A DNA stretch of 64,000 nt, taken from the NCBI GenBank assembly GCA_030386875.1, contig CM059559.1:66602392-66666391 (forward strand), given 5' to 3'. The position numbers were made by a program, and so were the translations under genes. This document shows positions 1 through 64,000 of this stretch, piece by piece. The first letter of the stretch is position 1. Each line of letters begins with the position of its first letter. Below the pieces are notes generated by a model. It did not search any database. It saw only the letters and a list, made by a program, of their open reading frames with translations, and had not been told where the DNA came from. The DNA comes from Morinoia aosen. Its lineage: Eukaryota > Arthropoda > Malacostraca > Amphipoda > Talitridae.

Positions 1-2647
1 AGAAATAACGCCTACACACGTGACCAGTAGAGCAAACTTTATTCGTTAAATTTTCTGTATTTCCAACAATTCATGCAAACCTCCAATGCTCAGGAGTGGG
101 AAGTGAATATTTTTCTTTGATCTGTTGCGATACTCCAGTATTTCAAAATGACTTGTTTTCCTTCTCGAGTTCCGTGGGCACAAAATCTCTATTGCGTCAT
201 ACTGCTGTTCACATAAACTCCTGGGAATATATAAAAACTTTTTTTGCAGGTGTCAACCGTGTTAGGCGTATTTATTTAAGGGAAATTCTTTCCAGTTCCT
301 CTAAGTGGGAAGGAATATTATTTTAAGTGTACTTAGTTTTAAACTGCACACGTGGAGTGGCCAATAACAATTTTTTTTGACTGAGTAAGTGCATATAAGC
401 GAGGAAGGAATTTTCATTCATCAACTGAAACGTGCATTGAATGCAAGACTCTATTTTTAAAACTACGTCTTCAAGTGGGTTGTTTAATGAAGCTTTCATA
501 TTATTTTGAATGTGAAATAGGATTTTGTTGGGGCCAGAATCGACGCACCCTCGGCGCGTTTATTCACCCGGCCGTAATAGAAATCACGAGTTGCGATGTC
601 AAATTGATGATTAAATGCATTCGTCCGCCATGATCTATGTGTGAATTCATGTTCAGTGGAAGACTTTATTTGAATCTTCACACATTATTTTTTTTTAATA
701 AAATGATGGTCACTATTTCGTCCGCAATTGGAAGCCAATTGCGAAGTTGTGGCGAGAATGAGTCCACATAACTGTATTGAATAATTATATATATAATTGA
801 GCTCATTGGAATATGTTATTTTCTACGATGAAAATATACAATATGTTAAGTGAAGCTTTGATATTGATTGAGAGAATTTTGATAATAAATGGTAGTTGTG
901 ATGATAGACACTGTGATGAATAAACGCGAATTTTGTGTCAATGCGGATGTTAAAGATGGAAGATGCGAAGCAGAGGAGGCATGTGTAAGTTTATGGCCTG
1001 GCTGGACAGGGCAATAAAAATTCTTGTGCGTTGAGGCTCATCGTTTAATTACGCGAGTGTTGTATTATGTGAACGCAAGAATGTGGAATGCTAGAGGAAA
1101 TGAAGTAGAAATATTGCTGGTGTTATTATTTAAAAAGAGATGCCTCGAACCTCTATGGCAGGGAATTCTTCTTCGAAAAACATGATAGCTCGTTTCCTGT
1201 GATCTGTCTTTGCGAGTTGTATGTTTACAGAAAAATCCCATACGCCATTTATTCAACAGCTTAATGAAAGTAGCGGAGCAAATAAAGAAATCGTTTCCTA
1301 TGTCAGTGTTGTCTGGAAGGTCAGACTCTAGGCAGGCTCGACGAGGAATACGTAGGATGATTAAGATAAGAAGGGTTCACTGCAGACGTTGTAAATTAAT
1401 AACACATGACACGAAACTGTAGTATGTTAAGTTGCACAAAAGAAATGTGACTTATTCCTGGTAGCGGAGTTTCATGAAGGTATGTTCGCTCGGTGTGTTT
1501 TTACGTTTCTTACTGAAGCGGAATCCCGTGAATCTTGGTGTGCTGGGAACGTTACATTTTATTTTAAGTGTTATATAATAAGAACTGTTCCTTAATTCTG
1601 AATCTCCTATGCGCGTCACTGGGAACTTTGCTCCTTTTCCGCCTGGTGAACGGTGTGTGAGGGAACGAGAATGGGAACTGCGATTTGACCTACATTTGCA
1701 GTGGCACAACGAGGGAAGTAAACATATCCTATTTGCTGAGTTTGAGTAACTGCGATGTTCACCGGATTTAGACTACCTGATTGACTACTGACTTTTGGAT
1801 ACAAGTTGGTGTGAGTTGTCGCAGCGTTCATGTGTTGAAGTTTTGGTGTTTCCTTCGCATAGGGATGTTGCTGGCACTCAAACTGTTCGTACTCCAACCT
1901 CGACGGATATGCTGATTTAATTTTTTTTAGTATAATGGTTATGTTAAGGTGATACAACACTGTCTCCGTCATTGAATGGAAAACATACTGCAGGCTCCCG
2001 AGTTATGTAAATACATTGATAATGTTATGAAGGTGTACGACGTCTCTTCGAGTGGAATTACACAAGCTAAATAAAGGGTAACTGTCTCAAAGTCTAGGTA
2101 GATCAGGTGGATTAGGATGTGATTGTATTTGTCTGATGATTTTGTGGGTGTTGACGAGTAATTGGACAGCCTAAACTGCAGTGCACGGCAGTGTGGCGTA
2201 AGTCTGATGAAATGTTAACTTTCTATTTTCTTTTTGAATAAGAACACACGGGATATCGGCCAACCTGGTAAATCTCTCGTTGTGCATGTGTTATTTCATT
2301 TGTGTCTTTTTTTTTCGAAGTAAGGTAAAAGTAACTGAGCAGTGACACCGTCGGATGAATTTTTCGACTTTCGTCTGTAGTTCGTTATAGAAACCTGCAC
2401 TAATTTAATTTGAAATTCTTGTGACCTCACTTCTGCCCCAGTAAGGGTAGGCTTGGAAAGATTCACGAGAAAGGGATAATTAATTAAGAACAACCAAACT
2501 GTACGATGTCTATCGATCACCAAAGTGACAATGTTAGATGGAAAATCGTAGGTGGAAGTTAATCTCTGAGAATATGTATGTTACCCTGGGAAGCAAATAA
2601 AGGGCTGACGAGCCCAGCTTACGAGCTTCGACGATGGAGTAAACCTA

Positions 2648-2792
2648 CAGAATTTTCCGCGAAGACGCGAGGTCTAATTTTCCGCGTAAACCGCGACGCA
2701 AGGATGATTTCAACGAATTTTCCGCGCAGATAGCGTGACGCAAGGATGTTTTCAACAAACTTTTCCGCGCCGATAGCGTGACGCAAGGATGG
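2648..2792. repeat. Short tandem repeat, about 3 degenerate units of roughly 50 bp
   Basis: The phrase 'ttttccgcg' followed by 'gcgtgacgcaaggatg' or a variant recurs three times in a row, each time separated by a short 'ttcaac' stretch. Units are diverged but clearly related. No gene overlaps it. Confidence 0.7.
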
Positions 2793-3286
2793 AATAAATT
2801 GAATGAATCTACAATTAAAAATTAGTATGTTACAATACCTGTTTACCCAGAGGGCCCCTTTGTTGATAATGTTTGCCGAGATAATGTAATAAAATGCGAT
2901 AATGATGTTGAGGATGATGCACCACTGCTTGAAAGGAGAACGAGCTGAGGATTAGTAAGAAATTAATTGAAGATTGAAATATTGCCTCACTTTTGAGATA
3001 TGTGGTTAGGTGGCTTATGAGCGCGTATGCTGAAACAACGTATTGCCTTGTAATGAATACGCCTATTAAACAGTCTCTAATGTCGTTGGTGTTGGCGAAG
3101 GCAAGCCAACAAATAAAATTAAATGTCATGTGTGTGTTTCAATATTAAATGTCATGTGTGTGTTTTAATATTCTTGTGTCTATGTGCCCGATATGTGTGT
3201 TATGTTAGCTGTGTTTTCTCTCGAGTCCTAGAATGTTTTCTTTTGATATTGTCATATAAAAAATTTGATCCGTTGGCTCAAATTTT

Positions 3287-3304
3287 GCGAAGGGCGCGGG
3301 GATG
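3287..3304 (+). promoter_or_regulatory. Polypurine tract of LTR element B
   Basis: The purine-rich stretch gcgaagggcgcggggatg lies immediately before the LTR start at 3305. The equivalent tract is found in inverse orientation next to the 3' LTR of element A. This is the expected primer for plus-strand DNA synthesis in LTR retroelements and fixes the element's orientation as +. Confidence 0.65.
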
Positions 3305-3510
3305 TGTCGTGATATAGTTATATTAGGCATACATATTTGGAAAAATCACGTAAAACATTAGGTGATATGTTCATGGCACATTTTATTTTTGGGCTAAATC
3401 CCGTGACACTGAGGAATGTAGACCGTTAAGCCGGAGCCGACTAGGCGTGGGAGCCAGCGCCGCGAATGCGATGGGGAACTTCGAAGGGGTGAGGTGACGC
3501 TTGAGGGTTA

Positions 3511-3671
3511 GCCAATCACGAAAGGATACGTCACGTTCAGCTTGACGCAGGGGACACGTCAGAGGTGACGCGCTAGAAGCACCCAATTGCGAGATGCCAC
3601 GTCACTAACAATTTAGGCGGGCAACCAGCACCATCTACAGTAAGCGTCCTTTGTGCGGCGGGGGTATTTAA
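3511..3671 (+). promoter_or_regulatory. LTR promoter: CCAAT box, CRE-like site and TATA-like box
   Basis: CCAAT at 3512-3516, TACGTCAC (CRE-like) at 3527-3534 and TATTTAA at 3665-3671 occur in the order of an RNA polymerase II promoter. The same order is kept on the minus strand in both LTRs of element A, where the TATA box is clearer (TATATAAATA near 29780). Conservation across three copies supports a real promoter; activity is inferred. Confidence 0.55.
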
Positions 3672-4243
3672 GCAGAGCAAGCGAGGGGACCGGCCTATTT
3701 GACCGGTGCAGTGACAAGAATGTAGGCTTCCTGACGGCCAGAGGGGAGGTGAGAATACGTGGTTTGATTTAGCTTGATAATTCATGTGGAGTCATCGAAG
3801 CGTAGAACGTCTAACTTGGGGACGCAGTAATTCAGAATGCTAATTAGTCCTGTTTTCATTTTTGACTGCATATGATCATCTCTCAAAGGGGAATTGTTTT
3901 TGAGACGGCATAAAATGGGTAAGCAAAATGTTCTTGTGTTCATCAGAGGGCTTGCATTTTGTAAAATATTCTCAAACGGGTAGTGTTTAGAGTGTCACTT
4001 AATATGTGAGTAAAAGTTCGAGGGTGTGATATACCTAATGGGGAAATCAAATATATCCGTGTTTTTTTTTATCATAGGGCTTTCATGTAACAGTGTAATT
4101 CGTCATTTGTTTTTCTCAAGCGGGGATTAGAAGTTCCGGATAAAGCTCGGGTGTTTGTTGAAGCTTCATGTCCATTCTCAGAAGGGGGATATAACGTTCA
4201 TATCTCAAGGAATAGATAATGTAAACCTGTGCATTGTTCACAG

Positions 4244-4503
4244 AGGAGGGTGGGCTCTCGCGGGAGCTGCGGCCGGGGTTGCTCTACCCAGCCGTGGTGC
4301 GGGAGCCGATGCCGGGCGTTCTCAATCAGTGGTCCCACACCAGCCCGGAGTTCAGCAGTAGGGATTTCCCAAGGATGATAGGCTTCGTGCCGCCGCAGGC
4401 CACCGTCAGTGAATTAATTAGGGAAGCACTCGCGGCAGTGATTGGGAAGGCACAGATGAAAAGCATTTTGAAAATTGCAATCAATTTGGCGAGCAGTGTG
4501 TGA
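4244..4503 (+). CDS. Exon-like ORF inside LTR B, unknown product
   Basis: A GC-rich open frame of about 86 codons begins right after a good splice acceptor (ttgttcacag, AG at 4242-4243) and ends TGA at 4501-4503. A possible donor (ggggag/gtgaga, GT at 3749) lies downstream of the LTR TATA box, so a two-exon LTR transcript is conceivable. The frame has no ATG until about codon 26. The same acceptor and a related open segment occur in both LTRs of element A (minus strand, near 17650-17890 and 24370-24594). The best-matching stretch contains 'ATVSE' here and 'ATFSE' there. I recognise no domain. It may be a captured host exon or simply non-coding LTR. Confidence 0.3.
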
Positions 4504-4917
4504 TAACCATTCATTTATGTGTGCCCAAACTAGAAGATCATCCATGTGTCCGATTTGAAGTAGGTTCTAGTCTGTGTTTGCCGTAATACTTCATTTCATG
4601 TGTGCGCTAACTAATATGCATTTATGTGTTCGATTTTTTTTAAGGCACCATTACCTATGAAGTGTTGCTTCGCCGATCTTGCGTATCGTGCCTGAGGGCC
4701 TTGGTGTGCAATTGTGGTGGCGATATATAAATTTCCCTGTGTCATCTCAATGTCAATGTGTGCAGTTTAAAAATAAATGTGTTTAATCTTTAAACGCGCA
4801 TCATTCTCCATGACTAATTGTGTGGGTAACTTGCGAGCAGAAAGGTGTACATTATATTATCGGTGGAGGTTGAAAGCCCTCATACGTTACGTGCTTAACC
4901 AGCATTGTTTCGTGACA

Positions 4918-5252
4918 GCCTAGTATTTATTTACCTTACATGAACAGTCGTTTTCTTGTTGAATTTTTGTGCTAGTATGTAAGAAAAGATAAATAATCTT
5001 GAAGCAAAAATTTAAAAATTTTTGTGAAATTCTAAGTGTGTAAACGTTCTTAATGTGAAAAGAAATTAATCGGTGGGGGACGTAAAATTTTCTGTATTCT
5101 TTTTGTGTATCATTAGTATTTTTTCTATATTTAATATGAGGATGTAACCTGTCCACTTATGAAGTGTAGACCTATGTGATTAGTTGAAAGTTTTCTAATA
5201 AGCCTATTGACTATTACTTATTACCTTTTTTAGTACAATCACGACCGAAAAT
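4918..5252. other. AT-rich spacer without recognisable genes
   Basis: Between LTR B and the BEL/Pao element. No open frame of interest and no copy of the BEL 3' LTR sequence that I can find by eye. Confidence 0.5.
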
Positions 5253-5273
5253 TGTAACGCCTCAGCCCTTAGC

Positions 5274-6515
5274 ATGAAATTGCGGGGAGTAAAATGTAGC
5301 GTAACCGCGTTGCGCAAGAAAGCCCTCTCTCCCGGCTTTGCGCCTTCCCTCCTAAAGGAGGCTATTCCTCAGTTGAGTGGCCTTCTAAAGGATTTTCGAC
5401 TTCTGTCCTCTATTCTACCTTCAGATATTGAAGAAGTATCAGACGAGGAGCTAGTTAGACGCGCGGAATACGAAATCCAAATTGTTGAATTAATAGCTGA
5501 ATTAAAAAATTCTGTTTCCTCGGCACCGGTATCAAACTCAAATGATACCGAGCCTCCTTCTGAGGCTAGTAAGGTTTCTGTTGCGGATGTGCCGTTGAAT
5601 ATTTTTAGAGCTCCTCAGCTAACTTTGAGAAAGTTTAGCTATAATGAAAACTGTCCTTTTTCTTTTCTCCATTTTCAAGAATCTTTTCTAAATGCTCTTC
5701 AAGCTTATCCGAATATGAGCGAGGGGCAGAAATTTATATTCTTAAAAAATCAATTACAGGGAAGAGCTCTTAGTCTTGTTGAGGGACTTCCTAATGAGGA
5801 GAATAGTTTCCGAGCTGCTTGGGCCTTGCTCAAGCAAGATTTCTTAAATGCTGATAAACTCATTTCTATTGCTCTTGACGAATTAATTAATTCTCCCAGT
5901 GTCCTAAGCTTAGTAGAGATAGGGACTTTTCTTTCTAAAGTTAAGTTTCGTCTGCTAGAGCTCTCTAAGCTTGGTGTAGATTTCTGTAGCGAGAAATCGG
6001 GCAATCTTTTGTTTTCTGCCATAATTAAAACCAAGCTGCCTGATTTTTTCTTGTTGGAACTTCTTCGCTATTGCAAAGCTAGTTTCTTCTCACTAGAGAT
6101 GTTTGAGAACGCACATCATGTGCTGTCTCTTTTAGAAACTAAATCTAAAAAAAAAAAAAAACTTTTCTCCCTTCGCAATGATAGGGTGGAAGATAAAACC
6201 CGAGCAGAAATTAAAACTAAATCTTCTCCTGAGCTCTCTAAACTTCCTAGTGTTAAAGTGTGCCGGTTCTGTAATCAGACTGGTCACACGTCCTTTGCTT
6301 GCCGTAAATTTGACACTCATGCAAAACGCATGAAACAAGTAGGCGAGTTACAATTATGCTCAGTGTGTCTTAGTCAAAACCACTTAGCTAAGGCTTGCCC
6401 TGCAAAAGTCAGAGGCTTGCCTTTTAATTGTTCGTTGTGCAAGGCTAATACCCATGTTAGTCCGTTATGTCCCAAATACGTAAGTTTTTCCTCCTTTGCC
6501 GCCACCTCTTCCTGA
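5274..6515 (+). CDS. gag: BEL/Pao Gag polyprotein
   Basis: The 413-residue product would be the structural nucleocapsid/capsid protein that packages element RNA in the cytoplasm. The first two thirds are a helical Gag region. The C-terminal part holds three zinc-knuckle-like clusters beginning at C330 (C-x2-C-x4-H-x4-C), C362 and C386, typical RNA-binding motifs of this family. I use ATG 5274, the first codon of the open frame after the TGTAACGCC segment. The frame ends at 6515 inside the pol frame, which is offset by -1 and open from about 6461. BEL elements usually encode Gag-Pol as one frame, so this offset is probably a frameshift mutation, though a recoding signal cannot be excluded. A run of 14 A residues lies near 6149. 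Confidence 0.85.
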   Translation: MKLRGVKCSVTALRKKALSPGFAPSLLKEAIPQLSGLLKDFRLLSSILPSDIEEVSDEELVRRAEYEIQIVELIAELKNSVSSAPVSNSNDTEPPSEASKVSVADVPLNIFRAPQLTLRKFSYNENCPFSFLHFQESFLNALQAYPNMSEGQKFIFLKNQLQGRALSLVEGLPNEENSFRAAWALLKQDFLNADKLISIALDELINSPSVLSLVEIGTFLSKVKFRLLELSKLGVDFCSEKSGNLLFSAIIKTKLPDFFLLELLRYCKASFFSLEMFENAHHVLSLLETKSKKKKKLFSLRNDRVEDKTRAEIKTKSSPELSKLPSVKVCRFCNQTGHTSFACRKFDTHAKRMKQVGELQLCSVCLSQNHLAKACPAKVRGLPFNCSLCKANTHVSPLCPKYVSFSSFAATSS

Positions 6516-7959
6516 CGGTTAAGGCACGTTTTCGAATGTGCCCTGTTATCGCTCTTTTCACTAAATTTAACAATCTATCTAAACGTGTAAATTTTGTTAT
6601 TGACACCGGGAGTCAACAGACGTTGATTGACCTGGCTACGGTTAGTCCTAACTGTTCTACCGTTGATTTGCAGGAACTTACTGTAAACACGGTAGGTGCC
6701 TCTGTCCCGTTACGGGGCAAGCAAATTAACGTCGAGCTCGTGCTTCCTGACTGTGAGAAGCATGAGCTTGATGTTTTTGCAATGCAGAATTTAAACCTGC
6801 AGATGGGGATGAAGGGGTTGCAATCTAAACTCGAGCTTCTTAAAACTCAGCTACCTCTTTCTACTTCCTTTCCTGAAGTTGTTGATGATAATATTCAAAT
6901 AAACGGCATTCTAGGTGTTGATGCTCTTCAAGCTTTTCGTGCGCTTGAGTTGCAACACGTTGCTGACTATAAAGTTATGCGCGTAGCTAACGGTTTTTTG
7001 CCCTTTGGGGAATTAAAATGTTATAAATCTTCCTTGTTTCCCGTCGTGGCTTCTGCCGCTAAAAAGCGAGACAGTGGCTCGCCTTGTTCTGTTGTTCCGC
7101 CTGAAATCTCTTCCTCTTCTGCTGTTCCACCTAAAGTTTCTTCCTCTTTTGCTGCTGCAAGTAAACGTAAAAAGAAAAGTAAAAAAAGTAAATTCAAAGA
7201 AAATCGTTACCGTGGTGTGTTGGAGGCCTTTTTTGAACCTCCTAAGGTCTGTTCTTCAGCATTAGATGGTACTGAATGTGATGTGCAAGCTGGCCTAGAT
7301 AGGCTGTTAGACTTGGAATTAATAGGGGTACCTGCTAAGGAAACAGAGTATGATAAAGAGCTGGAAGACTTTAAAAGTAGCGTAGTTTATGCCGAAGGCC
7401 GCTATGCGGTCAACTTGCCTTGGAATCGTAATGTGTTAGCGAAAGTTCCTAATAATTTCGGGCTTGCTAAGCACCTCGCTCAGAAGGTTGCTGTTTCTAA
7501 CTCTCGTAGGGGGATAGAGCAACAGTATAACGATGTTTTTCTTGAACAACTCGAGCTAGGTATAATTGAGCCTCTAGCACTCGAAACATTAGATGTGCAT
7601 GAGCACAAGTGGATTCCGCATAGGCCTGTCGTGCGAGAACACGTTACTACTTCCAAGATACGCCCTGTTTTTAATTGTTCGCTGAAGCGAGGCAAATTGC
7701 CTATTCTGAATGAGGCCTCCTATGTAGGTCCTAATCTCATGAACGATTTGCTAGGTCTTTTAGTGTACTTTCGGTCCAACTCCATTGTTGTGCTGTCTGA
7801 TATTTTCAAGGCTTTCCTTCAAGTAAAGTTAGCCAGGACATTTGACCGTAATCAATTTAGTTTTGTTCTCTTTAAAGACGGTGAATTTCTTTATTTTCGA
7901 TATACAACCTTATTATTCGGTTTTTTCGCTTCCCCATATATTCTCAATTTTCTTCTTAA
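6467..7959 (+). pseudogene. pol: BEL/Pao pol, 5' part: protease and first half of reverse transcriptase
   Basis: The frame starts in the gag overlap. An aspartic protease site D-T-G lies at residues 46-48 ('FVIDTGSQ'). A linker rich in Ser, Pro and Lys follows. The reverse transcriptase begins around residue 385 and shows 'KIRPVF', motif A 'LSDIFKAFLQV' with its catalytic Asp, and motif B 'FGFFASP'. The frame then runs into piggyBac DNA after the TTAA at 7956-7959 and stops at 7981, so motif C is missing from this piece; it lies at 10303 onward. Removing the insertion with one TTAA keeps the two halves in the same frame. The element is therefore disrupted by insertion rather than by gradual decay. 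Confidence 0.85.
7956..7959. other. TTAA target duplication, left copy
   Basis: TTAA directly precedes the piggyBac left inverted repeat; the second copy is at 10240-10243. TTAA is the strict piggyBac target. Confidence 0.93.
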
Positions 7960-7974
7960 CCGTTTCGCTGCGTG

Positions 7975-8084
7975 GGACTGATCTCCTTAGTCATTGAAAA
8001 CGCTCACCAGTGACGGGTGACTGAGGAGATCAGTCATCGGAATGGCGCGCCAGTGACGGAGGACTGATCTCCTCAGTCATAACA
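7975..8084. repeat. Subterminal inverted and direct repeats in the piggyBac left end
   Basis: Three related blocks occur: gactgatctccttagtcat (7977-7995), gactgaggagatcagtcat near 8019, and gactgatctcctcagtcat near 8063. The middle one is inverse to the outer two, so the segment can fold. Subterminal repeats of this kind are used by piggyBac transposases for end binding; their role here is inferred. Confidence 0.7.
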
Positions 8085-8242
8085 AACTGGTTGGGCTCTT
8101 CTTCCGTCATAGCTATGTTTTTGTTCTTAGTCATACCTAATGAGCTTGAGTACATTTTGTACTAACTTTAGTACATTTGTACTGATCTGAAACTACCCTA
8201 ACCTCAACGCAGCGTTCTATTGGCCTACCAGTACCCATCAAG

Positions 8243-9982
8243 ATGTCACGGAAGCGCGGTCTTGACGAAGAGGAAATTCGGCAGCTGCTCGAAACGTTCG
8301 AGAGTGATGATGAGGTGTTTGATGTGGACGATAGTGATGGTGAAATTAGGCAGAACGAAAATAATCTAGTTCAAGATTTTGAGCATGATAATGAAGGAAT
8401 GAGCTGTGCTGTTGGTGATTTTGCAGCTAGTGATGAAGGCAGTGATTCTGAAGAAAACATTGCAACTCCGAAACGATGTAAAACTGACTTTCACTGGAAG
8501 AACATCACCGGCACTGTTGGGAACGAAAGGAGAGTTGAAGAGTTTAGTGAGGAAAATAAAGTGCTTATTTGTACTGGTGAGAAAAAGCTTTCATGCGGTG
8601 AGCTATTTCGTGAAGTCTTTCCTGATAAGCTGTTTGAACTTATGGTGAATGGAACAAATGAATATGCTGAGAACTTTTTAGCACAGAAAGAAACAAGTAA
8701 TTGTTCACGATATAAGCAGTGGTATCCTGTGACAGTAGATGAAATGAAATCATTTGTTGGGATGCTTCTCTTGATGGGAATTGTTCAAAAGCCATCAATA
8801 AATTCGTATTGGAGTACAGATGAATATGTTGCGACACCAGTGTTTTCTGCTATCATGAAACGAGACAGGTTTTGCAACATCCTGAGTTTTTGGCATTTTT
8901 CCAGCAATTCTGTTGATGTTTCCAGTGCTAATCTTCGCTTGAAAAAATTAAATTCTTTTCTAGAAGTGCTGAACGATGTTCTCCTTGAAAAATATTACCC
9001 AACGCAAAATCTAAGTTTGGATGAAACCTTGCTTCTGTGGAAAGGAAGACTTCTGTTTCGTCAATACATAAAGTCGAAACGATCAAGGTTTGGAATAAAA
9101 ATATTCAAACTAGTTGACGCAAATGGTGTAACTGTGAACACAGAAATATACACAGGCACGATGAACAAAAAAGATGATTTCTCAAAGACTGAAACAGTCG
9201 TAGTAAACATGATGGAGAAGTACATTGGAAAAGGACATCATGTGTTCACGGATAATTATTACACGTCACCAAAACTCTATCAGTTTCTGAAAGAAAATAA
9301 AACAAGTGCTACTGGAACGATTAGAAAAAATAGGGTTGGTCTTCCCGTTGAAATGCGCGGCCTGAAATTAGCAAAAGGACAGAAGCAAGCGTTTGAGAGC
9401 AGTGGTCTTCTTACACTAGTTTATTCTGATAAGCGAGATGTGTTTATGCTCTCTAATGCCCATTCTAATACTGATACTACTGTTACTCGAAAATCAAAAG
9501 GCGGTTCTATTCGTGTTCAAATTCCAAGTTGCATCGACGATTATAATATGAACATGGGTTTCGTAGATAAGACTGACCGAGTGCTCCATTACTACACTAT
9601 TAGCAGAAGAACTATCAAGTGGTACGAAAAATTGGCAGCTCATTTGATCCAAGTTCGTGTCCTAGATGCTCTGGGCATTTATAATTTTATTTACAAAGCA
9701 AAAATGACGTATCTTGAGTTCTCTATGAACTTGATAAAGGAATTAACTTCTACGTTTGACGCAAATACTTTGAAAAAAACTGTAAAACCTCGGCTAATGG
9801 GAAAACATTTTCCCGAGTACGTCACCTCCGCGAAAAGTAAAAATCCCACCAAAAGATGCCGTGTATGTTATCAACATGGTATCCGGAAACAATCACGATA
9901 TCAATGCAAAAGTTGCGAAGACCGTCCTGGGCTATGTGTTATTCCCTGCTTTGAAATTTACCACCAAGAACTCAACTTTTAA
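8243..9982 (+). CDS. piggyBac transposase
   Basis: The 579-residue protein is the cut-and-paste transposase that excises and inserts the element at TTAA, acting in the nucleus. The N-terminal ~90 residues are acidic and disordered. The DDE-type core follows with the three catalytic aspartates at D260 ('LSLDETLL'), D337 ('FTDNYY') and D442 ('GFVDKTD'). The C-terminus, from C539, is a cysteine-rich cross-brace zinc finger ('RCRVCYQHG' to 'CVIPCF') used for end binding. Length, motif spacing and the absence of stops or frameshifts match functional family members, so it may encode an active enzyme. ATG 8243 follows about 280 bp of left-end sequence and is the first ATG in the frame. Transcription from the left-end region is inferred. 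Confidence 0.95.
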   Translation: MSRKRGLDEEEIRQLLETFESDDEVFDVDDSDGEIRQNENNLVQDFEHDNEGMSCAVGDFAASDEGSDSEENIATPKRCKTDFHWKNITGTVGNERRVEEFSEENKVLICTGEKKLSCGELFREVFPDKLFELMVNGTNEYAENFLAQKETSNCSRYKQWYPVTVDEMKSFVGMLLLMGIVQKPSINSYWSTDEYVATPVFSAIMKRDRFCNILSFWHFSSNSVDVSSANLRLKKLNSFLEVLNDVLLEKYYPTQNLSLDETLLLWKGRLLFRQYIKSKRSRFGIKIFKLVDANGVTVNTEIYTGTMNKKDDFSKTETVVVNMMEKYIGKGHHVFTDNYYTSPKLYQFLKENKTSATGTIRKNRVGLPVEMRGLKLAKGQKQAFESSGLLTLVYSDKRDVFMLSNAHSNTDTTVTRKSKGGSIRVQIPSCIDDYNMNMGFVDKTDRVLHYYTISRRTIKWYEKLAAHLIQVRVLDALGIYNFIYKAKMTYLEFSMNLIKELTSTFDANTLKKTVKPRLMGKHFPEYVTSAKSKNPTKRCRVCYQHGIRKQSRYQCKSCEDRPGLCVIPCFEIYHQELNF

Positions 9983-10239
9983 GGTGAGGTTTGAAATTAT
10001 TTAAATTATTAATAACATTCAAATTATATTAGGCATCATTCGAATTCCATGTAATATTATGTGTGTATTTGACATCAAATTTTTATTTCTTCTTCGGATA
10101 TTCTACAGTAGAATATGTGCATTAATTCCACTTCACCGTAACACAGCGCATTACTGCTATACTTGGCGCGCGCGCTCTCGTCATGAGGGTGCACACTAGC
10201 CGCGCACTGCTGACCCTATACCGTCCCGCAGCGAAAGGG
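9983..10239 (+). other. piggyBac right-end non-coding region
   Basis: AT-rich 3' region after the transposase stop, then a GC-rich terminal stretch (ggcgcgcgcgctctcg near 10164) and the right inverted repeat. No polyadenylation site can be fixed with confidence. Confidence 0.6.
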
Positions 10240-10243
10240 TTAA
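10240..10243. other. TTAA target duplication, right copy
   Basis: Directly follows the piggyBac right inverted repeat and matches 7956-7959. Confidence 0.93.
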
Positions 10244-11288
10244 ACTTCATGCTAAAACTCTGAGTGATTTGGTAGTTAGAGACGTAATGGCAAACAAGCT
10301 GTACGTGGACAACCTAATTTTTACAACCAATAGTCCCGAGCTTGCGCTTGACACTTTTCAGCGCGCTAACAAAGCATTTAAAGAGAGCGGCTTTCCTTTG
10401 CGTCAGTGGCAGTCTAATAGCTCTGATCTTTTGTCCCAGATTGACCCTGCTCTTTGTAACGCCAGTGCGCACTCTAGAGTGCTGGGTTATAACTTTAATT
10501 CTTCTTCTGATTCTCTTTCCATATCTGTAAAAAGTTTGAATCCTTCCTGTAAAACTCGTAGGAGTATGCTGTCGGAAATTGCTTCTTTGTATGACCCTTT
10601 AGGGATTCTATTACCATTCTCTGTAAGAGGTAAACTCATTTTGCATAAGTTAACACCGTTGAGACTTGGCTGGGATCAAGACGTTCCAGATGATATATGT
10701 AAAGAATGGCGTAACTATTGTCAGGAGTTTTCTGAGTTGCATGAATTTGAGTTCCCTAGGATGAATCTAGTTGAAACTGAGAAAATTGACCTTGTCATTT
10801 TTTGTGATGCTAGTGCGAGCGCTTTTGGAACCTGCATGTACGGTGTCCAAAAGGAGCGCAGCTCGCTAATCTTCTCTAAAGTCAAAGTTTCACCTCCTAG
10901 ACAAAGAACGCTTCCTTCTCTTGAACTTCTGGCTGTGTATCTTGCTTATCAGTGTCTTGTATCTGTAATGTGTGACGTTAACTTTCCTTATAAGGTCGCA
11001 AGTATAACTTTTCTCACCGATGCCCAGGTTACACTGGCTTGTTTATTGAGTGGTAAACCTCCACGAAAGAACGTGTTTGTCAGTAATAGGATTAAAGATA
11101 TAGACAGCATGCACCAGACGTTGGAAGGTGAAACTTCTGCTTCTTTCCATTATGAATATGTTCCTACCATGTTCAACATGGCAGACTTATTAACTCGAGG
11201 TATTAAAGTAACAAAGTTTCTCGAGAATAAGACAGTATGGTTGGAAGGTCCTGCCTGGATCCGAGAAGGTAAGGACCAGTGGCCCTAG
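10240..11288 (+). pseudogene. pol: BEL/Pao pol, middle part: RT motif C, connection and RNase H
   Basis: It starts at the right TTAA (10240-10243) and continues the RT in the frame of the 5' part. RT motif C reads 'YVDN' around 10304-10315, a BEL/Pao-type variant of YxDD. A Pao-type connection region follows ('SLYDPLGILLPF'), then an RNase H-like domain with the catalytic-type 'CDASASAFG' near 10803. The frame ends at a TAG (11286-11288), and the same frame stays open beyond it into the integrase. This stop is therefore a single point nonsense mutation. Confidence 0.85.
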
Positions 11289-13127
11289 GGACACCTGGGT
11301 TGCATTCCCCATCAATTTGTTTTCGCTGCATGTATTAATGCTAATATTGTTCCTCCGTGTGAAGCTCCTCTTCTGGAGATTGAACGCTTCTCCTCCTATC
11401 CCAAATTACTAGGTACGATGGAGAAAGTGTTTAAAGCTGTCGCTATTTTTCGACGTGCAGATTTGGGCAATGCAAAATTGCGAGCCTTCATTTTTCTAAT
11501 TTCTTCTATGCAAAGTAAATACTTTGCAGGCGAGCTCGAGGCCTTAAAAAATAAAAGTCCTCGGCCGCCTCTGTTAGTTAGAACCTTTAATCTTTTCCTT
11601 GATTCGCACGGTCTCATTCGATCTAACGGTCGTATTGCAAACGCTGAAGAATTAGATTATAACACTCGAAACCCCATTTTACTGTCTTGTTCTTCTCACT
11701 TGACCAATTTGTTAATTTTGCATACTCATAAACTTCTTAACCATCAAGGGCTCGATATCACCGTTCAAAAGCTTAAGCTGGACGGTTATGTCTTGCAACG
11801 CTGTAAGCGTACTGTGCGCGGCGCGTTGGCTAAATGCACGGTGTGCAAGAAGCTAAACACCAAAGCGTTTTCATATCCTGATCCTCCTGCTTTGCCTGAC
11901 TCTCGTACTAATTTCGTAAGGCCCTTTGCCACAACCGGCATGGACTTCTCTGCCCACTTTTGGGTATTAGACCCTTTTGGTCACAAACAAAAGGTTTATT
12001 TACTATTATTCACGTGCTTTCAAATTAGAGCTCTCCATATCGAACTTCTTCCTTCCATGACTTTGGAGGAATTCTGTTTTGCCTTTATTCGTTTTACAAA
12101 CGAAAAGGGCATTCCTAACACTGTATATTCTGACAATGCTAGAACTTTCACCGCCGCTCCCGATCTTTTATCGGAAGTGTTAACTTCCTCTTTGTATGAA
12201 GAGCGGTTTCGCCCTTTTAATATAAAGTTCAAAACTATCCCAATCTACAGTCCTCAATTTGGAGCGATTTGGGAACGTCTGTTTAAGTCCATAAAGGACT
12301 GTGTGTATAAACTTTTTGGCCGTAGCACCTACTCCTATTCTTCTTTCCTTACTGTCATTTCTGATATTTCTCTCAACCTTAATCGGCGTCCTCTCTCTTA
12401 CACTGAGATGGGGGACACGATCTTACCTATAATGCCTATTCAATTCCTTCAACTATATCCTACATCTAATTCTTTAATTCTGTCCGATGAGCTTCCGGAC
12501 TTGGAGACCGACGATGTTGAACGTCGCGAGTATTTGCTCTCACTTTTGGAGAGACGCGATGTCATGGTTGCCAAGTTCCGGGAGCTCTGGTATACTCAAT
12601 ATTTAATTTCCTTGCGAGGTCCATATCCTCTGAAATCTATACCCTTTAACAATAAACTATTATCTGTGGGTCAAGTGGTACTTGTGAAACACCCTATAAA
12701 ACCCAGACCATTTTGGGCCTTGGCTCGCATCAGTGCTTTGCTCCCTGGTCGCGATGGCAAGGTCCGTGTTGTGCGAATTATTAGAGCTGACAACTCTGAA
12801 AGCGCCATCAAAGTCTCGCTACTATACCCGCTGGAGTTAGCTGTCACTGATCCTACTCCAGAGGAGGTGTGGGATAGCGTAGAAGGGAGTAGTTCGGGCG
12901 AGGAATTGCACCCTCGTTTCGAACCTCCCGAGAGTTTTGAAACTCAAAGGAGTAGTTCTACCTTTGAACACCCTGGAGGTCAGCCTCTTACTTCTTCTTC
13001 CTCTGACACGGATTCTTCGGCCTTTTCCGAAGAACCCGTAGCTACTTCTGCTGACCGTCCTAGAAGGCAAGCGGCGCGTCAGCAGCGTAGTAAGTTAACC
13101 TATTTAATTAAGAAAGGGCAATTGTAA
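11289..13127 (+). CDS. pol: BEL/Pao pol, 3' part: integrase
   Basis: This 3' section would insert the element cDNA into the genome. It is open from the TAG at 11286; the first ATG is at 11418, giving 569 residues to the TAA at 13125. An HHCC zinc-binding domain is visible ('HTHKLLNHQG', then 'CTVCKKL'). The DDE core follows: Asp in 'TGMDFSA', Asp in 'YSDNART', Glu in 'AIWERLFK'. A C-terminal domain contains 'VGQVVLVKHP', and a Ser-rich acidic then basic tail ends the protein. The stop codon overlaps the start of the 3' LTR (13123). It is interrupted only by the upstream TAG. Confidence 0.87.
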   Translation, partial: GHLGCIPHQFVFAACINANIVPPCEAPLLEIERFSSYPKLLGTMEKVFKAVAIFRRADLGNAKLRAFIFLISSMQSKYFAGELEALKNKSPRPPLLVRTFNLFLDSHGLIRSNGRIANAEELDYNTRNPILLSCSSHLTNLLILHTHKLLNHQGLDITVQKLKLDGYVLQRCKRTVRGALAKCTVCKKLNTKAFSYPDPPALPDSRTNFVRPFATTGMDFSAHFWVLDPFGHKQKVYLLLFTCFQIRALHIELLPSMTLEEFCFAFIRFTNEKGIPNTVYSDNARTFTAAPDLLSEVLTSSLYEERFRPFNIKFKTIPIYSPQFGAIWERLFKSIKDCVYKLFGRSTYSYSSFLTVISDISLNLNRRPLSYTEMGDTILPIMPIQFLQLYPTSNSLILSDELPDLETDDVERREYLLSLLERRDVMVAKFRELWYTQYLISLRGPYPLKSIPFNNKLLSVGQVVLVKHPIKPRPFWALARISALLPGRDGKVRVVRIIRADNSESAIKVSLLYPLELAVTDPTPEEVWDSVEGSSSGEELHPRFEPPESFETQRSSSTFEHPGGQPLTSSSSDTDSSAFSEEPVATSADRPRRQAARQQRSKLTYLIKKGQL

Positions 13128-14007
13128 CCCCTTTCAAACTATATGTAATGCGCAAAATTTATTATTAGTCCTTTCCAGTTTATGCTGGAAGGACGTTTGC
13201 ATGTACTTGTTTGTATTTCACGGAATTTTCTATGAAAACTCCGTCTTTTTCTTTTGCCGGGATTGTGTCGCAACTCCAGCCTTGCTTCCCCTTTTAAGAC
13301 CCTTGCAAGTTAATTAATATCTTGCACTATCGGGGACTAGGTCATTATTTAACCTCTAACTGACCAAAAAGATAAAACGCAAATTAAATATGACAAGCGG
13401 GCAATGGTTGGAGTGCTTCACCTTCCTGGCAGCAAAAATTAATGTCGAACAACCCTAAAGTGTTCGTTTGTTTGTTGCGAATCAATCCGAAGCCACAGCT
13501 GCGGATTCGAATCATCGTCGAAGAGGCAGCTCTCGCGAGTTGCATCTTCAGATTGAGACGAACTTTGGGGCCGAACGCACGTGTGCCTTGCGTGCTTAAA
13601 GCTCTTCCGGCCCTGCTTCTGGGAAGCTTAAATCCTGGACAGCCGGCTTCCAGTGGAGAATGTTCCCTGAACAAATTCTTCGAAGTTTCAGGTGAGCACT
13701 CTTGAATTATTGTCTAGCTTGTCAAAACTTAGTTTAGCGTTCCGAAAAGACTATGGTCTGTGCCAGTTAAAACTGGAAGTTGTCGCTTCTTGCCGGTAAG
13801 CGAGACAACCCTAAATTCTTCCCAGTTTGCCATTTTTATATGCAATTTTCTTTCACACTCCTGACCTTCTGCATTGACTCCTTTCCATCCCAGTTATATT
13901 CAAACACAAGCATTTTATGGTCACTATCATACAGTCAATTGCAGTTTTCCATTCTCTGCTTTGCTATGTATGCAAGCTATATCCTATTTTGACATTCAGG
14001 TCTACAA
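13123..14007 (+). repeat. Probable BEL/Pao 3' LTR; right end not determined
   Basis: It begins TGTAACCCC directly after a purine tract, as an LTR should. Without a 5' copy to compare, I cannot place its 3' end; it must lie before 14008, where the foldback target duplication starts. An open frame at 13384-13674 on the minus strand has no recognisable product. The rest shows nothing else. Confidence 0.5.
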
Positions 14008-14192
14008 TTTCATTCTGGTCAATGTGAAACGTGATGGGATCAAAGGAAATGGGAATTGTATTCCCAAGAATCATTAAAGGAACCCATTTAAGAACTGATT
14101 TATCTCTAGGGAAACGTAATCTACATAAAAACAGAATTATCAAGGAGGGTAAGAACATCTTTCAAGAAGTCATCTTTGTTTAAAAATAAAGC

Positions 14193-14220
14193 TTTCGAGT
14201 ACTACTACACTCATCATCAG
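14193..14220 (-). ncRNA. Hammerhead-ribozyme-like core, left PLE arm
   Basis: Read on the minus strand it gives CTGATGA, one T, a GAGT/ACTC stem with a GTAGTAGT loop, then GAAA: the conserved core of a hammerhead ribozyme. PLEs are known to carry hammerhead motifs in their terminal regions. The extra base before stem II also occurs in the tandem PLE of this window. Helix I and III and the cleavage site were not resolved. Confidence 0.55.
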
Positions 14221-14291
14221 TATCTGAAACGGAAAAGAAAAATAAACTTTACATCAGGAATTACAAGAGCACACATGTTAGTGAACAAAAC

Positions 14292-14726
14292 TTAATTAAG
14301 AACTTGAAGAGGAACAGATGAATCAGTTGCGTTTAGTGTTGGTTTAATCTGATGAATAAGGATGCTTTCTAATAATCTTATATCTTGTCTACTACTGTGC
14401 CCTATAATTTCAAAGTTATTCTGATTGATTGGGTGACCAGCTAAATGTGCATGATCTCTGATACTACTATGTAATGTTTGGTTGGTAGCTCTACCAGTAC
14501 GTACGGATATGCCCTTATGCTCTGCTATGCGCGTTACTAAGTGGCGAGTGGTCTCTCCACAATATGTAGCATTACACTGGCTACATGTATATTTATAAAC
14601 GACGCAACTTTGTAGAGACTTAGGCATCCTATCAGTAAACCGGAAGAAACTACCAACACTGAAACCATTGCGAAAAATAATTCTTGGATTGAGCTGTGGG
14701 TAATATTTGGACAGTAGCAATATCAC
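14292..14726 (-). pseudogene. PLE C-terminal fragment with GIY-YIG endonuclease, left copy
   Basis: About 144 codons, identical or nearly so to the C-terminus of the right copy at 15045-15479. It contains a GIY-YIG-type segment ('VVYKYTCSQC', then 'YCGETTRHLVTRIAEH') and the downstream Glu in 'LLESILIHQ', the nuclease domain that cuts target DNA for PLE insertion. The reverse transcriptase is absent because the copy is truncated where the two arms meet. It is not a functional gene on its own. Confidence 0.85.
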
Positions 14727-14732
14727 AAATTA

Positions 14733-15479
14733 ACCAATACTGGTCTGGGAATGAAGTTTAATAGTGCAATAAATGTTAACTTTAAGTACAACCTTGTTTC
14801 TGGTCTTGTAAATAGAGCTTTTAAAATCTGTTCAACGTATGACGCTTTTTCAGCCCGACTTGAGTATTTGCGTTCTTATTTTTGCCGTAACTGTTTCCCG
14901 CTCTCTGTCGTAGAAAAAATTTTCCGTGCAACCATTGAATGTAACCGCAAGGATAAGATGCCAAATTATGATGTGCAGAAAAAAATTTTATATATATCCG
15001 TTAACTATATGTCAAATGCATTAAATCACTATGTTAGGAAGGAATTAATATTGCTACTGTCCAAATATTACCCACAGCTCAATCCAAGAATTATTTTTCG
15101 CAATGGTTTCAGTGTTGGTAGTTTCTTCCGGTTTACTGATAGGATGCCTAAGTCTCTACAAAGTTGCGTCGTTTATAAATATACATGTAGCCAGTGTAAT
15201 GCTACATATTGTGGAGAGACCACTCGCCACTTAGTAACGCGCATAGCAGAGCATAAGGGCATATCCGTACGTACTGGTAGAGCTACCAACCAAACATTAC
15301 ATAGTAGTATCAGAGATCATGCACATTTAGCTGGTCACCCAATCAATCAGAATAACTTTGAAATTATAGGGCACAGTAGTAGACAAGATATAAGATTATT
15401 AGAAAGCATCCTTATTCATCAGATTAAACCAACACTAAACGCAACTGATTCATCTGTTCCTCTTCAAGTTCTTAATTAA
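14733..15479 (+). pseudogene. PLE 3' fragment (RT C-terminus plus GIY-YIG), right copy
   Basis: Open from the arm junction to a TAA at 15477; the first ATG is at 14751, giving 242 residues. It covers the end of the RT region (short 'TGLG' motif, then a helical linker) and the GIY-YIG nuclease ('VVYKYTCSQC', 'YCGETTRHL', 'LLESILIHQIK'). It is the same family member as the left copy and distinct from the 838-residue PLE at 25339. Lacking the catalytic RT motifs, it cannot be autonomous. Confidence 0.85.
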
Positions 15480-15550
15480 GTTTTGTTCACTAACATGTGT
15501 GCTCTTGTAATTCCTGATGTAAAGTTTATTTTTCTTTTCCGTTTCAGATA

Positions 15551-15829
15551 CTGATGATACTTCAGTCTCGGCGCTGGCAGTGGCGATTTTCTCTGTTGGG
15601 TATAGGAGAAAAATTCCAAGCACAATACCCCACCCCACCCAGGTGTCTGAAATGGGTACCGGTCTCGACCGGGGGAAAGCGTTATGGCGTCCTGGCGTTA
15701 GTTATAAGGCATTTGAAAATCCAATGTAAAAGGTGATATATGTATCAGGCTTGATTGGAAATAAAGCATCCGTAGATGCCTTCATTATCATTATCATTAT
15801 CATGATGAGTGTAGTAGTACTCGAAAGCT
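15551..15829 (+). ncRNA. Hammerhead-like motif of the right PLE arm, split by a SINE-like insert
   Basis: CTGATGA (15551-15557) is present, but stem II and GAAA (gagtgtagtagtactcgaaa) only resume at about 15806. The intact left arm shows that the two halves were contiguous. About 244 bp separate them. Confidence 0.5.
15559..15802 (+). mobile_element. SINE-like insertion, about 244 bp
   Basis: Absent from the otherwise matching left PLE arm, so it is a later insertion. It contains a segment resembling a Pol III B box (ggtctcgacc near 15661) and ends in a (ttatca)n simple tail (15781-15802). Length, internal promoter-like box and simple 3' tail suggest a SINE; I recognise no specific family. 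Confidence 0.6.
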
Positions 15830-16206
15830 TTATTTTTAAACAAAGATGACTTCTTGAAAGATGTTTTTACCCTCCTTGATAATTCCATTTAAGAACGTTT
15901 TACATAATGACATTCTGCTCGCTGATGCGTCATTTTTGAATTATTCAGCGTTGAATTTATACGTAAAATCGCTTTCCCGCGCAAAATGTGCAACACAGAG
16001 TATGACCAGGTTGGGTCGGGAAAGGCAAAGTTTTGATCATGAGGTGTTAAAGTTTTAGCCAGAACTTCATAGAAAAAAAAGAATGATGGATATTGTTAAT
16101 AAAATAATAAGAAATATTGTTATCAGTTAATAACACAAAAAAGTTAAAGTGCTATTTCTCGTATTTGGTGCTTTTGACGTTTTTTTCAGTCGTCATTATT
16201 ACGTTG

Positions 16207-16332
16207 TCACCTTCACAGTCAGCTCATAGATGGCACCACTTGGTACCGTCACCTTTACAGTCAGCTCATAGATGGCGCCACTTGGTACCGTCACCTTAAC
16301 AGTGAGCTCATAGATGGCGCCACTTGGTACAA
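16207..16332. repeat. Three tandem 42-bp repeats
   Basis: Units start at 16207, 16249 and 16291, each containing 'agctcatagatggc' and 'ccacttggtacc' with a few substitutions. They lie in the centre of foldback F1. Confidence 0.85.
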
Positions 16333-16667
16333 CTGCCGCAATCATGGAGCAGATGTAAACACAATTGTTAACATGACCTTAATAGGTTGCTTTCAACCTT
16401 TATTTATAATTTTCACTAGAAGAACTGTGGCTTCCCCTCACAACCCAATCTCTTTACGTTTGTAATGGGGGTTAGCTTCCGTTATTAATTTAATTATCTT
16501 CTGTTATTATTATAATTCCGCTTGGCGCGCCGCCTTCCTTGGCACGCAAAAGCCAAGTTCAAAGTTGAATAATTCTAAAATAATGCATCAGCGAGCAGAA
16601 TGTCATTCATGTAAAACTTTCATGTACAATTCTCATTTCCTTTCATCCCATCACGCTTCACATTGAC

Positions 16668-17157
16668 TTTCATTCTCATTTCAGAAATTAATCAATTTTT
16701 GTCCAGTTGAACTCACAGGCTTACCAAGTATACCAACATGGCCATTCATGTCATCCATCACAATTGGAGGACACCTGCAGTGTTCTCGTACAATCCTTTT
16801 AAATCACAAAAATTTTTACATTCAATTCATGAGCTAAAATCTGATCAGTTGCCATATAACATACAATCACAACGACACATTCTTTTTTTTGCATGCATTC
16901 TTTCACACTTAATAGCTAACAAATCTTCACTTTCAAGTTCATTTCCAACATGAATTTCTTATAATTTCCAATTTAGAGTATTCATATTAATCAGACCAAC
17001 ACCACTTCTTTTTGCCGACTTACACTTGCTAATGAATTCACAGTTTGCCAACAACTTGCTAATAAATACACAGACAAAATTTGCACAGTTCTATTAAAGC
17101 TGATGGCACTCAGCTACCATATTTTGGTACCTTTTTGGAATGAAAAGCTCTTCAAAA
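16668..17157. other. Spacer between F1 and LTR element A
   Basis: It holds the right target duplication of F1 (16668-16676) and the AAAA preceding element A (17154-17157). Otherwise I see nothing. Confidence 0.5.
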
Positions 17158-18961
17158 TGTCACGAAACTAAGGCACAGTGTTGGCCACGGCGATGATCAG
17201 GCGCCTCCACTGTGTTAGTTCGAATGGAGGACTCGAAACCTCTTTAGTAAGAGGGGAAAGATGAAGTTACAGAGCGGAAAACACAGAAAAAGGAAATGGT
17301 AGAACAGTTGGAAAAATAGAGAAAGTAAATACTGATCTGCTCACCCACACCAATACCTCAGTTCAACACAGGAAAATGAAACACTCAGTTAATGGTACAT
17401 TATTGATTACTTTATTTCAAGTTAACTAATGAACACGAAAAATCGTACGTTGAATTAACCACCAGTGCATGTTCAAACATATGTGTGGCAAAATGTGAGA
17501 AATGTTCACTGCAGCAATGCCCAACCTTTGCGTTACATATCACAATACCAGGGAATAGAAATGTTGGCACCTACCAATGCCAAAGCGCCCACTGCAAAGC
17601 GTAGCGCGTTTCACTGCACCAGCTCACCCCTACGCGCGTGCAATCAGCCTGCAACTTTCCTGTATGTAGTCGACCTGCTACTCAGTATGTGCACTGAGGT
17701 TAACTTGATGGAACTTGAGTCGACCCTCAGATGTTTTGCTATCCCGCTCAGCGTCATTTCGCTGAAGGTTGCCCCCAGGCTGCTTGAGATTTGAGAGCTG
17801 CAGAGGGCAACACGACTGCCCAGCTGCAAGGACAGCGCTCGGTTGCAGAGAGAACCCCCCGGTTGCGGAGGCCCAAATCAAACAAAACCCGCCTGTGAAC
17901 AATGATCATATTAAATAACTACACTCCACTTGAATCTTTATTCCTTGCAATGTCCCTACTTCAAATCGAATTGATTGAATTTTACACCCCTTTAATCCCC
18001 AAATCAATCATAAAATTTATTTATTTTCCCTCTAACAAATCACAAAGCAATCTTTTTTTCGGAATAAAAATGAAAACCATTTAGCCTACACTCCAATAGT
18101 TCAATAAGACACGAATATTCTGATTTCCCTCTAAGATATAATGTTATAATTCTTTCATTCCCCACATTAAAGTGAAACTCTAAACACGAGAACAATTCGA
18201 GAATAATCTAAAATGAAAACCCAAAAACTAATTTCAATATTAACAATGAAAATCACTGCGCCCCACCTAGACAACAACATCAATTGCAATAAAAATTGTC
18301 AACCATTAATACTTGAATCACTCCACTCTTTTTATGAACACAAATTTAATAAGCTGCATGTGAGTAGGATTCCTTTCACTTTTCTTACAAAGAACAAAGA
18401 ACAATGTCTCACCTCCCCCTCGAAGAACTCGCTGTCCTACATCTTGTCTCGCACCAGTCCACAGCAAAATAGACCGGTTACCCTACTCCTTCCTTTATGT
18501 ATACCTTCCCTCGAACAAAGATGCGCACCGTGCGCCTTGCTACACCCGTGAAAACTGAAAGTGACGTAGCGTTTCGCGATTGGCCAACCCTCAAGCGTCA
18601 CCTCACTATAATGACGTGTCCCTTACTTCACAATATTGCTACGCATATATCTCTAAAATAAACCCAGAAACCCCTGACTTCTTAACTCATATGAAATTCA
18701 ATTTTTTAACCCACTGTTTTCTGTGCTATGTATTCAAGTTGCCCTCGTCTTATTACGTGTGCAGTTTAGCGCACTAGCTTTTCAATTCAGCTTCGAAACC
18801 CCATACGTACTCCTCCTTGCTCCTGATGTACGTATGTACTTCACACCTTCCTATGCCTTTCGGTATGCTGCGCTGCGTCGACTCTGGAGCCGGTTGCTTG
18901 CCTATCCTTGCCTATCCTCTCTACGTATCTATGTCGTAACATACGTATCTATGTCGTAACA
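17158..18961 (-). repeat. 3' LTR of element A
   Basis: On the minus strand it begins TGTTACGACATAG and ends TTTCGTGACA. The first 20 bp (tacgtatctatgtcgtaaca on the + strand) are duplicated, at 18922-18941 and 18942-18961. It contains the promoter block also seen in the other LTRs (TATA-like 18494-18503, CCAAT complement at 18579-18583) and the acceptor-plus-open-segment near 17650-17890. It is uninterrupted at the site where the sister LTR holds a PLE (near 18346). Confidence 0.8.
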
Positions 18962-18980
18962 TATCCCTTCGCCCTTCGGA
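18962..18980 (-). promoter_or_regulatory. Polypurine tract of element A
   Basis: The minus strand reads ccgaagggcgaagggata immediately before the LTR start. It parallels 3287-3304 of element B and sets element A's orientation as minus. Confidence 0.65.
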
Positions 18981-21900
18981 AAATTTGAGCCAATGAAGTT
19001 GGTTCAAATTTTTAAATTGTTTTTCAGTTCCAAGATTTAAATGCATTTCATTAAGCGCAGGTCTTGACATCGCATATCACACAAGCCGTAAAATTTCATC
19101 CGTACATTGGACACGTACATGGACACACAAAAGGAATGAAAACGCACACAACATCATATCATTAGGGCACCCTAACAAAGAACACAATGCTCTTGAGAAC
19201 CGCATCTCTTTCATATACTCTTACATACTCAAAACGAAGAAAACTCGCATCCGCTATGTATACTATTCCATATGCAAAACGAAGGAGACTCTCATCTGTT
19301 ACAAATAATAGACGCACAACGACATCGATAAAAAAAATCGAACATTATCTGTTTGATTTGTCTTCATAAATTCAGTCACATAAGCAGAGAAAAGAAAACA
19401 CAATGCGATCAATTAATACAGCGAACTTTGCACAAGGACATAGAAATAGTAAATCATCCTTTCACTTGTCATTCACGTAAAAAGATCTCAAAGTGAAATA
19501 AAGTTTACTCATGAAACATTTTATTCTCGATGAATCTCAATTGATAACTTCCAAGTTATTTCTGCACATGTCTTTCGGGGGGTACCCCTGGGTCTCAGGT
19601 GATCAAAATATAGCAGTGCTCCAAAAATTTTCCTCCTTCGCGTAGTCCATCACTCCGGTGGTATTATCAGCGACTCGCGTTAATACGCGTATAATTCCTT
19701 TGGGTGGGCCCGTCAGCCTGTCTCCTCGATTAAAGTTGATCATTTATAATTATCTACAAAGCCATCAGGTTAGGACAACTCATTTCCCGCTGGCTGGGAG
19801 TGCAGTGTAACCCCTGAGGTTTGCATATATGACATCTCTATTAACGGTACAAGTCTACTCTATTGGAGCAGAAGTTACCCATGAGATTTCCTAAATGTAG
19901 CAATAACTTGGTATAAATCAGCGACAAGTTTAAAAAATAATTTTCAATAGTGTCGCCTGACAAGTTGCTATTTCACCTAAAATATATATCGTAATACAAG
20001 TAAATCATTCAAGTTTTCCTGCAACATTGCGAATGGCCCTTTTTATTCGATGCCTTTCGATCACAGGACCACTAAAATATGAAAAAAAACACATATTTAA
20101 TTTCACATACATAGGTGCTTGTTGATTACCAAGAGATTTACCCACTGGGCCGAAATCTTTACCTGAGAACAAGCACACAAATACATGTAATATTGTGACG
20201 TTGATCAGACGTGTGTCATACTCTGCTGCTACAGCCTTTCAGACTTTGACGTTGATTAGACGTGCGTCATACTCTGCTGTACACATCATTTCCGACAATC
20301 CGACCAACACACACAAAAAATAATCCTAAAGTCATTAAGTACTGGCATTGTGAGCATCAACCTGATCCCAGCCCCGAGACTGTACTCTTCACCTTCATTC
20401 TTCTCTCTAGATGAGAGGTACTCCGTATTCCCCTAACAAATTTTCTGTATATACAAAGTTCGGGTCAGCAGAATTATATGGAATCCGTTGCATTAACGGT
20501 AATGTTTGTGTCTTAGAAGCTACGTGTGATTTGCATATCCTTCGGTTTGGAGTATTTAAACATTCAGTTTCCTCAATCACTACCGGTGCGGAGAGTCAGC
20601 GAATTTTAAGTTCACACCAGATCGTATTAAGTACTAAAGTCAAAGCTCAAATTATGAAACCCGGGTACATGAGTCAACTGCCTATTGTTTCCTTTAAACG
20701 ATGGAAGTTGTGATGCGCTTGCAGAAACACAGACGTTAATACACGTTCCCTTTGCCAGTAGACAATCCATGAAGACGCAATCGATAAGTTAACCACCCAC
20801 AACCACTTGCTTGGATATGCACAAGTATGTTAGTTATGAGTAGGCAAAAACAAAATTCACATTCGGTAATTAAATCACAGTTCCTATGTTAACCCCCACA
20901 GTCACTGCTCACCAGGCGAAAAGCAAGAAAATTCCTGATGACGCACATGATAGGTTAGGGAATTAGGAACCATTCTTACACTATAACACTTAGAACTAAT
21001 GAAAATAACCTTGCACATCTAACTCGCGGGATCAGCTCAGCCAGAACATGAGGCAAAAGACACCGAGCGAACCCCCCTGAATTTCAGCGACCAGGGAACA
21101 ATTTTCATTTTCAAACTTAAAACACTACTCAATATGTTTTTTGAATTATTTACAAATATCCATGCGTTGACCCGAGAATTTACATTTTCTATATGCTGCC
21201 TAGTTGCACCACTCGATGTCTGATCTATCGACTAGCCCAATCTAAGCAACACAACTTTAATATTTACTCTTTCTCCTTTTTCAATAATACAACTGATACA
21301 CAGGGTATGGCACGCGGAATACTTTTCTAATTTTATAACTCGTAAAGGACAAAGCAAGAAAAAGCAAGTTACAATCATTTTAAGTAAATCCCGGCCAATT
21401 TAATTTCCATACATATTTTCAAATATTTTACTGATAATCAATGTTACTTATTCCAACCTATTGCTCTACCACATTCACAACAGCTCGGACGCTACCTCAC
21501 TCTTGGCCTACTGACACAGACGAGTACCCTAGTGCCCGAGATCACTTTTATGGCCCTTGCGTAGAACAAGTTGTAAAATTCGAACACACAGTTACATCCT
21601 ACTATCAGCCTCACAGAAACAAAGATAACGCTGTAAAATATTTTTGCCTGCCCAAGCTGATATGAAACACTACATGGACACATTACACTACATGTATAGG
21701 AATGGTCATTTCAAGACAGTATAGCACAAATACAGGGCATAAATTCATCTTCCCAATAGCATTCCCGTCAAATTTAGATTCCTCTAAATTTTTCGATGTG
21801 GATAAAAATTGCAACATACCGCTCACGTGTTCTTCATTAAAAATATAAGCACTAAATGTAGTCAAGACTCCTTCCTCACGAGGTAGATCAATGAGACAAG

Positions 21901-23848
21901 AAAAATCCTACATTTGCTCGCCAATGCACGGTAGACATTCTTGTTAAAGTTTTATTTTCTTTTAACGTAATTTTTATTCATAATCTTCTGTGAAGGACTA
22001 TTACTTTTACTGCAATTCACTTTGGTAATTCATCATTAGCAAGAAGTATCTCGTTTCTCTATCCACCATACCAGATAGATTTAATTTCAATCCCAACAAA
22101 ATTAAATTAGTTTATCAATCAAGTTCTGCAACAAAATATTTGATGACTTTTTAATTTCTGGAGAAATTCTGTTGACTTTGCCAGATGAATAATTAGCATC
22201 TCTTTTTCTATACTAATGCTTTGGAATTATTAAGCCTTAAAGGAAATTTTGTATGATTCATGTAACCAAATGACAATTTCACAAGTTGTCAACCGTGCAA
22301 TTGACGTTAACCTACCTTAAGGCACTAAAATTAAGCTTTGAACAGCACGAGCAACATCCTAAAATGCTGTCACATGAATTGTGAAAATTTACATTTCTAT
22401 GTCACTGATTCGCGCGCTCCTACTTAGATCTATTTTCCGTGTCTATTTCAATACTTCTGCAGCCAAATGCCGCCTACCCATAACAGTAGATCATGAAATA
22501 TTCCCGTCTAAGATATAATTGAAATGATGCAAGCAGCTCATAATTACTAATGGTCAATAGACGATCTCTTTCCATTTCAGCGCCCAAGCGCTAAGCAATC
22601 CCATCATTTTAGTCAAAAAAACACTCATTTCATCACGGACATAAAAAAATCTTCAAATATCACTGAACAAAGCAGAGAAGGATGTTTACTTTAGACATGA
22701 TGTGCAATACGATTTTGGCAGCCATTAAATGTTCAACATGATTTCTCTACTTGTGCAAGGCCTCCATTGGCTATGACTGCTCGCCCCACGCTCCTGATCT
22801 CATACGAGACATGCCGCTTGCGGTTGCTTTATGGCTCAGGAATTTTTGATTAACCTCCATGCTCGCAAAGCTCGACCATGGACAGCACATAGCATCTCAC
22901 TGCAGAATATTTTCAAACAGATATTCGCGCAAATTCACGGAAATTACGTTAACACAAAATTTTGTAAAGTGTTTTGTAATGAAATATTTATAAAATAATG
23001 TACACTGTAATTTGTCTTACATCCACGGTAATTCATTACTCAGTTATCTCAGCATTCAGATAAAGCACCTACAGCTCATGTCCTGAGAACTTTAAACAAG
23101 AATTCAAATACAAAAACCATAGAATGATTGACTTCACCAGCATGAGATTTCATAAACAAACCCTATTCAGAATGCACATTCAAGAAAATTTTACACTCTG
23201 TAGTGCATCAAATGAGACTCGGCATCATGCTCAAAATATGGTATTATCTCCAATAAAATAGTACAACGTCCACATGTTATTCGCCACTCGCCAGACTCAT
23301 GATATCACTTGACCAAAATTCAATTTCTTTTTTTTTCCAACATTTAGAGAGAGCAAAATTCAATTTCTGTTTTTCAAACTTATAGAGATAAAATAATTCA
23401 CTGCTTAAAAATACTGGTCACACTGAAACACGCTACCTTACACATTCTCTCACTTAGCATTATTCACTGAGCCATTGCAAACTTATGCCACTTCAAACCT
23501 ATGTTATGTGCGGGCTGCTGATGCCTCTACACTTCAAACTTGAATTTTATGGAGCCAGCTATGGAATGCACTCAGATCCGAACAGCTCATTCGAACTGGA
23601 AGCCAGAAACCGCAAGCTTTAGCCGCTGCTTTACTGTACCCCAGTCTCAGCATCCACTACAGTTTTAGAGTGCTCGACTGGCTTTGAAGAATAACTTTGA
23701 ATTAGATTCACTTTCTTTGAAGAATCACTTTGAATCATTATTCAATTTTTATCAAACAGAAAGAATTATGACACAAAAAAAATTTCCCATGTTAACCGAA
23801 GTACCGGGTGGTAAGCAGAACAGTAAAATAATTTAATTCAGTTTGAGG
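18962..23848 (-). other. Internal region of element A without coding capacity
   Basis: Across 4.9 kb no frame exceeds about 100 codons and none matches a retroelement protein. A near-duplicate of about 35 bp ('gacgttgat..agacgtg', 'gtcatactctgct') occurs near 20197 and 20248. Two phrases near 23330 and 23360 ('gagagcaaaattcaatttc') are also repeated. Nothing else is recognisable. Confidence 0.65.
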
Positions 23849-25040
23849 TGTCACGAAACTAAGGCACAGTGTTGGCCACGGCGCTGATCAGGCGCCTCCA
23901 CTGTGTTAGCTCGAATGGAGGACTCGAAACCTCCTTAGTAAGAGGGGAAAGATGAAATTACAGAGCGGAAAACACAGAAAAAGGAAATGGTAGAACAGTT
24001 GGAAAAATAGAGAAAGTAAATACTGATCTGCTCACCCACACCAATACCTCAGTTCAACACGGGAAAAATGAAACACTCAGTTAATGGTACATTATTGATT
24101 ACTTTATTTCAAGTTAACTAATGAACACGAAAAATCGTACGTTGAATTAATCACCAGTGCATGTTCAGACATATGTGTGGCAAAATGTGAGAAGTGTTCA
24201 CTGCAGCAATGCCCAACCTTTGCGTTACATATCACAATACCAAGGAATAGAAATGTTGGCACCTACCAACGCCAAAGCGCCCACTGCAAAGCGTAGGGAG
24301 TTTCACTGCACCAGCTCACCCCTACGCGCGTGCAATCAGCCTGCAACTTTCCTGTAAGTAGTCGACCTGCTACTCAGTATGTGCACTGAGGTTAACTTGA
24401 TGGAACTTGAGTCGACCCTCAGATGTTTTGCTATCCCTCTCAATGACATTTCGCTGAAGGTTGCCCCCAGGCTGCCTGAGATTTGAGAACTGCAGAGGGC
24501 AACACGACTGTCCAGCTGCCAGGACAGCGCTCGGTTGCAGAGAGAACCCCCCGGTTGCGGAGGCCCAAATCAAACCCAACCCGCCTGTGAACAATGATCA
24601 TGTTAAATAACTACACTCCACTTGAATCTTTATTCCTTCCAATGTCCCTACTTCAAATCGAATTGATTGAATTTTACTCCCCTTTAATCCCCAAATCAAT
24701 CATAAAAGTTATTTACTTTCCCTTTAACAAATCACAAAACACTCTTTTTTCGAAATAAAAATGAAAACCATTTAGCCTACACTTCAATAGTTCAATAAGA
24801 CACGAATATTCTGATTTCCCTCTAAGGAATAATGTTATAATTCTTTCATTCCCCACATTAAAGTGAAACTCTGAACACGAGAACAATTCGAGAATAATCT
24901 AAAATGAAAACCCAAAGAACTAATTTCAATATTAACAATGAAAATCACTGCGCCCCACCTAGACAACTTCAATTGCAATAAAAATTGACAACTATTTCTA
25001 CTTGAATCACTCCACTCTTTTTATGAACACAAATTCAATA

Positions 25041-25338
25041 ATCTAAAACTGAATCCGCATTGACGCGTCTTATTCTTAAAATGAAAAGCAAGGCGAAAAT
25101 CGCTGTACGAATTGACATTTTATTATTACAAATAGTAAAGTCTAAATGAATAAAATTGAACGTTTCGAACTAAACAGTTCATCTTCAGCAAAGAAAAGAA
25201 TTCTGCGACAAAACAAAACGAAAATGAGTAAATTGAAACTATACTATGCAAACGAATACAACAACATATACAGAAAAAGTCGTAGATGTAAAACTAAAAT
25301 ATAAAACAAAACAAAAATTAAAAAACCTAAACTAATGA
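25041..25338 (-). repeat. PLE pseudo-LTR, downstream copy
   Basis: About 300 bp, repeated at 27778-28075 with a single difference that I can see near 25260. It includes the 5' end of the PLE coding region (matching the first codons at 27855) and the hammerhead-like motif. Confidence 0.85.
25161..25188 (-). ncRNA. Hammerhead-ribozyme-like core in PLE pseudo-LTR (downstream)
   Basis: The minus strand reads CTGAAGA, T, then a GAACT/AGTTC stem with a GTTT loop, then GAAAC. This fits CUGANGA - helix II - GAAA. Such motifs are established in PLE pseudo-LTRs. Helices I and III and the cut site were not worked out. Confidence 0.65.
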
Positions 25339-27855
25339 TCATGTATTTGCAACGAGAAGAGGAAAAGCACTTTGAGTATCATTTAGAGGGGGTCTGAGCT
25401 TAAAGATGTATAGCGACTCGAGGATGCGTAAATCAATCATATGAGGGGCACCTGCAAGGATTTTAAAATGATTTACGGAAACAGGGACGTTACAGTTTTC
25501 GGCATGGGATCGAACAGAGGACAGTCGAGGAGAACCAAGTGGACGACCGGTTCTACAGCTGCGCCCAGCGTGCTCGGCTACTCTGGACATAAGAGTACGA
25601 CAGGTGGAACCTATGTACTGTGATTCACAACGTGAACAACTAAACTGGTAAACCACAGAGGAGCACATAGCAGTGGGCAGCTTATCCTTAAAGCGGAAAA
25701 GGGAACCGATTGTGAAATTGTTGACTAGAATAGAATGAATTTTAAGTTGCGGAAAAAACTTGCTGATTAGGAGTTGAACCTCCTGATTTAACTTGATAGA
25801 TTGATGACCAAAGAAGGGAAGCTTTAAGAAAAATTTCTGTTGATCACATGATTGGAGTGCCGGCGTTCGATCATAAATCTTAGACAAAAATTTACCAATA
25901 TGTTTATCGATAGTAAACAGAGGAAATCCATTCTTAAGAAAAAATTGTCGTAAAAAGTCAAATTCTTGATGTAAAATTCGAAAGTTAGAACAAACTTTAA
26001 ACGCTCTATGGACGAGAGTTCGAATGCCGCAGAGCTTAAAACGGGTCGCACAGAAACTAAAATAACTAGTACCTAAACCCGAGAAAGTGCCTTTCCTAAA
26101 AACAGAACATTGGAAAGTATTATCAATTCTTCTAACATTGACGTCCAGAAACGGTAAACGGCTGTTCGTTTCATCTTCCCTGGTAAAATTAATATTCTTA
26201 TGACGAGAATTCAAATAGTTGAGAAAAAGGTCCGCATGAGATCTCTCTTTGAATAGAACAAATGTATCGTCTACATACCTTCTGTAAAAAACCGGTTTGA
26301 AAAGGTTGGGACAGTCATTTAACCAACTTTCCTCATGATGGCACATAAAAATATTGGCGAAAGTTGGACCGAGAGGTAAACCCATGCCCAATCCATCTAT
26401 CTGCTGGTAATATTTGTTGTTGAAGATGAAAAAACAATTGCAAACAGCCAGTTCTAACAGTTTCTGCATAATCTTACGGGAAAACCCCATGAATACAGAA
26501 CAATTTGAGAATAATTTGGCCAAACAGATTTCAATGGTTTCAATCAACGGAACATTTGTAAACAAACTATCTACGTCAAAAGAAGCCATGAACAGGTCAT
26601 CAGTGTTATCAAAGTCTGATAAGCTCTCTACAAAAGATCTTGAGTTGTCAACGGTATAAGAATTCGTAGTAAGGGGTTTTAAGATTGGAACAAAAAACTT
26701 AGCTAGATTAAAACTCGGGGTGTTAAACGCTGCAAAAATTGGCCTAAACTGAAATTTCGAGGAGAAATCTGGCTTATGTATTTTGGGGAGACCATACAAA
26801 GTACCGGGTCCTGAGCCCGTCGCACGAAGTCTGGTGTAATCCTCTTTAGGAAGAGAACCCTCATTCTTTAAGCGTAGTAAAAAATTATTTATTTTATCCT
26901 CGATGCGCATGGAAAATTTCTGTATTGGCTCTGTAATCTCTTTAAATTTTCGATCCCCTGACAAAATATCATTCATGCTCTCAATGTACCTAACCCTATC
27001 AACCAAAACCACACCTTTTCCCTTATCAGGCCTAGAAACAATAATATCCTTATTGGAAGCCAGATTCTTTAAAAGAACTATATCGTCTCTAGAAAAAATT
27101 GCAGAGAAAATTTTGAAAGATTTAAAATTATAAAAATATTTATGGGCCACATTCCGGAGCTGACTAGAAAATTGTACAAAATTTAAACACTGGACGGACT
27201 TTAACTGAAGCAACAACTTCTCGAAACTCAGGTAATAGGAAAAGAAGTTTAACTTGTACACAGGCAAGCAAAATTCCAGACCGAAGGCTAGTAATCGGCA
27301 AACTCTATCAGGGACATGTAAAGAACTATAGTTAAAGATAACATTTTTAGGATCAACAGGTTCTAGCCTGTTCTCTATACCCAAATCCTGAAGTTTCCTA
27401 TTGTGGGTAGCGATTGTTGCACACTCAAAATTCTTATTGATTGATACCGCGTAGTGCTTGACAAGGACACGATCAAGCGGCGAGAAAGAAGATAATGACG
27501 CTGTGCATTCGTCTAGCTTCGTCGTAAGGTTGCAGACAGTCTTCTTCTTGTTCTTCATTTCACGGAGTAGAAGTTTGGACTGCCAGGAACGGTAAAACAC
27601 TGTCGTCTGCAGGGATCTTCGGTACAGCCGGAATCGCAAAAATTTCGGAAATATATTGTAAATTTTGCAGGATGTCAGGAACTTCACGTCTAATCTAGCT
27701 TTCGTTAATTTCCTGATTGTATTTTGGTAACTCCGTAAAATTCGAAAGCCATTTTCACCGTATCGTTCTCTAACGTAATCTAAAACTGAATCCGCATTGA
27801 CGCGTCTTATTCTTAAAATGAAAAGCAAGGCGAAAATCGCTGTACGAATTGACAT
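25339..27855 (-). CDS. Penelope-like reverse transcriptase with GIY-YIG endonuclease
   Basis: The 838-residue protein is open throughout and starts at a true ATG inside the pseudo-LTR. It would copy element RNA and cut target DNA. An N-terminal region of about 300 residues precedes the RT core. RT motifs seen: 'YGLPKIHK', motif A 'FDVDSLFTNVP', motif B 'GLGMGLPLGPTFANIFM', motif C 'YVDD' at residues 527-530, motif D 'LPFLDV'. The C-terminal GIY-YIG domain includes a Cys pair ('CSRCESQ') and 'YIGSTCRTL' (Tyr747), with a late conserved Glu in 'ILESLYIF'. This order and length match canonical PLEs. No disabling change is visible, so it may be functional. Confidence 0.95.
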   Translation of the reverse strand: MSIRTAIFALLFILRIRRVNADSVLDYVRERYGENGFRILRSYQNTIRKLTKARLDVKFLTSCKIYNIFPKFLRFRLYRRSLQTTVFYRSWQSKLLLREMKNKKKTVCNLTTKLDECTASLSSFSPLDRVLVKHYAVSINKNFECATIATHNRKLQDLGIENRLEPVDPKNVIFNYSSLHVPDRVCRLLAFGLEFCLPVYKLNFFSYYLSFEKLLLQLKSVQCLNFVQFSSQLRNVAHKYFYNFKSFKIFSAIFSRDDIVLLKNLASNKDIIVSRPDKGKGVVLVDRVRYIESMNDILSGDRKFKEITEPIQKFSMRIEDKINNFLLRLKNEGSLPKEDYTRLRATGSGPGTLYGLPKIHKPDFSSKFQFRPIFAAFNTPSFNLAKFFVPILKPLTTNSYTVDNSRSFVESLSDFDNTDDLFMASFDVDSLFTNVPLIETIEICLAKLFSNCSVFMGFSRKIMQKLLELAVCNCFFIFNNKYYQQIDGLGMGLPLGPTFANIFMCHHEESWLNDCPNLFKPVFYRRYVDDTFVLFKERSHADLFLNYLNSRHKNINFTREDETNSRLPFLDVNVRRIDNTFQCSVFRKGTFSGLGTSYFSFCATRFKLCGIRTLVHRAFKVCSNFRILHQEFDFLRQFFLKNGFPLFTIDKHIGKFLSKIYDRTPALQSCDQQKFFLKLPFFGHQSIKLNQEVQLLISKFFPQLKIHSILVNNFTIGSLFRFKDKLPTAMCSSVVYQFSCSRCESQYIGSTCRTLMSRVAEHAGRSCRTGRPLGSPRLSSVRSHAENCNVPVSVNHFKILAGAPHMIDLRILESLYIFKLRPPLNDTQSAFPLLVANT

Positions 27856-28075
27856 TTTATTATTACAAATAGTAAAGTCTAAATGAATAAAATTGAACGT
27901 TTCGAACTAAACAGTTCATCTTCAGCAAAGAAAAGAATTCTGCGACAAAACAAAACGAAAATGAGTAAATTGAAACTATACTATGCAAACGAATACTACA
28001 ACATATACAGAAAAAGTCGTAGATGTAAAACTAAAATATAAAACAAAACAAAAATTAAAAAACCTAAACTAATGA
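27778..28075 (-). repeat. PLE pseudo-LTR, upstream copy
   Basis: Counterpart of 25041-25338. It joins the 3' end of the truncated copy to the 5' end of the complete copy. The full copy's ATG (27853-27855) lies within it. Confidence 0.85.
27898..27925 (-). ncRNA. Hammerhead-ribozyme-like core in PLE pseudo-LTR (upstream)
   Basis: Identical to 25161-25188. Two copies flanking one element are what a ribozyme-processed tandem transcript would need; processing itself is inferred. Confidence 0.65.
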
Positions 28076-29644
28076 TCATGTATTTGCAACGAGAAGAGGA
28101 AAAGCACTTTGAGTATCATTTAGAGGGGGTCTGAGCTTAAAGATGTATAGCGACTCGAGGATGCGTAAATCAATCATATGAGGGGCACCTGCAAGGATTT
28201 TAAAATGATTTACGGAAACAGGGACGTTACAGTTTTCGGCATGGGATCGAACAGAGGACAGTGGAGGAGAACCAAGTGGACGACCGGTTCTACAGCTGCG
28301 CCCAGCGTGCTCGGCTACTCTGGACATAAGAGTACGACAGGTGGAACCTATGTACTGTGATTCACAACGTGAACAACTAAACTGGTAAACCACAGAGGAG
28401 CACATAGCAGTGGGCAGCTTATCCTTAAAGCGGAAAAGGGAACCGATTGTGAAATTGTTGACTAGAATAGAATGAATTTTAAGTTGCGGAAAAAACTTGC
28501 TGATTAGGAGTTGAACCTCCTGATTTAACTTGATAGATTGATGACCAAAGAAGGGAAGCTTTAAGAAAAATTTCTGTTGATCACATGATTGGAGTGCCGG
28601 CGTTCGATCATAAATCTTAGACAAAAATTTACCAATATGTTTATCGATAGTAAACAGAGGAAATCCATTCTTAAGAAAAACTTGTCGTAAAAAGTCAAAT
28701 TCTTGATGTAAAATTCGAAAGTTAGAACAAACTTTAAACGCTCTATGGACGAGAGTTCGAATGCCGCAGAGCTTAAAACGGGTCGCACAGAAACTAAAAT
28801 AACTAGTACCTAAACCCGAGAAAGTGCCTTTCCTAAAAACAGAACATTGGAAAGTATTATCAATTCTGCTAACATTGACGTCCAGAAACGGTAAACGGCT
28901 GTTCGTTTCATCTTCCCTGGTAAAATTAATATTCTTATGACGAGAATTCAAATAGTTGAGAAAAAGGTCCGCATGAGATCTCTCTTTGAATAGAACAAAT
29001 GTATCGTCTACATACCTTCTGTAAAAAACCGGTTTGAAAAGGTTGGGACAGTCATTTAACCAACTTTCCTCATGATGGCACATAAAAATATTGGCGAAAG
29101 TTGGACCGAGAGGTAAACCCATGCCCAATCCATCTATCTGCTGGTAATATTTGTTGTTGAAGATGAAAAAACAATTGCAAACAGCCAGTTCTAACAGTTT
29201 CTGCATAATCTTACGGGAAAACCCCATGAATACAGAACAATTTGAGAATAATTTGGCCAAACAGATTTCAATGGTTTCAATCAACGGAACATTTGTAAAC
29301 AAACTATCTACGTCAAAAGAAGCCATGAACAGGTCATCAGTGTTATCAAAGTCTGATAAGCTCTCTACAAAAGATCTTGAGTTGTCAACGGTATAAGAAT
29401 TCGTAGTAAGGGGTTTTAAGATTGGAACAAAAAACTTAGCTAGATTAAAACTCGGGGTGTTAAACGCTGCAAAAATTGGCCTAAACTGAAATTTAGAGGA
29501 GAAATCTGGCTTATGTATTTTGGGGAGACCATACAAAGTACCGGGTCCTGAGCCCGTCGCACGAAGTCTGGTGTAATCCTCTTTAGGAAGAGAACCCTCA
29601 TTCTTTAAGCGTAGTAAAAAGCTGCAATATTCAATAAGCTGCAT
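28076..29644 (-). CDS. 5'-truncated PLE RT/GIY-YIG copy with an LTR-derived N-terminus
   Basis: This copy matches residues from about 324 onward of the full PLE, keeping all RT motifs ('YVDD') and the GIY-YIG domain. Three amino-acid differences from the full copy are visible. Upstream of the break (29622) the frame continues into element A's LTR: an in-frame ATG lies at 29644, giving 522 codons, and the frame stays open back to about 29752. The LTR TATA box sits at 29778-29789 in the same orientation, so an LTR-initiated mRNA could encode this protein. The N-terminal PLE domain is absent. Confidence 0.8.
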   Translation of the reverse strand: MQLIEYCSFLLRLKNEGSLPKEDYTRLRATGSGPGTLYGLPKIHKPDFSSKFQFRPIFAAFNTPSFNLAKFFVPILKPLTTNSYTVDNSRSFVESLSDFDNTDDLFMASFDVDSLFTNVPLIETIEICLAKLFSNCSVFMGFSRKIMQKLLELAVCNCFFIFNNKYYQQIDGLGMGLPLGPTFANIFMCHHEESWLNDCPNLFKPVFYRRYVDDTFVLFKERSHADLFLNYLNSRHKNINFTREDETNSRLPFLDVNVSRIDNTFQCSVFRKGTFSGLGTSYFSFCATRFKLCGIRTLVHRAFKVCSNFRILHQEFDFLRQVFLKNGFPLFTIDKHIGKFLSKIYDRTPALQSCDQQKFFLKLPFFGHQSIKLNQEVQLLISKFFPQLKIHSILVNNFTIGSLFRFKDKLPTAMCSSVVYQFSCSRCESQYIGSTCRTLMSRVAEHAGRSCRTGRPLGSPPLSSVRSHAENCNVPVSVNHFKILAGAPHMIDLRILESLYIFKLRPPLNDTQSAFPLLVANT

Positions 29645-30218
29645 GAGAGTAGGATTCCCTTCACTTTTCTTACAAAGAACAAAGAACAATGTTTCACCTC
29701 CCCCTCGAAGAACTCGTTGTCCTACATCTTGTTTCGCACCAGGCCACAGCAAAATAGGCCGATACCCTACTCCTTCCTTTATTTATATACCTTCCCTCGA
29801 ACAAAGATGCGCACCGTGCGCCTTGCTACACCCGCGAAAACTGAAAGTGACGTAGCGTTTCGCGATTGGCCAACCCTCAAGCGTCACCTCACTATAATGA
29901 CGTGTCCCTTACTTCACAATATTGCTACGCATATATCTCTAAAATAAACCCAGAAACCCTTGACTTCTTAACTCATATGAAATTCAATTTTTTAACCCAC
30001 TGTTTTCTGTGCTATGTATTCAAGTTGCCCTCGTCTTATTACGTATAGCGCACTAGCTTTTCAATTCAGCTTCTACCCCATACGTACTCCTCCTTGCTCC
30101 TGATGTACGTATGTACGTCACACCTTCCTATGCCTATCGGTATGCTGCGCTGCGTCGACTCTGGAGCCAGTTGCTTGCCTATCCTTGCCTATCCTCTCTA
30201 CGTATCTATGTCGTAACA

Positions 30219-30767
30219 AAAAATCAGTCCACTAAATTTAAAAATCAACAGGATATTATTAATCAATATTGAATTGTAGTACATTCTATTCCTATACTTA
30301 TTTTTCTTTGCCCGGTATTTGAAAATCGAGGTGATTTTATAGATTTGGCAAATCTGAAGGATATGTCAGATATTGATTTTGTAAATTCCGATGCCTAAGC
30401 ATAGTTCATTAGATCGAAATAAACAAGTTTCCTTCTATGCACTTTCCGTCTCCAATGAGTATTTTATTAGTTATAGCGGTAAATGACTTGCCGCAACTCC
30501 AGTGTTTGAAGCGGCAAGTAATTCAAGCAGCACGTCGGACAGCAACACTGCAATGCTTCCAGCGCGATCGTCATCAAAGACGAAACCAAACCTACCGCTA
30601 TGCCTCGTTAAATACTCATTTAACGAATAAAGTGTATAGAAGAAAAGTTGTTTATTTTGATGCTATTACCATGATTCAAGCAACTAAAATTTCTCAATAT
30701 CTATTTTAGGTGCTGCACGAAAATTAAAAATTTCGTTGCTTACAATCACTAAAAGAGCACATATAAA
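30219..30767. other. AT-rich spacer with a short coding-like fragment
   Basis: After element A. A stretch at about 30312-30399 on + reads as an acidic, protein-like segment ('FIDLANLKDMSDIDFV') ending TAA, which may be an old gene or transposon remnant. I could not assign it. A 90-codon frame at 30437-30709 is not recognisable. Confidence 0.35.
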
Positions 30768-31040
30768 AACCTTTCACATTAATGACATTCTGCTCGCTGA
30801 TGCGTTATTTTTGAATACTTGTACTTTGAAGTTGGCGCCGGCGCCGTAATTTAGTTAATAAGGGTAGTTAACCCCCTATTACAAACGTAAAGAGGTTGGG
30901 TCGTGAGGGTTAGCCACAGTTCTTATAGTGAAAATTACAAAAAAAGCTTCTAACCCACCCATTAGGGTGACGACCGCAATCTTGTTTACATCGGGTCCAA
31001 GATGGCGGCGACCATGGTGGTCGCCGTCTTTGAGCTGATA
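30768..31040. mobile_element. Truncated foldback copy F2
   Basis: Shares 'gacattctgctcgctgatg', the 'acaaacgtaaagaggttgggtcgtgagg' block (split here for length) and the centre ccaagatggcggcg with F3. It has the left arm and the short central palindrome (ggcgaccatggtggtcgcc, 31007-31025), but the right arm is missing. Confidence 0.7.
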
Positions 31041-31109
31041 CCTTCCCAATGAAACCGGCATTTTAACTTTGAAATGTTTTTTTTGTATCTGGTTTCAAAA
31101 TAGTTTTTG

Positions 31110-32106
31110 GTCAATGTGAAGTTTAATGCAATCATGGAAAATAAGAATTCCGATGTTAGGAATCACTAAAGGAACCCATTTAAGAACGTTTTACACGAAT
31201 GACATTCTGCTCGCTGATGCGTTATTTTCGAATAATTGAACTTTGAAGTTGGCCTTTGCGCCAAAGGAAGCGAGTGCCTGAAACGGAATTTAATTAATAA
31301 CGGAAGCTATTACAAACGTAAAGAGGTTGGGTCGTGAGGGGGAGGCACAGTTCTTCTAGTGAAAATTATAAATAAAGCTTCTAACCCACCCATTAGGGCA
31401 GTGGTTCCCAACCTTTTTCAGCTTGTTACCCAATTAAGCATGCCACATAAAGCATGTTACCCCTATCACAAAATGTTGTCAACATTAATAGATATATGGC
31501 TAAACTAAAACACTAGAGAAAATTTATTTTACTTATTGTATTAGCAAATTTTGCATCTCTAATGACTACCAAAGATGTCAAGAGCATCAGTGAAATGGTT
31601 GGAGTTGCATATCTGAAGCATTTACATTTTTCTATCACCCCTCTATTACCCCCAAAAAATTGTTAAATTACCCCCAGGGGGTAATTTACCCCCAGGTTGG
31701 GAACCAATGCATTAGGGTGACGACCGCAATTTTGTTGACATCGGGTCCAAGATGGCGGCGCCCATGGTGGTCGCCATCTTAGACCCGATGTAAACAAGAT
31801 TGCGGTCGTCACCCTAATGGATGGGTTAGAAGCTTTATTTATAATTTTCCCTAGAAGAACTGTGCCTCCCGCTCACGACCCAACCTTTTTACGTTTGTAA
31901 TAGGGGGTCAGCTTCCGTTTTTAATTAAATTACGCTCGCTTCCTTTGGCACGGGAAGGCCAACTTCAAAGTTCAATAATTCGAAAATAAAGCATCAGCGA
32001 GCAGAATGTCGTTCATGTAAAACGTTCTTAAATGGGTTCCTTTAGTGATTGTTTGGAATATAATTATTAATTTCCGTGATTGCAATAAACTTCACATTGA
32101 CCGATT
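31110..32106. mobile_element. Foldback element F3, nearly complete palindrome
   Basis: Left arm 31110-31763 (minus the hAT insert) and right arm 31764-32106 are inverse copies of about 340 bp, from ggtcaatgtgaag to cttcacattgacc. The centre (near 31763) reads ccaagatggcggcgcccatgg. No coding. It is the same family as F1 and F2. The flanks do not give a clean 9-bp duplication. Confidence 0.8.
31399..31709. mobile_element. 311-bp non-autonomous hAT element (MITE) inside F3
   Basis: Terminal inverted repeats CAGTGGTTCCCAACCT and its inverse at the right end (CATTGGTTCCCAACCT when complemented). It is flanked by the perfect 8-bp duplication cattaggg (31391-31398 and 31710-31717), the hAT hallmark. 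The right arm of F3 shows the empty site. Internal sequence is rich in 'ttaccccc'. Confidence 0.92.
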
Positions 32107-32282
32107 TTTTAACAAATGCAACGTCAAGTGCAAAAATCAATCAAATACCATATTTTCCAAATTAAATTCAAATACAATTTAAATTTCTTACCTTCCTGGT
32201 ATGCACGCCCGTGGTTATAAGGCAACGGCACAACACCACTTTTCAACGGAACATGCGTTTTAAATGGCGAAAGGATTCTTCT

Positions 32283-32498
32283 TCAGTCGGTCATTTTGAA
32301 ATGCCTGCTGCAAACATGGTAGTCTGCACTTAAATTCGACTTACTAAGATCATTTAAATGAACATTTCCACTCGCAGCAATCCACTTTTTAAAATTCGAA
32401 CCAGGATACTGGAAATATCTCAAGTCTGGTCGGTTTTTAGAATTACTTTCGCACCCAATTAAAGAACACTTTTTAATTATAACTCGAGGCGGCGCCAT
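32283..32498 (-). CDS. THAP zinc-finger fragment
   Basis: From ATG at 32498 the frame encodes about 71 residues that make up one THAP domain, a C2CH DNA-binding zinc finger of P-element-type transposases and of some host regulators. Visible landmarks: paired cysteines 'CSLIGC', an aromatic/Pro stretch 'YFQYPGS', the invariant Trp in 'KKWIAAS', and the closing 'CSRHF'. A stop follows three residues later. It lies on the opposite strand from the P-element remains to the right, so it is a second THAP source: either a broken transposon or a host exon. No downstream coding region was found. Confidence 0.7.
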   Translation of the reverse strand: MAPPRVIIKKCSLIGCESNSKNRPDLRYFQYPGSNFKKWIAASGNVHLNDLSKSNLSADYHVCSRHFKMTD

Positions 32499-32797
32499 TG
32501 CGACCTCCCCTGCGCGTAAGCACTTCGAATGACGCTGCAACTGCAAGATTGTCGTACCCGTTTCATGAACTTGTTAGCCTAACAGTGGTGCCAGATTTCG
32601 GGCTAGCAGTGTTGCCAGATGAAAATTATAGTGAAAATTATAAAGCTAAAATTATAAAGTAAGCGGCGCTGCTAATGGTGCGATGCTCGACATCACTCGC
32701 ACGCAGTACGATTCGTTAAAAGACTGGTTTGCCGCTACCTCCTTTCGTGTACCATGCCACTGCTCTAGTGTAGTGAGCAGTCATGAAGCTAGGATAT

Positions 32798-33350
32798 ACT
32801 GGAGGGAGCATAGCCGATTCCAATCGGGTTCAAATTAGCTGCAAAAATTGGGAGACTGGGACATTGGCAAGGCCCCACACGTGAGCCAACCACAGACGCT
32901 TGGCTGAAGTTGGCTCCTCCTCGCCTCCTCACCTCCTCTACAACTCGCCCTACCATTTTCCAAAGCAAGATTAGTACCGCTCTACAAATCGAAGGATGAG
33001 GTGCGCGTGCAAGTCGCTCTCTAATTTGTTATATTCAAGGGCCTGTAATCTTTATATTTTTCAACTCATAATGTATCTTTGCTAGTAATTTTGATATCAT
33101 TAAGTGTCCTCAAATGAGGAAACACAATTTATTATCTGTCGGAGTCTTAGAATCCCAAATTAATGATTGACGATTAACTCGACAGCTGGAAGAGCATTCA
33201 GCGAGCGTGTGCGCAACCCTAGCGTAGCCAGTAGGTAACTGGCTTCCGTGCTGACGTCACACTTGCGAGACGGCTATTGGTTACCACAGACAGAGGAGAA
33301 ATCTCAAAAACTGGTTCTCTTCACAGACGGCTATGCTCCCTCCATATATA
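32798..33350. mobile_element. Candidate MITE of about 550 bp with inverted ends
   Basis: The segment tggagggagcatagccg at 32800-32816 recurs inverted at 33331-33347 (cggctatgctccctcca). Outside it, gtgagcagt occurs at 32773-32781 and 33361-33369, possibly fortuitous. No ORF of note. The element appears to sit just upstream of the P-element first exon. Confidence 0.45.
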
Positions 33351-33412
33351 CTCCCTCCACGTGAGCAGTGATTGTCAGACCGTCGTTGTGTTAGTGTGTC
33401 GCTGCTGGCAAC

Positions 33413-33487
33413 ATGGTGAATTCCTGCAGCGCTTACGCTTGCAATGCGCGCAACGACAAAAAGAATAACATCTCATTGCACAATTAA
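33413..33487 (+). pseudogene. Candidate first exon of P-element transposase (THAP N-terminus)
   Basis: A 24-codon frame begins 'MVNSCSAYAC', the typical start of a THAP domain with its first two cysteines, and ends in TAA. The rest of a THAP domain ('RFPKDEALREK' to 'CSQHF') begins at 34760 behind a splice-acceptor-like tctcag. No good donor precedes the TAA, the nearest gtaacg being at about 33500, so the exon is probably broken or its splice site is unusual. Confidence 0.55.
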
Positions 33488-34759
33488 GAACTAAATCGAG
33501 GTAACGTTCATACTTTTGGAGAAGGCTTAAGTAAAATTGCAGTTCAGGCCCGTATATTTTAATTTCGTTTATTATTTAATAGGCTATACATATTTGCACA
33601 GTATTGTTCAGCGTAGAATTCAAATTTGAAAACCATTTCATTCGGCGATCTCTACTTTTTGAGTTATAGCGTTTCAAATGTGTAAAATAATACGCATCCC
33701 CCTCAACAGCTCATTACTAATTTATGTTCTTAAAGCAGCATTCACATGATCAATATTACTTAAAATATTTACTATTAGTGTAAATATATTGATCGTCTGA
33801 ACGGCATACTGATAGACTGATGAAAATATTTATGTGATCAAAATTTTCTGAAATTTCATCAAAATTTGAGCATTCTTGGATTGATGGAAAGTACTCTATA
33901 TGAACGTGTGAACGCAACCAAGAGTTCGTCCAGTTGCCAAAAATCGTAGAGTTAGAGCCGGTCTCTCATTACTGAAATGCCTCCCCTCTTTGTGGAATCT
34001 TCCTCGGTTATTCAAAATATCCAGAAGCTAATAATATATATCATCGTTCATTCGGAGCTGGTTATAAAAGTCTTCCAGTTCCGTTACCCTTATGCCATTA
34101 AATCAATTCACATAAGTGTACATATTGCGTTTCAAAATCCACTCCTCCCCCGATTTCTTCCGATTTCGTCTCTTTTTCTATAGCAAAACAATTAGTAGCT
34201 CAAAATTTTTTGGCCCTGATTTAAGCACAACATTAACCACTTCCGATAGAAAGTTCGAGCAACTACTGATAGAAATATCGACAGCACATTATTGATCGGG
34301 CGAACTCGATATATTATTAATGAGTTGAATATATTATAGATTTTTTTACATTATAATTATAAAAGAAAAAAGAATCAAATTCTACTACAATGTTTTCATT
34401 TGCAAGGAGAAATATAGAATTCAGGGCCCATCGTGTTTCGCCACAAGCTGCTACATCTGGTACTGTGTTAATCCATTACTGATTACGGGCGCTCGTATGC
34501 ACGTGGAAATTTATTTATTCATTTTCTTGGTAGCGGATACCAACGCACTGCAAAGATGGGGATAAAGCCCAGAAAACTAAGATGTGTAGATGTAAGCGAT
34601 AGGGAATTTGTGCATGTCGCTTTGCTACCCCTCCCGTGTGGAAGGAGCTTTGGTGTATAGAATAGATAGATTATCTTGGTAAATACTTTTTGCGGTAATG
34701 GTGCATGTGCTGTGCGCTTTCACCAAGCCTTTTATCATAGATGCCAAATTAATTCTCAG

Positions 34760-37294
34760 GTTCCCAAAGGACGAAGCCTTGCGTGAGAAGTTGGTGAATG
34801 CCTTACGCAGAGAAGGCTTTACACCCGGCAAAAGCACAGCAGTGTGTTCCCAACATTTTAAGAATGACTGTTTTGACACTAACGTCCAGAGTTGCAGAAA
34901 ATTGCTCAGAGGAGCTGTACCCTCCATCTTCCCCAGCTTTCCCTCATACATGCAGACAGGCGGCTCTTTGGTTAGAAAACCTCCTGCGAACAGGGACACC
35001 GCTTCGACTTCTGCAGTACACGAAACTGCTGCATCTAGCAGTGTGGATGAAGAGGCAACAAATGTCTCCACTGCCTCAAATATTAGCGAGCTGGATGATA
35101 CACCAAGGAAAAAAGCATTTAAAGGGAAACTTGAGCTAAAATAATGCCAATTGATGACATCAAGAAAAAAAATAAAGACGCTCCAACAAGACCAAAGGCG
35201 CTTGAAGAAGAAAAACAGTGAACTCTCCACCGTGCTCAGTAACTTGAAGAAGAAAAATATAGTAAATGGGCAGTGCTTAGACATTATTGAAGCGGCAGGG
35301 GGTGGAGTATCCGATCTCCTTAAGAGAAAGTTTGCCAAGAGTAATAATGGGAAACTCGCAAGAGTGTATTCTCCACAGTTGAGAACCGTTACCCTAACAC
35401 AGCACTTCTATTCTCCAAGAGCCTCCGCGTATGTCCGAAAATCATTTGACACATGCCTGCCGCATCCTAAAACGTTACAGAAATGGTACAGTAGCATCAA
35501 TGGTGCACCAGGCTTTACTGAAGAGGCGTTCGAAGCGTTGAAACGAAAGTTTTCAACGTCTGAAACTGAGAAAAAAATCCCATGTGCTCTGATGATGGAC
35601 GAAATGGCTATACGGCAACAAGTGGAGTGGGACGGGAAAAAGCTGCATGGCCAAGTGGACATCGGCACAAGCATCGAAGACGACACCCTGCCGGTTGCTA
35701 GTAATGCCCTCGTATTCATGGTAGTAGCTCTCGATACTAGTTGGAAATTACCTATCGGTTACTTTCTTATTAATGGACTATCTGGTCGAGAGAGAAAGCA
35801 TCTGGTTCTCGAAAGTATTTCGCGACTGCATGACGTTGGGATATGTCTTCGTACTCATACTTTTGACGGCGCATCTTCCAATATTTCAATGGCTAAAGAA
35901 TAAGGTTGTACTATTAGTTATGATAACATTGTTCCTTATTTCTCCCAGCCCATCGATGGACAGCAAATACATATATTTCTGGATCCATGCCACATGATCA
36001 AGTTGGAGCGCAACATGATAGGTGATATGAAGTTTATAGTAGATAGTGAAGGTAAAACTGTTAAGTAGGATTATGTTCGTCAGTTACATGATTTACAGGA
36101 TTCGCATGGGTTACATTAGGGAAATAAATTAAGAGCTGCCCATTTGAACTACTTCAAGAAGAAGATGAATGTTAAATTAGCCACACAAGTGCTTAGCAAC
36201 TCAGTTGCAGATTCTCTCCAGTTTTGCAACGAGAACAAAATCTCCGGGTTCGAGCTTTGCGAAGCAGCAATAAAATTTATTCGAATATTTAATAGAATAT
36301 ACTGAACTCAAGAAATTTACGGTCATTCGGTTTCAAGCGTCCTCTAGGTGCAGAAAATGCCGTAACCATACTACCAAAAATTGAGAAAGATATGTTATAT
36401 ATACAAAATTTAAAGTTGGCTTCCACTGGTGAACTGATCTGCCGTACAGGACGAAAGACCGGATTTCTAGGACTTCTTGTCTGTCTCACCAGTATCAAGA
36501 ACATCTTTAAGAAATTGGGTGAATTCGGTATGACGTACTTCACTTGTTACAAAGTGAGCCAAGACCATATTGAATTATTTTTCAGCAAAATACGACGTCA
36601 CAGTGGTGTTAACTACAACCCTAACGCGAAACAGTTTGAAGCGGCTTACAAAATGATACTAATTCACAACGAACTTCAGGAAGTAATGCGGGGAAATTGC
36701 TCGGCTTTGGAAGAAATTCAAATATTAACGTGCACGAGCGCAAATGCTAAATGCAGTCTGCTCTACAGACAGTATATCAACATTTTAAACGGCTCTACTT
36801 CAAGAAATAAACTTACATTAGAAGACTTGAATTCATTAAGTAGCGATAATTTGAGTATAGATGAAGAAAACTTTGTCATCGGAAGTGAATTTGGAACTTC
36901 TACATATGCAGAAAATGTGGTGGGCTACATTGCTGGCTGCATTGTGAGGAAATTGAGGGAATGTATACGATGTGAAAACTGGGTTTCGGCAATGCTCTCA
37001 GAAAAAAAATACAGCAGCACGTTTGCGCAACTTAAGTGTAAGGGTAGTTTAATAGTTCCTTCTGATGACGTCTTTAAGATCTGCATGAAAGCCGAAAACA
37101 GCTACCGTACAAATACAAAAAGTACATGTGATCAGTTTAAAACATTAGACGTTTTGAAAGCGGTTAATGAGGTGTTAGAAGCATGCATTGGATACGAACT
37201 ACTGAATACTTTAAACTATTGTGTGCCTGACTCCATTTTCAATAACCACAGACTCCTTATAATAAAAGCTTTTCAGCAAAATATATCGTACTAA
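34760..37294 (+). pseudogene. P-element transposase (THAP9-like), decayed
   Basis: This would be the GTP-dependent cut-and-paste transposase of a P element. In order: second half of the THAP domain ('RFPKDEALREK', 'VCSQHF'), a Ser/Thr-rich linker, a coiled coil ('RRLKKKNSELSTVLSNLKKK', 35200-35260), then the catalytic and GTP-binding-insert region ('ALMMDEMAI', 'FDGASSNISMAKE', 'FLDPCHMIKLERN'), and a C-terminal part from about 36392 ('DHIELFFSKIRRHSGVNYNP'). In-frame stops lie at 35142, 35901, 36066, 36117 and 36303, followed by a frame change near 36310-36390. It is a non-functional relic. Terminal repeats were not identified. Confidence 0.85.
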
Positions 37295-37519
37295 GGCACC
37301 ATCATGCTGCGAAGGAACACACAACAAAAGTTACCCTAAACAAGAAAGTTAGTAGACAAAAAGCACTGAAGAATATCGTTTTCAGCGGCTTGTAGTAATG
37401 TGCAGTTCCTGCCTAGCCAGGCTTGGCTCCAAGAGCTGTACACGTGTGCGTCAAATGGTTGTACGCGCACTTAGTGCCGGCCCGTGTGCGCTGTGCAGCA
37501 ATGGCTGAGTGGCTGACGG

Positions 37520-37540
37520 TGTGCCGCCGCCGCCGCCGCT
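37520..37540. repeat. Short GCC trinucleotide run
   Basis: About six consecutive GCC units in an otherwise AT-rich area. Confidence 0.8.
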
Positions 37541-37699
37541 TCAGTTTTGCGTCAGTATTGCTCTGTTTCCTCTTCTGTAAATTTGTTTCATTTGCAATGC
37601 ATTGCTGTTTTTTAGCACCTGTCATGTAGTTTAACGTTTCAGGTTGGTGTCTTTGCGTTTTCTAACAATTATTCGATGAAGTTGTGTAGTTATAGCCTG

Positions 37700-38230
37700 A
37701 AACGCGAATTTATTCCTATGCAGTACAGTGTTTGGTACCCCTCCCTAGTGGCTGATTGCTGCCCGAGCTACCTTCAATCTGCACTGAGGCGCGACTGTGT
37801 AGCGTGGTCTCCTGTCTTTTATACCTTCATGATTGGTCCATACATTCTGCCAGAGCGCCTTACTGGAGATGTGTACAAAATCTTTCTTGAAGAAGTCCTT
37901 CCTGGTTTATTGGAAAATGTGCCATTAAGTATTCGTAGACGACTTTGGTTTCAACACGGAGCTCCTGCACATTATGCTCTAAATGTGCACGGTTTCTTGA
38001 CCAACAATTTTTAAATCGATGGATTGGTTGTGGTGGTGCTCTGTCCTGGCTGCCGAGATCACCTGATTTGGCTCTGTTAGAGTTTTTCTAACGGGGGCAC
38101 TTGAAATCTCTGATTTATGCGACACCTGTGGAGTCAGAAGCAGACCTTGTCGCTCGAATTGCAGTCGCGGCTGGAGATATCGCTTACAACCCATGAATGT
38201 TAGGCAACGTACGCAACTCGCTTTGACGAA
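37700..38230 (+). pseudogene. mariner-type transposase C-terminal fragment
   Basis: An open stretch to 38014 resembles the C-terminal half of a mariner/Tc-like transposase ('IGPYILPERLTGDVY', 'RRRLWFQHGAPAHY'). Homology continues after a frame change near 38010 ('LPRSPDLALLEFF', 'TPVESEADLVARIA') with a stop in between. The second catalytic Asp normally found in 'QxDGAPAH' is missing; the sequence goes straight from His to Gly. The 5' half is absent. Transposition function is lost. Confidence 0.75.
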
Positions 38231-38699
38231 GGTGTCGTGCGTGTATTGGCGTTAATGGTCGAAATTTTGAACACCTACTTTGATGCGTTATTCTCTATTA
38301 TTTATTAAAGTACCTCATGTTACTTAACGTTTTTCTTTCAGAATACCGAGAGAATTTTGTTCGTCATTACCCTAGCATTACCCTCGTGTGTTATTATTGA
38401 ACATTAGTGCATGTGGTTAACTAGGATCGCCGTGAGTTCTTGAAGAGCAGCATTAAAAACTGCTAAGCCCAATAATTAAAAAACTTAGCATTTTTCGAAA
38501 TTTTTTCACGGATGAAAAAGTTTTTAAATTTTTAATTTTCTACTAGTAGCCGAAGTTTGTACCAAGATTTCCATCAACACCTTGTATACAACATGCAGTA
38601 TATTACCCTGACTCGGATTTAATAAACAATGAACACGTGAAGGTCTTTCGTATCATCGTTGAAGCAGTATCATCCCAAGAAAGAGGACTGCAGCAACAG

Positions 38700-39602
38700 A
38701 ACTGGTTTATTTAGATGCCCCTTGCGGATGTGGTAAAACATTCCTATTTAACATACCTGCAACCCATTTTATGACGAACAATATATTCACTCCTACTTCA
38801 GCTTGGACTGGAATTGCTGCCACTCACTTGATTGGAAGAAAAACAGCTCATAACATTTTTGAACTTCCCGTTCTTCTCACAGAGAGCAGCGTCTGTAATG
38901 TTCCATTTCATTCAGAACAAGCAATGTATTTAAGATCAGTGAAATTTTTGATCATCGACTAAGCCTCAATGATTCCAAGTCATGCTCTTCAGGCAATTGA
39001 TAAATGCTTGCGAGATATTACATCAAATGAAGTACCTTTTGATGGAAAACTATACTCCTCGGAGGAGATTTTCGACAAATCTTGCCCGTTGTTCCTCATG
39101 CTCCACCATTTGCAGTAATAGATGTTTGTCTGTAGAGATCTCACATTTGGTCTTGCTTTGAACAGCTCAAATTAACCACGAATGTGAAGATAAATCAGCA
39201 GAAAAAAGCTTTCTCACAATGGCTTCTACAACTTGGAAGTTGCTTATTCTGCAGCCAGCTGGATAATGTACCCCAAGATCAGTTCGCAATGACTCTCTCA
39301 CTGTTGATATTTTTGATTGTACCTCGCAAGAAATGGATCAGCGAGTTATCCTTTCACCCAAAAACATTGATTCTCTTGTTGTAACTGGAAACCTTCTCTA
39401 AAATATTCCAGGAGAAACTAAAACCTATTAAAGCACTGATTCGGCTTCAGGTGATGATTAAGCAGAAGCCCAAAATTATGTTTTAGTTTATAAATTCTTT
39501 AACTGCATCTTGCATACCTCCACATTGTCTAAATTCAAAGATCGGCGCAATTGTGATGTTTTTACAAAATTTGTCAATCAGTCAAGGACTATGCAATGGA
39601 AC
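38700..39602 (+). pseudogene. PIF1-type helicase of a Helitron, N-terminal part
   Basis: Helitrons encode a Rep/PIF1 helicase for rolling-circle transposition. Here the Walker A region ('APCGCGKTFLF') and the following 'AWTGIAATHLIGRKTAHNIF' are in one frame. Walker B reads 'LIID' then TAA where the conserved Glu should be (38959-38961), followed by 'ASMIPSHALQAIDKCL' still in frame. Later pieces in shifted frames match 'LGGDFRQILPVVPHA', 'ILSPKNIDSL' and 'SKIGAIVMFLQNLSISQGLCNGT'. The reading is cut at TA 39603-39604 by a Tc1 element and resumes at 45753. No Rep domain is visible. Confidence 0.85.
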
Positions 39603-39699
39603 TACAGTGCTTGAAAAAAAATCCGATCACCATGGCAATTTTATTTACTTATTACAAAATCAATATATACGCATTATCTATGTACATCAATACTGTATA

Positions 39700-40701
39700 C
39701 TAGTATTTTGTCGTATGCCCTTTGTTCTTGATGACTTTTTTGAGACGTTCTGGCATGGGTTTGATCAAATTTTGGCATATTGTTTGTGATATTTCAGTGC
39801 ACCGAACTTCTTTAATGGCTTCTGTGAGCTTGGGAAGCAAACCAGTATCATGACATTCGACTTTATTTTTTATAATGAGCCACAGATTCTCTATAGGATT
39901 GCGATCTGGACTATTACCAGATCAATCTAGAACACGAATGTTATTATCATTGAACCATTTAGTAACGATTTTTACCTTGTGGCAAAGAACTAAATCGTGG
40001 ACAAAATTTCTTGTCTCACGTAAAGGCATTGTCAGTGGAATTTTTCCCTTTAGCATGGCTAAATATCTTTGACCATTCATGGTTGTGTTCTTAGGATGAA
40101 AATATATGCTCCCCCTACCAAAATTGCTAAAACACCCCTAAACCATGACACTTGGAGGGTGTTTCATTGTCTCAATAGTGAATTTAGGATCGATTATATC
40201 TGAGCCAAGCAGGCGGCGCACCGTTGTTTGACAGCTTCTAAATGTTAAAAAAGAGGACTCATCACTAAAAAGAACTGTTTTCCAATCATCAACAGTTCAA
40301 TTCATGTGCTGTTTACAAAACTCAACACTTTTCTTGCGCATTTTGGCATTCAGGAATGGTTTCTTGGCAGCATGGCGCGTTGCCATTCCGAGCTCTTTTT
40401 GCAGCCGATTTAAGCAAATTATAATGCTCAGACTTAAATTTTTCCTGTCATTTGTAGTTTTTTTAACACAGCAGGTTTTTATTTTATCAGTACGTAAATT
40501 AGTCTCTCTAGGTCTCCCACTACCTATTTTTCGGACTGGCGTACAAGAACCAACACTGCTGTTATGGCGTGAAATCCATAAATTCACGGTATTTTGAGAT
40601 GTTTCTAACTGTTTTGCAATTTGTCTTCGTGATTTTTCCACTTTATGTAATGCAATAATAACACCTATTTGGTCACTTCCAAGTTGTTTCCTCGCAGCCA
40701 T
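39700..40701 (-). pseudogene. Tc1-family transposase, three nonsense codons
   Basis: From ATG 40701 the frame reads a paired-like helix-turn-helix N-terminus ('VIIALHKVEKSRRQIAKQL'), then a GRPR-like hinge ('GSGRPRET'), then the DDE catalytic core: Asp in 'VLFSDESSF', Asp in 'FVHDLVLCH', Glu in 'NPIENLW'. It ends TAG at 39700-39702. Length (about 333 codons) matches the family. Three positions where Trp is expected are stop codons: TGA at 40297, TAG in 'PSVMV/GCF' and TGA in 'VLD/SGNSP'. The frame is otherwise continuous, so this is a fairly young pseudogene. Confidence 0.87.
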
Positions 40702-41667
40702 TGTAGGATTTCTTAAAATACAACACCTTCGTAAAAATAGCCAGATTTGTGAAAACACTGTATGCGGCGGAAAACGACGACTCAACCCCACTCAACCAGT
40801 GCTTGTAGTCAACTGGCGTAGCACTGCGTGTAGTGCATGCAGGCCTTCCACGATCGCCAATCTTTGTACCCTAGGCTGGCATGTATTTTACCCTAGAATG
40901 CTCCCCCATTACCCTAGAATGTATAAATGAAGGCAATCTAATAATTACCGCATAGTCTTCAACAATATTATTAGTTTTGCCTTCAATGAAGTCCCATTGA
41001 TACTTTTTTAAAGTTTCTGGGGATATATTAATTAATGAATGATTTATCTGAACACTTTTAGTTTGGAAATGTGTATGAAATGACATCATTCCATTATAAT
41101 TACAAAATATATTTCAAATGTGGACCGATAAACAACTCAAAAAAACACACAGCGCTGTGGCCGACAAAATTGAAGTCCAGGTTTATATAACTAGTGTTCA
41201 CAATACATAAATAATAATTGTTATCTGAGGAAAAACATTTCGGGATGAAAAATGCCGACCTATGTAATGTTTTTTCCCGCTTCTTGCATTGAGTCTTTTC
41301 ACCGATCCAAAACAAATGAAAAATGGATGAACTCTACGTGCGTTGCTAGGTAAGATCTTTGTGCAAATAATTTCTAATCTCCAGGAAACAATATTACTCT
41401 CATAAAAAGTAATTTCCTGGAAATACCTTGTACAAACTGCAATCTACAACATAATAAAAACTTTATCACGCTTTTCGTTTTATGGTTTTCTAATGTATTG
41501 GTATTGCTGAAAATTCTGTGTGCATTGCATTATTATTCACTTCATTAATAGCCCTAATTAAATTGGTACTAATTGGGACATTAGATGCAGTGAATAATCT
41601 GCATACATCAAACCACACACGGTTTCATTCTTCAAACTGGTTCTTTGAAATGTTTACGTCAAATTAA

Positions 41668-42839
41668 GGGGGTCATCTGAGCGATTTTTGGTTTTTGAAC
41701 CGATTGATCCGAAATTTCGTCAGAATGTGCAATATAAAAATAAACACATCTCACTTGTATAACTTTTTCTAATTTAGCCTTAGTTTTTGAAACAATGGCT
41801 AAAATTAATTTTTTATGCTATACTTTCGGAAATTATAAAGAAATGGAAGTCAATGAGTTTTCATGCTAGAACAAAACTTTTGGCAGTTTTTTAATCCTTC
41901 TGACAAAGTAACAGAGCCGAATTTTCCATTTTCTTTTCTATTTTATTTTATATGCGATTTTCTCAGTATCTAAAATGTGCAAAATTTTCGGTTTTGTAGA
42001 ACGACAAAAAAAGTTGAATGTAAACATTTGAAAAATCATTCTGTTAGAATGCTGGAAATGTTACATGGGTTCCAAAACTTTTTTTCTTGCATGAAAACTC
42101 ATTGTCTTCTATTCATTTTTAGGTGGACAATTTGATTTTCCCGAAACAGGCGAAAAACATGAATTTTGCAGTGAAATGTGATATAACGCTTATTTTTTAC
42201 TTGAATACTTTGTTCACGCTGTTTCACCATCTACAAATACTACACATGCGTAATTCCATATTTATACTGTGAAAAACATATTACATGTATAAATTACATG
42301 AATGAAATACGAATGAATACGAAATTAATTATACGAATGAAATATGGAACACTCATTATTTTTGTGCTGACACGATAATTTTTTTATTTGTGGACCGATT
42401 GTTTTGAAATTTTCCAGGTATCTGTAATTTTTAAAATGAACACTATTTTACTTCGGTACCTTTTTCTATTTTGGCTTTAGTTTTTAGAAAACGGGAAATA
42501 TACGTTTTTATGTTATTTTATTCGGATATTTAAAAAATTAGAAGGCAAGAAATTTTCATGATAAAACAAAACCAAAGACAGTTTTGGAATGCTTGCGACT
42601 CTAACACACCAGCAAAGCCAGATTTTTATTTTTAATTTTTGTTTTCTTATGATATTGCAGTTAAAAATTCATGATTTTTGACCCCCATCATCCTCCTTTT
42701 AGATCCCCTCGGGGGGGGTGTGGTAGTTTTAGTGCCGGTAGTCCCATTAAATTTTAGGACACAATAGCCCACTACCTAAATACCATTTTTTAGCAAAGAA
42801 CAAACTGATCATTAAGACCAAAATCGCTTAGATGACCCC
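41668..42839. mobile_element. 1.17-kb TIR element with an internal duplication
   Basis: Inverted ends gggggtcatctgagcgattt (41668 onward) and its near-inverse aaatcgcttagatgaccccc (42820-42839). Adjacent flanks are aaattaa and aaatcaa, a possible 7-bp duplication with one mismatch. Inside, a roughly 110-bp motif ('ccgattgatccgaaatttc' / 'ccgattgttttgaaatttt') recurs about 700 bp apart (41700 and 42395), so it looks like a partial tandem dimer. It has no coding capacity. Confidence 0.65.
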
Positions 42840-42842
42840 CAA

Positions 42843-43382
42843 ATCAACGAATGCAGTTGAAAATGGGAGGGACAACAATATTCAAATAATCGTTGTAAGA
42901 TTTGGATGGCATGGTAGCCCACAGGCATTTTACGGCTAAGCGCTGTTTCCCAGTAATCAACGGCTGACATGACTGGTGCCGATTGTTCACCCAAGTAATG
43001 TTTTCGCCACTCTTCATCAAGAAATTTCTTATCGACAAACTTTTCCATTGGTGAAATTTCGTTTAACATATAAGACAAAGATTTTGCAGTCGGTGTTGAG
43101 CATTAAGCCGATTTAGGCAGCGTACAAGGTCATGTTCAGGATCCTCGACGGAAAATTGTCTTGGGATTTGTGAAACTGCTTCAACCAAGAAGCGTCTATA
43201 ATTAGGAAAACACTTTCTCTCGTGAAGTTCACAATGCCAGTTATCTCTGACATCGTTTCAGTTGCTGTCATCCCAACGTTGTGTGTATTTTTTCCCCTAT
43301 TGGCATTAAACCACTGGTGAATGTTAGATGGGAGGCATTCAGCAAAAAAAATGGTCGCATTCTTCACGAAAGCAACACCCAT
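42843..43382 (-). pseudogene. Unidentified coding remnant of the 4.7-kb element
   Basis: Two overlapping minus-strand frames (43113-43382 and 42843-43078) look protein-like: 'FFAECLPSNIHQWFNANRGK' and 'SAVDYWETALSRKMPVGYHA'. The second ends at the edge of the 1.17-kb insert. Protein-like sequence also seems to resume beyond that insert, near 41500-41640 on the minus strand ('CRLFTASNVPISTNLIRAIN'). I do not recognise the family. It is probably the decayed transposase of the 4.7-kb element. Confidence 0.4.
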
Positions 43383-43555
43383 AAAATCCGAAGGAAAGCT
43401 CTTAATAAGGCTACAAATTTTTTATACTAAATTGAAGATATTCGGATAGTCCCACAGAAACAAGTATTCAATGCGTTTCATTTCCCAAAATTATAATCTA
43501 AGAGATTCAAATAAGCGAGGGTTAGCTTACTGTTGAAAGCACTGGTTATCATATC

Positions 43556-45177
43556 CAGGGCTGCCACTGATGGGGGATTTCCCCTAAATCTGGGGGAAAC
43601 GGTGGTCGTCTGGGGGAATGGGGGAAACTCTCGTGAAATCGACTAAATTTAGGGGAATTTAGCTAGACACTATTCTTCATTAAAATATTGTGAAACCTGA
43701 ATAAGTTATGCAGACGTATGGTTATTCGAATGAAGATATCATGATGCAGAACGGAAAATACCTCCTTAGCAACAAATGAGAGGCTATTTCACGAAGTTTG
43801 AACGTGGATCGAACTTGTTAGACTTACAACGAGATTCACATCGGAACAGTGAACAGTCTCAACTAAAAATTCAGGCTCGAGAATCGAAGAGTTCGCTCAA
43901 TTAGAGGAATAAAAAGGCTCTCAGTGACCGTGTGACTGACTGTTGCTATAGCTTCCTTTTACTGAGCGAATACTCCTCAGTCAACACTTCCTTCATTAAC
44001 TTAAATTGTGCGTTAAAAGTGTGGTAATTTGTCTTATATATTAAATTGTGAATTCTGATAATTTTTAACCTCTTTTCTTAGGCAAAGGAAGCAGAACGCA
44101 GATGTGTTTTTGAAGATAAGCTACTTGGATGCTTTAAATTCAAGAGACGCTAAAAATGTGCGGCAGCTAGGCCTAGTCTTTTTATCTTATAACGTGGTGA
44201 CTTATTAATCAGGGGTTTTATACTTTAAGACTCGCATATGCAAATTTGGAGCGTCTTGTTTGAGATATTCTTGAGATTTACCTTGTTTCTCTCTAGTCTT
44301 GATATGCCATCGTTTGTGCATCCAACATTCATGATTGCATTGTTCCAAAGTAACTATAATTATTATTATCTTTCTTTATCTGCATTGTCATAATTGATTT
44401 GCGTTACAGAAGCAAACTCTGTAACATGCTGCTACGCAATTAGTATTTTTCTAATTTGAATATTTACTTTACGTTTTAGCAGCCGAAGTTTTAGAGCGAT
44501 GACAACTAAGTTTATTTTGTTGGTAAATGAGACTTATATTAATATTTTGTTATTTTACAGTTTTTTTTGCTTCAGAATGCTGATACTGTTCCCCTAATGA
44601 ATGACCAAACCGAATCATCCTCTATGTATAAAACGGAAGTTCTATGCACAATCAGATGGAGATGACTGGCTCAGTTTACCAGAATTAAAAACTTTCTTGA
44701 AATGAAATAATTATCCCAACTACAGTTATTGTATGTGCTGTAATATTTATTTGGCAAATCAATATATATCTATGGTTCGTGCAACATTCAGTGGAACATA
44801 AGAGAAATATAAATGTTGTAGATACCAGCGCTGATATCGTACACTTTATGGTAAGAGAGCCGTCCAAGGAATCCGATGAAATTGCCGTAAGCGAGATACT
44901 CTTGCAGCATACTTTGCCCAACTCGATATTCCATTCTGACGTGTTGATCATTTCTTATCGATGGGTAAAACAAATTTCCCTGGCCGCAAAATAGCATACA
45001 AGCTGTCAATAAAAGGGACAAAATCACATTTGTACTAAATATACAGCAAGTAACGTAAGTTTCTAGTTAACATATATGGTAATATGTTTTATCTAAATTT
45101 TGGGGGATTTTTGCTGGAAATGGGGGAATTTCTACAGCAAATCTGGGGGAAAGAGAAAAACTTCAGTGGCAGCCCTG
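43556..45177. mobile_element. hAT-type element, 1,622 bp, with G-rich subterminal repeats
   Basis: Ends CAGGGCTGCCACTGA and its inverse tcagtggcagccctg, flanked by a perfect 8-bp duplication atcatatc (43548-43555 and 45178-45185). Several 'tgggggaa' blocks lie within 90 bp of each end. Interior frames (for example 44779-44994) are short; one ('DEIAVSEILLQHTLPNSIF') vaguely resembles a hAT transposase segment, but I do not rely on it. Non-autonomous. Confidence 0.9.
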
Positions 45178-45752
45178 ATCATATCATTTTTCTGAGTTGG
45201 ATCGCAAAACGATAACTCAACAATGTGTGAGTGTATCCCACTGCTCCAGCAATCGTCGTACACTACTAGCTTGTTTAGAAACTGCGTGCCGCACATTGCG
45301 AAAAAAAAACGAACTTGTTCAGTGGAACTCGTTGACTTGTGCTATATTTACGAATCAAATGTCCATATGATCCATCTTTGAATTCTCGTGAAGGTTAAGT
45401 TTACCTTCTGCTCATTTAATTCTTAATTGGGTTATTCAACTGTAGTTATTGACAACCTTCATGTTTTCTCATGGCAGTTACAAACCAGATTTGATACATA
45501 GATTTTACCCTAGATTTCGCATTTTTTCCTCTTACCCTAGACTGTACCCTAGGAGGGGTCTGATTACCCTAAACTAGGGTAATTACCCTAGGAGTGGAAG
45601 CACTGAGTGCATGAGCAAGCTACGTGACTCCTCTAAACAAAACAATTTACCGCAAGTCTCTATCTATGTTAGATCATATTTTACAGCTTCCTAAAATATG
45701 TAAATAATACAGGTTTTATGGAGAGTGGTCGGATTTTTTTGCCAGTACTTTA

Positions 45753-46120
45753 GGATGAAAATAGTTTGAATGCACCAAAGTAGCATAGAATCCAAATTAA
45801 TCAGTGGCTCTCACATGGGATCAGCAGTGTTAATCCCAAGAATAAAGCTATCTCCAAGTGATACAAATTTACCGTTCACTTTACATAGAACACAATTTCC
45901 CCTTCGACTCTCGTATTCTATGACTATCGACAAAGATCAAGGCAAACCTTCGACAAAGTTGGTATATATTATCAGCAACCCGTGTTTTCTCATGGCCAGC
46001 TTTGTGTAGTATTTTCGCGATCGCATGCGGAACAAAATGTTTAAGTTAAAGTCGCTCATGATAATGGCAGCAAATATCAGAGAGTAAAGTATTGAATAAC
46101 TTACGCCAAAAATATAGTTT
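45753..46120 (+). pseudogene. PIF1-type Helitron helicase, C-terminal part
   Basis: It continues the helicase after the Tc1 insertion: 'IESKLISGSHMGSAVLIPRI', 'LPFTLHRTQFPLRLSYSMTI' (the family usually has 'AYSMTINKAQGQT'), then a frame change near 45985 and 'FSHGQLCVVFSRSHAEQNV', ending around 'AKNIVY' near 46120. These are the last helicase motifs. Joining at a single TA is frame-compatible with 38700-39602, with a stop a few codons after the junction. Confidence 0.85.
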
Positions 46121-46689
46121 ATTGAGAAATTTTGAATTATTACTAAATTTCTATGACAATATGTTGACCTTATTTTTTCACTGTCTGTTTTCAATATTAT
46201 TTCAATATGCGTTGCCAATAATAATTTGTCTTTTCATCGATATGCAAATTGTCGACAACTTTGTAATGTAGAGTAAAATTATCCATGAAATATTGAAACA
46301 AAATTACATTTTTACCCTAATGCGAACTGAATTATATGAAAACTTTGTATGGCACAAAAACTTTATTTCTAATTTCAGTAATTATTTAATGGATACTATC
46401 CATAGCAAAGAATCTCTATAAAATACATTTCCTTCATTCATAACCTTGTATGCTTGGAAGTGAGTTAATTATTGAAATCGTCTAATCTACACGGATTTCT
46501 GCTCATTATCATAAAGGCTAGGATAGGTTAGATCAGAATATATTACGTTGGAACTGGTACGGTGATATTGACCAAATTTTTTTCACTGGTCCACTCAATG
46601 TAACGATCGCAATGTCCATGGAATTTGGGTAAGGATAGGAGGTTAGCGTATGTTAACGGAATTTTTCCATAGTCCTCATTTTTTATGTT
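46121..46689. other. Unassigned AT-rich stretch
   Basis: Downstream of the helicase remnant. I see no coding and no terminal repeat. Confidence 0.4.
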
Positions 46690-46692
46690 TGA

Positions 46693-46725
46693 CATACACT
46701 CATGATCAAAATTTTAAGACCACTT
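46693..46725 (+). mobile_element. Tc1-like terminal repeat fragment
   Basis: The motif acactcatgatcaaaattttaagaccacttg has the look of Tc1-family ends, but I find no matching inverted end within 2 kb and no transposase. Confidence 0.35.
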
Positions 46726-48817
46726 GAAAATTTAGAATAATGCCCACTTTTCAGTGAACAATAATTAAATGCATTCAACTAGGGATCGGTAATTACTAGA
46801 GGTAAAAGGTTAAAGAGACAAAAACTAACAATTGTTACAACTTATTAAGAAATTAATAATTTTAATGAGTAATGACTTTTGCACAAGCTTGTTTTTTGGC
46901 TGCTTGGAATGCATTGTTTTTAGTAATAGTGATTCATACAAGTATCATCATATATCAAGAAATAAAAAAGTTTTGCTTTCATTGCATTCGTCACACATAA
47001 CAGTGATTATCGGTTTCACTAGCGTGGTAGCATGAAGTAAATGTCACAGAAGCGGGAAAAATTTTCGTGACAGAATTGGAAACCTCCGCGTTCTTTCTGC
47101 ATGATATGTCAGACAAAAGTAAGACTTCATGATTTTAACACTCGATGGATTCGAAGAAGTTTCTTCAGCAACTAGTGAGTAAACCACAAAAATAAATTGT
47201 CTAAAAATTTTTTACCCCACCACAAGTATTATATTACCTTTTCGGATATTTGTCACATACTTCCTTGCATTTTAATAGGAAGACCGTTTGAGGTATTAGT
47301 CTTTCATCTTGATATTTTAATTTTGAATCAGTATAACCTTTAATTTGTTCATTTCTTTGGATGGGTTCAAATTTGAATGTCTACCCTACAATTAAAAATT
47401 CTCAAGCGATGCGGAAGTATGCTTAAGAAATTTTGATCAGCTATTTCTGAATAGGTTGGGTGAATTCAAGCTCGGGATCATGAGCAGAGAGATTTCTCAC
47501 TGGATTGTGTTAAAGCTCGGACGTAAGCTAAACAAATCAAGGGCGGCAAAAAATAAGTAAAAAACACGTAAGATCTGTGAGTAAAGAGAAAATCAGCACC
47601 AATGCACGTGTTTGACGAGCAAGCATTGAGTTATCATGTATTTTAATGATAGGTTCAAATCTTTTGCCAAGACGAGCTGCCAGTCATTGGTTTGGCCTAC
47701 TAGGACGATCAGCCTGGCCTGTGCGAAGGTAAACTGTAGAAAATAGCCTGATTTTGTCAAGTGAGATTTTTATTTGACGTATAAATTCCCTATGGGGTAA
47801 TTTTTGAGCACAGGATTTTTGAAAATTTGCTCATTCCTAACTTTAATACTTTAGTGACGCCTCAATAAAGTCGAGGAACAGCAAAGTCAATTTGAATAAG
47901 ACGTTACAAGCGCCAGTCTTTGCCTAAGGGCTTGCAGTTGGAATTTCAGTTTTGATATTAATTACTTCATTCGTACATCATTAGTTTTCCGAATAGGGAG
48001 TGAGCATTTTATTATCCAGTTTCCAATTCAAATTATGAAATTTCCTCGTCATTAGGAAATTGAAGATGTGGGAGATGCTCCGATTCTGAAGGCACTGTAT
48101 TAATTAGTCTTTTTCCGAGAACTTAGTTGAAGAGTGCAGAAAATTTTCGAATACAACAAATACATGGGATTCGTCGTCCTCAGGACAGCAATCTACTAGT
48201 TTGGAGAAGATGATGACAAAAAAATCAATATTTAAGTACACTTTGTGGATTGATGTAGTATACCAACGTTCCGGAGACCAAATCCAGTTGAGCCATGGCG
48301 TGTGAGAAAAAAAGGCCCACATCCGAAAGTCTCAATCAATTTATGAAAGCCTTCAGAAACATTTTATTGAGGAAGCAGAACAACATAGGCGGAGTTTTAG
48401 TAGGTAGGAATAAGCCCCATTATACTTTTTCTTATTTGCAACGTTCTAAATCGGCCCACAACTAAAATCCTTTTCTTTTTGGCCGCTGATGATTGATTCA
48501 ACAGCGGTTGTCTGACAGAAGGGTTGAAACCAAGTACCGAAAATAACCACAAAACGACCACATTCCAACTACCCTCAGAGGCAATTGCCGCAGTTACCAC
48601 AAAGACCACATACTCAATTGAATACAAACAGTTCGATCGTGAAATGGCTATTTGAATGAGTTATCAGCAGATTAGTAACACACCACCAATAATTATTATT
48701 CTTGCAGATCAGAAGCATGACAAATTACCGAGGCTGAGGATTTCAGAAAGGACTGTCAACAAAATGAAACTAGGTACCAGGAACACGTCGACGCAACAGA
48801 GTGCAACACCATGCTTC
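46726..48817. other. Unassigned AT-rich stretch
   Basis: Short frames only (the longest about 76 codons at 48397-48627, minus). No recognisable domain or repeat. Confidence 0.4.
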
Positions 48818-49081
48818 TTCTGAGTGATCATCAGGAATAAAACCACAAACAACGGAATAAAATTCATTTTTCTAAAAAGGGGCATTCAGACTAGCGCTAG
48901 TTTCGATACTTCATTATCAATGAATGCTCTGAAAATAAGATCAACAATATATAAAAATTAAAATTTCAATTATAACTAAATATATATATACAGCCTATTT
49001 AATATACAATTGGCAGGCACTTTGATCACAGTTAAGAACTGGTTTCTGCTTAGAAATGTACATTGATTCTAAAATACGGAG

Positions 49082-50998
49082 ATCGCTATTGCACGTAGAA
49101 TCTTAAATTGAAAAATCATACACCGAGAAAATATGGTTGGAGTTTTCACAGTGAAGTCTAGACGAAGACTGAGATGGAGAGGCAAGCGGCCTATTAGTTC
49201 TAAATGATTTGCCTAGATGTTTGTAAAATCTAATCTTTGACTGTTTCTGAGTGCTCCCTATGTAGGAACTCAGGCAAGTTCCACACTGATATTTGTACAC
49301 AATACTAGGGAGCAACTCTTTCGGCAGTCTGTCTTTATACTGGAAAAATGATTTTATTTGGAAACTGTTGCGGAAAACAAACTTGAAATCGAGTTGGGGA
49401 TAAAATTTTCTCAAATTCCTAGTTAAACGTTGTTTTAGCTCATCAGAAGTTGGTCCAATATACGGAAGAGATCCATATAAAGCACATTTGGAAACTGTAG
49501 CTACCGTGACCTTTGGTTTATCGAACATTTTGTTTAAAAACTTTTTAATAGTATAGTCAAAAATATATTCAGGGTATCCATTGGTAAAAAAAATGCCCTC
49601 ATATAATTTAGTTCGTCGCAAAACTTATGATAGTTTGATGACGAGTGAAAGGCTCTGTGAAGAAGAGTTCTCAAACTATTCAGTTTAAAAATGAAAGGAG
49701 TAAAGCTGAAGAAACTATTTCCTAGACCAGTGAACGGTTTCCGATAAATGCCAAGTTGAAGATGATTGTCAAAGCGTTGAACCCTAACGTCTAAAAACGG
49801 CAAAACTTTATCATTTTCTACATCCATGGTGAATTTGATATTTGGGTGTTGACTATTTGTATGACCTAAGAACAGATTGGCATGAGTGACATCATTAAAA
49901 ATAACAAAAATATCGTCCAAATATCGGTTATAAAAAACAGGTTTGAAAAAAATATGGACAAGAATACAGGTAGTTATTTTCCATATTGCACATAAATATG
50001 TTCGCTAAATTAGGGGCTAGAGGGTTACCCATCGCCAGGTCATCTATCTGTTTGTACAAAATATTACCGAAATAAAAACACGTTTCGGTAACAGCCAGCT
50101 TCAACAAATCCATGAAAGACTTTCTGCCCAAACCATGATGGTATTCACTAACAAAAAACCAGCTATTACACACCAGATATAAAGTTTCAAGGACAGGTAT
50201 TTTAGTATTCAATGACGTGACATCATAACTGACCAGATCATAGTTAGGTTGAATCGGCAATGCGGTCATTCTTTCATAAAAATTGAACGAGTTCTTTAAA
50301 GTGTATAGATTGGAGGCCAGTTCATAAATGAGCGGAATAATAAATTTAGCTAGCTTATACACATATAGGAATTCTTAATGCCGCCAGTATTGGCCGTAGG
50401 GGAACGTTCGCTTTATGCACTTTAGCTAGACCGTAAAGAATACCGGGGGCAGAACCTGAAACTCTAATATCGTTATACGTATCGGCGGTGATTAATTCGG
50501 AATGCTTAAGTTTAGTAATGAATCTATTCATTTTATCTTCTATTTTCACAATGAAAGCTGGGGAATCGATATTTAGTAGCTTCTGAAATTTAATAGTCAT
50601 TAGAATTGTAGGCATTTTGCCTATAAAATCTTTTTTGTCCATAAAACAACACCGCGGCCTTTGTCCGCCTTACACACGATTACACTTTTATCTATACCAA
50701 GTTCCTTCAGAATGGCAATATCTTGTGAGTTGACTGTAGGAGAAAATATTCTGCTTGACTAAAAACCATAATAAGTTTCGCAAGCTTTTTTTCGTACAAT
50801 GTCAATAACGGTCTGAAAATTGATATTTTCTAAAAATTTATGTTTTTTAAAGGAATTGATGAACTTCTCGAATGGTAAGAAGTATCGAAAAAAATTGAGT
50901 TTCTTTACAGGTAAATTAAAATCTAACCCAAATGAAAGCAGGAAATTTTCCCTATCGGTTAAGACACGGCTTGTATAATTGAAGATTACCTTCCCCGG
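49082..50998 (-). pseudogene. PLE RT/GIY-YIG pseudogene, left copy
   Basis: Starting in the N-terminal region ('VIFNYTSR' near 50990, matching 'VIFNYSSL' of the 838-residue PLE), it runs through RT pieces in several frames: 'YGLAKVHK', motif A 'SYDVTSLNTKIP', motif B 'LAMGNPLAPNLANIFM', motif C reduced to 'DDIFV' near 49915, motif D 'LPFLDVRV'. The GIY-YIG part ('IVYKYQCGTCLSSYIGST') follows. Frame breaks lie near 50640, 50360, 49925 and 49600. It is too damaged to be functional. Confidence 0.87.
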
Positions 50999-51005
50999 GT
51001 CAAAA

Positions 51006-51254
51006 CAGTCGAAGATTAGATTTTACCAACATTTAGGCAAATCATTTAGAACTAATAGGCCGCTAGCCACTCCATCTCAGTCTTTGCCTAGACTTCACTG
51101 TGAAAACACCAACCATATTTTCTCGGTGGATGATTTTTCAATTTTAGATTCTACGTGTAATAGCGCCGTCCGGATTTTAGAATCAATGAATATTTTTAAG
51201 CAGAAACACATTCTTAACTGTGATCAAAGTGCCTGCCAATTGGATATTATATAG
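51006..51254 (+). pseudogene. PLE GIY-YIG C-terminal fragment, right copy
   Basis: Begins inside the nuclease domain ('SKIRFYQHLGKSFRTNRPLA') and runs to the normal C-terminus ('RILESMNIFKQKHILNCDQS'), stop at 51252-51254. It is close to the left copy, differing at several residues. Only the 3' end was inserted. Confidence 0.85.
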
Positions 51255-51414
51255 GCTGTATTTATATATTTAGCAATTATTGAAACATAATATTTTCATA
51301 TGTTGTTGATCTTATTTCCAGAACATTCATTGATAATGAAGTATCGAAACTAGCGCAAGTCTGAATGTCCCGTTTTAGAAAAATGAATTTTATTCCGTTG
51401 TTTCTGAGTGATCA

Positions 51415-53669
51415 GTGACGCAGAAAGTAGGGAAGTGAGAATTCATACGTTATCTTTCATGATCAAAATGCATGAAAATTGGCACATTGAGTAACAACGA
51501 AAAAGAAAAGGAAATTTAAGGGTCCAGCAAGAAACCCGCGGTTTGCGTTTTAAAAACAAAAATTCGAAATCAGGAGAAAGAGGTCATTCAATGTTAGGGT
51601 TAAACATTTGTGCAGTGCTTTTTCATATTTCTACGTGGCCCTTTAATTGTGGGAATGTGCTTTTATTTTTTGGGGAAAGGATTTGATATGCATACCTCCC
51701 GAATTTTGTGCATCAGAATGCTTTGCACCTTCGTCTCATTTATTTATTTATTTCTTCTGTTTTCCATGTAATTCTGAGCTTTAATATTTTCGCCAGAGTG
51801 TTTTTGAACATTGGGCTATTTGTAAATTGATTGTTGCATTTTAGTGCGCCATTACAAGGTTGTAATTACCTCATGTGTTTCCAATAAACATAAAATAAGT
51901 GTAATCTCACTTTGATGTAAGATAAAAGAAAAGAAGAAATTGCAGTCGAGGAATTAATCCTAATTTCATATTCTTCCGGTTTGTGAACCCTTTTTCCGTA
52001 AATTCTTCTTCTTCTTCTGTCTTCGTCTCGACAGTCAATATCTCCTCTTGGTCACCCAGTTCTAACATCAGTAAGGTGAGTTAGAGAGTCAGGACAAAAT
52101 TCTTTACTGTTCTACGTCTGCAATACTGACATGTAAAACATTTAAGCGTTAAGAAGGTATGATTTCGGTAAAAAAACTTTATAACAAGAAATGAGGTAAC
52201 TTCTGGTAGCAATGCTATACAATCAGTTTTGGCGAATAATATGGGAAGATAGGATCATGTTGGAATACTATGAATAAACGTTAATGAGCAATCAAATTGA
52301 TTCTTAGCAGAAAAACGTTATGTGTTCGCTTCGAAGAAAGCTATTGGGAAGATTTATTCTCCAGAGGTGTCTCAGCATGTATGCGCGGGTCAGAGCTAAT
52401 GCCCAGTCGGAAATAATGGTTGTGATTTTAGTAGAATATAGTGGTGTATAAGAGATTAAAGTCGATTATGGACGATGAAACAATATGGTAGATATATCTA
52501 CCATAACTTAACGTTGATTTTAGTATATTTCGGCCGATATTGGTAAAGGTAATATTGGTTGGTTATGGTTTGTTAACATATCGTAGATTTTAGTTTATTT
52601 AAGTCGATATTGGTGGAGGCAACAATGGTTGTTTAAGGTTTGATATTACATGGATGTTCTAAGACTACAAATGGCAAAGCATAGATAAATGTAGCTTCAA
52701 CTTTACTCCGTAAATTAAGTACATAAAAAACAGCTGTTCATAATAAATTATATATTTTATCGTCTTCATGTTTGCAAAATGTTTTGTTTCTTCGTTTAGC
52801 ACCTATATATATATGTAAGCTAAAAATTATTGGAATTACGCAATGTATTCATATTTACTTTAATTGTGCATATACGGTATTGTTGATTCAAGTTGTGTCC
52901 TCATATAGTGTATTAATTAAATATTCTATGAGTGATGGTCAAATGACTCTTAGAGAAAACGTACTGTGACGTTACTGTTTATATGTTGAAGTTACCTGGA
53001 AAGTAATGCTTTAATAATAAAATGGCATTTAAGACAGTCCAGTCTATTTTCATTCCTTCGTTACGAATCACTTTTGAAATTTGCCTACATACTTTAGGAT
53101 GAAACACTGTTTGCCCATCCAGAGAATGATTACTGTAATGATATGTGCCATAAAAATAGAAAAGTTATGTGACGCGTTCAAAATTTGTTACCCGAACGCA
53201 GCGTTTCATACGTGTTCCATAGAGAGAAGTAACAAGGTACACCCATGGTGTAATACTTGTTCGATCATTGTACCTAACTCCAGATGTTGATTCAAATTTG
53301 TACAGTAACTTTTTTTTGTGAACGACATTTGACACTCTTGTACTGCAAAGATTTTACTTGTACCTTTACACCTACAAGACGTTAAAATGCGAATCAAACC
53401 AATATAACAGTTTTACTGCGTTCGTATGCAACGTCGCTTATGTTTGTACGAATCACGCAAAGTATAAAATATGTCCGAAAAACTAACACTCTATTACTTC
53501 TACGCAGCGTATAAAAAAATTACATGAGAGTTACAAAAGTCTATAGCAAAACAATTATTCGGAACACAGAGAATTAATTCATAGAAAAAATAACTTGTAC
53601 TATAATGTGATTCATTTCCTTGTATTTTCATTACAATACTTGGATCTTACCTTTGGCAGCTCACTCAGG
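51415..53669. other. Long AT-rich stretch without genes
   Basis: It contains a (ttc)n microsatellite near 52006 and the tandem repeat at 52511-52650. The largest frames are about 70 codons and unremarkable. Confidence 0.5.
52511..52650. repeat. Two 70-bp tandem repeats with a partial third
   Basis: Units starting at 52511 and 52581 share 'gattttagt.tattt', 'cgatattggt' and 'ttggttg'; a weaker copy lies near 52424. Confidence 0.65.
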
Positions 53670-53679
53670 CACTACACTG
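53670..53679 (+). repeat. Candidate CACTA-type terminus
   Basis: CACTACACTG stands about 100 bp upstream of the transposase ATG. I did not find a matching inverse end downstream, so this remains a suggestion. Confidence 0.3.
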
Positions 53680-53777
53680 TTAGTTATGTTAGTAGTTGAC
53701 TGTTAGTTATGACTCAACAGCCGGCGTGGCTGCATCTGTGCACTGAACTGTTGTTTCAATTGATCGTTTGATCCAAT

Positions 53778-55956
53778 ATGGGTAGAAAAAAGAACTTCGA
53801 GGATTTGCCTCAAAGGCAGAAGCGACGCCGTATTAAAATATCTATATTAGAGACTGGTAGAGTGCCTACTATCTGTGAAACTACTAGTAGTAATCTTTTT
53901 GCTAGTAGGAGTGATGGCCACTTTAGAAGTGGCCTTAAGCTGCATGCAAATGCAGAACAAAATATACAGCCAACTACTGAAACATATCAGAAAGAAAGTG
54001 ATATAGGAAGTGAATCTCCGCTTGAAATGATGGATCACAATGACTCATCAATACAAACTAGTAGAGCTGAGAGAGCTGCGTCTGAATCACAGGATTCATG
54101 TGAAAATTTTTATCTGAAAAGCGATGATGTACCAATTACCACATGCACCATCGACTGCGGAAATTTTCTGCGATCAAAATTTGAGAATTGCATAAATGAA
54201 GAAAAACAAGTTCCTCTCGCAGCTGTAGATAGATTATTAAATATGTTGGCTCCAAGGTACCTGGGCTTACCAGCTTCAGCGAAATCATTGTGCCAAAAAG
54301 TTGATGAATTTAATATAAAAGACATGGGTAATGGTGAATTTTCTTATTTTGAATGCTGGCGGTTTCAATTAGAAGCATATATTTTGCAAAATTATACGGT
54401 AAGAAGCAACAAAATATATTACACGTCAAAATTAACGTGGATCGGTTGCCTCATACTAATGCTTCAATTAGGTATAATGCATATCCAATTCTTTTACAAG
54501 TACTGGAAATTCCCAAACAAATATTCTGTGCAGCAATATATTGCACCAACAAGATATGTTCTAATCACATGCCGCCGACAAGAGAGTTTTTAGAACCATT
54601 TTATGAACGATTTTGCCTTAGAGCAACAATCAATGAGGAATAAGGGGTTTACTGTTAAGCTGGGACCTTTTGTGTGTGATGCTCCAATAAGAGTAGCTCT
54701 AAAAGAAATTGTTAGTCATAGCGGTTATTCAAGCTGTGAGCGCTGCACTCAACGCGGTCAGTATCATGATTGCACTGTTGTCTACCCTGAACTGGACTTT
54801 GATGAGAGGACAGATGAAAGTTTTGCCAGACGATAAGATAATAATCATCACATGGCATTGTTAAAATCTCCATTAGAACAATTTGGATGCAATATGGTTA
54901 GTGACTTTGTCATTGATTACATGCACTGTTGTCTACTTGGGACTATGAAAAGATTCTTGAGCAGACTCAAGAGCAGCAGAGCCAATCAAAAGAAAATGCA
55001 TATGAGTTCACAAGCAAAATTAAAATTCAATGAAAAGCTACTTCAATGTTCCGTGTATTTGCCAGATGATTTCTCAAGAAAATTAGAAGGGGGAATTGAA
55101 AAAAATGGTGCATTGGAAAGCAACAGAATTTCGGACATTTCTTTTATACTGTGGAACACTTGTTTTACGCAGCTCCAAAATTGTGAGTAAGGAGGTGTAC
55201 AATAGTTTCTTACATTTTTCTCTGGCCATGAAGTTACTTTTACTTGATGATCAGCAAAAAAATGTTGACGTGATTAAAAATCTTCTCCATGCATTTATTC
55301 AGAAAACAAGTTTATTTGGGAGAGGTTTCATCAGCTATAATGTTCATGCCATGATTCATCTTCCACAAGATTATATTAGATTTGGCAAACTCGAAAATGT
55401 ATCTACCTTTCCGTTTGAAACATACCTAGGCAATCACATAAAAAGTGCTGTAAGGTCTCGTTTTAAACCCCTGAGTCAAATCTCCAAACATGTTGCTCAT
55501 ACTAACTTCAACTGGAAACAACAGACTGAAAAGGAATATGTAAACTGTTGCAAAATATCCAACAAAGAGTGCCGTGGGAAAACACAAAATGAAAAGTGCT
55601 ACAAAAAGTTGAAAATTAAAAACAATTTGTGCCTGAAAATAAAATCTCACTCGGAAAGAAACAGTTGTGTACAATTGGCAGATGGTCGAATTGGATTTAT
55701 CATTAAAATCCACAAACTTGAAAATAATATAACATTACTGTTTACTCATTTTCTACACAAACTTGATTTTTTCACTGACCCTTTCCCGTCATCAAAAATT
55801 GGTATTTTCAAACTATCTAACTTAATAAATGATGCAACTTGGATATCTTTAGATGATATTGTATCAAAAATGGTAATTTTTCCTTATAAAATGATTGTCT
55901 TGCACAGGTTCTCATACACAGCACCTGAGCAAAACTGTTCACTTCAATATATTTAA
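53778..55956 (+). pseudogene. CACTA (EnSpm)-like transposase, frameshifted
   Basis: Begins at ATG 53778 with a basic N-terminus ('GRKKNFEDLPQRQKRRRIKI') and a Ser/Glu-rich stretch. Transposase homology follows: 'VPLAAVDRLLNMLAPRYLGL', then in a shifted frame (54400-54640) 'ILHVKINVDRLPHTNAS' and 'FCAAIYCTNKICSNHMPP', back in the first frame 'FVCDAPIRVALKEIVSHSGY', 'CERCTQRGQY' and 'FVIDYMHCCLLGTMKRFL' with a stop at 54834, then a third frame from about 55100 'HWKATEFRTFLLYCGTLVLR' and 'SYNVHAMIHLPQDYIRFG'. The CxxC and 'DYMH' motifs are typical of animal CACTA-like transposases. At least three frame changes make it a pseudogene. Family assignment is from memory of motifs. Confidence 0.7.
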
Positions 55957-55977
55957 TACCTAGCAATAAGTACAGTC

Positions 55978-56115
55978 ATGAACATCGACAAGAAAAATAT
56001 GAAAAAATTCTGTGGCGTTCAGTTTTCTGTCAATAGTCATGAAGTCGTGCTTCGAGAGTGGCTCAAGAAAAAAATGACGAAGTGTCTCTGGCCAAAAAAT
56101 AATGATGTTCAAGAA
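55978..56115 (+). CDS. Candidate exon of the second gene of the CACTA-like element
   Basis: Forty-six codons from ATG 55978 end at a good donor (gaa/gtaaga). The product includes 'CGVQFSVNSHEVVLREWL' and 'KCLWPKNN', reminiscent of the N-termini of DUF4806-type proteins often linked to these transposases. It lies just 20 bp beyond the transposase. Its phase does not match the next candidate exon, so either an exon is missed or the gene is damaged. Confidence 0.4.
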
Positions 56116-56927
56116 GTAAGACGGCGCGCACCTGGAGGACTGGCAGCAGATGACAGCTGAGTACTTATCCCCATTAAACTACTGACTAATGGTCATTAAT
56201 CATTAAACTAATGATTTTTGTTGCACATTCATAGACCTGAGTGATTTTTATATTTATGGAATGCCTATTTTAAAAATATACCACTGACGTTATGCATAAT
56301 GTAACTATCCCATGGGTTATGAGTAAAGTTCTAAAAAACATGTTTTTTCTTGTTTTTGGTTTATATTCTAATGAAAAATGTTTTTTATCCGTTTTTTGTT
56401 TGTTTTTCATCAGTTTTTTGTTGTTTTTACTTGTTTTTTATTAGGATTGGGGTTTATCAAATAAATTAATTACTGTTCATAATTCTGAACGTATAAACAA
56501 ATAACAACTAATGTATTATTATTGAAATACCTCAATGATATAATTTATTATCAATGAAAGAAAGAAAAAGGGCATGAATAAAGGAAAGAAAAAAAGAAAG
56601 AAAAAAGGCCTGTACGTAAACTACCGGACACAGTTGCAAGGACTATGACAAAAACTTTGCAATTGGCCCTTGAGATGACTCAAGTCACTCACATGAAAAT
56701 CTGTATGGGCCCAAGTTCCAAAAAACTTACCAATCATCTTGCCCATAAACCTCTCAAAATTTCAACTATTATTCATAATCTTGTCAAAATATTGTTGTGT
56801 CAGAAGGTGAGCGGCAGGTGGGACAGGCCGTCAGGTTTATCAGGAGCAGGCTCTTCAAACACTTCTAGTATTTAGTACACACATTTGTGTTTATCAGAGA
56901 AAATGTAACTGTCGTTTTGTTTCACAG
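56116..56927. other. Intron-like stretch
   Basis: AT-rich, with poly-T (56340-56450) and an A/G-rich run (56555-56605). An open segment near 56645-56870 has no recognisable product. It ends with a pyrimidine tract and CAG at 56925-56927. Confidence 0.4.
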
Positions 56928-57084
56928 AAACGTTTGCTGGATGTGAGAAGAAGCTGTATGCAGCTTCAGAAACTGACGGATACACAAGCACAAACTGTGT
57001 TTCATCTACAGAGGAGATTCGCAGTAGAATACGTACACCGTCACCGCTTCTTCCTCGCTGCAATGCCATGCTGTCTGAAAAGAG
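56928..57084 (+). CDS. Candidate internal exon of the CACTA-associated gene
   Basis: Bounded by ttgtttcacag before 56928 and gtaaca after 57084. In the frame that joins the next exon it reads 'FAGCEKKLYAASETDGYTS' and 'RIRTPSPLLPRCNAML', Ser/Thr-rich and open throughout; a second frame is open too. No known domain. Exon status rests on splice signals and frame continuity into 57967. Confidence 0.4.
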
Positions 57085-57966
57085 GTAACAGCTAGCTACC
57101 TATATATTTTGATTGGATTATATCAATGAACATTAGCTGCATTACTATCTGCATAATCATTGGAAATCATGCTTGAAATTATTGAACTTATTTATCATGC
57201 CCCGCTATGAACCGTTCAGATTTTGCCTGATTTTTTAGGTTCTTCTGTTTGGGTTTGGCTGTTTTTTATTGTCTGTTTATCTGTCTGTCAAATGTAACGC
57301 TCTTTTTTCTTAATTCACTCCACAGTTTTACTCTGGTCTCATCGAAAGTTGCTTTAATCGATGTGTCTCAACATTCCCGACAGGGTAGTTGTAGTGGATT
57401 TTTCTGTCCATAATTTTGATTTAACTTCATCAAAAACGATATCAATTCATTTTGCCTCATCTTGGATGTGTGAAACAATTTTCATATTTGAGTTAGCCCT
57501 ATTTCCACCCCCAAAAATGTAAAATTCCCCAGGTTTGTTTTGATTTTGCCGTAAGTGGTATAAATCAATTTATCCTGTCAATTTCTAAAAATGAATGGTG
57601 ACAATTTATGAATTTGACCATCCCTTACTCCTACATTTCGAATGGGAACTCATCTCCCTACCCATCCATAGTTAAAAAAATAGTTTTACGTTCATCTACT
57701 TTGTAATTTTACTCCTATTTCATCAATAAAGGTATTAATGATTTCTCTTGCTATTCCAAATATGGAAACTGTAGTAGCAATTTGAATTTTGGATTTGTAT
57801 TGACGTGTCACCATTTCTATGCTCACCATTTGAACTTCGAACTATTCCAGTTCCACGTGAAATTAAACCCATCTGCAGTTTCAGCATGACTGCGGGTCTA
57901 GTTATCCCGTGTTTCAACAAAAATGGAAATGCTATACGTGATTCTAATGTCGATGTGTTTGAGCAG

Positions 57967-58189
57967 GTGTAAAAAGGCTCTTGATGGCCAGGAATTCTCA
58001 GCTGAATTGTCACAACTGAAACAAGTTCAGGAAAAAAATTCTAAGAAATTGGACAAGATTCTCTTCATGCTTCATCAGGAAAAATTGTCCAAAGCATCTG
58101 CAAAGGAGTACTTATCATGTAGCACAGGGCTACCTCCACCAGCTGAGACTCTTGATCAACTGGACGTTCTTCTTCAGACTCCAACACTC
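57967..58189 (+). CDS. Candidate exon of the CACTA-associated gene, helical
   Basis: Between an acceptor (tttgagcag) and a strong donor (ctc/gtaagt at 58190). It encodes an amphipathic helical stretch ('SAELSQLKQVQEKNSKKLDK') and then 'GLPPPAETLDQLDVLLQTP'. A coiled coil followed by a Pro-rich turn and 'L..LD.LL' is the layout seen just before the DUF4806 domain. The domain itself is not found downstream in the window. Phase is compatible with the exon at 56928-57084. Confidence 0.45.
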
Positions 58190-59499
58190 GTAAGTTAATT
58201 GATTTGAAAAACAGTTCCTAAGGTATGAGGTATGATCATACCACAATTTAATCGAAATCACTTCCAGATCTGTATTGTGCACGGTGAACTCGAAACATAT
58301 TTCTTCTGAGCAGGGTGTCTACTAGGTAGTAAAGTAGTATAAAGTAGTACAATTTAGAAAGTAGCAAACACTAGTAAAATTTGCCTAAGGGCAGTAAAAA
58401 AATTGTTAAGTGGAATAATTCTCTGAAATTTTAAAGTAATGTTACATATTTATTTAGCGTATAAGGATTTGTTTTACTTTATTTTAGCCATAATCAGAAA
58501 ATTTGCCCTGATTTTTGGGAAATATTCCTGTAGAGTGGGGTGTAGTTTTAGGATTGGAGCACACAAAATAGAAAAAAGTTTCAAAATTTTTGCGAACAGT
58601 AAAAACAGTTCACTTTTTCTTCTCATTCCGTTTGATCTGAAAATCTGGTTGTTTTGTGATCAAGTTTCATTTGAGCTATTTTATCATTAACATATTATTG
58701 AGAGAAAACAATAATACTCCCACAATAATAAAATAATAACAATTATACTCCCAATTATTATAAACAAATTATATTATATAACAAATATGACAAATGACGT
58801 TATTTGTCATATTTGTACAATTGTCATGAAGATATACGTAAATGATGCGTAAATCAGCACCTTGAGTTGCAATCATTCCTTGCTTTGCGGCATACTCAGG
58901 CACTCCTCCCAAGACCGAGAGGGGAATTCTGTCAAAACGAAAAATTCAAGAAGATTCCTGGGAAGAAAACAGACAGACACACTGGTTCCTAATACCACTG
59001 GTTCCAAACTGGTTCCTAATACCACACTAATACCACTGGTTCCAAACTTTTGGCTATATTTAAATTTTTCCCTTTTCTATCTTTATTATTATTGTTGCTG
59101 TTATTATGATAATATAACTCGTTCGATATCTACTTCTTTGTTGTTGTTATTAATATTGCGACATATTTGTTTTCATTTTCCTTTAAACTACGACGGAAAT
59201 GCTGAGCAAACATTTTTTATGATTTGCGATTTACAAGATGTAAATAAATTCACTTGTCTGTAGAACATCACCATTTTCATATATTCTGTCATCGAAGTTC
59301 ATCCGAACCATTTTTTAATTAAACTATTTTAAAATATAGTGAACTAATTTACCTTTTCATTCCTATATGTCATCAATCGCAACTGTTCAATGCAGTTTTA
59401 ATAAAGTTAGATTAATGATCCCCACTCATTTCTGTAAGAGCGTAAACTCCAACGCTGAAGTCGGGCACCACGTTTTGCTCACTTGCTCGTGTCTTCCAG
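58190..59499. other. Non-coding stretch before the homeobox exon
   Basis: Contains the hairpin at 58781-58816, a small tandem repeat (58981-59048, 'taccactggttcc') and a TTA-rich microsatellite near 59085. An ORF at 58862-59263 looks like chance. Confidence 0.45.
58781..58816. repeat. Perfect inverted repeat, 15-bp arms
   Basis: acaaatatgacaaat (58781-58795) and its inverse (58802-58816) enclose a 6-base loop. Confidence 0.85.
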
Positions 59500-59603
59500 C
59501 GCCTCGGCCCAGTGGGCGCCGGTCACGCAAGCCGGGGGCAGACCGCAAGCCGAGGCAGGCCTACAGCGCAAAGCAGCTCGAGCGACTAGAGGCCGAGTTT
59601 AAG
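59500..59603 (+). CDS. Homeobox exon: N-terminal arm and helix 1 of a homeodomain
   Basis: This exon would encode part of a homeodomain transcription factor. It is bounded by a good acceptor (gtcttccag before 59500) and a consensus donor (aag/gtgagt at 59604). It is about two-thirds GC in an AT-rich region. The product contains 'RKPGADRKPRQAYSAK' followed by 'QLERLEAEFK'. Numbering from the invariant residues, Arg5, Tyr8, Leu16 and Phe20 of a homeodomain are all in place, and the exon ends after residue 21. The basic, Pro/Arg-rich stretch before it fits the region upstream of a homeodomain. It looks like an ANTP/NK-like class member, but I will not name the gene. Helices 2-3 (WFQNRR) are not in the remaining 4.4 kb, so the next exon lies outside or the gene is broken. 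Confidence 0.8.
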
Positions 59604-62600
59604 GTGAGTTCCAGCCTTCAGATTCGAGCTGCAGCTTTGCTAGGGAAACTGCTCCAATATAAGCGATAAATTATAGCCCTTTAACTCCCCAAAGGACTAT
59701 TTGGTTTTCATTCGTAAACAGCCTTTTTGGCATTTTTGTTATATTCCTCTCGTAATGCAACCTTTGAAGTTCACGGTGGGCCGATTGGCAGTCCTTTCCT
59801 GATTCTGATGTCTACGAGAACCTGATCCTATCCAGTCTAATGACGGTTGCTGTGATAACGGTAATATTAATTATAAAAATGCTGACGTTTAAGGTTAAAT
59901 GAGTTTACTTCTTCGGTCAATGGATTCGAGCTGTCACTTTGTTTGTTGTTTCTACTCGTATTTGCGTAACAACAAGTTTGATATGGGCTTACTCACATGA
60001 ACTTCATAATAAGACCTGTAACTTCATGAGCAAAGATAGTGAAATTTCTTGCTACAAGTTAAAGGGGTTTCGCTGATTGAGTTCGTCAAGTAAAAGAGTT
60101 GTGTCGTTCAGTAAATTGGCATGGGTTCATCGTTGATACGTTTCTTAGATGAGGTCGTCGCTTTTACGGAACGTGAAAGTGTAAAAATAGTTTTATCGTC
60201 AGCTACCGGGACGTTTTTATTATGTATTTACTCGCAGGAGTAGTCAGAATACAATGCAAGAGGTAGAATAGAGCATCAAACTAATTTCTTTGAATAATTA
60301 TTAATCTAAGTATTGTATAACTCCTCAAATTTATCTTGTGGTTTCATTTCTGTTGATTTATTTTAAGAAATATTAATTCCCTCTGACATTTTTGAGGTTT
60401 GTGCATTGTCTAACCATAGGTTTAACAAGTAAAATACTTAAGTTCAAGTAAAATGAGCCGGTCATAGATCTTTCGAAAAACAAGGCACAAGAAATTAAAT
60501 TTGAAAACTTTGAAATCCCTGTATTGTAATTCAAGCGTCAGATTGCAATTTTTAAAAAATTGAGGGAATAATCCTCGATGTGTTCTTCCCGAATTGCACC
60601 CACGAGCGTTGACCAGGATTGTCTAAACTAGGATCGATACAAAGATATACAAAAATGAACAAACAAGAAGGCGCAGATCCTTGAGAGCATAAAAATGAAA
60701 AATATCGGCAAGAGTGACTTTAGTTTAATCCATTTACCCATTACCAATGGGTCGGAACAACTTTGAAAAATATCGAATAGCCGACCTCCAGAAAAAAAGC
60801 TGCTAGTATTAGAAATGCGTCAGCTTAAACACAAGATATGTGAAGCAGAGCCGTGTTGTTCGTTTAAGTTATCAGAAGGTCAACACTCCGGTAAAAACGA
60901 TTGAGAAATATTTTTGAACTCAGAAAAACAACTTACATGCACAAGAAACCAGTTCCTTCCATGGTGTAAGCTACCATAACTAAAACACAAAATTATCGCC
61001 TCAGTTTTGTAACACAGAAACGGAAGTGACCTGGTCTTCGTACATTGAAAATGTTCTGGTTCCCGTATAAGTCGTCGTATCAAAAGAAAAACCACTTAAG
61101 AAAATTTTCTTTCTGAAGACAGGTTCGTTGAAATGCACAGATGCCGCAAGATTTGTTGCCATAACCTTACTGCTTGAAAACTGATGAAGAATTTTAATTT
61201 TTTCACTCTCATCTCTTGGTTTGAACAGTATATATACATATGCGTTTGCATTATCCACGAATTCAAAACCTGTTCATCATCACACACCTGTCAGTGTTGC
61301 CAAGCGAGTAACCTAACTTCGAGCGTGAGTTCAAGTTCTGCTAAAAACTTTTAAGAAACCAGTATCTCGTACTCCAGCTTGCAATTCGTGTGAAATGCGT
61401 CTAAAAATAATAAAAAAAAATTCAAAAAATAATATTAAACACAATAAATATCAAATGTTCATTTTCTCTGCAGTATTACCAGTCCACATCATCAAATTAG
61501 TCTTGGGCATGTAATTGATGCAAGAGTTTTCGAAGAACAATTTTTCAGGCAATATTGTTGACTATCAGAAACACAAAATATCCTTTGTTCCTTCATCTTT
61601 TACTGACATATGAGACCTCATGAGGTTATATCTAATTGTAAAAATTGAAAGTATTTTTACTTCTGTCTATAAAACCTCCTACGTAGCATTGAAGGCTGCT
61701 CATCATCTACCGCGTGTAAAACGTGCAGAGATTATTCTAATGTTATATCATTGTTCAGAATGACCTTGAGCGTGCGACCATTGCGGTCCATACGCTGGTT
61801 ATATCTTTAGAATAAAAAGATTACTTGCCATAGCTGAACTGACTGTTTATTAACACAGGATTTTTCGAAACTCTTTTATGAAATTATTAGTCGTAGCTGC
61901 CAATAATGTAATATTAAATCCAAATGGATATTTATTTTTGTGTCGCGACTTCTCGTGCTCAAGAGAGGTCCAGATTCACACCTCGCCAAGTCATAAAACG
62001 CCCTCCGCCTTCGTTTGCGTTGTCGGCGTCTTCAAAAAGGAATGTTTAAGGTGCAAACTCATTAGTTGCCTTCTTCAAAACCAAGTATGCTAAGTTGGAA
62101 GACAGGATTTATACTTTTCGTAAAATTTTATTCAATATCCTGCCGTATTACTATGACATATATCATGTCACTTACATCTTAACTGTAACTGAATAACAGC
62201 TATTTTTGTCGCCAGCAGCCAGCGCCGAATTTTTTTTTATTCGGTTACTTGATTTTACTAATGTAAAGCCTAGACCCTACGTCCAAACTTGCCTTAAAAC
62301 AGGCTGACTGCTTGCTTCTTTTCTAATATCTGGTGCACCTTACATCCAGTCTCGCCCGCGGCTCTCAAGCGCCGATCGCGAGCGCAGTGATTCAGTCGAT
62401 GAGGTCTCCTGTTATAATTTGAGCAGGGCACACTTTTCTTCCTGCTGCTGGTGACATGCTTCAAATTTGGGAGGTTCATGGGCTATATTTCATTGTATAC
62501 CTGACGATGCTACTTGGGTGTGTTCAAAAATAATTGTACAATAACAGGGTAATAGTGAATTTAATAGCAGGAATAAATATCTATAACTAAATTGATATAC

Positions 62601-62903
62601 TGTATGTTAAATTAAACTAGGATATACAAGTTTTCCATCTTATGAAACTCGTATATTTCTTAACATTTTGTTGTCATAAACACAATTATTCATTGGACTT
62701 TGTCATGGCAGTCATAGCTGAGAGTAATTTCGACTACTGCTCCAACTTGATAGTTTTGAGTGTGCAGTTATCTGCACTTAAACAGGGTCATTCTTAATAA
62801 AAGCAGAACACAAAACGAGACAGCACTTTTCCAAAAATGAACCTGACAAGCGAGTTTCTTTTATTCTAAAAGGAAATAAATTGAGCGCTTTTCAAGACAA
62901 GAA
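59604..62903 (+). other. Presumed intron or intergenic DNA downstream of the homeobox exon
   Basis: No transposon hallmark and no convincing exon. A slightly GC-richer patch at 62340-62400 has no supported coding role. If the gene is intact this is the start of an intron longer than 4.4 kb. Confidence 0.45.
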
Positions 62904-62967
62904 ATCAATTTACACCCACGGGGGAAGTCGTGATCGATCACGACTTCCTCCGTGGGTGTAAATTGAT
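62904..62967. repeat. 64-bp palindrome without spacer
   Basis: Arms of 32 bp (62904-62935 and 62936-62967) with a single mismatch; the centre is gtgatcgatcac. Confidence 0.95.
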
Positions 62968-62979
62968 TCACTCATATAA

Positions 62980-63011
62980 ACATTATAAGTGATAATTATC
63001 ACTTATAATGT
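62980..63011. repeat. 32-bp perfect palindrome
   Basis: acattataagtgataa followed directly by its inverse. Confidence 0.95.
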
Positions 63012-63050
63012 GTCAGTTCAACAAAATCTGAAATAAAAGGCGGTTAAATA

Positions 63051-63088
63051 AACCACCCTTTATACTATATGATTTACAAAGGGTGGTT
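63051..63088. repeat. Hairpin with 11-bp stem and 16-base loop
   Basis: aaccacccttt (63051-63061) pairs with aaagggtggtt (63078-63088). Confidence 0.9.
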
Positions 63089-64000
63089 ACAGTTAGCAAC
63101 TAGTTGGAGTTTGTCAGTACGCGAAATGAGTCACGCTCTAAGCCAAGCACGATGTGCTGCGTCATCTTGCTGCTCAACTTTATTGCTGCGTTAAGTTGCA
63201 GCTGATGTGGCTTAGAGAAATTAACGGTATTGGTCTCAAAAGCACCATTAGTGACGTCTAAATGAAGCTCTCCTTATTGTAACGAAATTACAGCGTTAGA
63301 TTATGAATCCGAGATGATCCCATGAAGAGTTTCATTTAGACTGACAAAATTTAATAACGAGATCTATTTCGTTCTCGCTATCAAAAGAAACCTCAGAACA
63401 CAGAAGAGCAGATCGCGCATTTGTATTATCACTTTGACTGCAATTGGTTAAACTGTAATTTAATATTCAACTCAAATTTAAAGTCAATTGTTATAAGCGT
63501 TCTTGAAAATTGTAAACATTATCTGAATCATGCCTTAATTTAACTTTAATAAAGCATTAATGAAAATTGAATTTGTGATCACTGATCGATCAGCATCTTT
63601 TTGAAAATCCCTTCCGTGGCCACCGGTGGCGCACGTAGCGACCAGATTGTTAATATCATATTCATGAGAAATTTATGAAGCCCTTGACTGCAACTCGGTG
63701 CTTTTGTTCGTTATAAGTGTAGTTTATACGATGCAAATTTTCTGCTAAATTAACCGTAGTGGGTTCTGTTACTTCTATGATAGGAAACATGTAATAGACT
63801 GTCGAGAAAACATCTGATTTTTTCTTAATACTTGACCCGTAACATACGCCTCTGCAATATATTTTCTGCCAGTGATAAAGAAGTGAAAGTACACTGTATG
63901 ATTGAGCAAAGGAATTTTTGTTGATTTTTTTGTTAAGCTTATCCAGAGAGTTATGGAGTTGAGGAAATATTTTAATATTTTGGCCCCACAACTATGTAGC
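63089..64000. other. Right end of window, nothing recognisable
   Basis: AT-rich; a 109-codon minus-strand frame at 63662-63991 has no recognisable domain. Confidence 0.4.

Follow-up and report, generated by a model that had tools for sequence, protein, structure and literature searches.

The window, the whole 64,000-nucleotide stretch of DNA analysed here, was placed at C4:66602392-66666391 by a profile search of its own genome (1.99 Gb, 29 contigs) with PF00046; with 150 of the 312 candidates scored, this search gave at least 125 homeobox matches, one of which is the remainder of a homeodomain, located shortly after the window end. The genome is that of an arthropod, as indicated by its 115 Chitin_bind_4 matches; PF02949, used as an insect marker, matched neither this genome nor any control genome and is therefore uninformative. 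Positions 59500..59603 (plus strand) form a homeobox exon, the second coding exon of its gene. As read in the sequence, it is bounded by an acceptor, tgtcttccag/CG, at 59499/59500 and a consensus donor, AAG/gtgagt, at 59603/59604, both where the first-pass annotation had put them. Two bases complete a split codon and are followed by 34 full codons, the frame from 59502 being PRPSGRRSRKPGADRKPRQAYSAKQLERLEAEFK; the 35-residue product that had been proposed is reached if the split codon is counted. The exon starts in phase 1, ends in phase 0, and encodes the homeodomain up to residue 21, in agreement with the split that the annotation had described (the standard homeodomain numbering and invariant positions are used here). 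On its own, the exon matches the Pfam Homeodomain profile weakly (18 bits, E 0.0026, under the 22.9-bit cut-off). Joined to the next exon, it reaches 78.6 bits (E 3e-22) over profile positions 1-57 of 57, which confirms that the homeobox exon is real.

The next exon, with the expected WFQNRR, lies on the same contig beyond position 64000, starting behind its acceptor at window coordinate 69378 (C4:66671769), 5.4 kb past the window end. The intron splitting the homeobox after residue 21 is in phase 0 and 9,774 bases long; its in-window part occupies 59604..64000 (plus strand) and it extends to window coordinate 69377. An intron of over 4.4 kb had been claimed: the intron is present, but 4.4 kb is the distance to the window end and not its length. 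The first-pass annotation had also considered a retro-copied fragment. A processed retrocopy is rejected because this intron is kept and is homologous to that of the complete copy of the gene described below. The open reading frame at 57902-58189 was rejected as an upstream exon, since it ends at a phase-0 donor, which does not suit the phase-1 start of the window exon. No noncoding RNA match was found in the whole window with Rfam at gathering thresholds.

The gene is probably Bari, of an NK-linked homeobox family, as judged by a sequence pattern that we take to be that of the Bari-type homeodomain and that the homeodomain of the window gene fits. Among solved structures, no Bari was present in the best 60 of 117 matches, and Bari-type peptide strings (one, then five) looked for in the text of papers gave no hit. 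A fused engrailed construct scores through its two copies; otherwise the chains of BarH-like 2 are best, with 70-73 bits. BarH-like 2 (PDB 8r7f, 8pmn) is the best single-homeodomain solved match among the matches listed (about 72 bits, 34 of 57 residues identical), but it has TAFSDHQL and WYQNRR where the window gene has QAYSAKQL and WFQNRR. The BarH signature, TAFSD.QL..LE together with KTWYQNRR as in BARHL2, is replaced in the window gene by QAYSAKQLERLE and KTWFQNRR. Assignment to BarH was rejected because a separate locus of the same genome, L045 on C5, carries the BarH signature; its homeodomain shares 30 of 52 compared residues with that of the window gene. Another locus of this genome, L043, which we take to be NK1, is as close as BarH-like 2, with 34 of 57 residues identical. 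Row L001 was left out of this comparison, being out of register. The names of the other homeobox genes of the genome are likewise our assumptions from sequence. They include L003 and L004 (C14:33.81 and 33.95 Mb), presumably Msx-like, which encode the same homeodomain sequence and face opposite ways at a distance of about 137 kb, and a 2,634 aa open frame with four homeodomain matches at C21:120038500-120041376, which we presume to resemble a ZFHX-type multi-homeodomain gene. A genome search with the homeodomain and the residues that follow it returned 30 matches: the two copies of the gene stand out, with 188 bits for its own exon, and the best match outside the pair lies far below, at 72 bits and 46% identity. 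Bari is given as a synonym of CG11085 in flies in an excerpt of PMC6466738, a paper that also contains the accession MH971981 for onychophoran Bari.

The second copy of the gene lies 20.5 Mb from the window copy on the same contig, in the opposite orientation, with an equal PF00046 match in reverse at C4:46183894-46184022. This copy is complete: its coding span, C4:46286451-46183555 on the minus strand (C4:46.18-46.29 Mb), measures about 103 kb, of which intron 1 takes about 87 kb, and it comprises a 5′ exon with an eh1-like motif, the two homeobox exons, and a tail rich in serine and threonine. The eh1 motif is a repressor (co-repressor) motif. A scan for its pattern upstream of both copies found two frames, of 54 and 217 residues, both beside the complete copy. 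The longer one reads MDDETPKMSSLSPMTYR...FSISSIL...WYPPWMNAFKPAFGLQ plus one base, followed by GTGAGT, so that the exon ends one base into a codon, in the phase needed by the window exon. The 54-residue frame, which is A+T-rich, was set aside, as was a 703-base match upstream of both copies, which adjoins frames that presumably belong to a reverse transcriptase. The 201-residue product of the 5′ exon has a single match in the 1.99 Gb genome, and neither the eh1 scan nor the genome search found an eh1 exon near the window copy.

Homology between the copies begins abruptly at window position ~58840, inside intron 1, and the window copy is therefore devoid of the eh1 exon. In the complete gene, the 1.5 kb on the far side of the break gave short repeat hits but is otherwise single copy. 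On the window side, the end of a dispersed repeat with at least 39 further places in the genome is found at 58200..58717 (plus strand), about 120 bases upstream of the break, and open reading frames at 53772-55956, with a weak DUF4218 match under the curated cut-off, are possibly part of it. The first-pass annotation had placed the window in or beside a developmental regulator; a homeobox gene is indeed present, but not an intact regulator, since the window copy is a 5′-truncated inverted duplicate.

Several other elements are located further upstream in the window. The region 5211-13127 holds an element with DUF1759 and DUF5641 matches, which we take to be BEL/Pao-like; it is interrupted by a 598 aa open reading frame with a piggyBac-type transposase domain (8186-9982, 270 bits). 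Two frames, at 14292-14729 (minus) and 14718-15479 (plus), carry identical C-terminal sequence head to head and form an inverted pair of element ends. Adjacent frames on the minus strand at 25339-27906, with an RVT_1 match, and at 28076-29782 have nearly identical reverse-transcriptase sequence, the second with a different, shorter start; both are presumably Penelope-like. At 34683-35903, a frame with a THAP domain is followed by one with P-element-type transposase domains.

The window exon and its counterpart (C4:46198474-46198371) are identical at 103 of 104 bases, with a silent CTA/CTC difference. In the coding part of the next exon, 439 of 449 bases agree; in addition, the window copy carries a 10-base insertion there. 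Noncoding identity, calculated after removal of the exons and of the 200 bases that follow the coding part, is 17,231 of 19,002 bases (90.7%; 9.3% differ); together with the near-identity of the window exon, this value indicates that the exon is more than a chance resemblance. The inverted alignment of the copies consists of 22 blocks with 29,641 aligned bases, 2,281 mismatches, and 218 indels, the mean difference over this longer alignment being 7.7%, exons included in both cases. Collinear noncoding homology thus runs over genes and introns in opposite orientation, as in an inverted segmental duplication. Its in-window part, 58840..64000 (plus strand), is shared with C4:46.15-46.20 Mb in blastn blocks of 84-92% and runs past the window end; in all, the duplication covers the homeobox gene and its tail-to-tail neighbour NAA35, a subunit of NatC (Pfam 358 bits; PDB 7rb3 403 bits), over more than 40 kb. 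A query towards the far end of the duplication is itself a repeat. NAA35 occurs twice in the genome, duplicated with the homeobox gene, and has one further sub-threshold match elsewhere.

Three other homeobox pairs, chosen from several visible in the PF00046 listing and each situated on one contig, served as a control and are 99.87, 99.87, and 99.93% identical; they appear to be recent duplicates or unresolved haplotypes. The members of these pairs (L033/L034, L035/L036, and L037/L038) are 0.8 to 2.3 Mb apart and about 99.9% identical over 3 kb. Against these values, the 90.7% of the window pair outside exons marks it as far older. Identity along the duplication varies from 81% to 99% (200-base windows with at least 100 aligned bases), and around one NAA35 exon it is about 99%, intron flanks included; parts of the duplication may have been affected by gene conversion or by uneven constraint, which would make the timing less certain. 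Within the intron that splits the homeobox, the block 61200..62300 (plus strand), picked after the identity profile had been viewed, is more alike between the copies than the whole intron (94.8% versus 89.2%) and is a possible regulatory element.

Up to the insertion, the copies differ by seven silent changes and no replacement change in 118 codons, with a dS of 0.081, which is near the 9.3% measured for noncoding DNA. Under drift of the window copy only, with half of the noncoding divergence assigned to it, 12.5 replacements would be expected, and the probability of observing none is 2.8e-6. Set against the noncoding divergence, these counts indicate that both copies were constrained at the protein level for most of their history. 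The 10-base insertion throws the tail of the window copy out of frame, and 13 different residues stand in place of the final 64. The 195 bases that follow the insertion hold four changes, all of them replacements in the frame of the complete copy; about nine would be expected if only the window copy had drifted, and the chance of four or fewer is 0.048, so that the decay would be young. Across 397 codons of one NAA35 exon, 19 changes are silent and 4 are replacements, but another exon of the window-side gene has lost 5 bases and carries a stop (CAG to TAG); several window-side NAA35 exons are still open. An intron of window-side NAA35 contains an insertion of about 23 kb (C4:66707526-66730805), after which homology resumes at 92%; its first part resembles a repeat also present at window 13382-13807.

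Low replacement rates in both genes, combined with broken frames on one side, agree with an old duplicate that was long constrained and is now decaying. The reading that we consider reasonably probable is that the exon is part of an NK-type homeobox gene in an old inverted segmental duplication, 5′-truncated and recently decaying. A duplication within one arthropod chromosome would have produced a window copy (C4:66.66 Mb, plus strand) that begins inside intron 1 and that either never received the eh1 exon or has since lost it. Protein constraint would then have acted on both copies through most of the period after the duplication, before the window side began to decay through the frameshift in the homeobox tail and the frameshift and stop in NAA35. 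The cause may have been an inversion with staggered breaks or a segmental transposition. The direction of copying and the recency of the decay are read from the present state of the copies, the ancestral one being presumed from its completeness alone. Several observations weigh against this account: the lack of any replacement is hard to explain without a new start if the promoter and the eh1 exon were absent initially, and the variable identity, the small number of changes in the shifted tail, and the open window-side NAA35 exons also count against it.

Alternatively, the window copy could be a working new gene, expressed from a new or intronic promoter as a homeodomain protein without eh1 and the original tail. 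Its product would bind the sites of the complete protein and compete with it. A start would have to be gained anew for such a protein, and an in-frame ATG at 59367, with an open frame into the exon (59367..59499, plus strand), might provide one for expression from within the duplicated intron. This frame is open in both copies, but with two silent and eight replacement codon differences, it is not conserved as coding. The 118 codons free of replacement, the intact splice sites on both sides of the window exon and at the start of the next one, and the better-conserved intron block all agree with a working gene, and a precedent is present in the accessible part of PMC3355041, where GI22075 of Drosophila mojavensis is a copy of CG1208 without its first exon at an inversion breakpoint. 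The frameshifted tail and the broken NAA35 on the same side argue in the opposite direction, and we regard a working gene as possible, if doubtful. It is unlikely that the within-chromosome duplication made a stably kept homeobox gene that lacks eh1, retains an unchanged DNA-binding domain, and acts as a natural competitor.

An assembly artefact, in which one copy would be a divergent haplotype or part of a misjoined contig and the 5′ exon would be missing through a joining error, is very improbable. The three control pairs, alike to the degree expected of unresolved haplotypes, lend it some substance, whereas the window pair differs at 9.3% of bases outside exons, includes the insertion of about 23 kb on one side, and consists of reversed copies 20.5 Mb apart, and no N is present in either examined stretch. 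A normal, unbroken homeobox gene whose 5′ exon lies upstream of the DNA examined is hardly credible and largely refuted. The large insertions on the window side, including that in the NAA35 intron, would allow for such a distance, but the protein of the 5′ exon matches only once in the genome, the intron of the complete gene adjoining the break is single copy, and when 119 kb upstream of the window exon was compared with the 90 kb preceding the other copy, all matches past the break were scattered and non-collinear.

For annotation, the window locus should not be named an intact regulator. In the part of PMC10726417 available, Bari appears in a list of genes that spiders and horseshoe crabs often have in one copy, and the complete gene, if it is Bari, thus belongs to the possible constitutive singletons named there; here, in contrast, two copies are present, one of them truncated. 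Should the gene indeed be Bari, a second copy in which silent sites have moved while the protein sequence of the DNA-binding domain is unchanged bears on the idea of constitutive singletons, and the broken parts of the window copy suggest how such a copy gets lost. Otherwise, the locus is an ordinary partial duplicate. Among the papers searched, none was found to combine three of the four elements homeobox, partial duplication, lack of the first exon, and eh1. Among the closest known systems is that described in the accessible part of PMC3355041, according to which inverted duplicates arise at the two ends of an inversion whose breaks were staggered, and a gene may in this way be copied with its first exon missing. 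GI22075, like the window copy, is a partial inverted duplicate without the first exon in which a domain is retained. The two differ in content and scale, GI22075 being a sugar-transporter fragment in a 4.3-kb duplication and the present duplication comprising a homeobox gene and NAA35 over >40 kb; and GI22075 lies at an inversion breakpoint, whereas at the window locus an inversion is one of two proposed causes.
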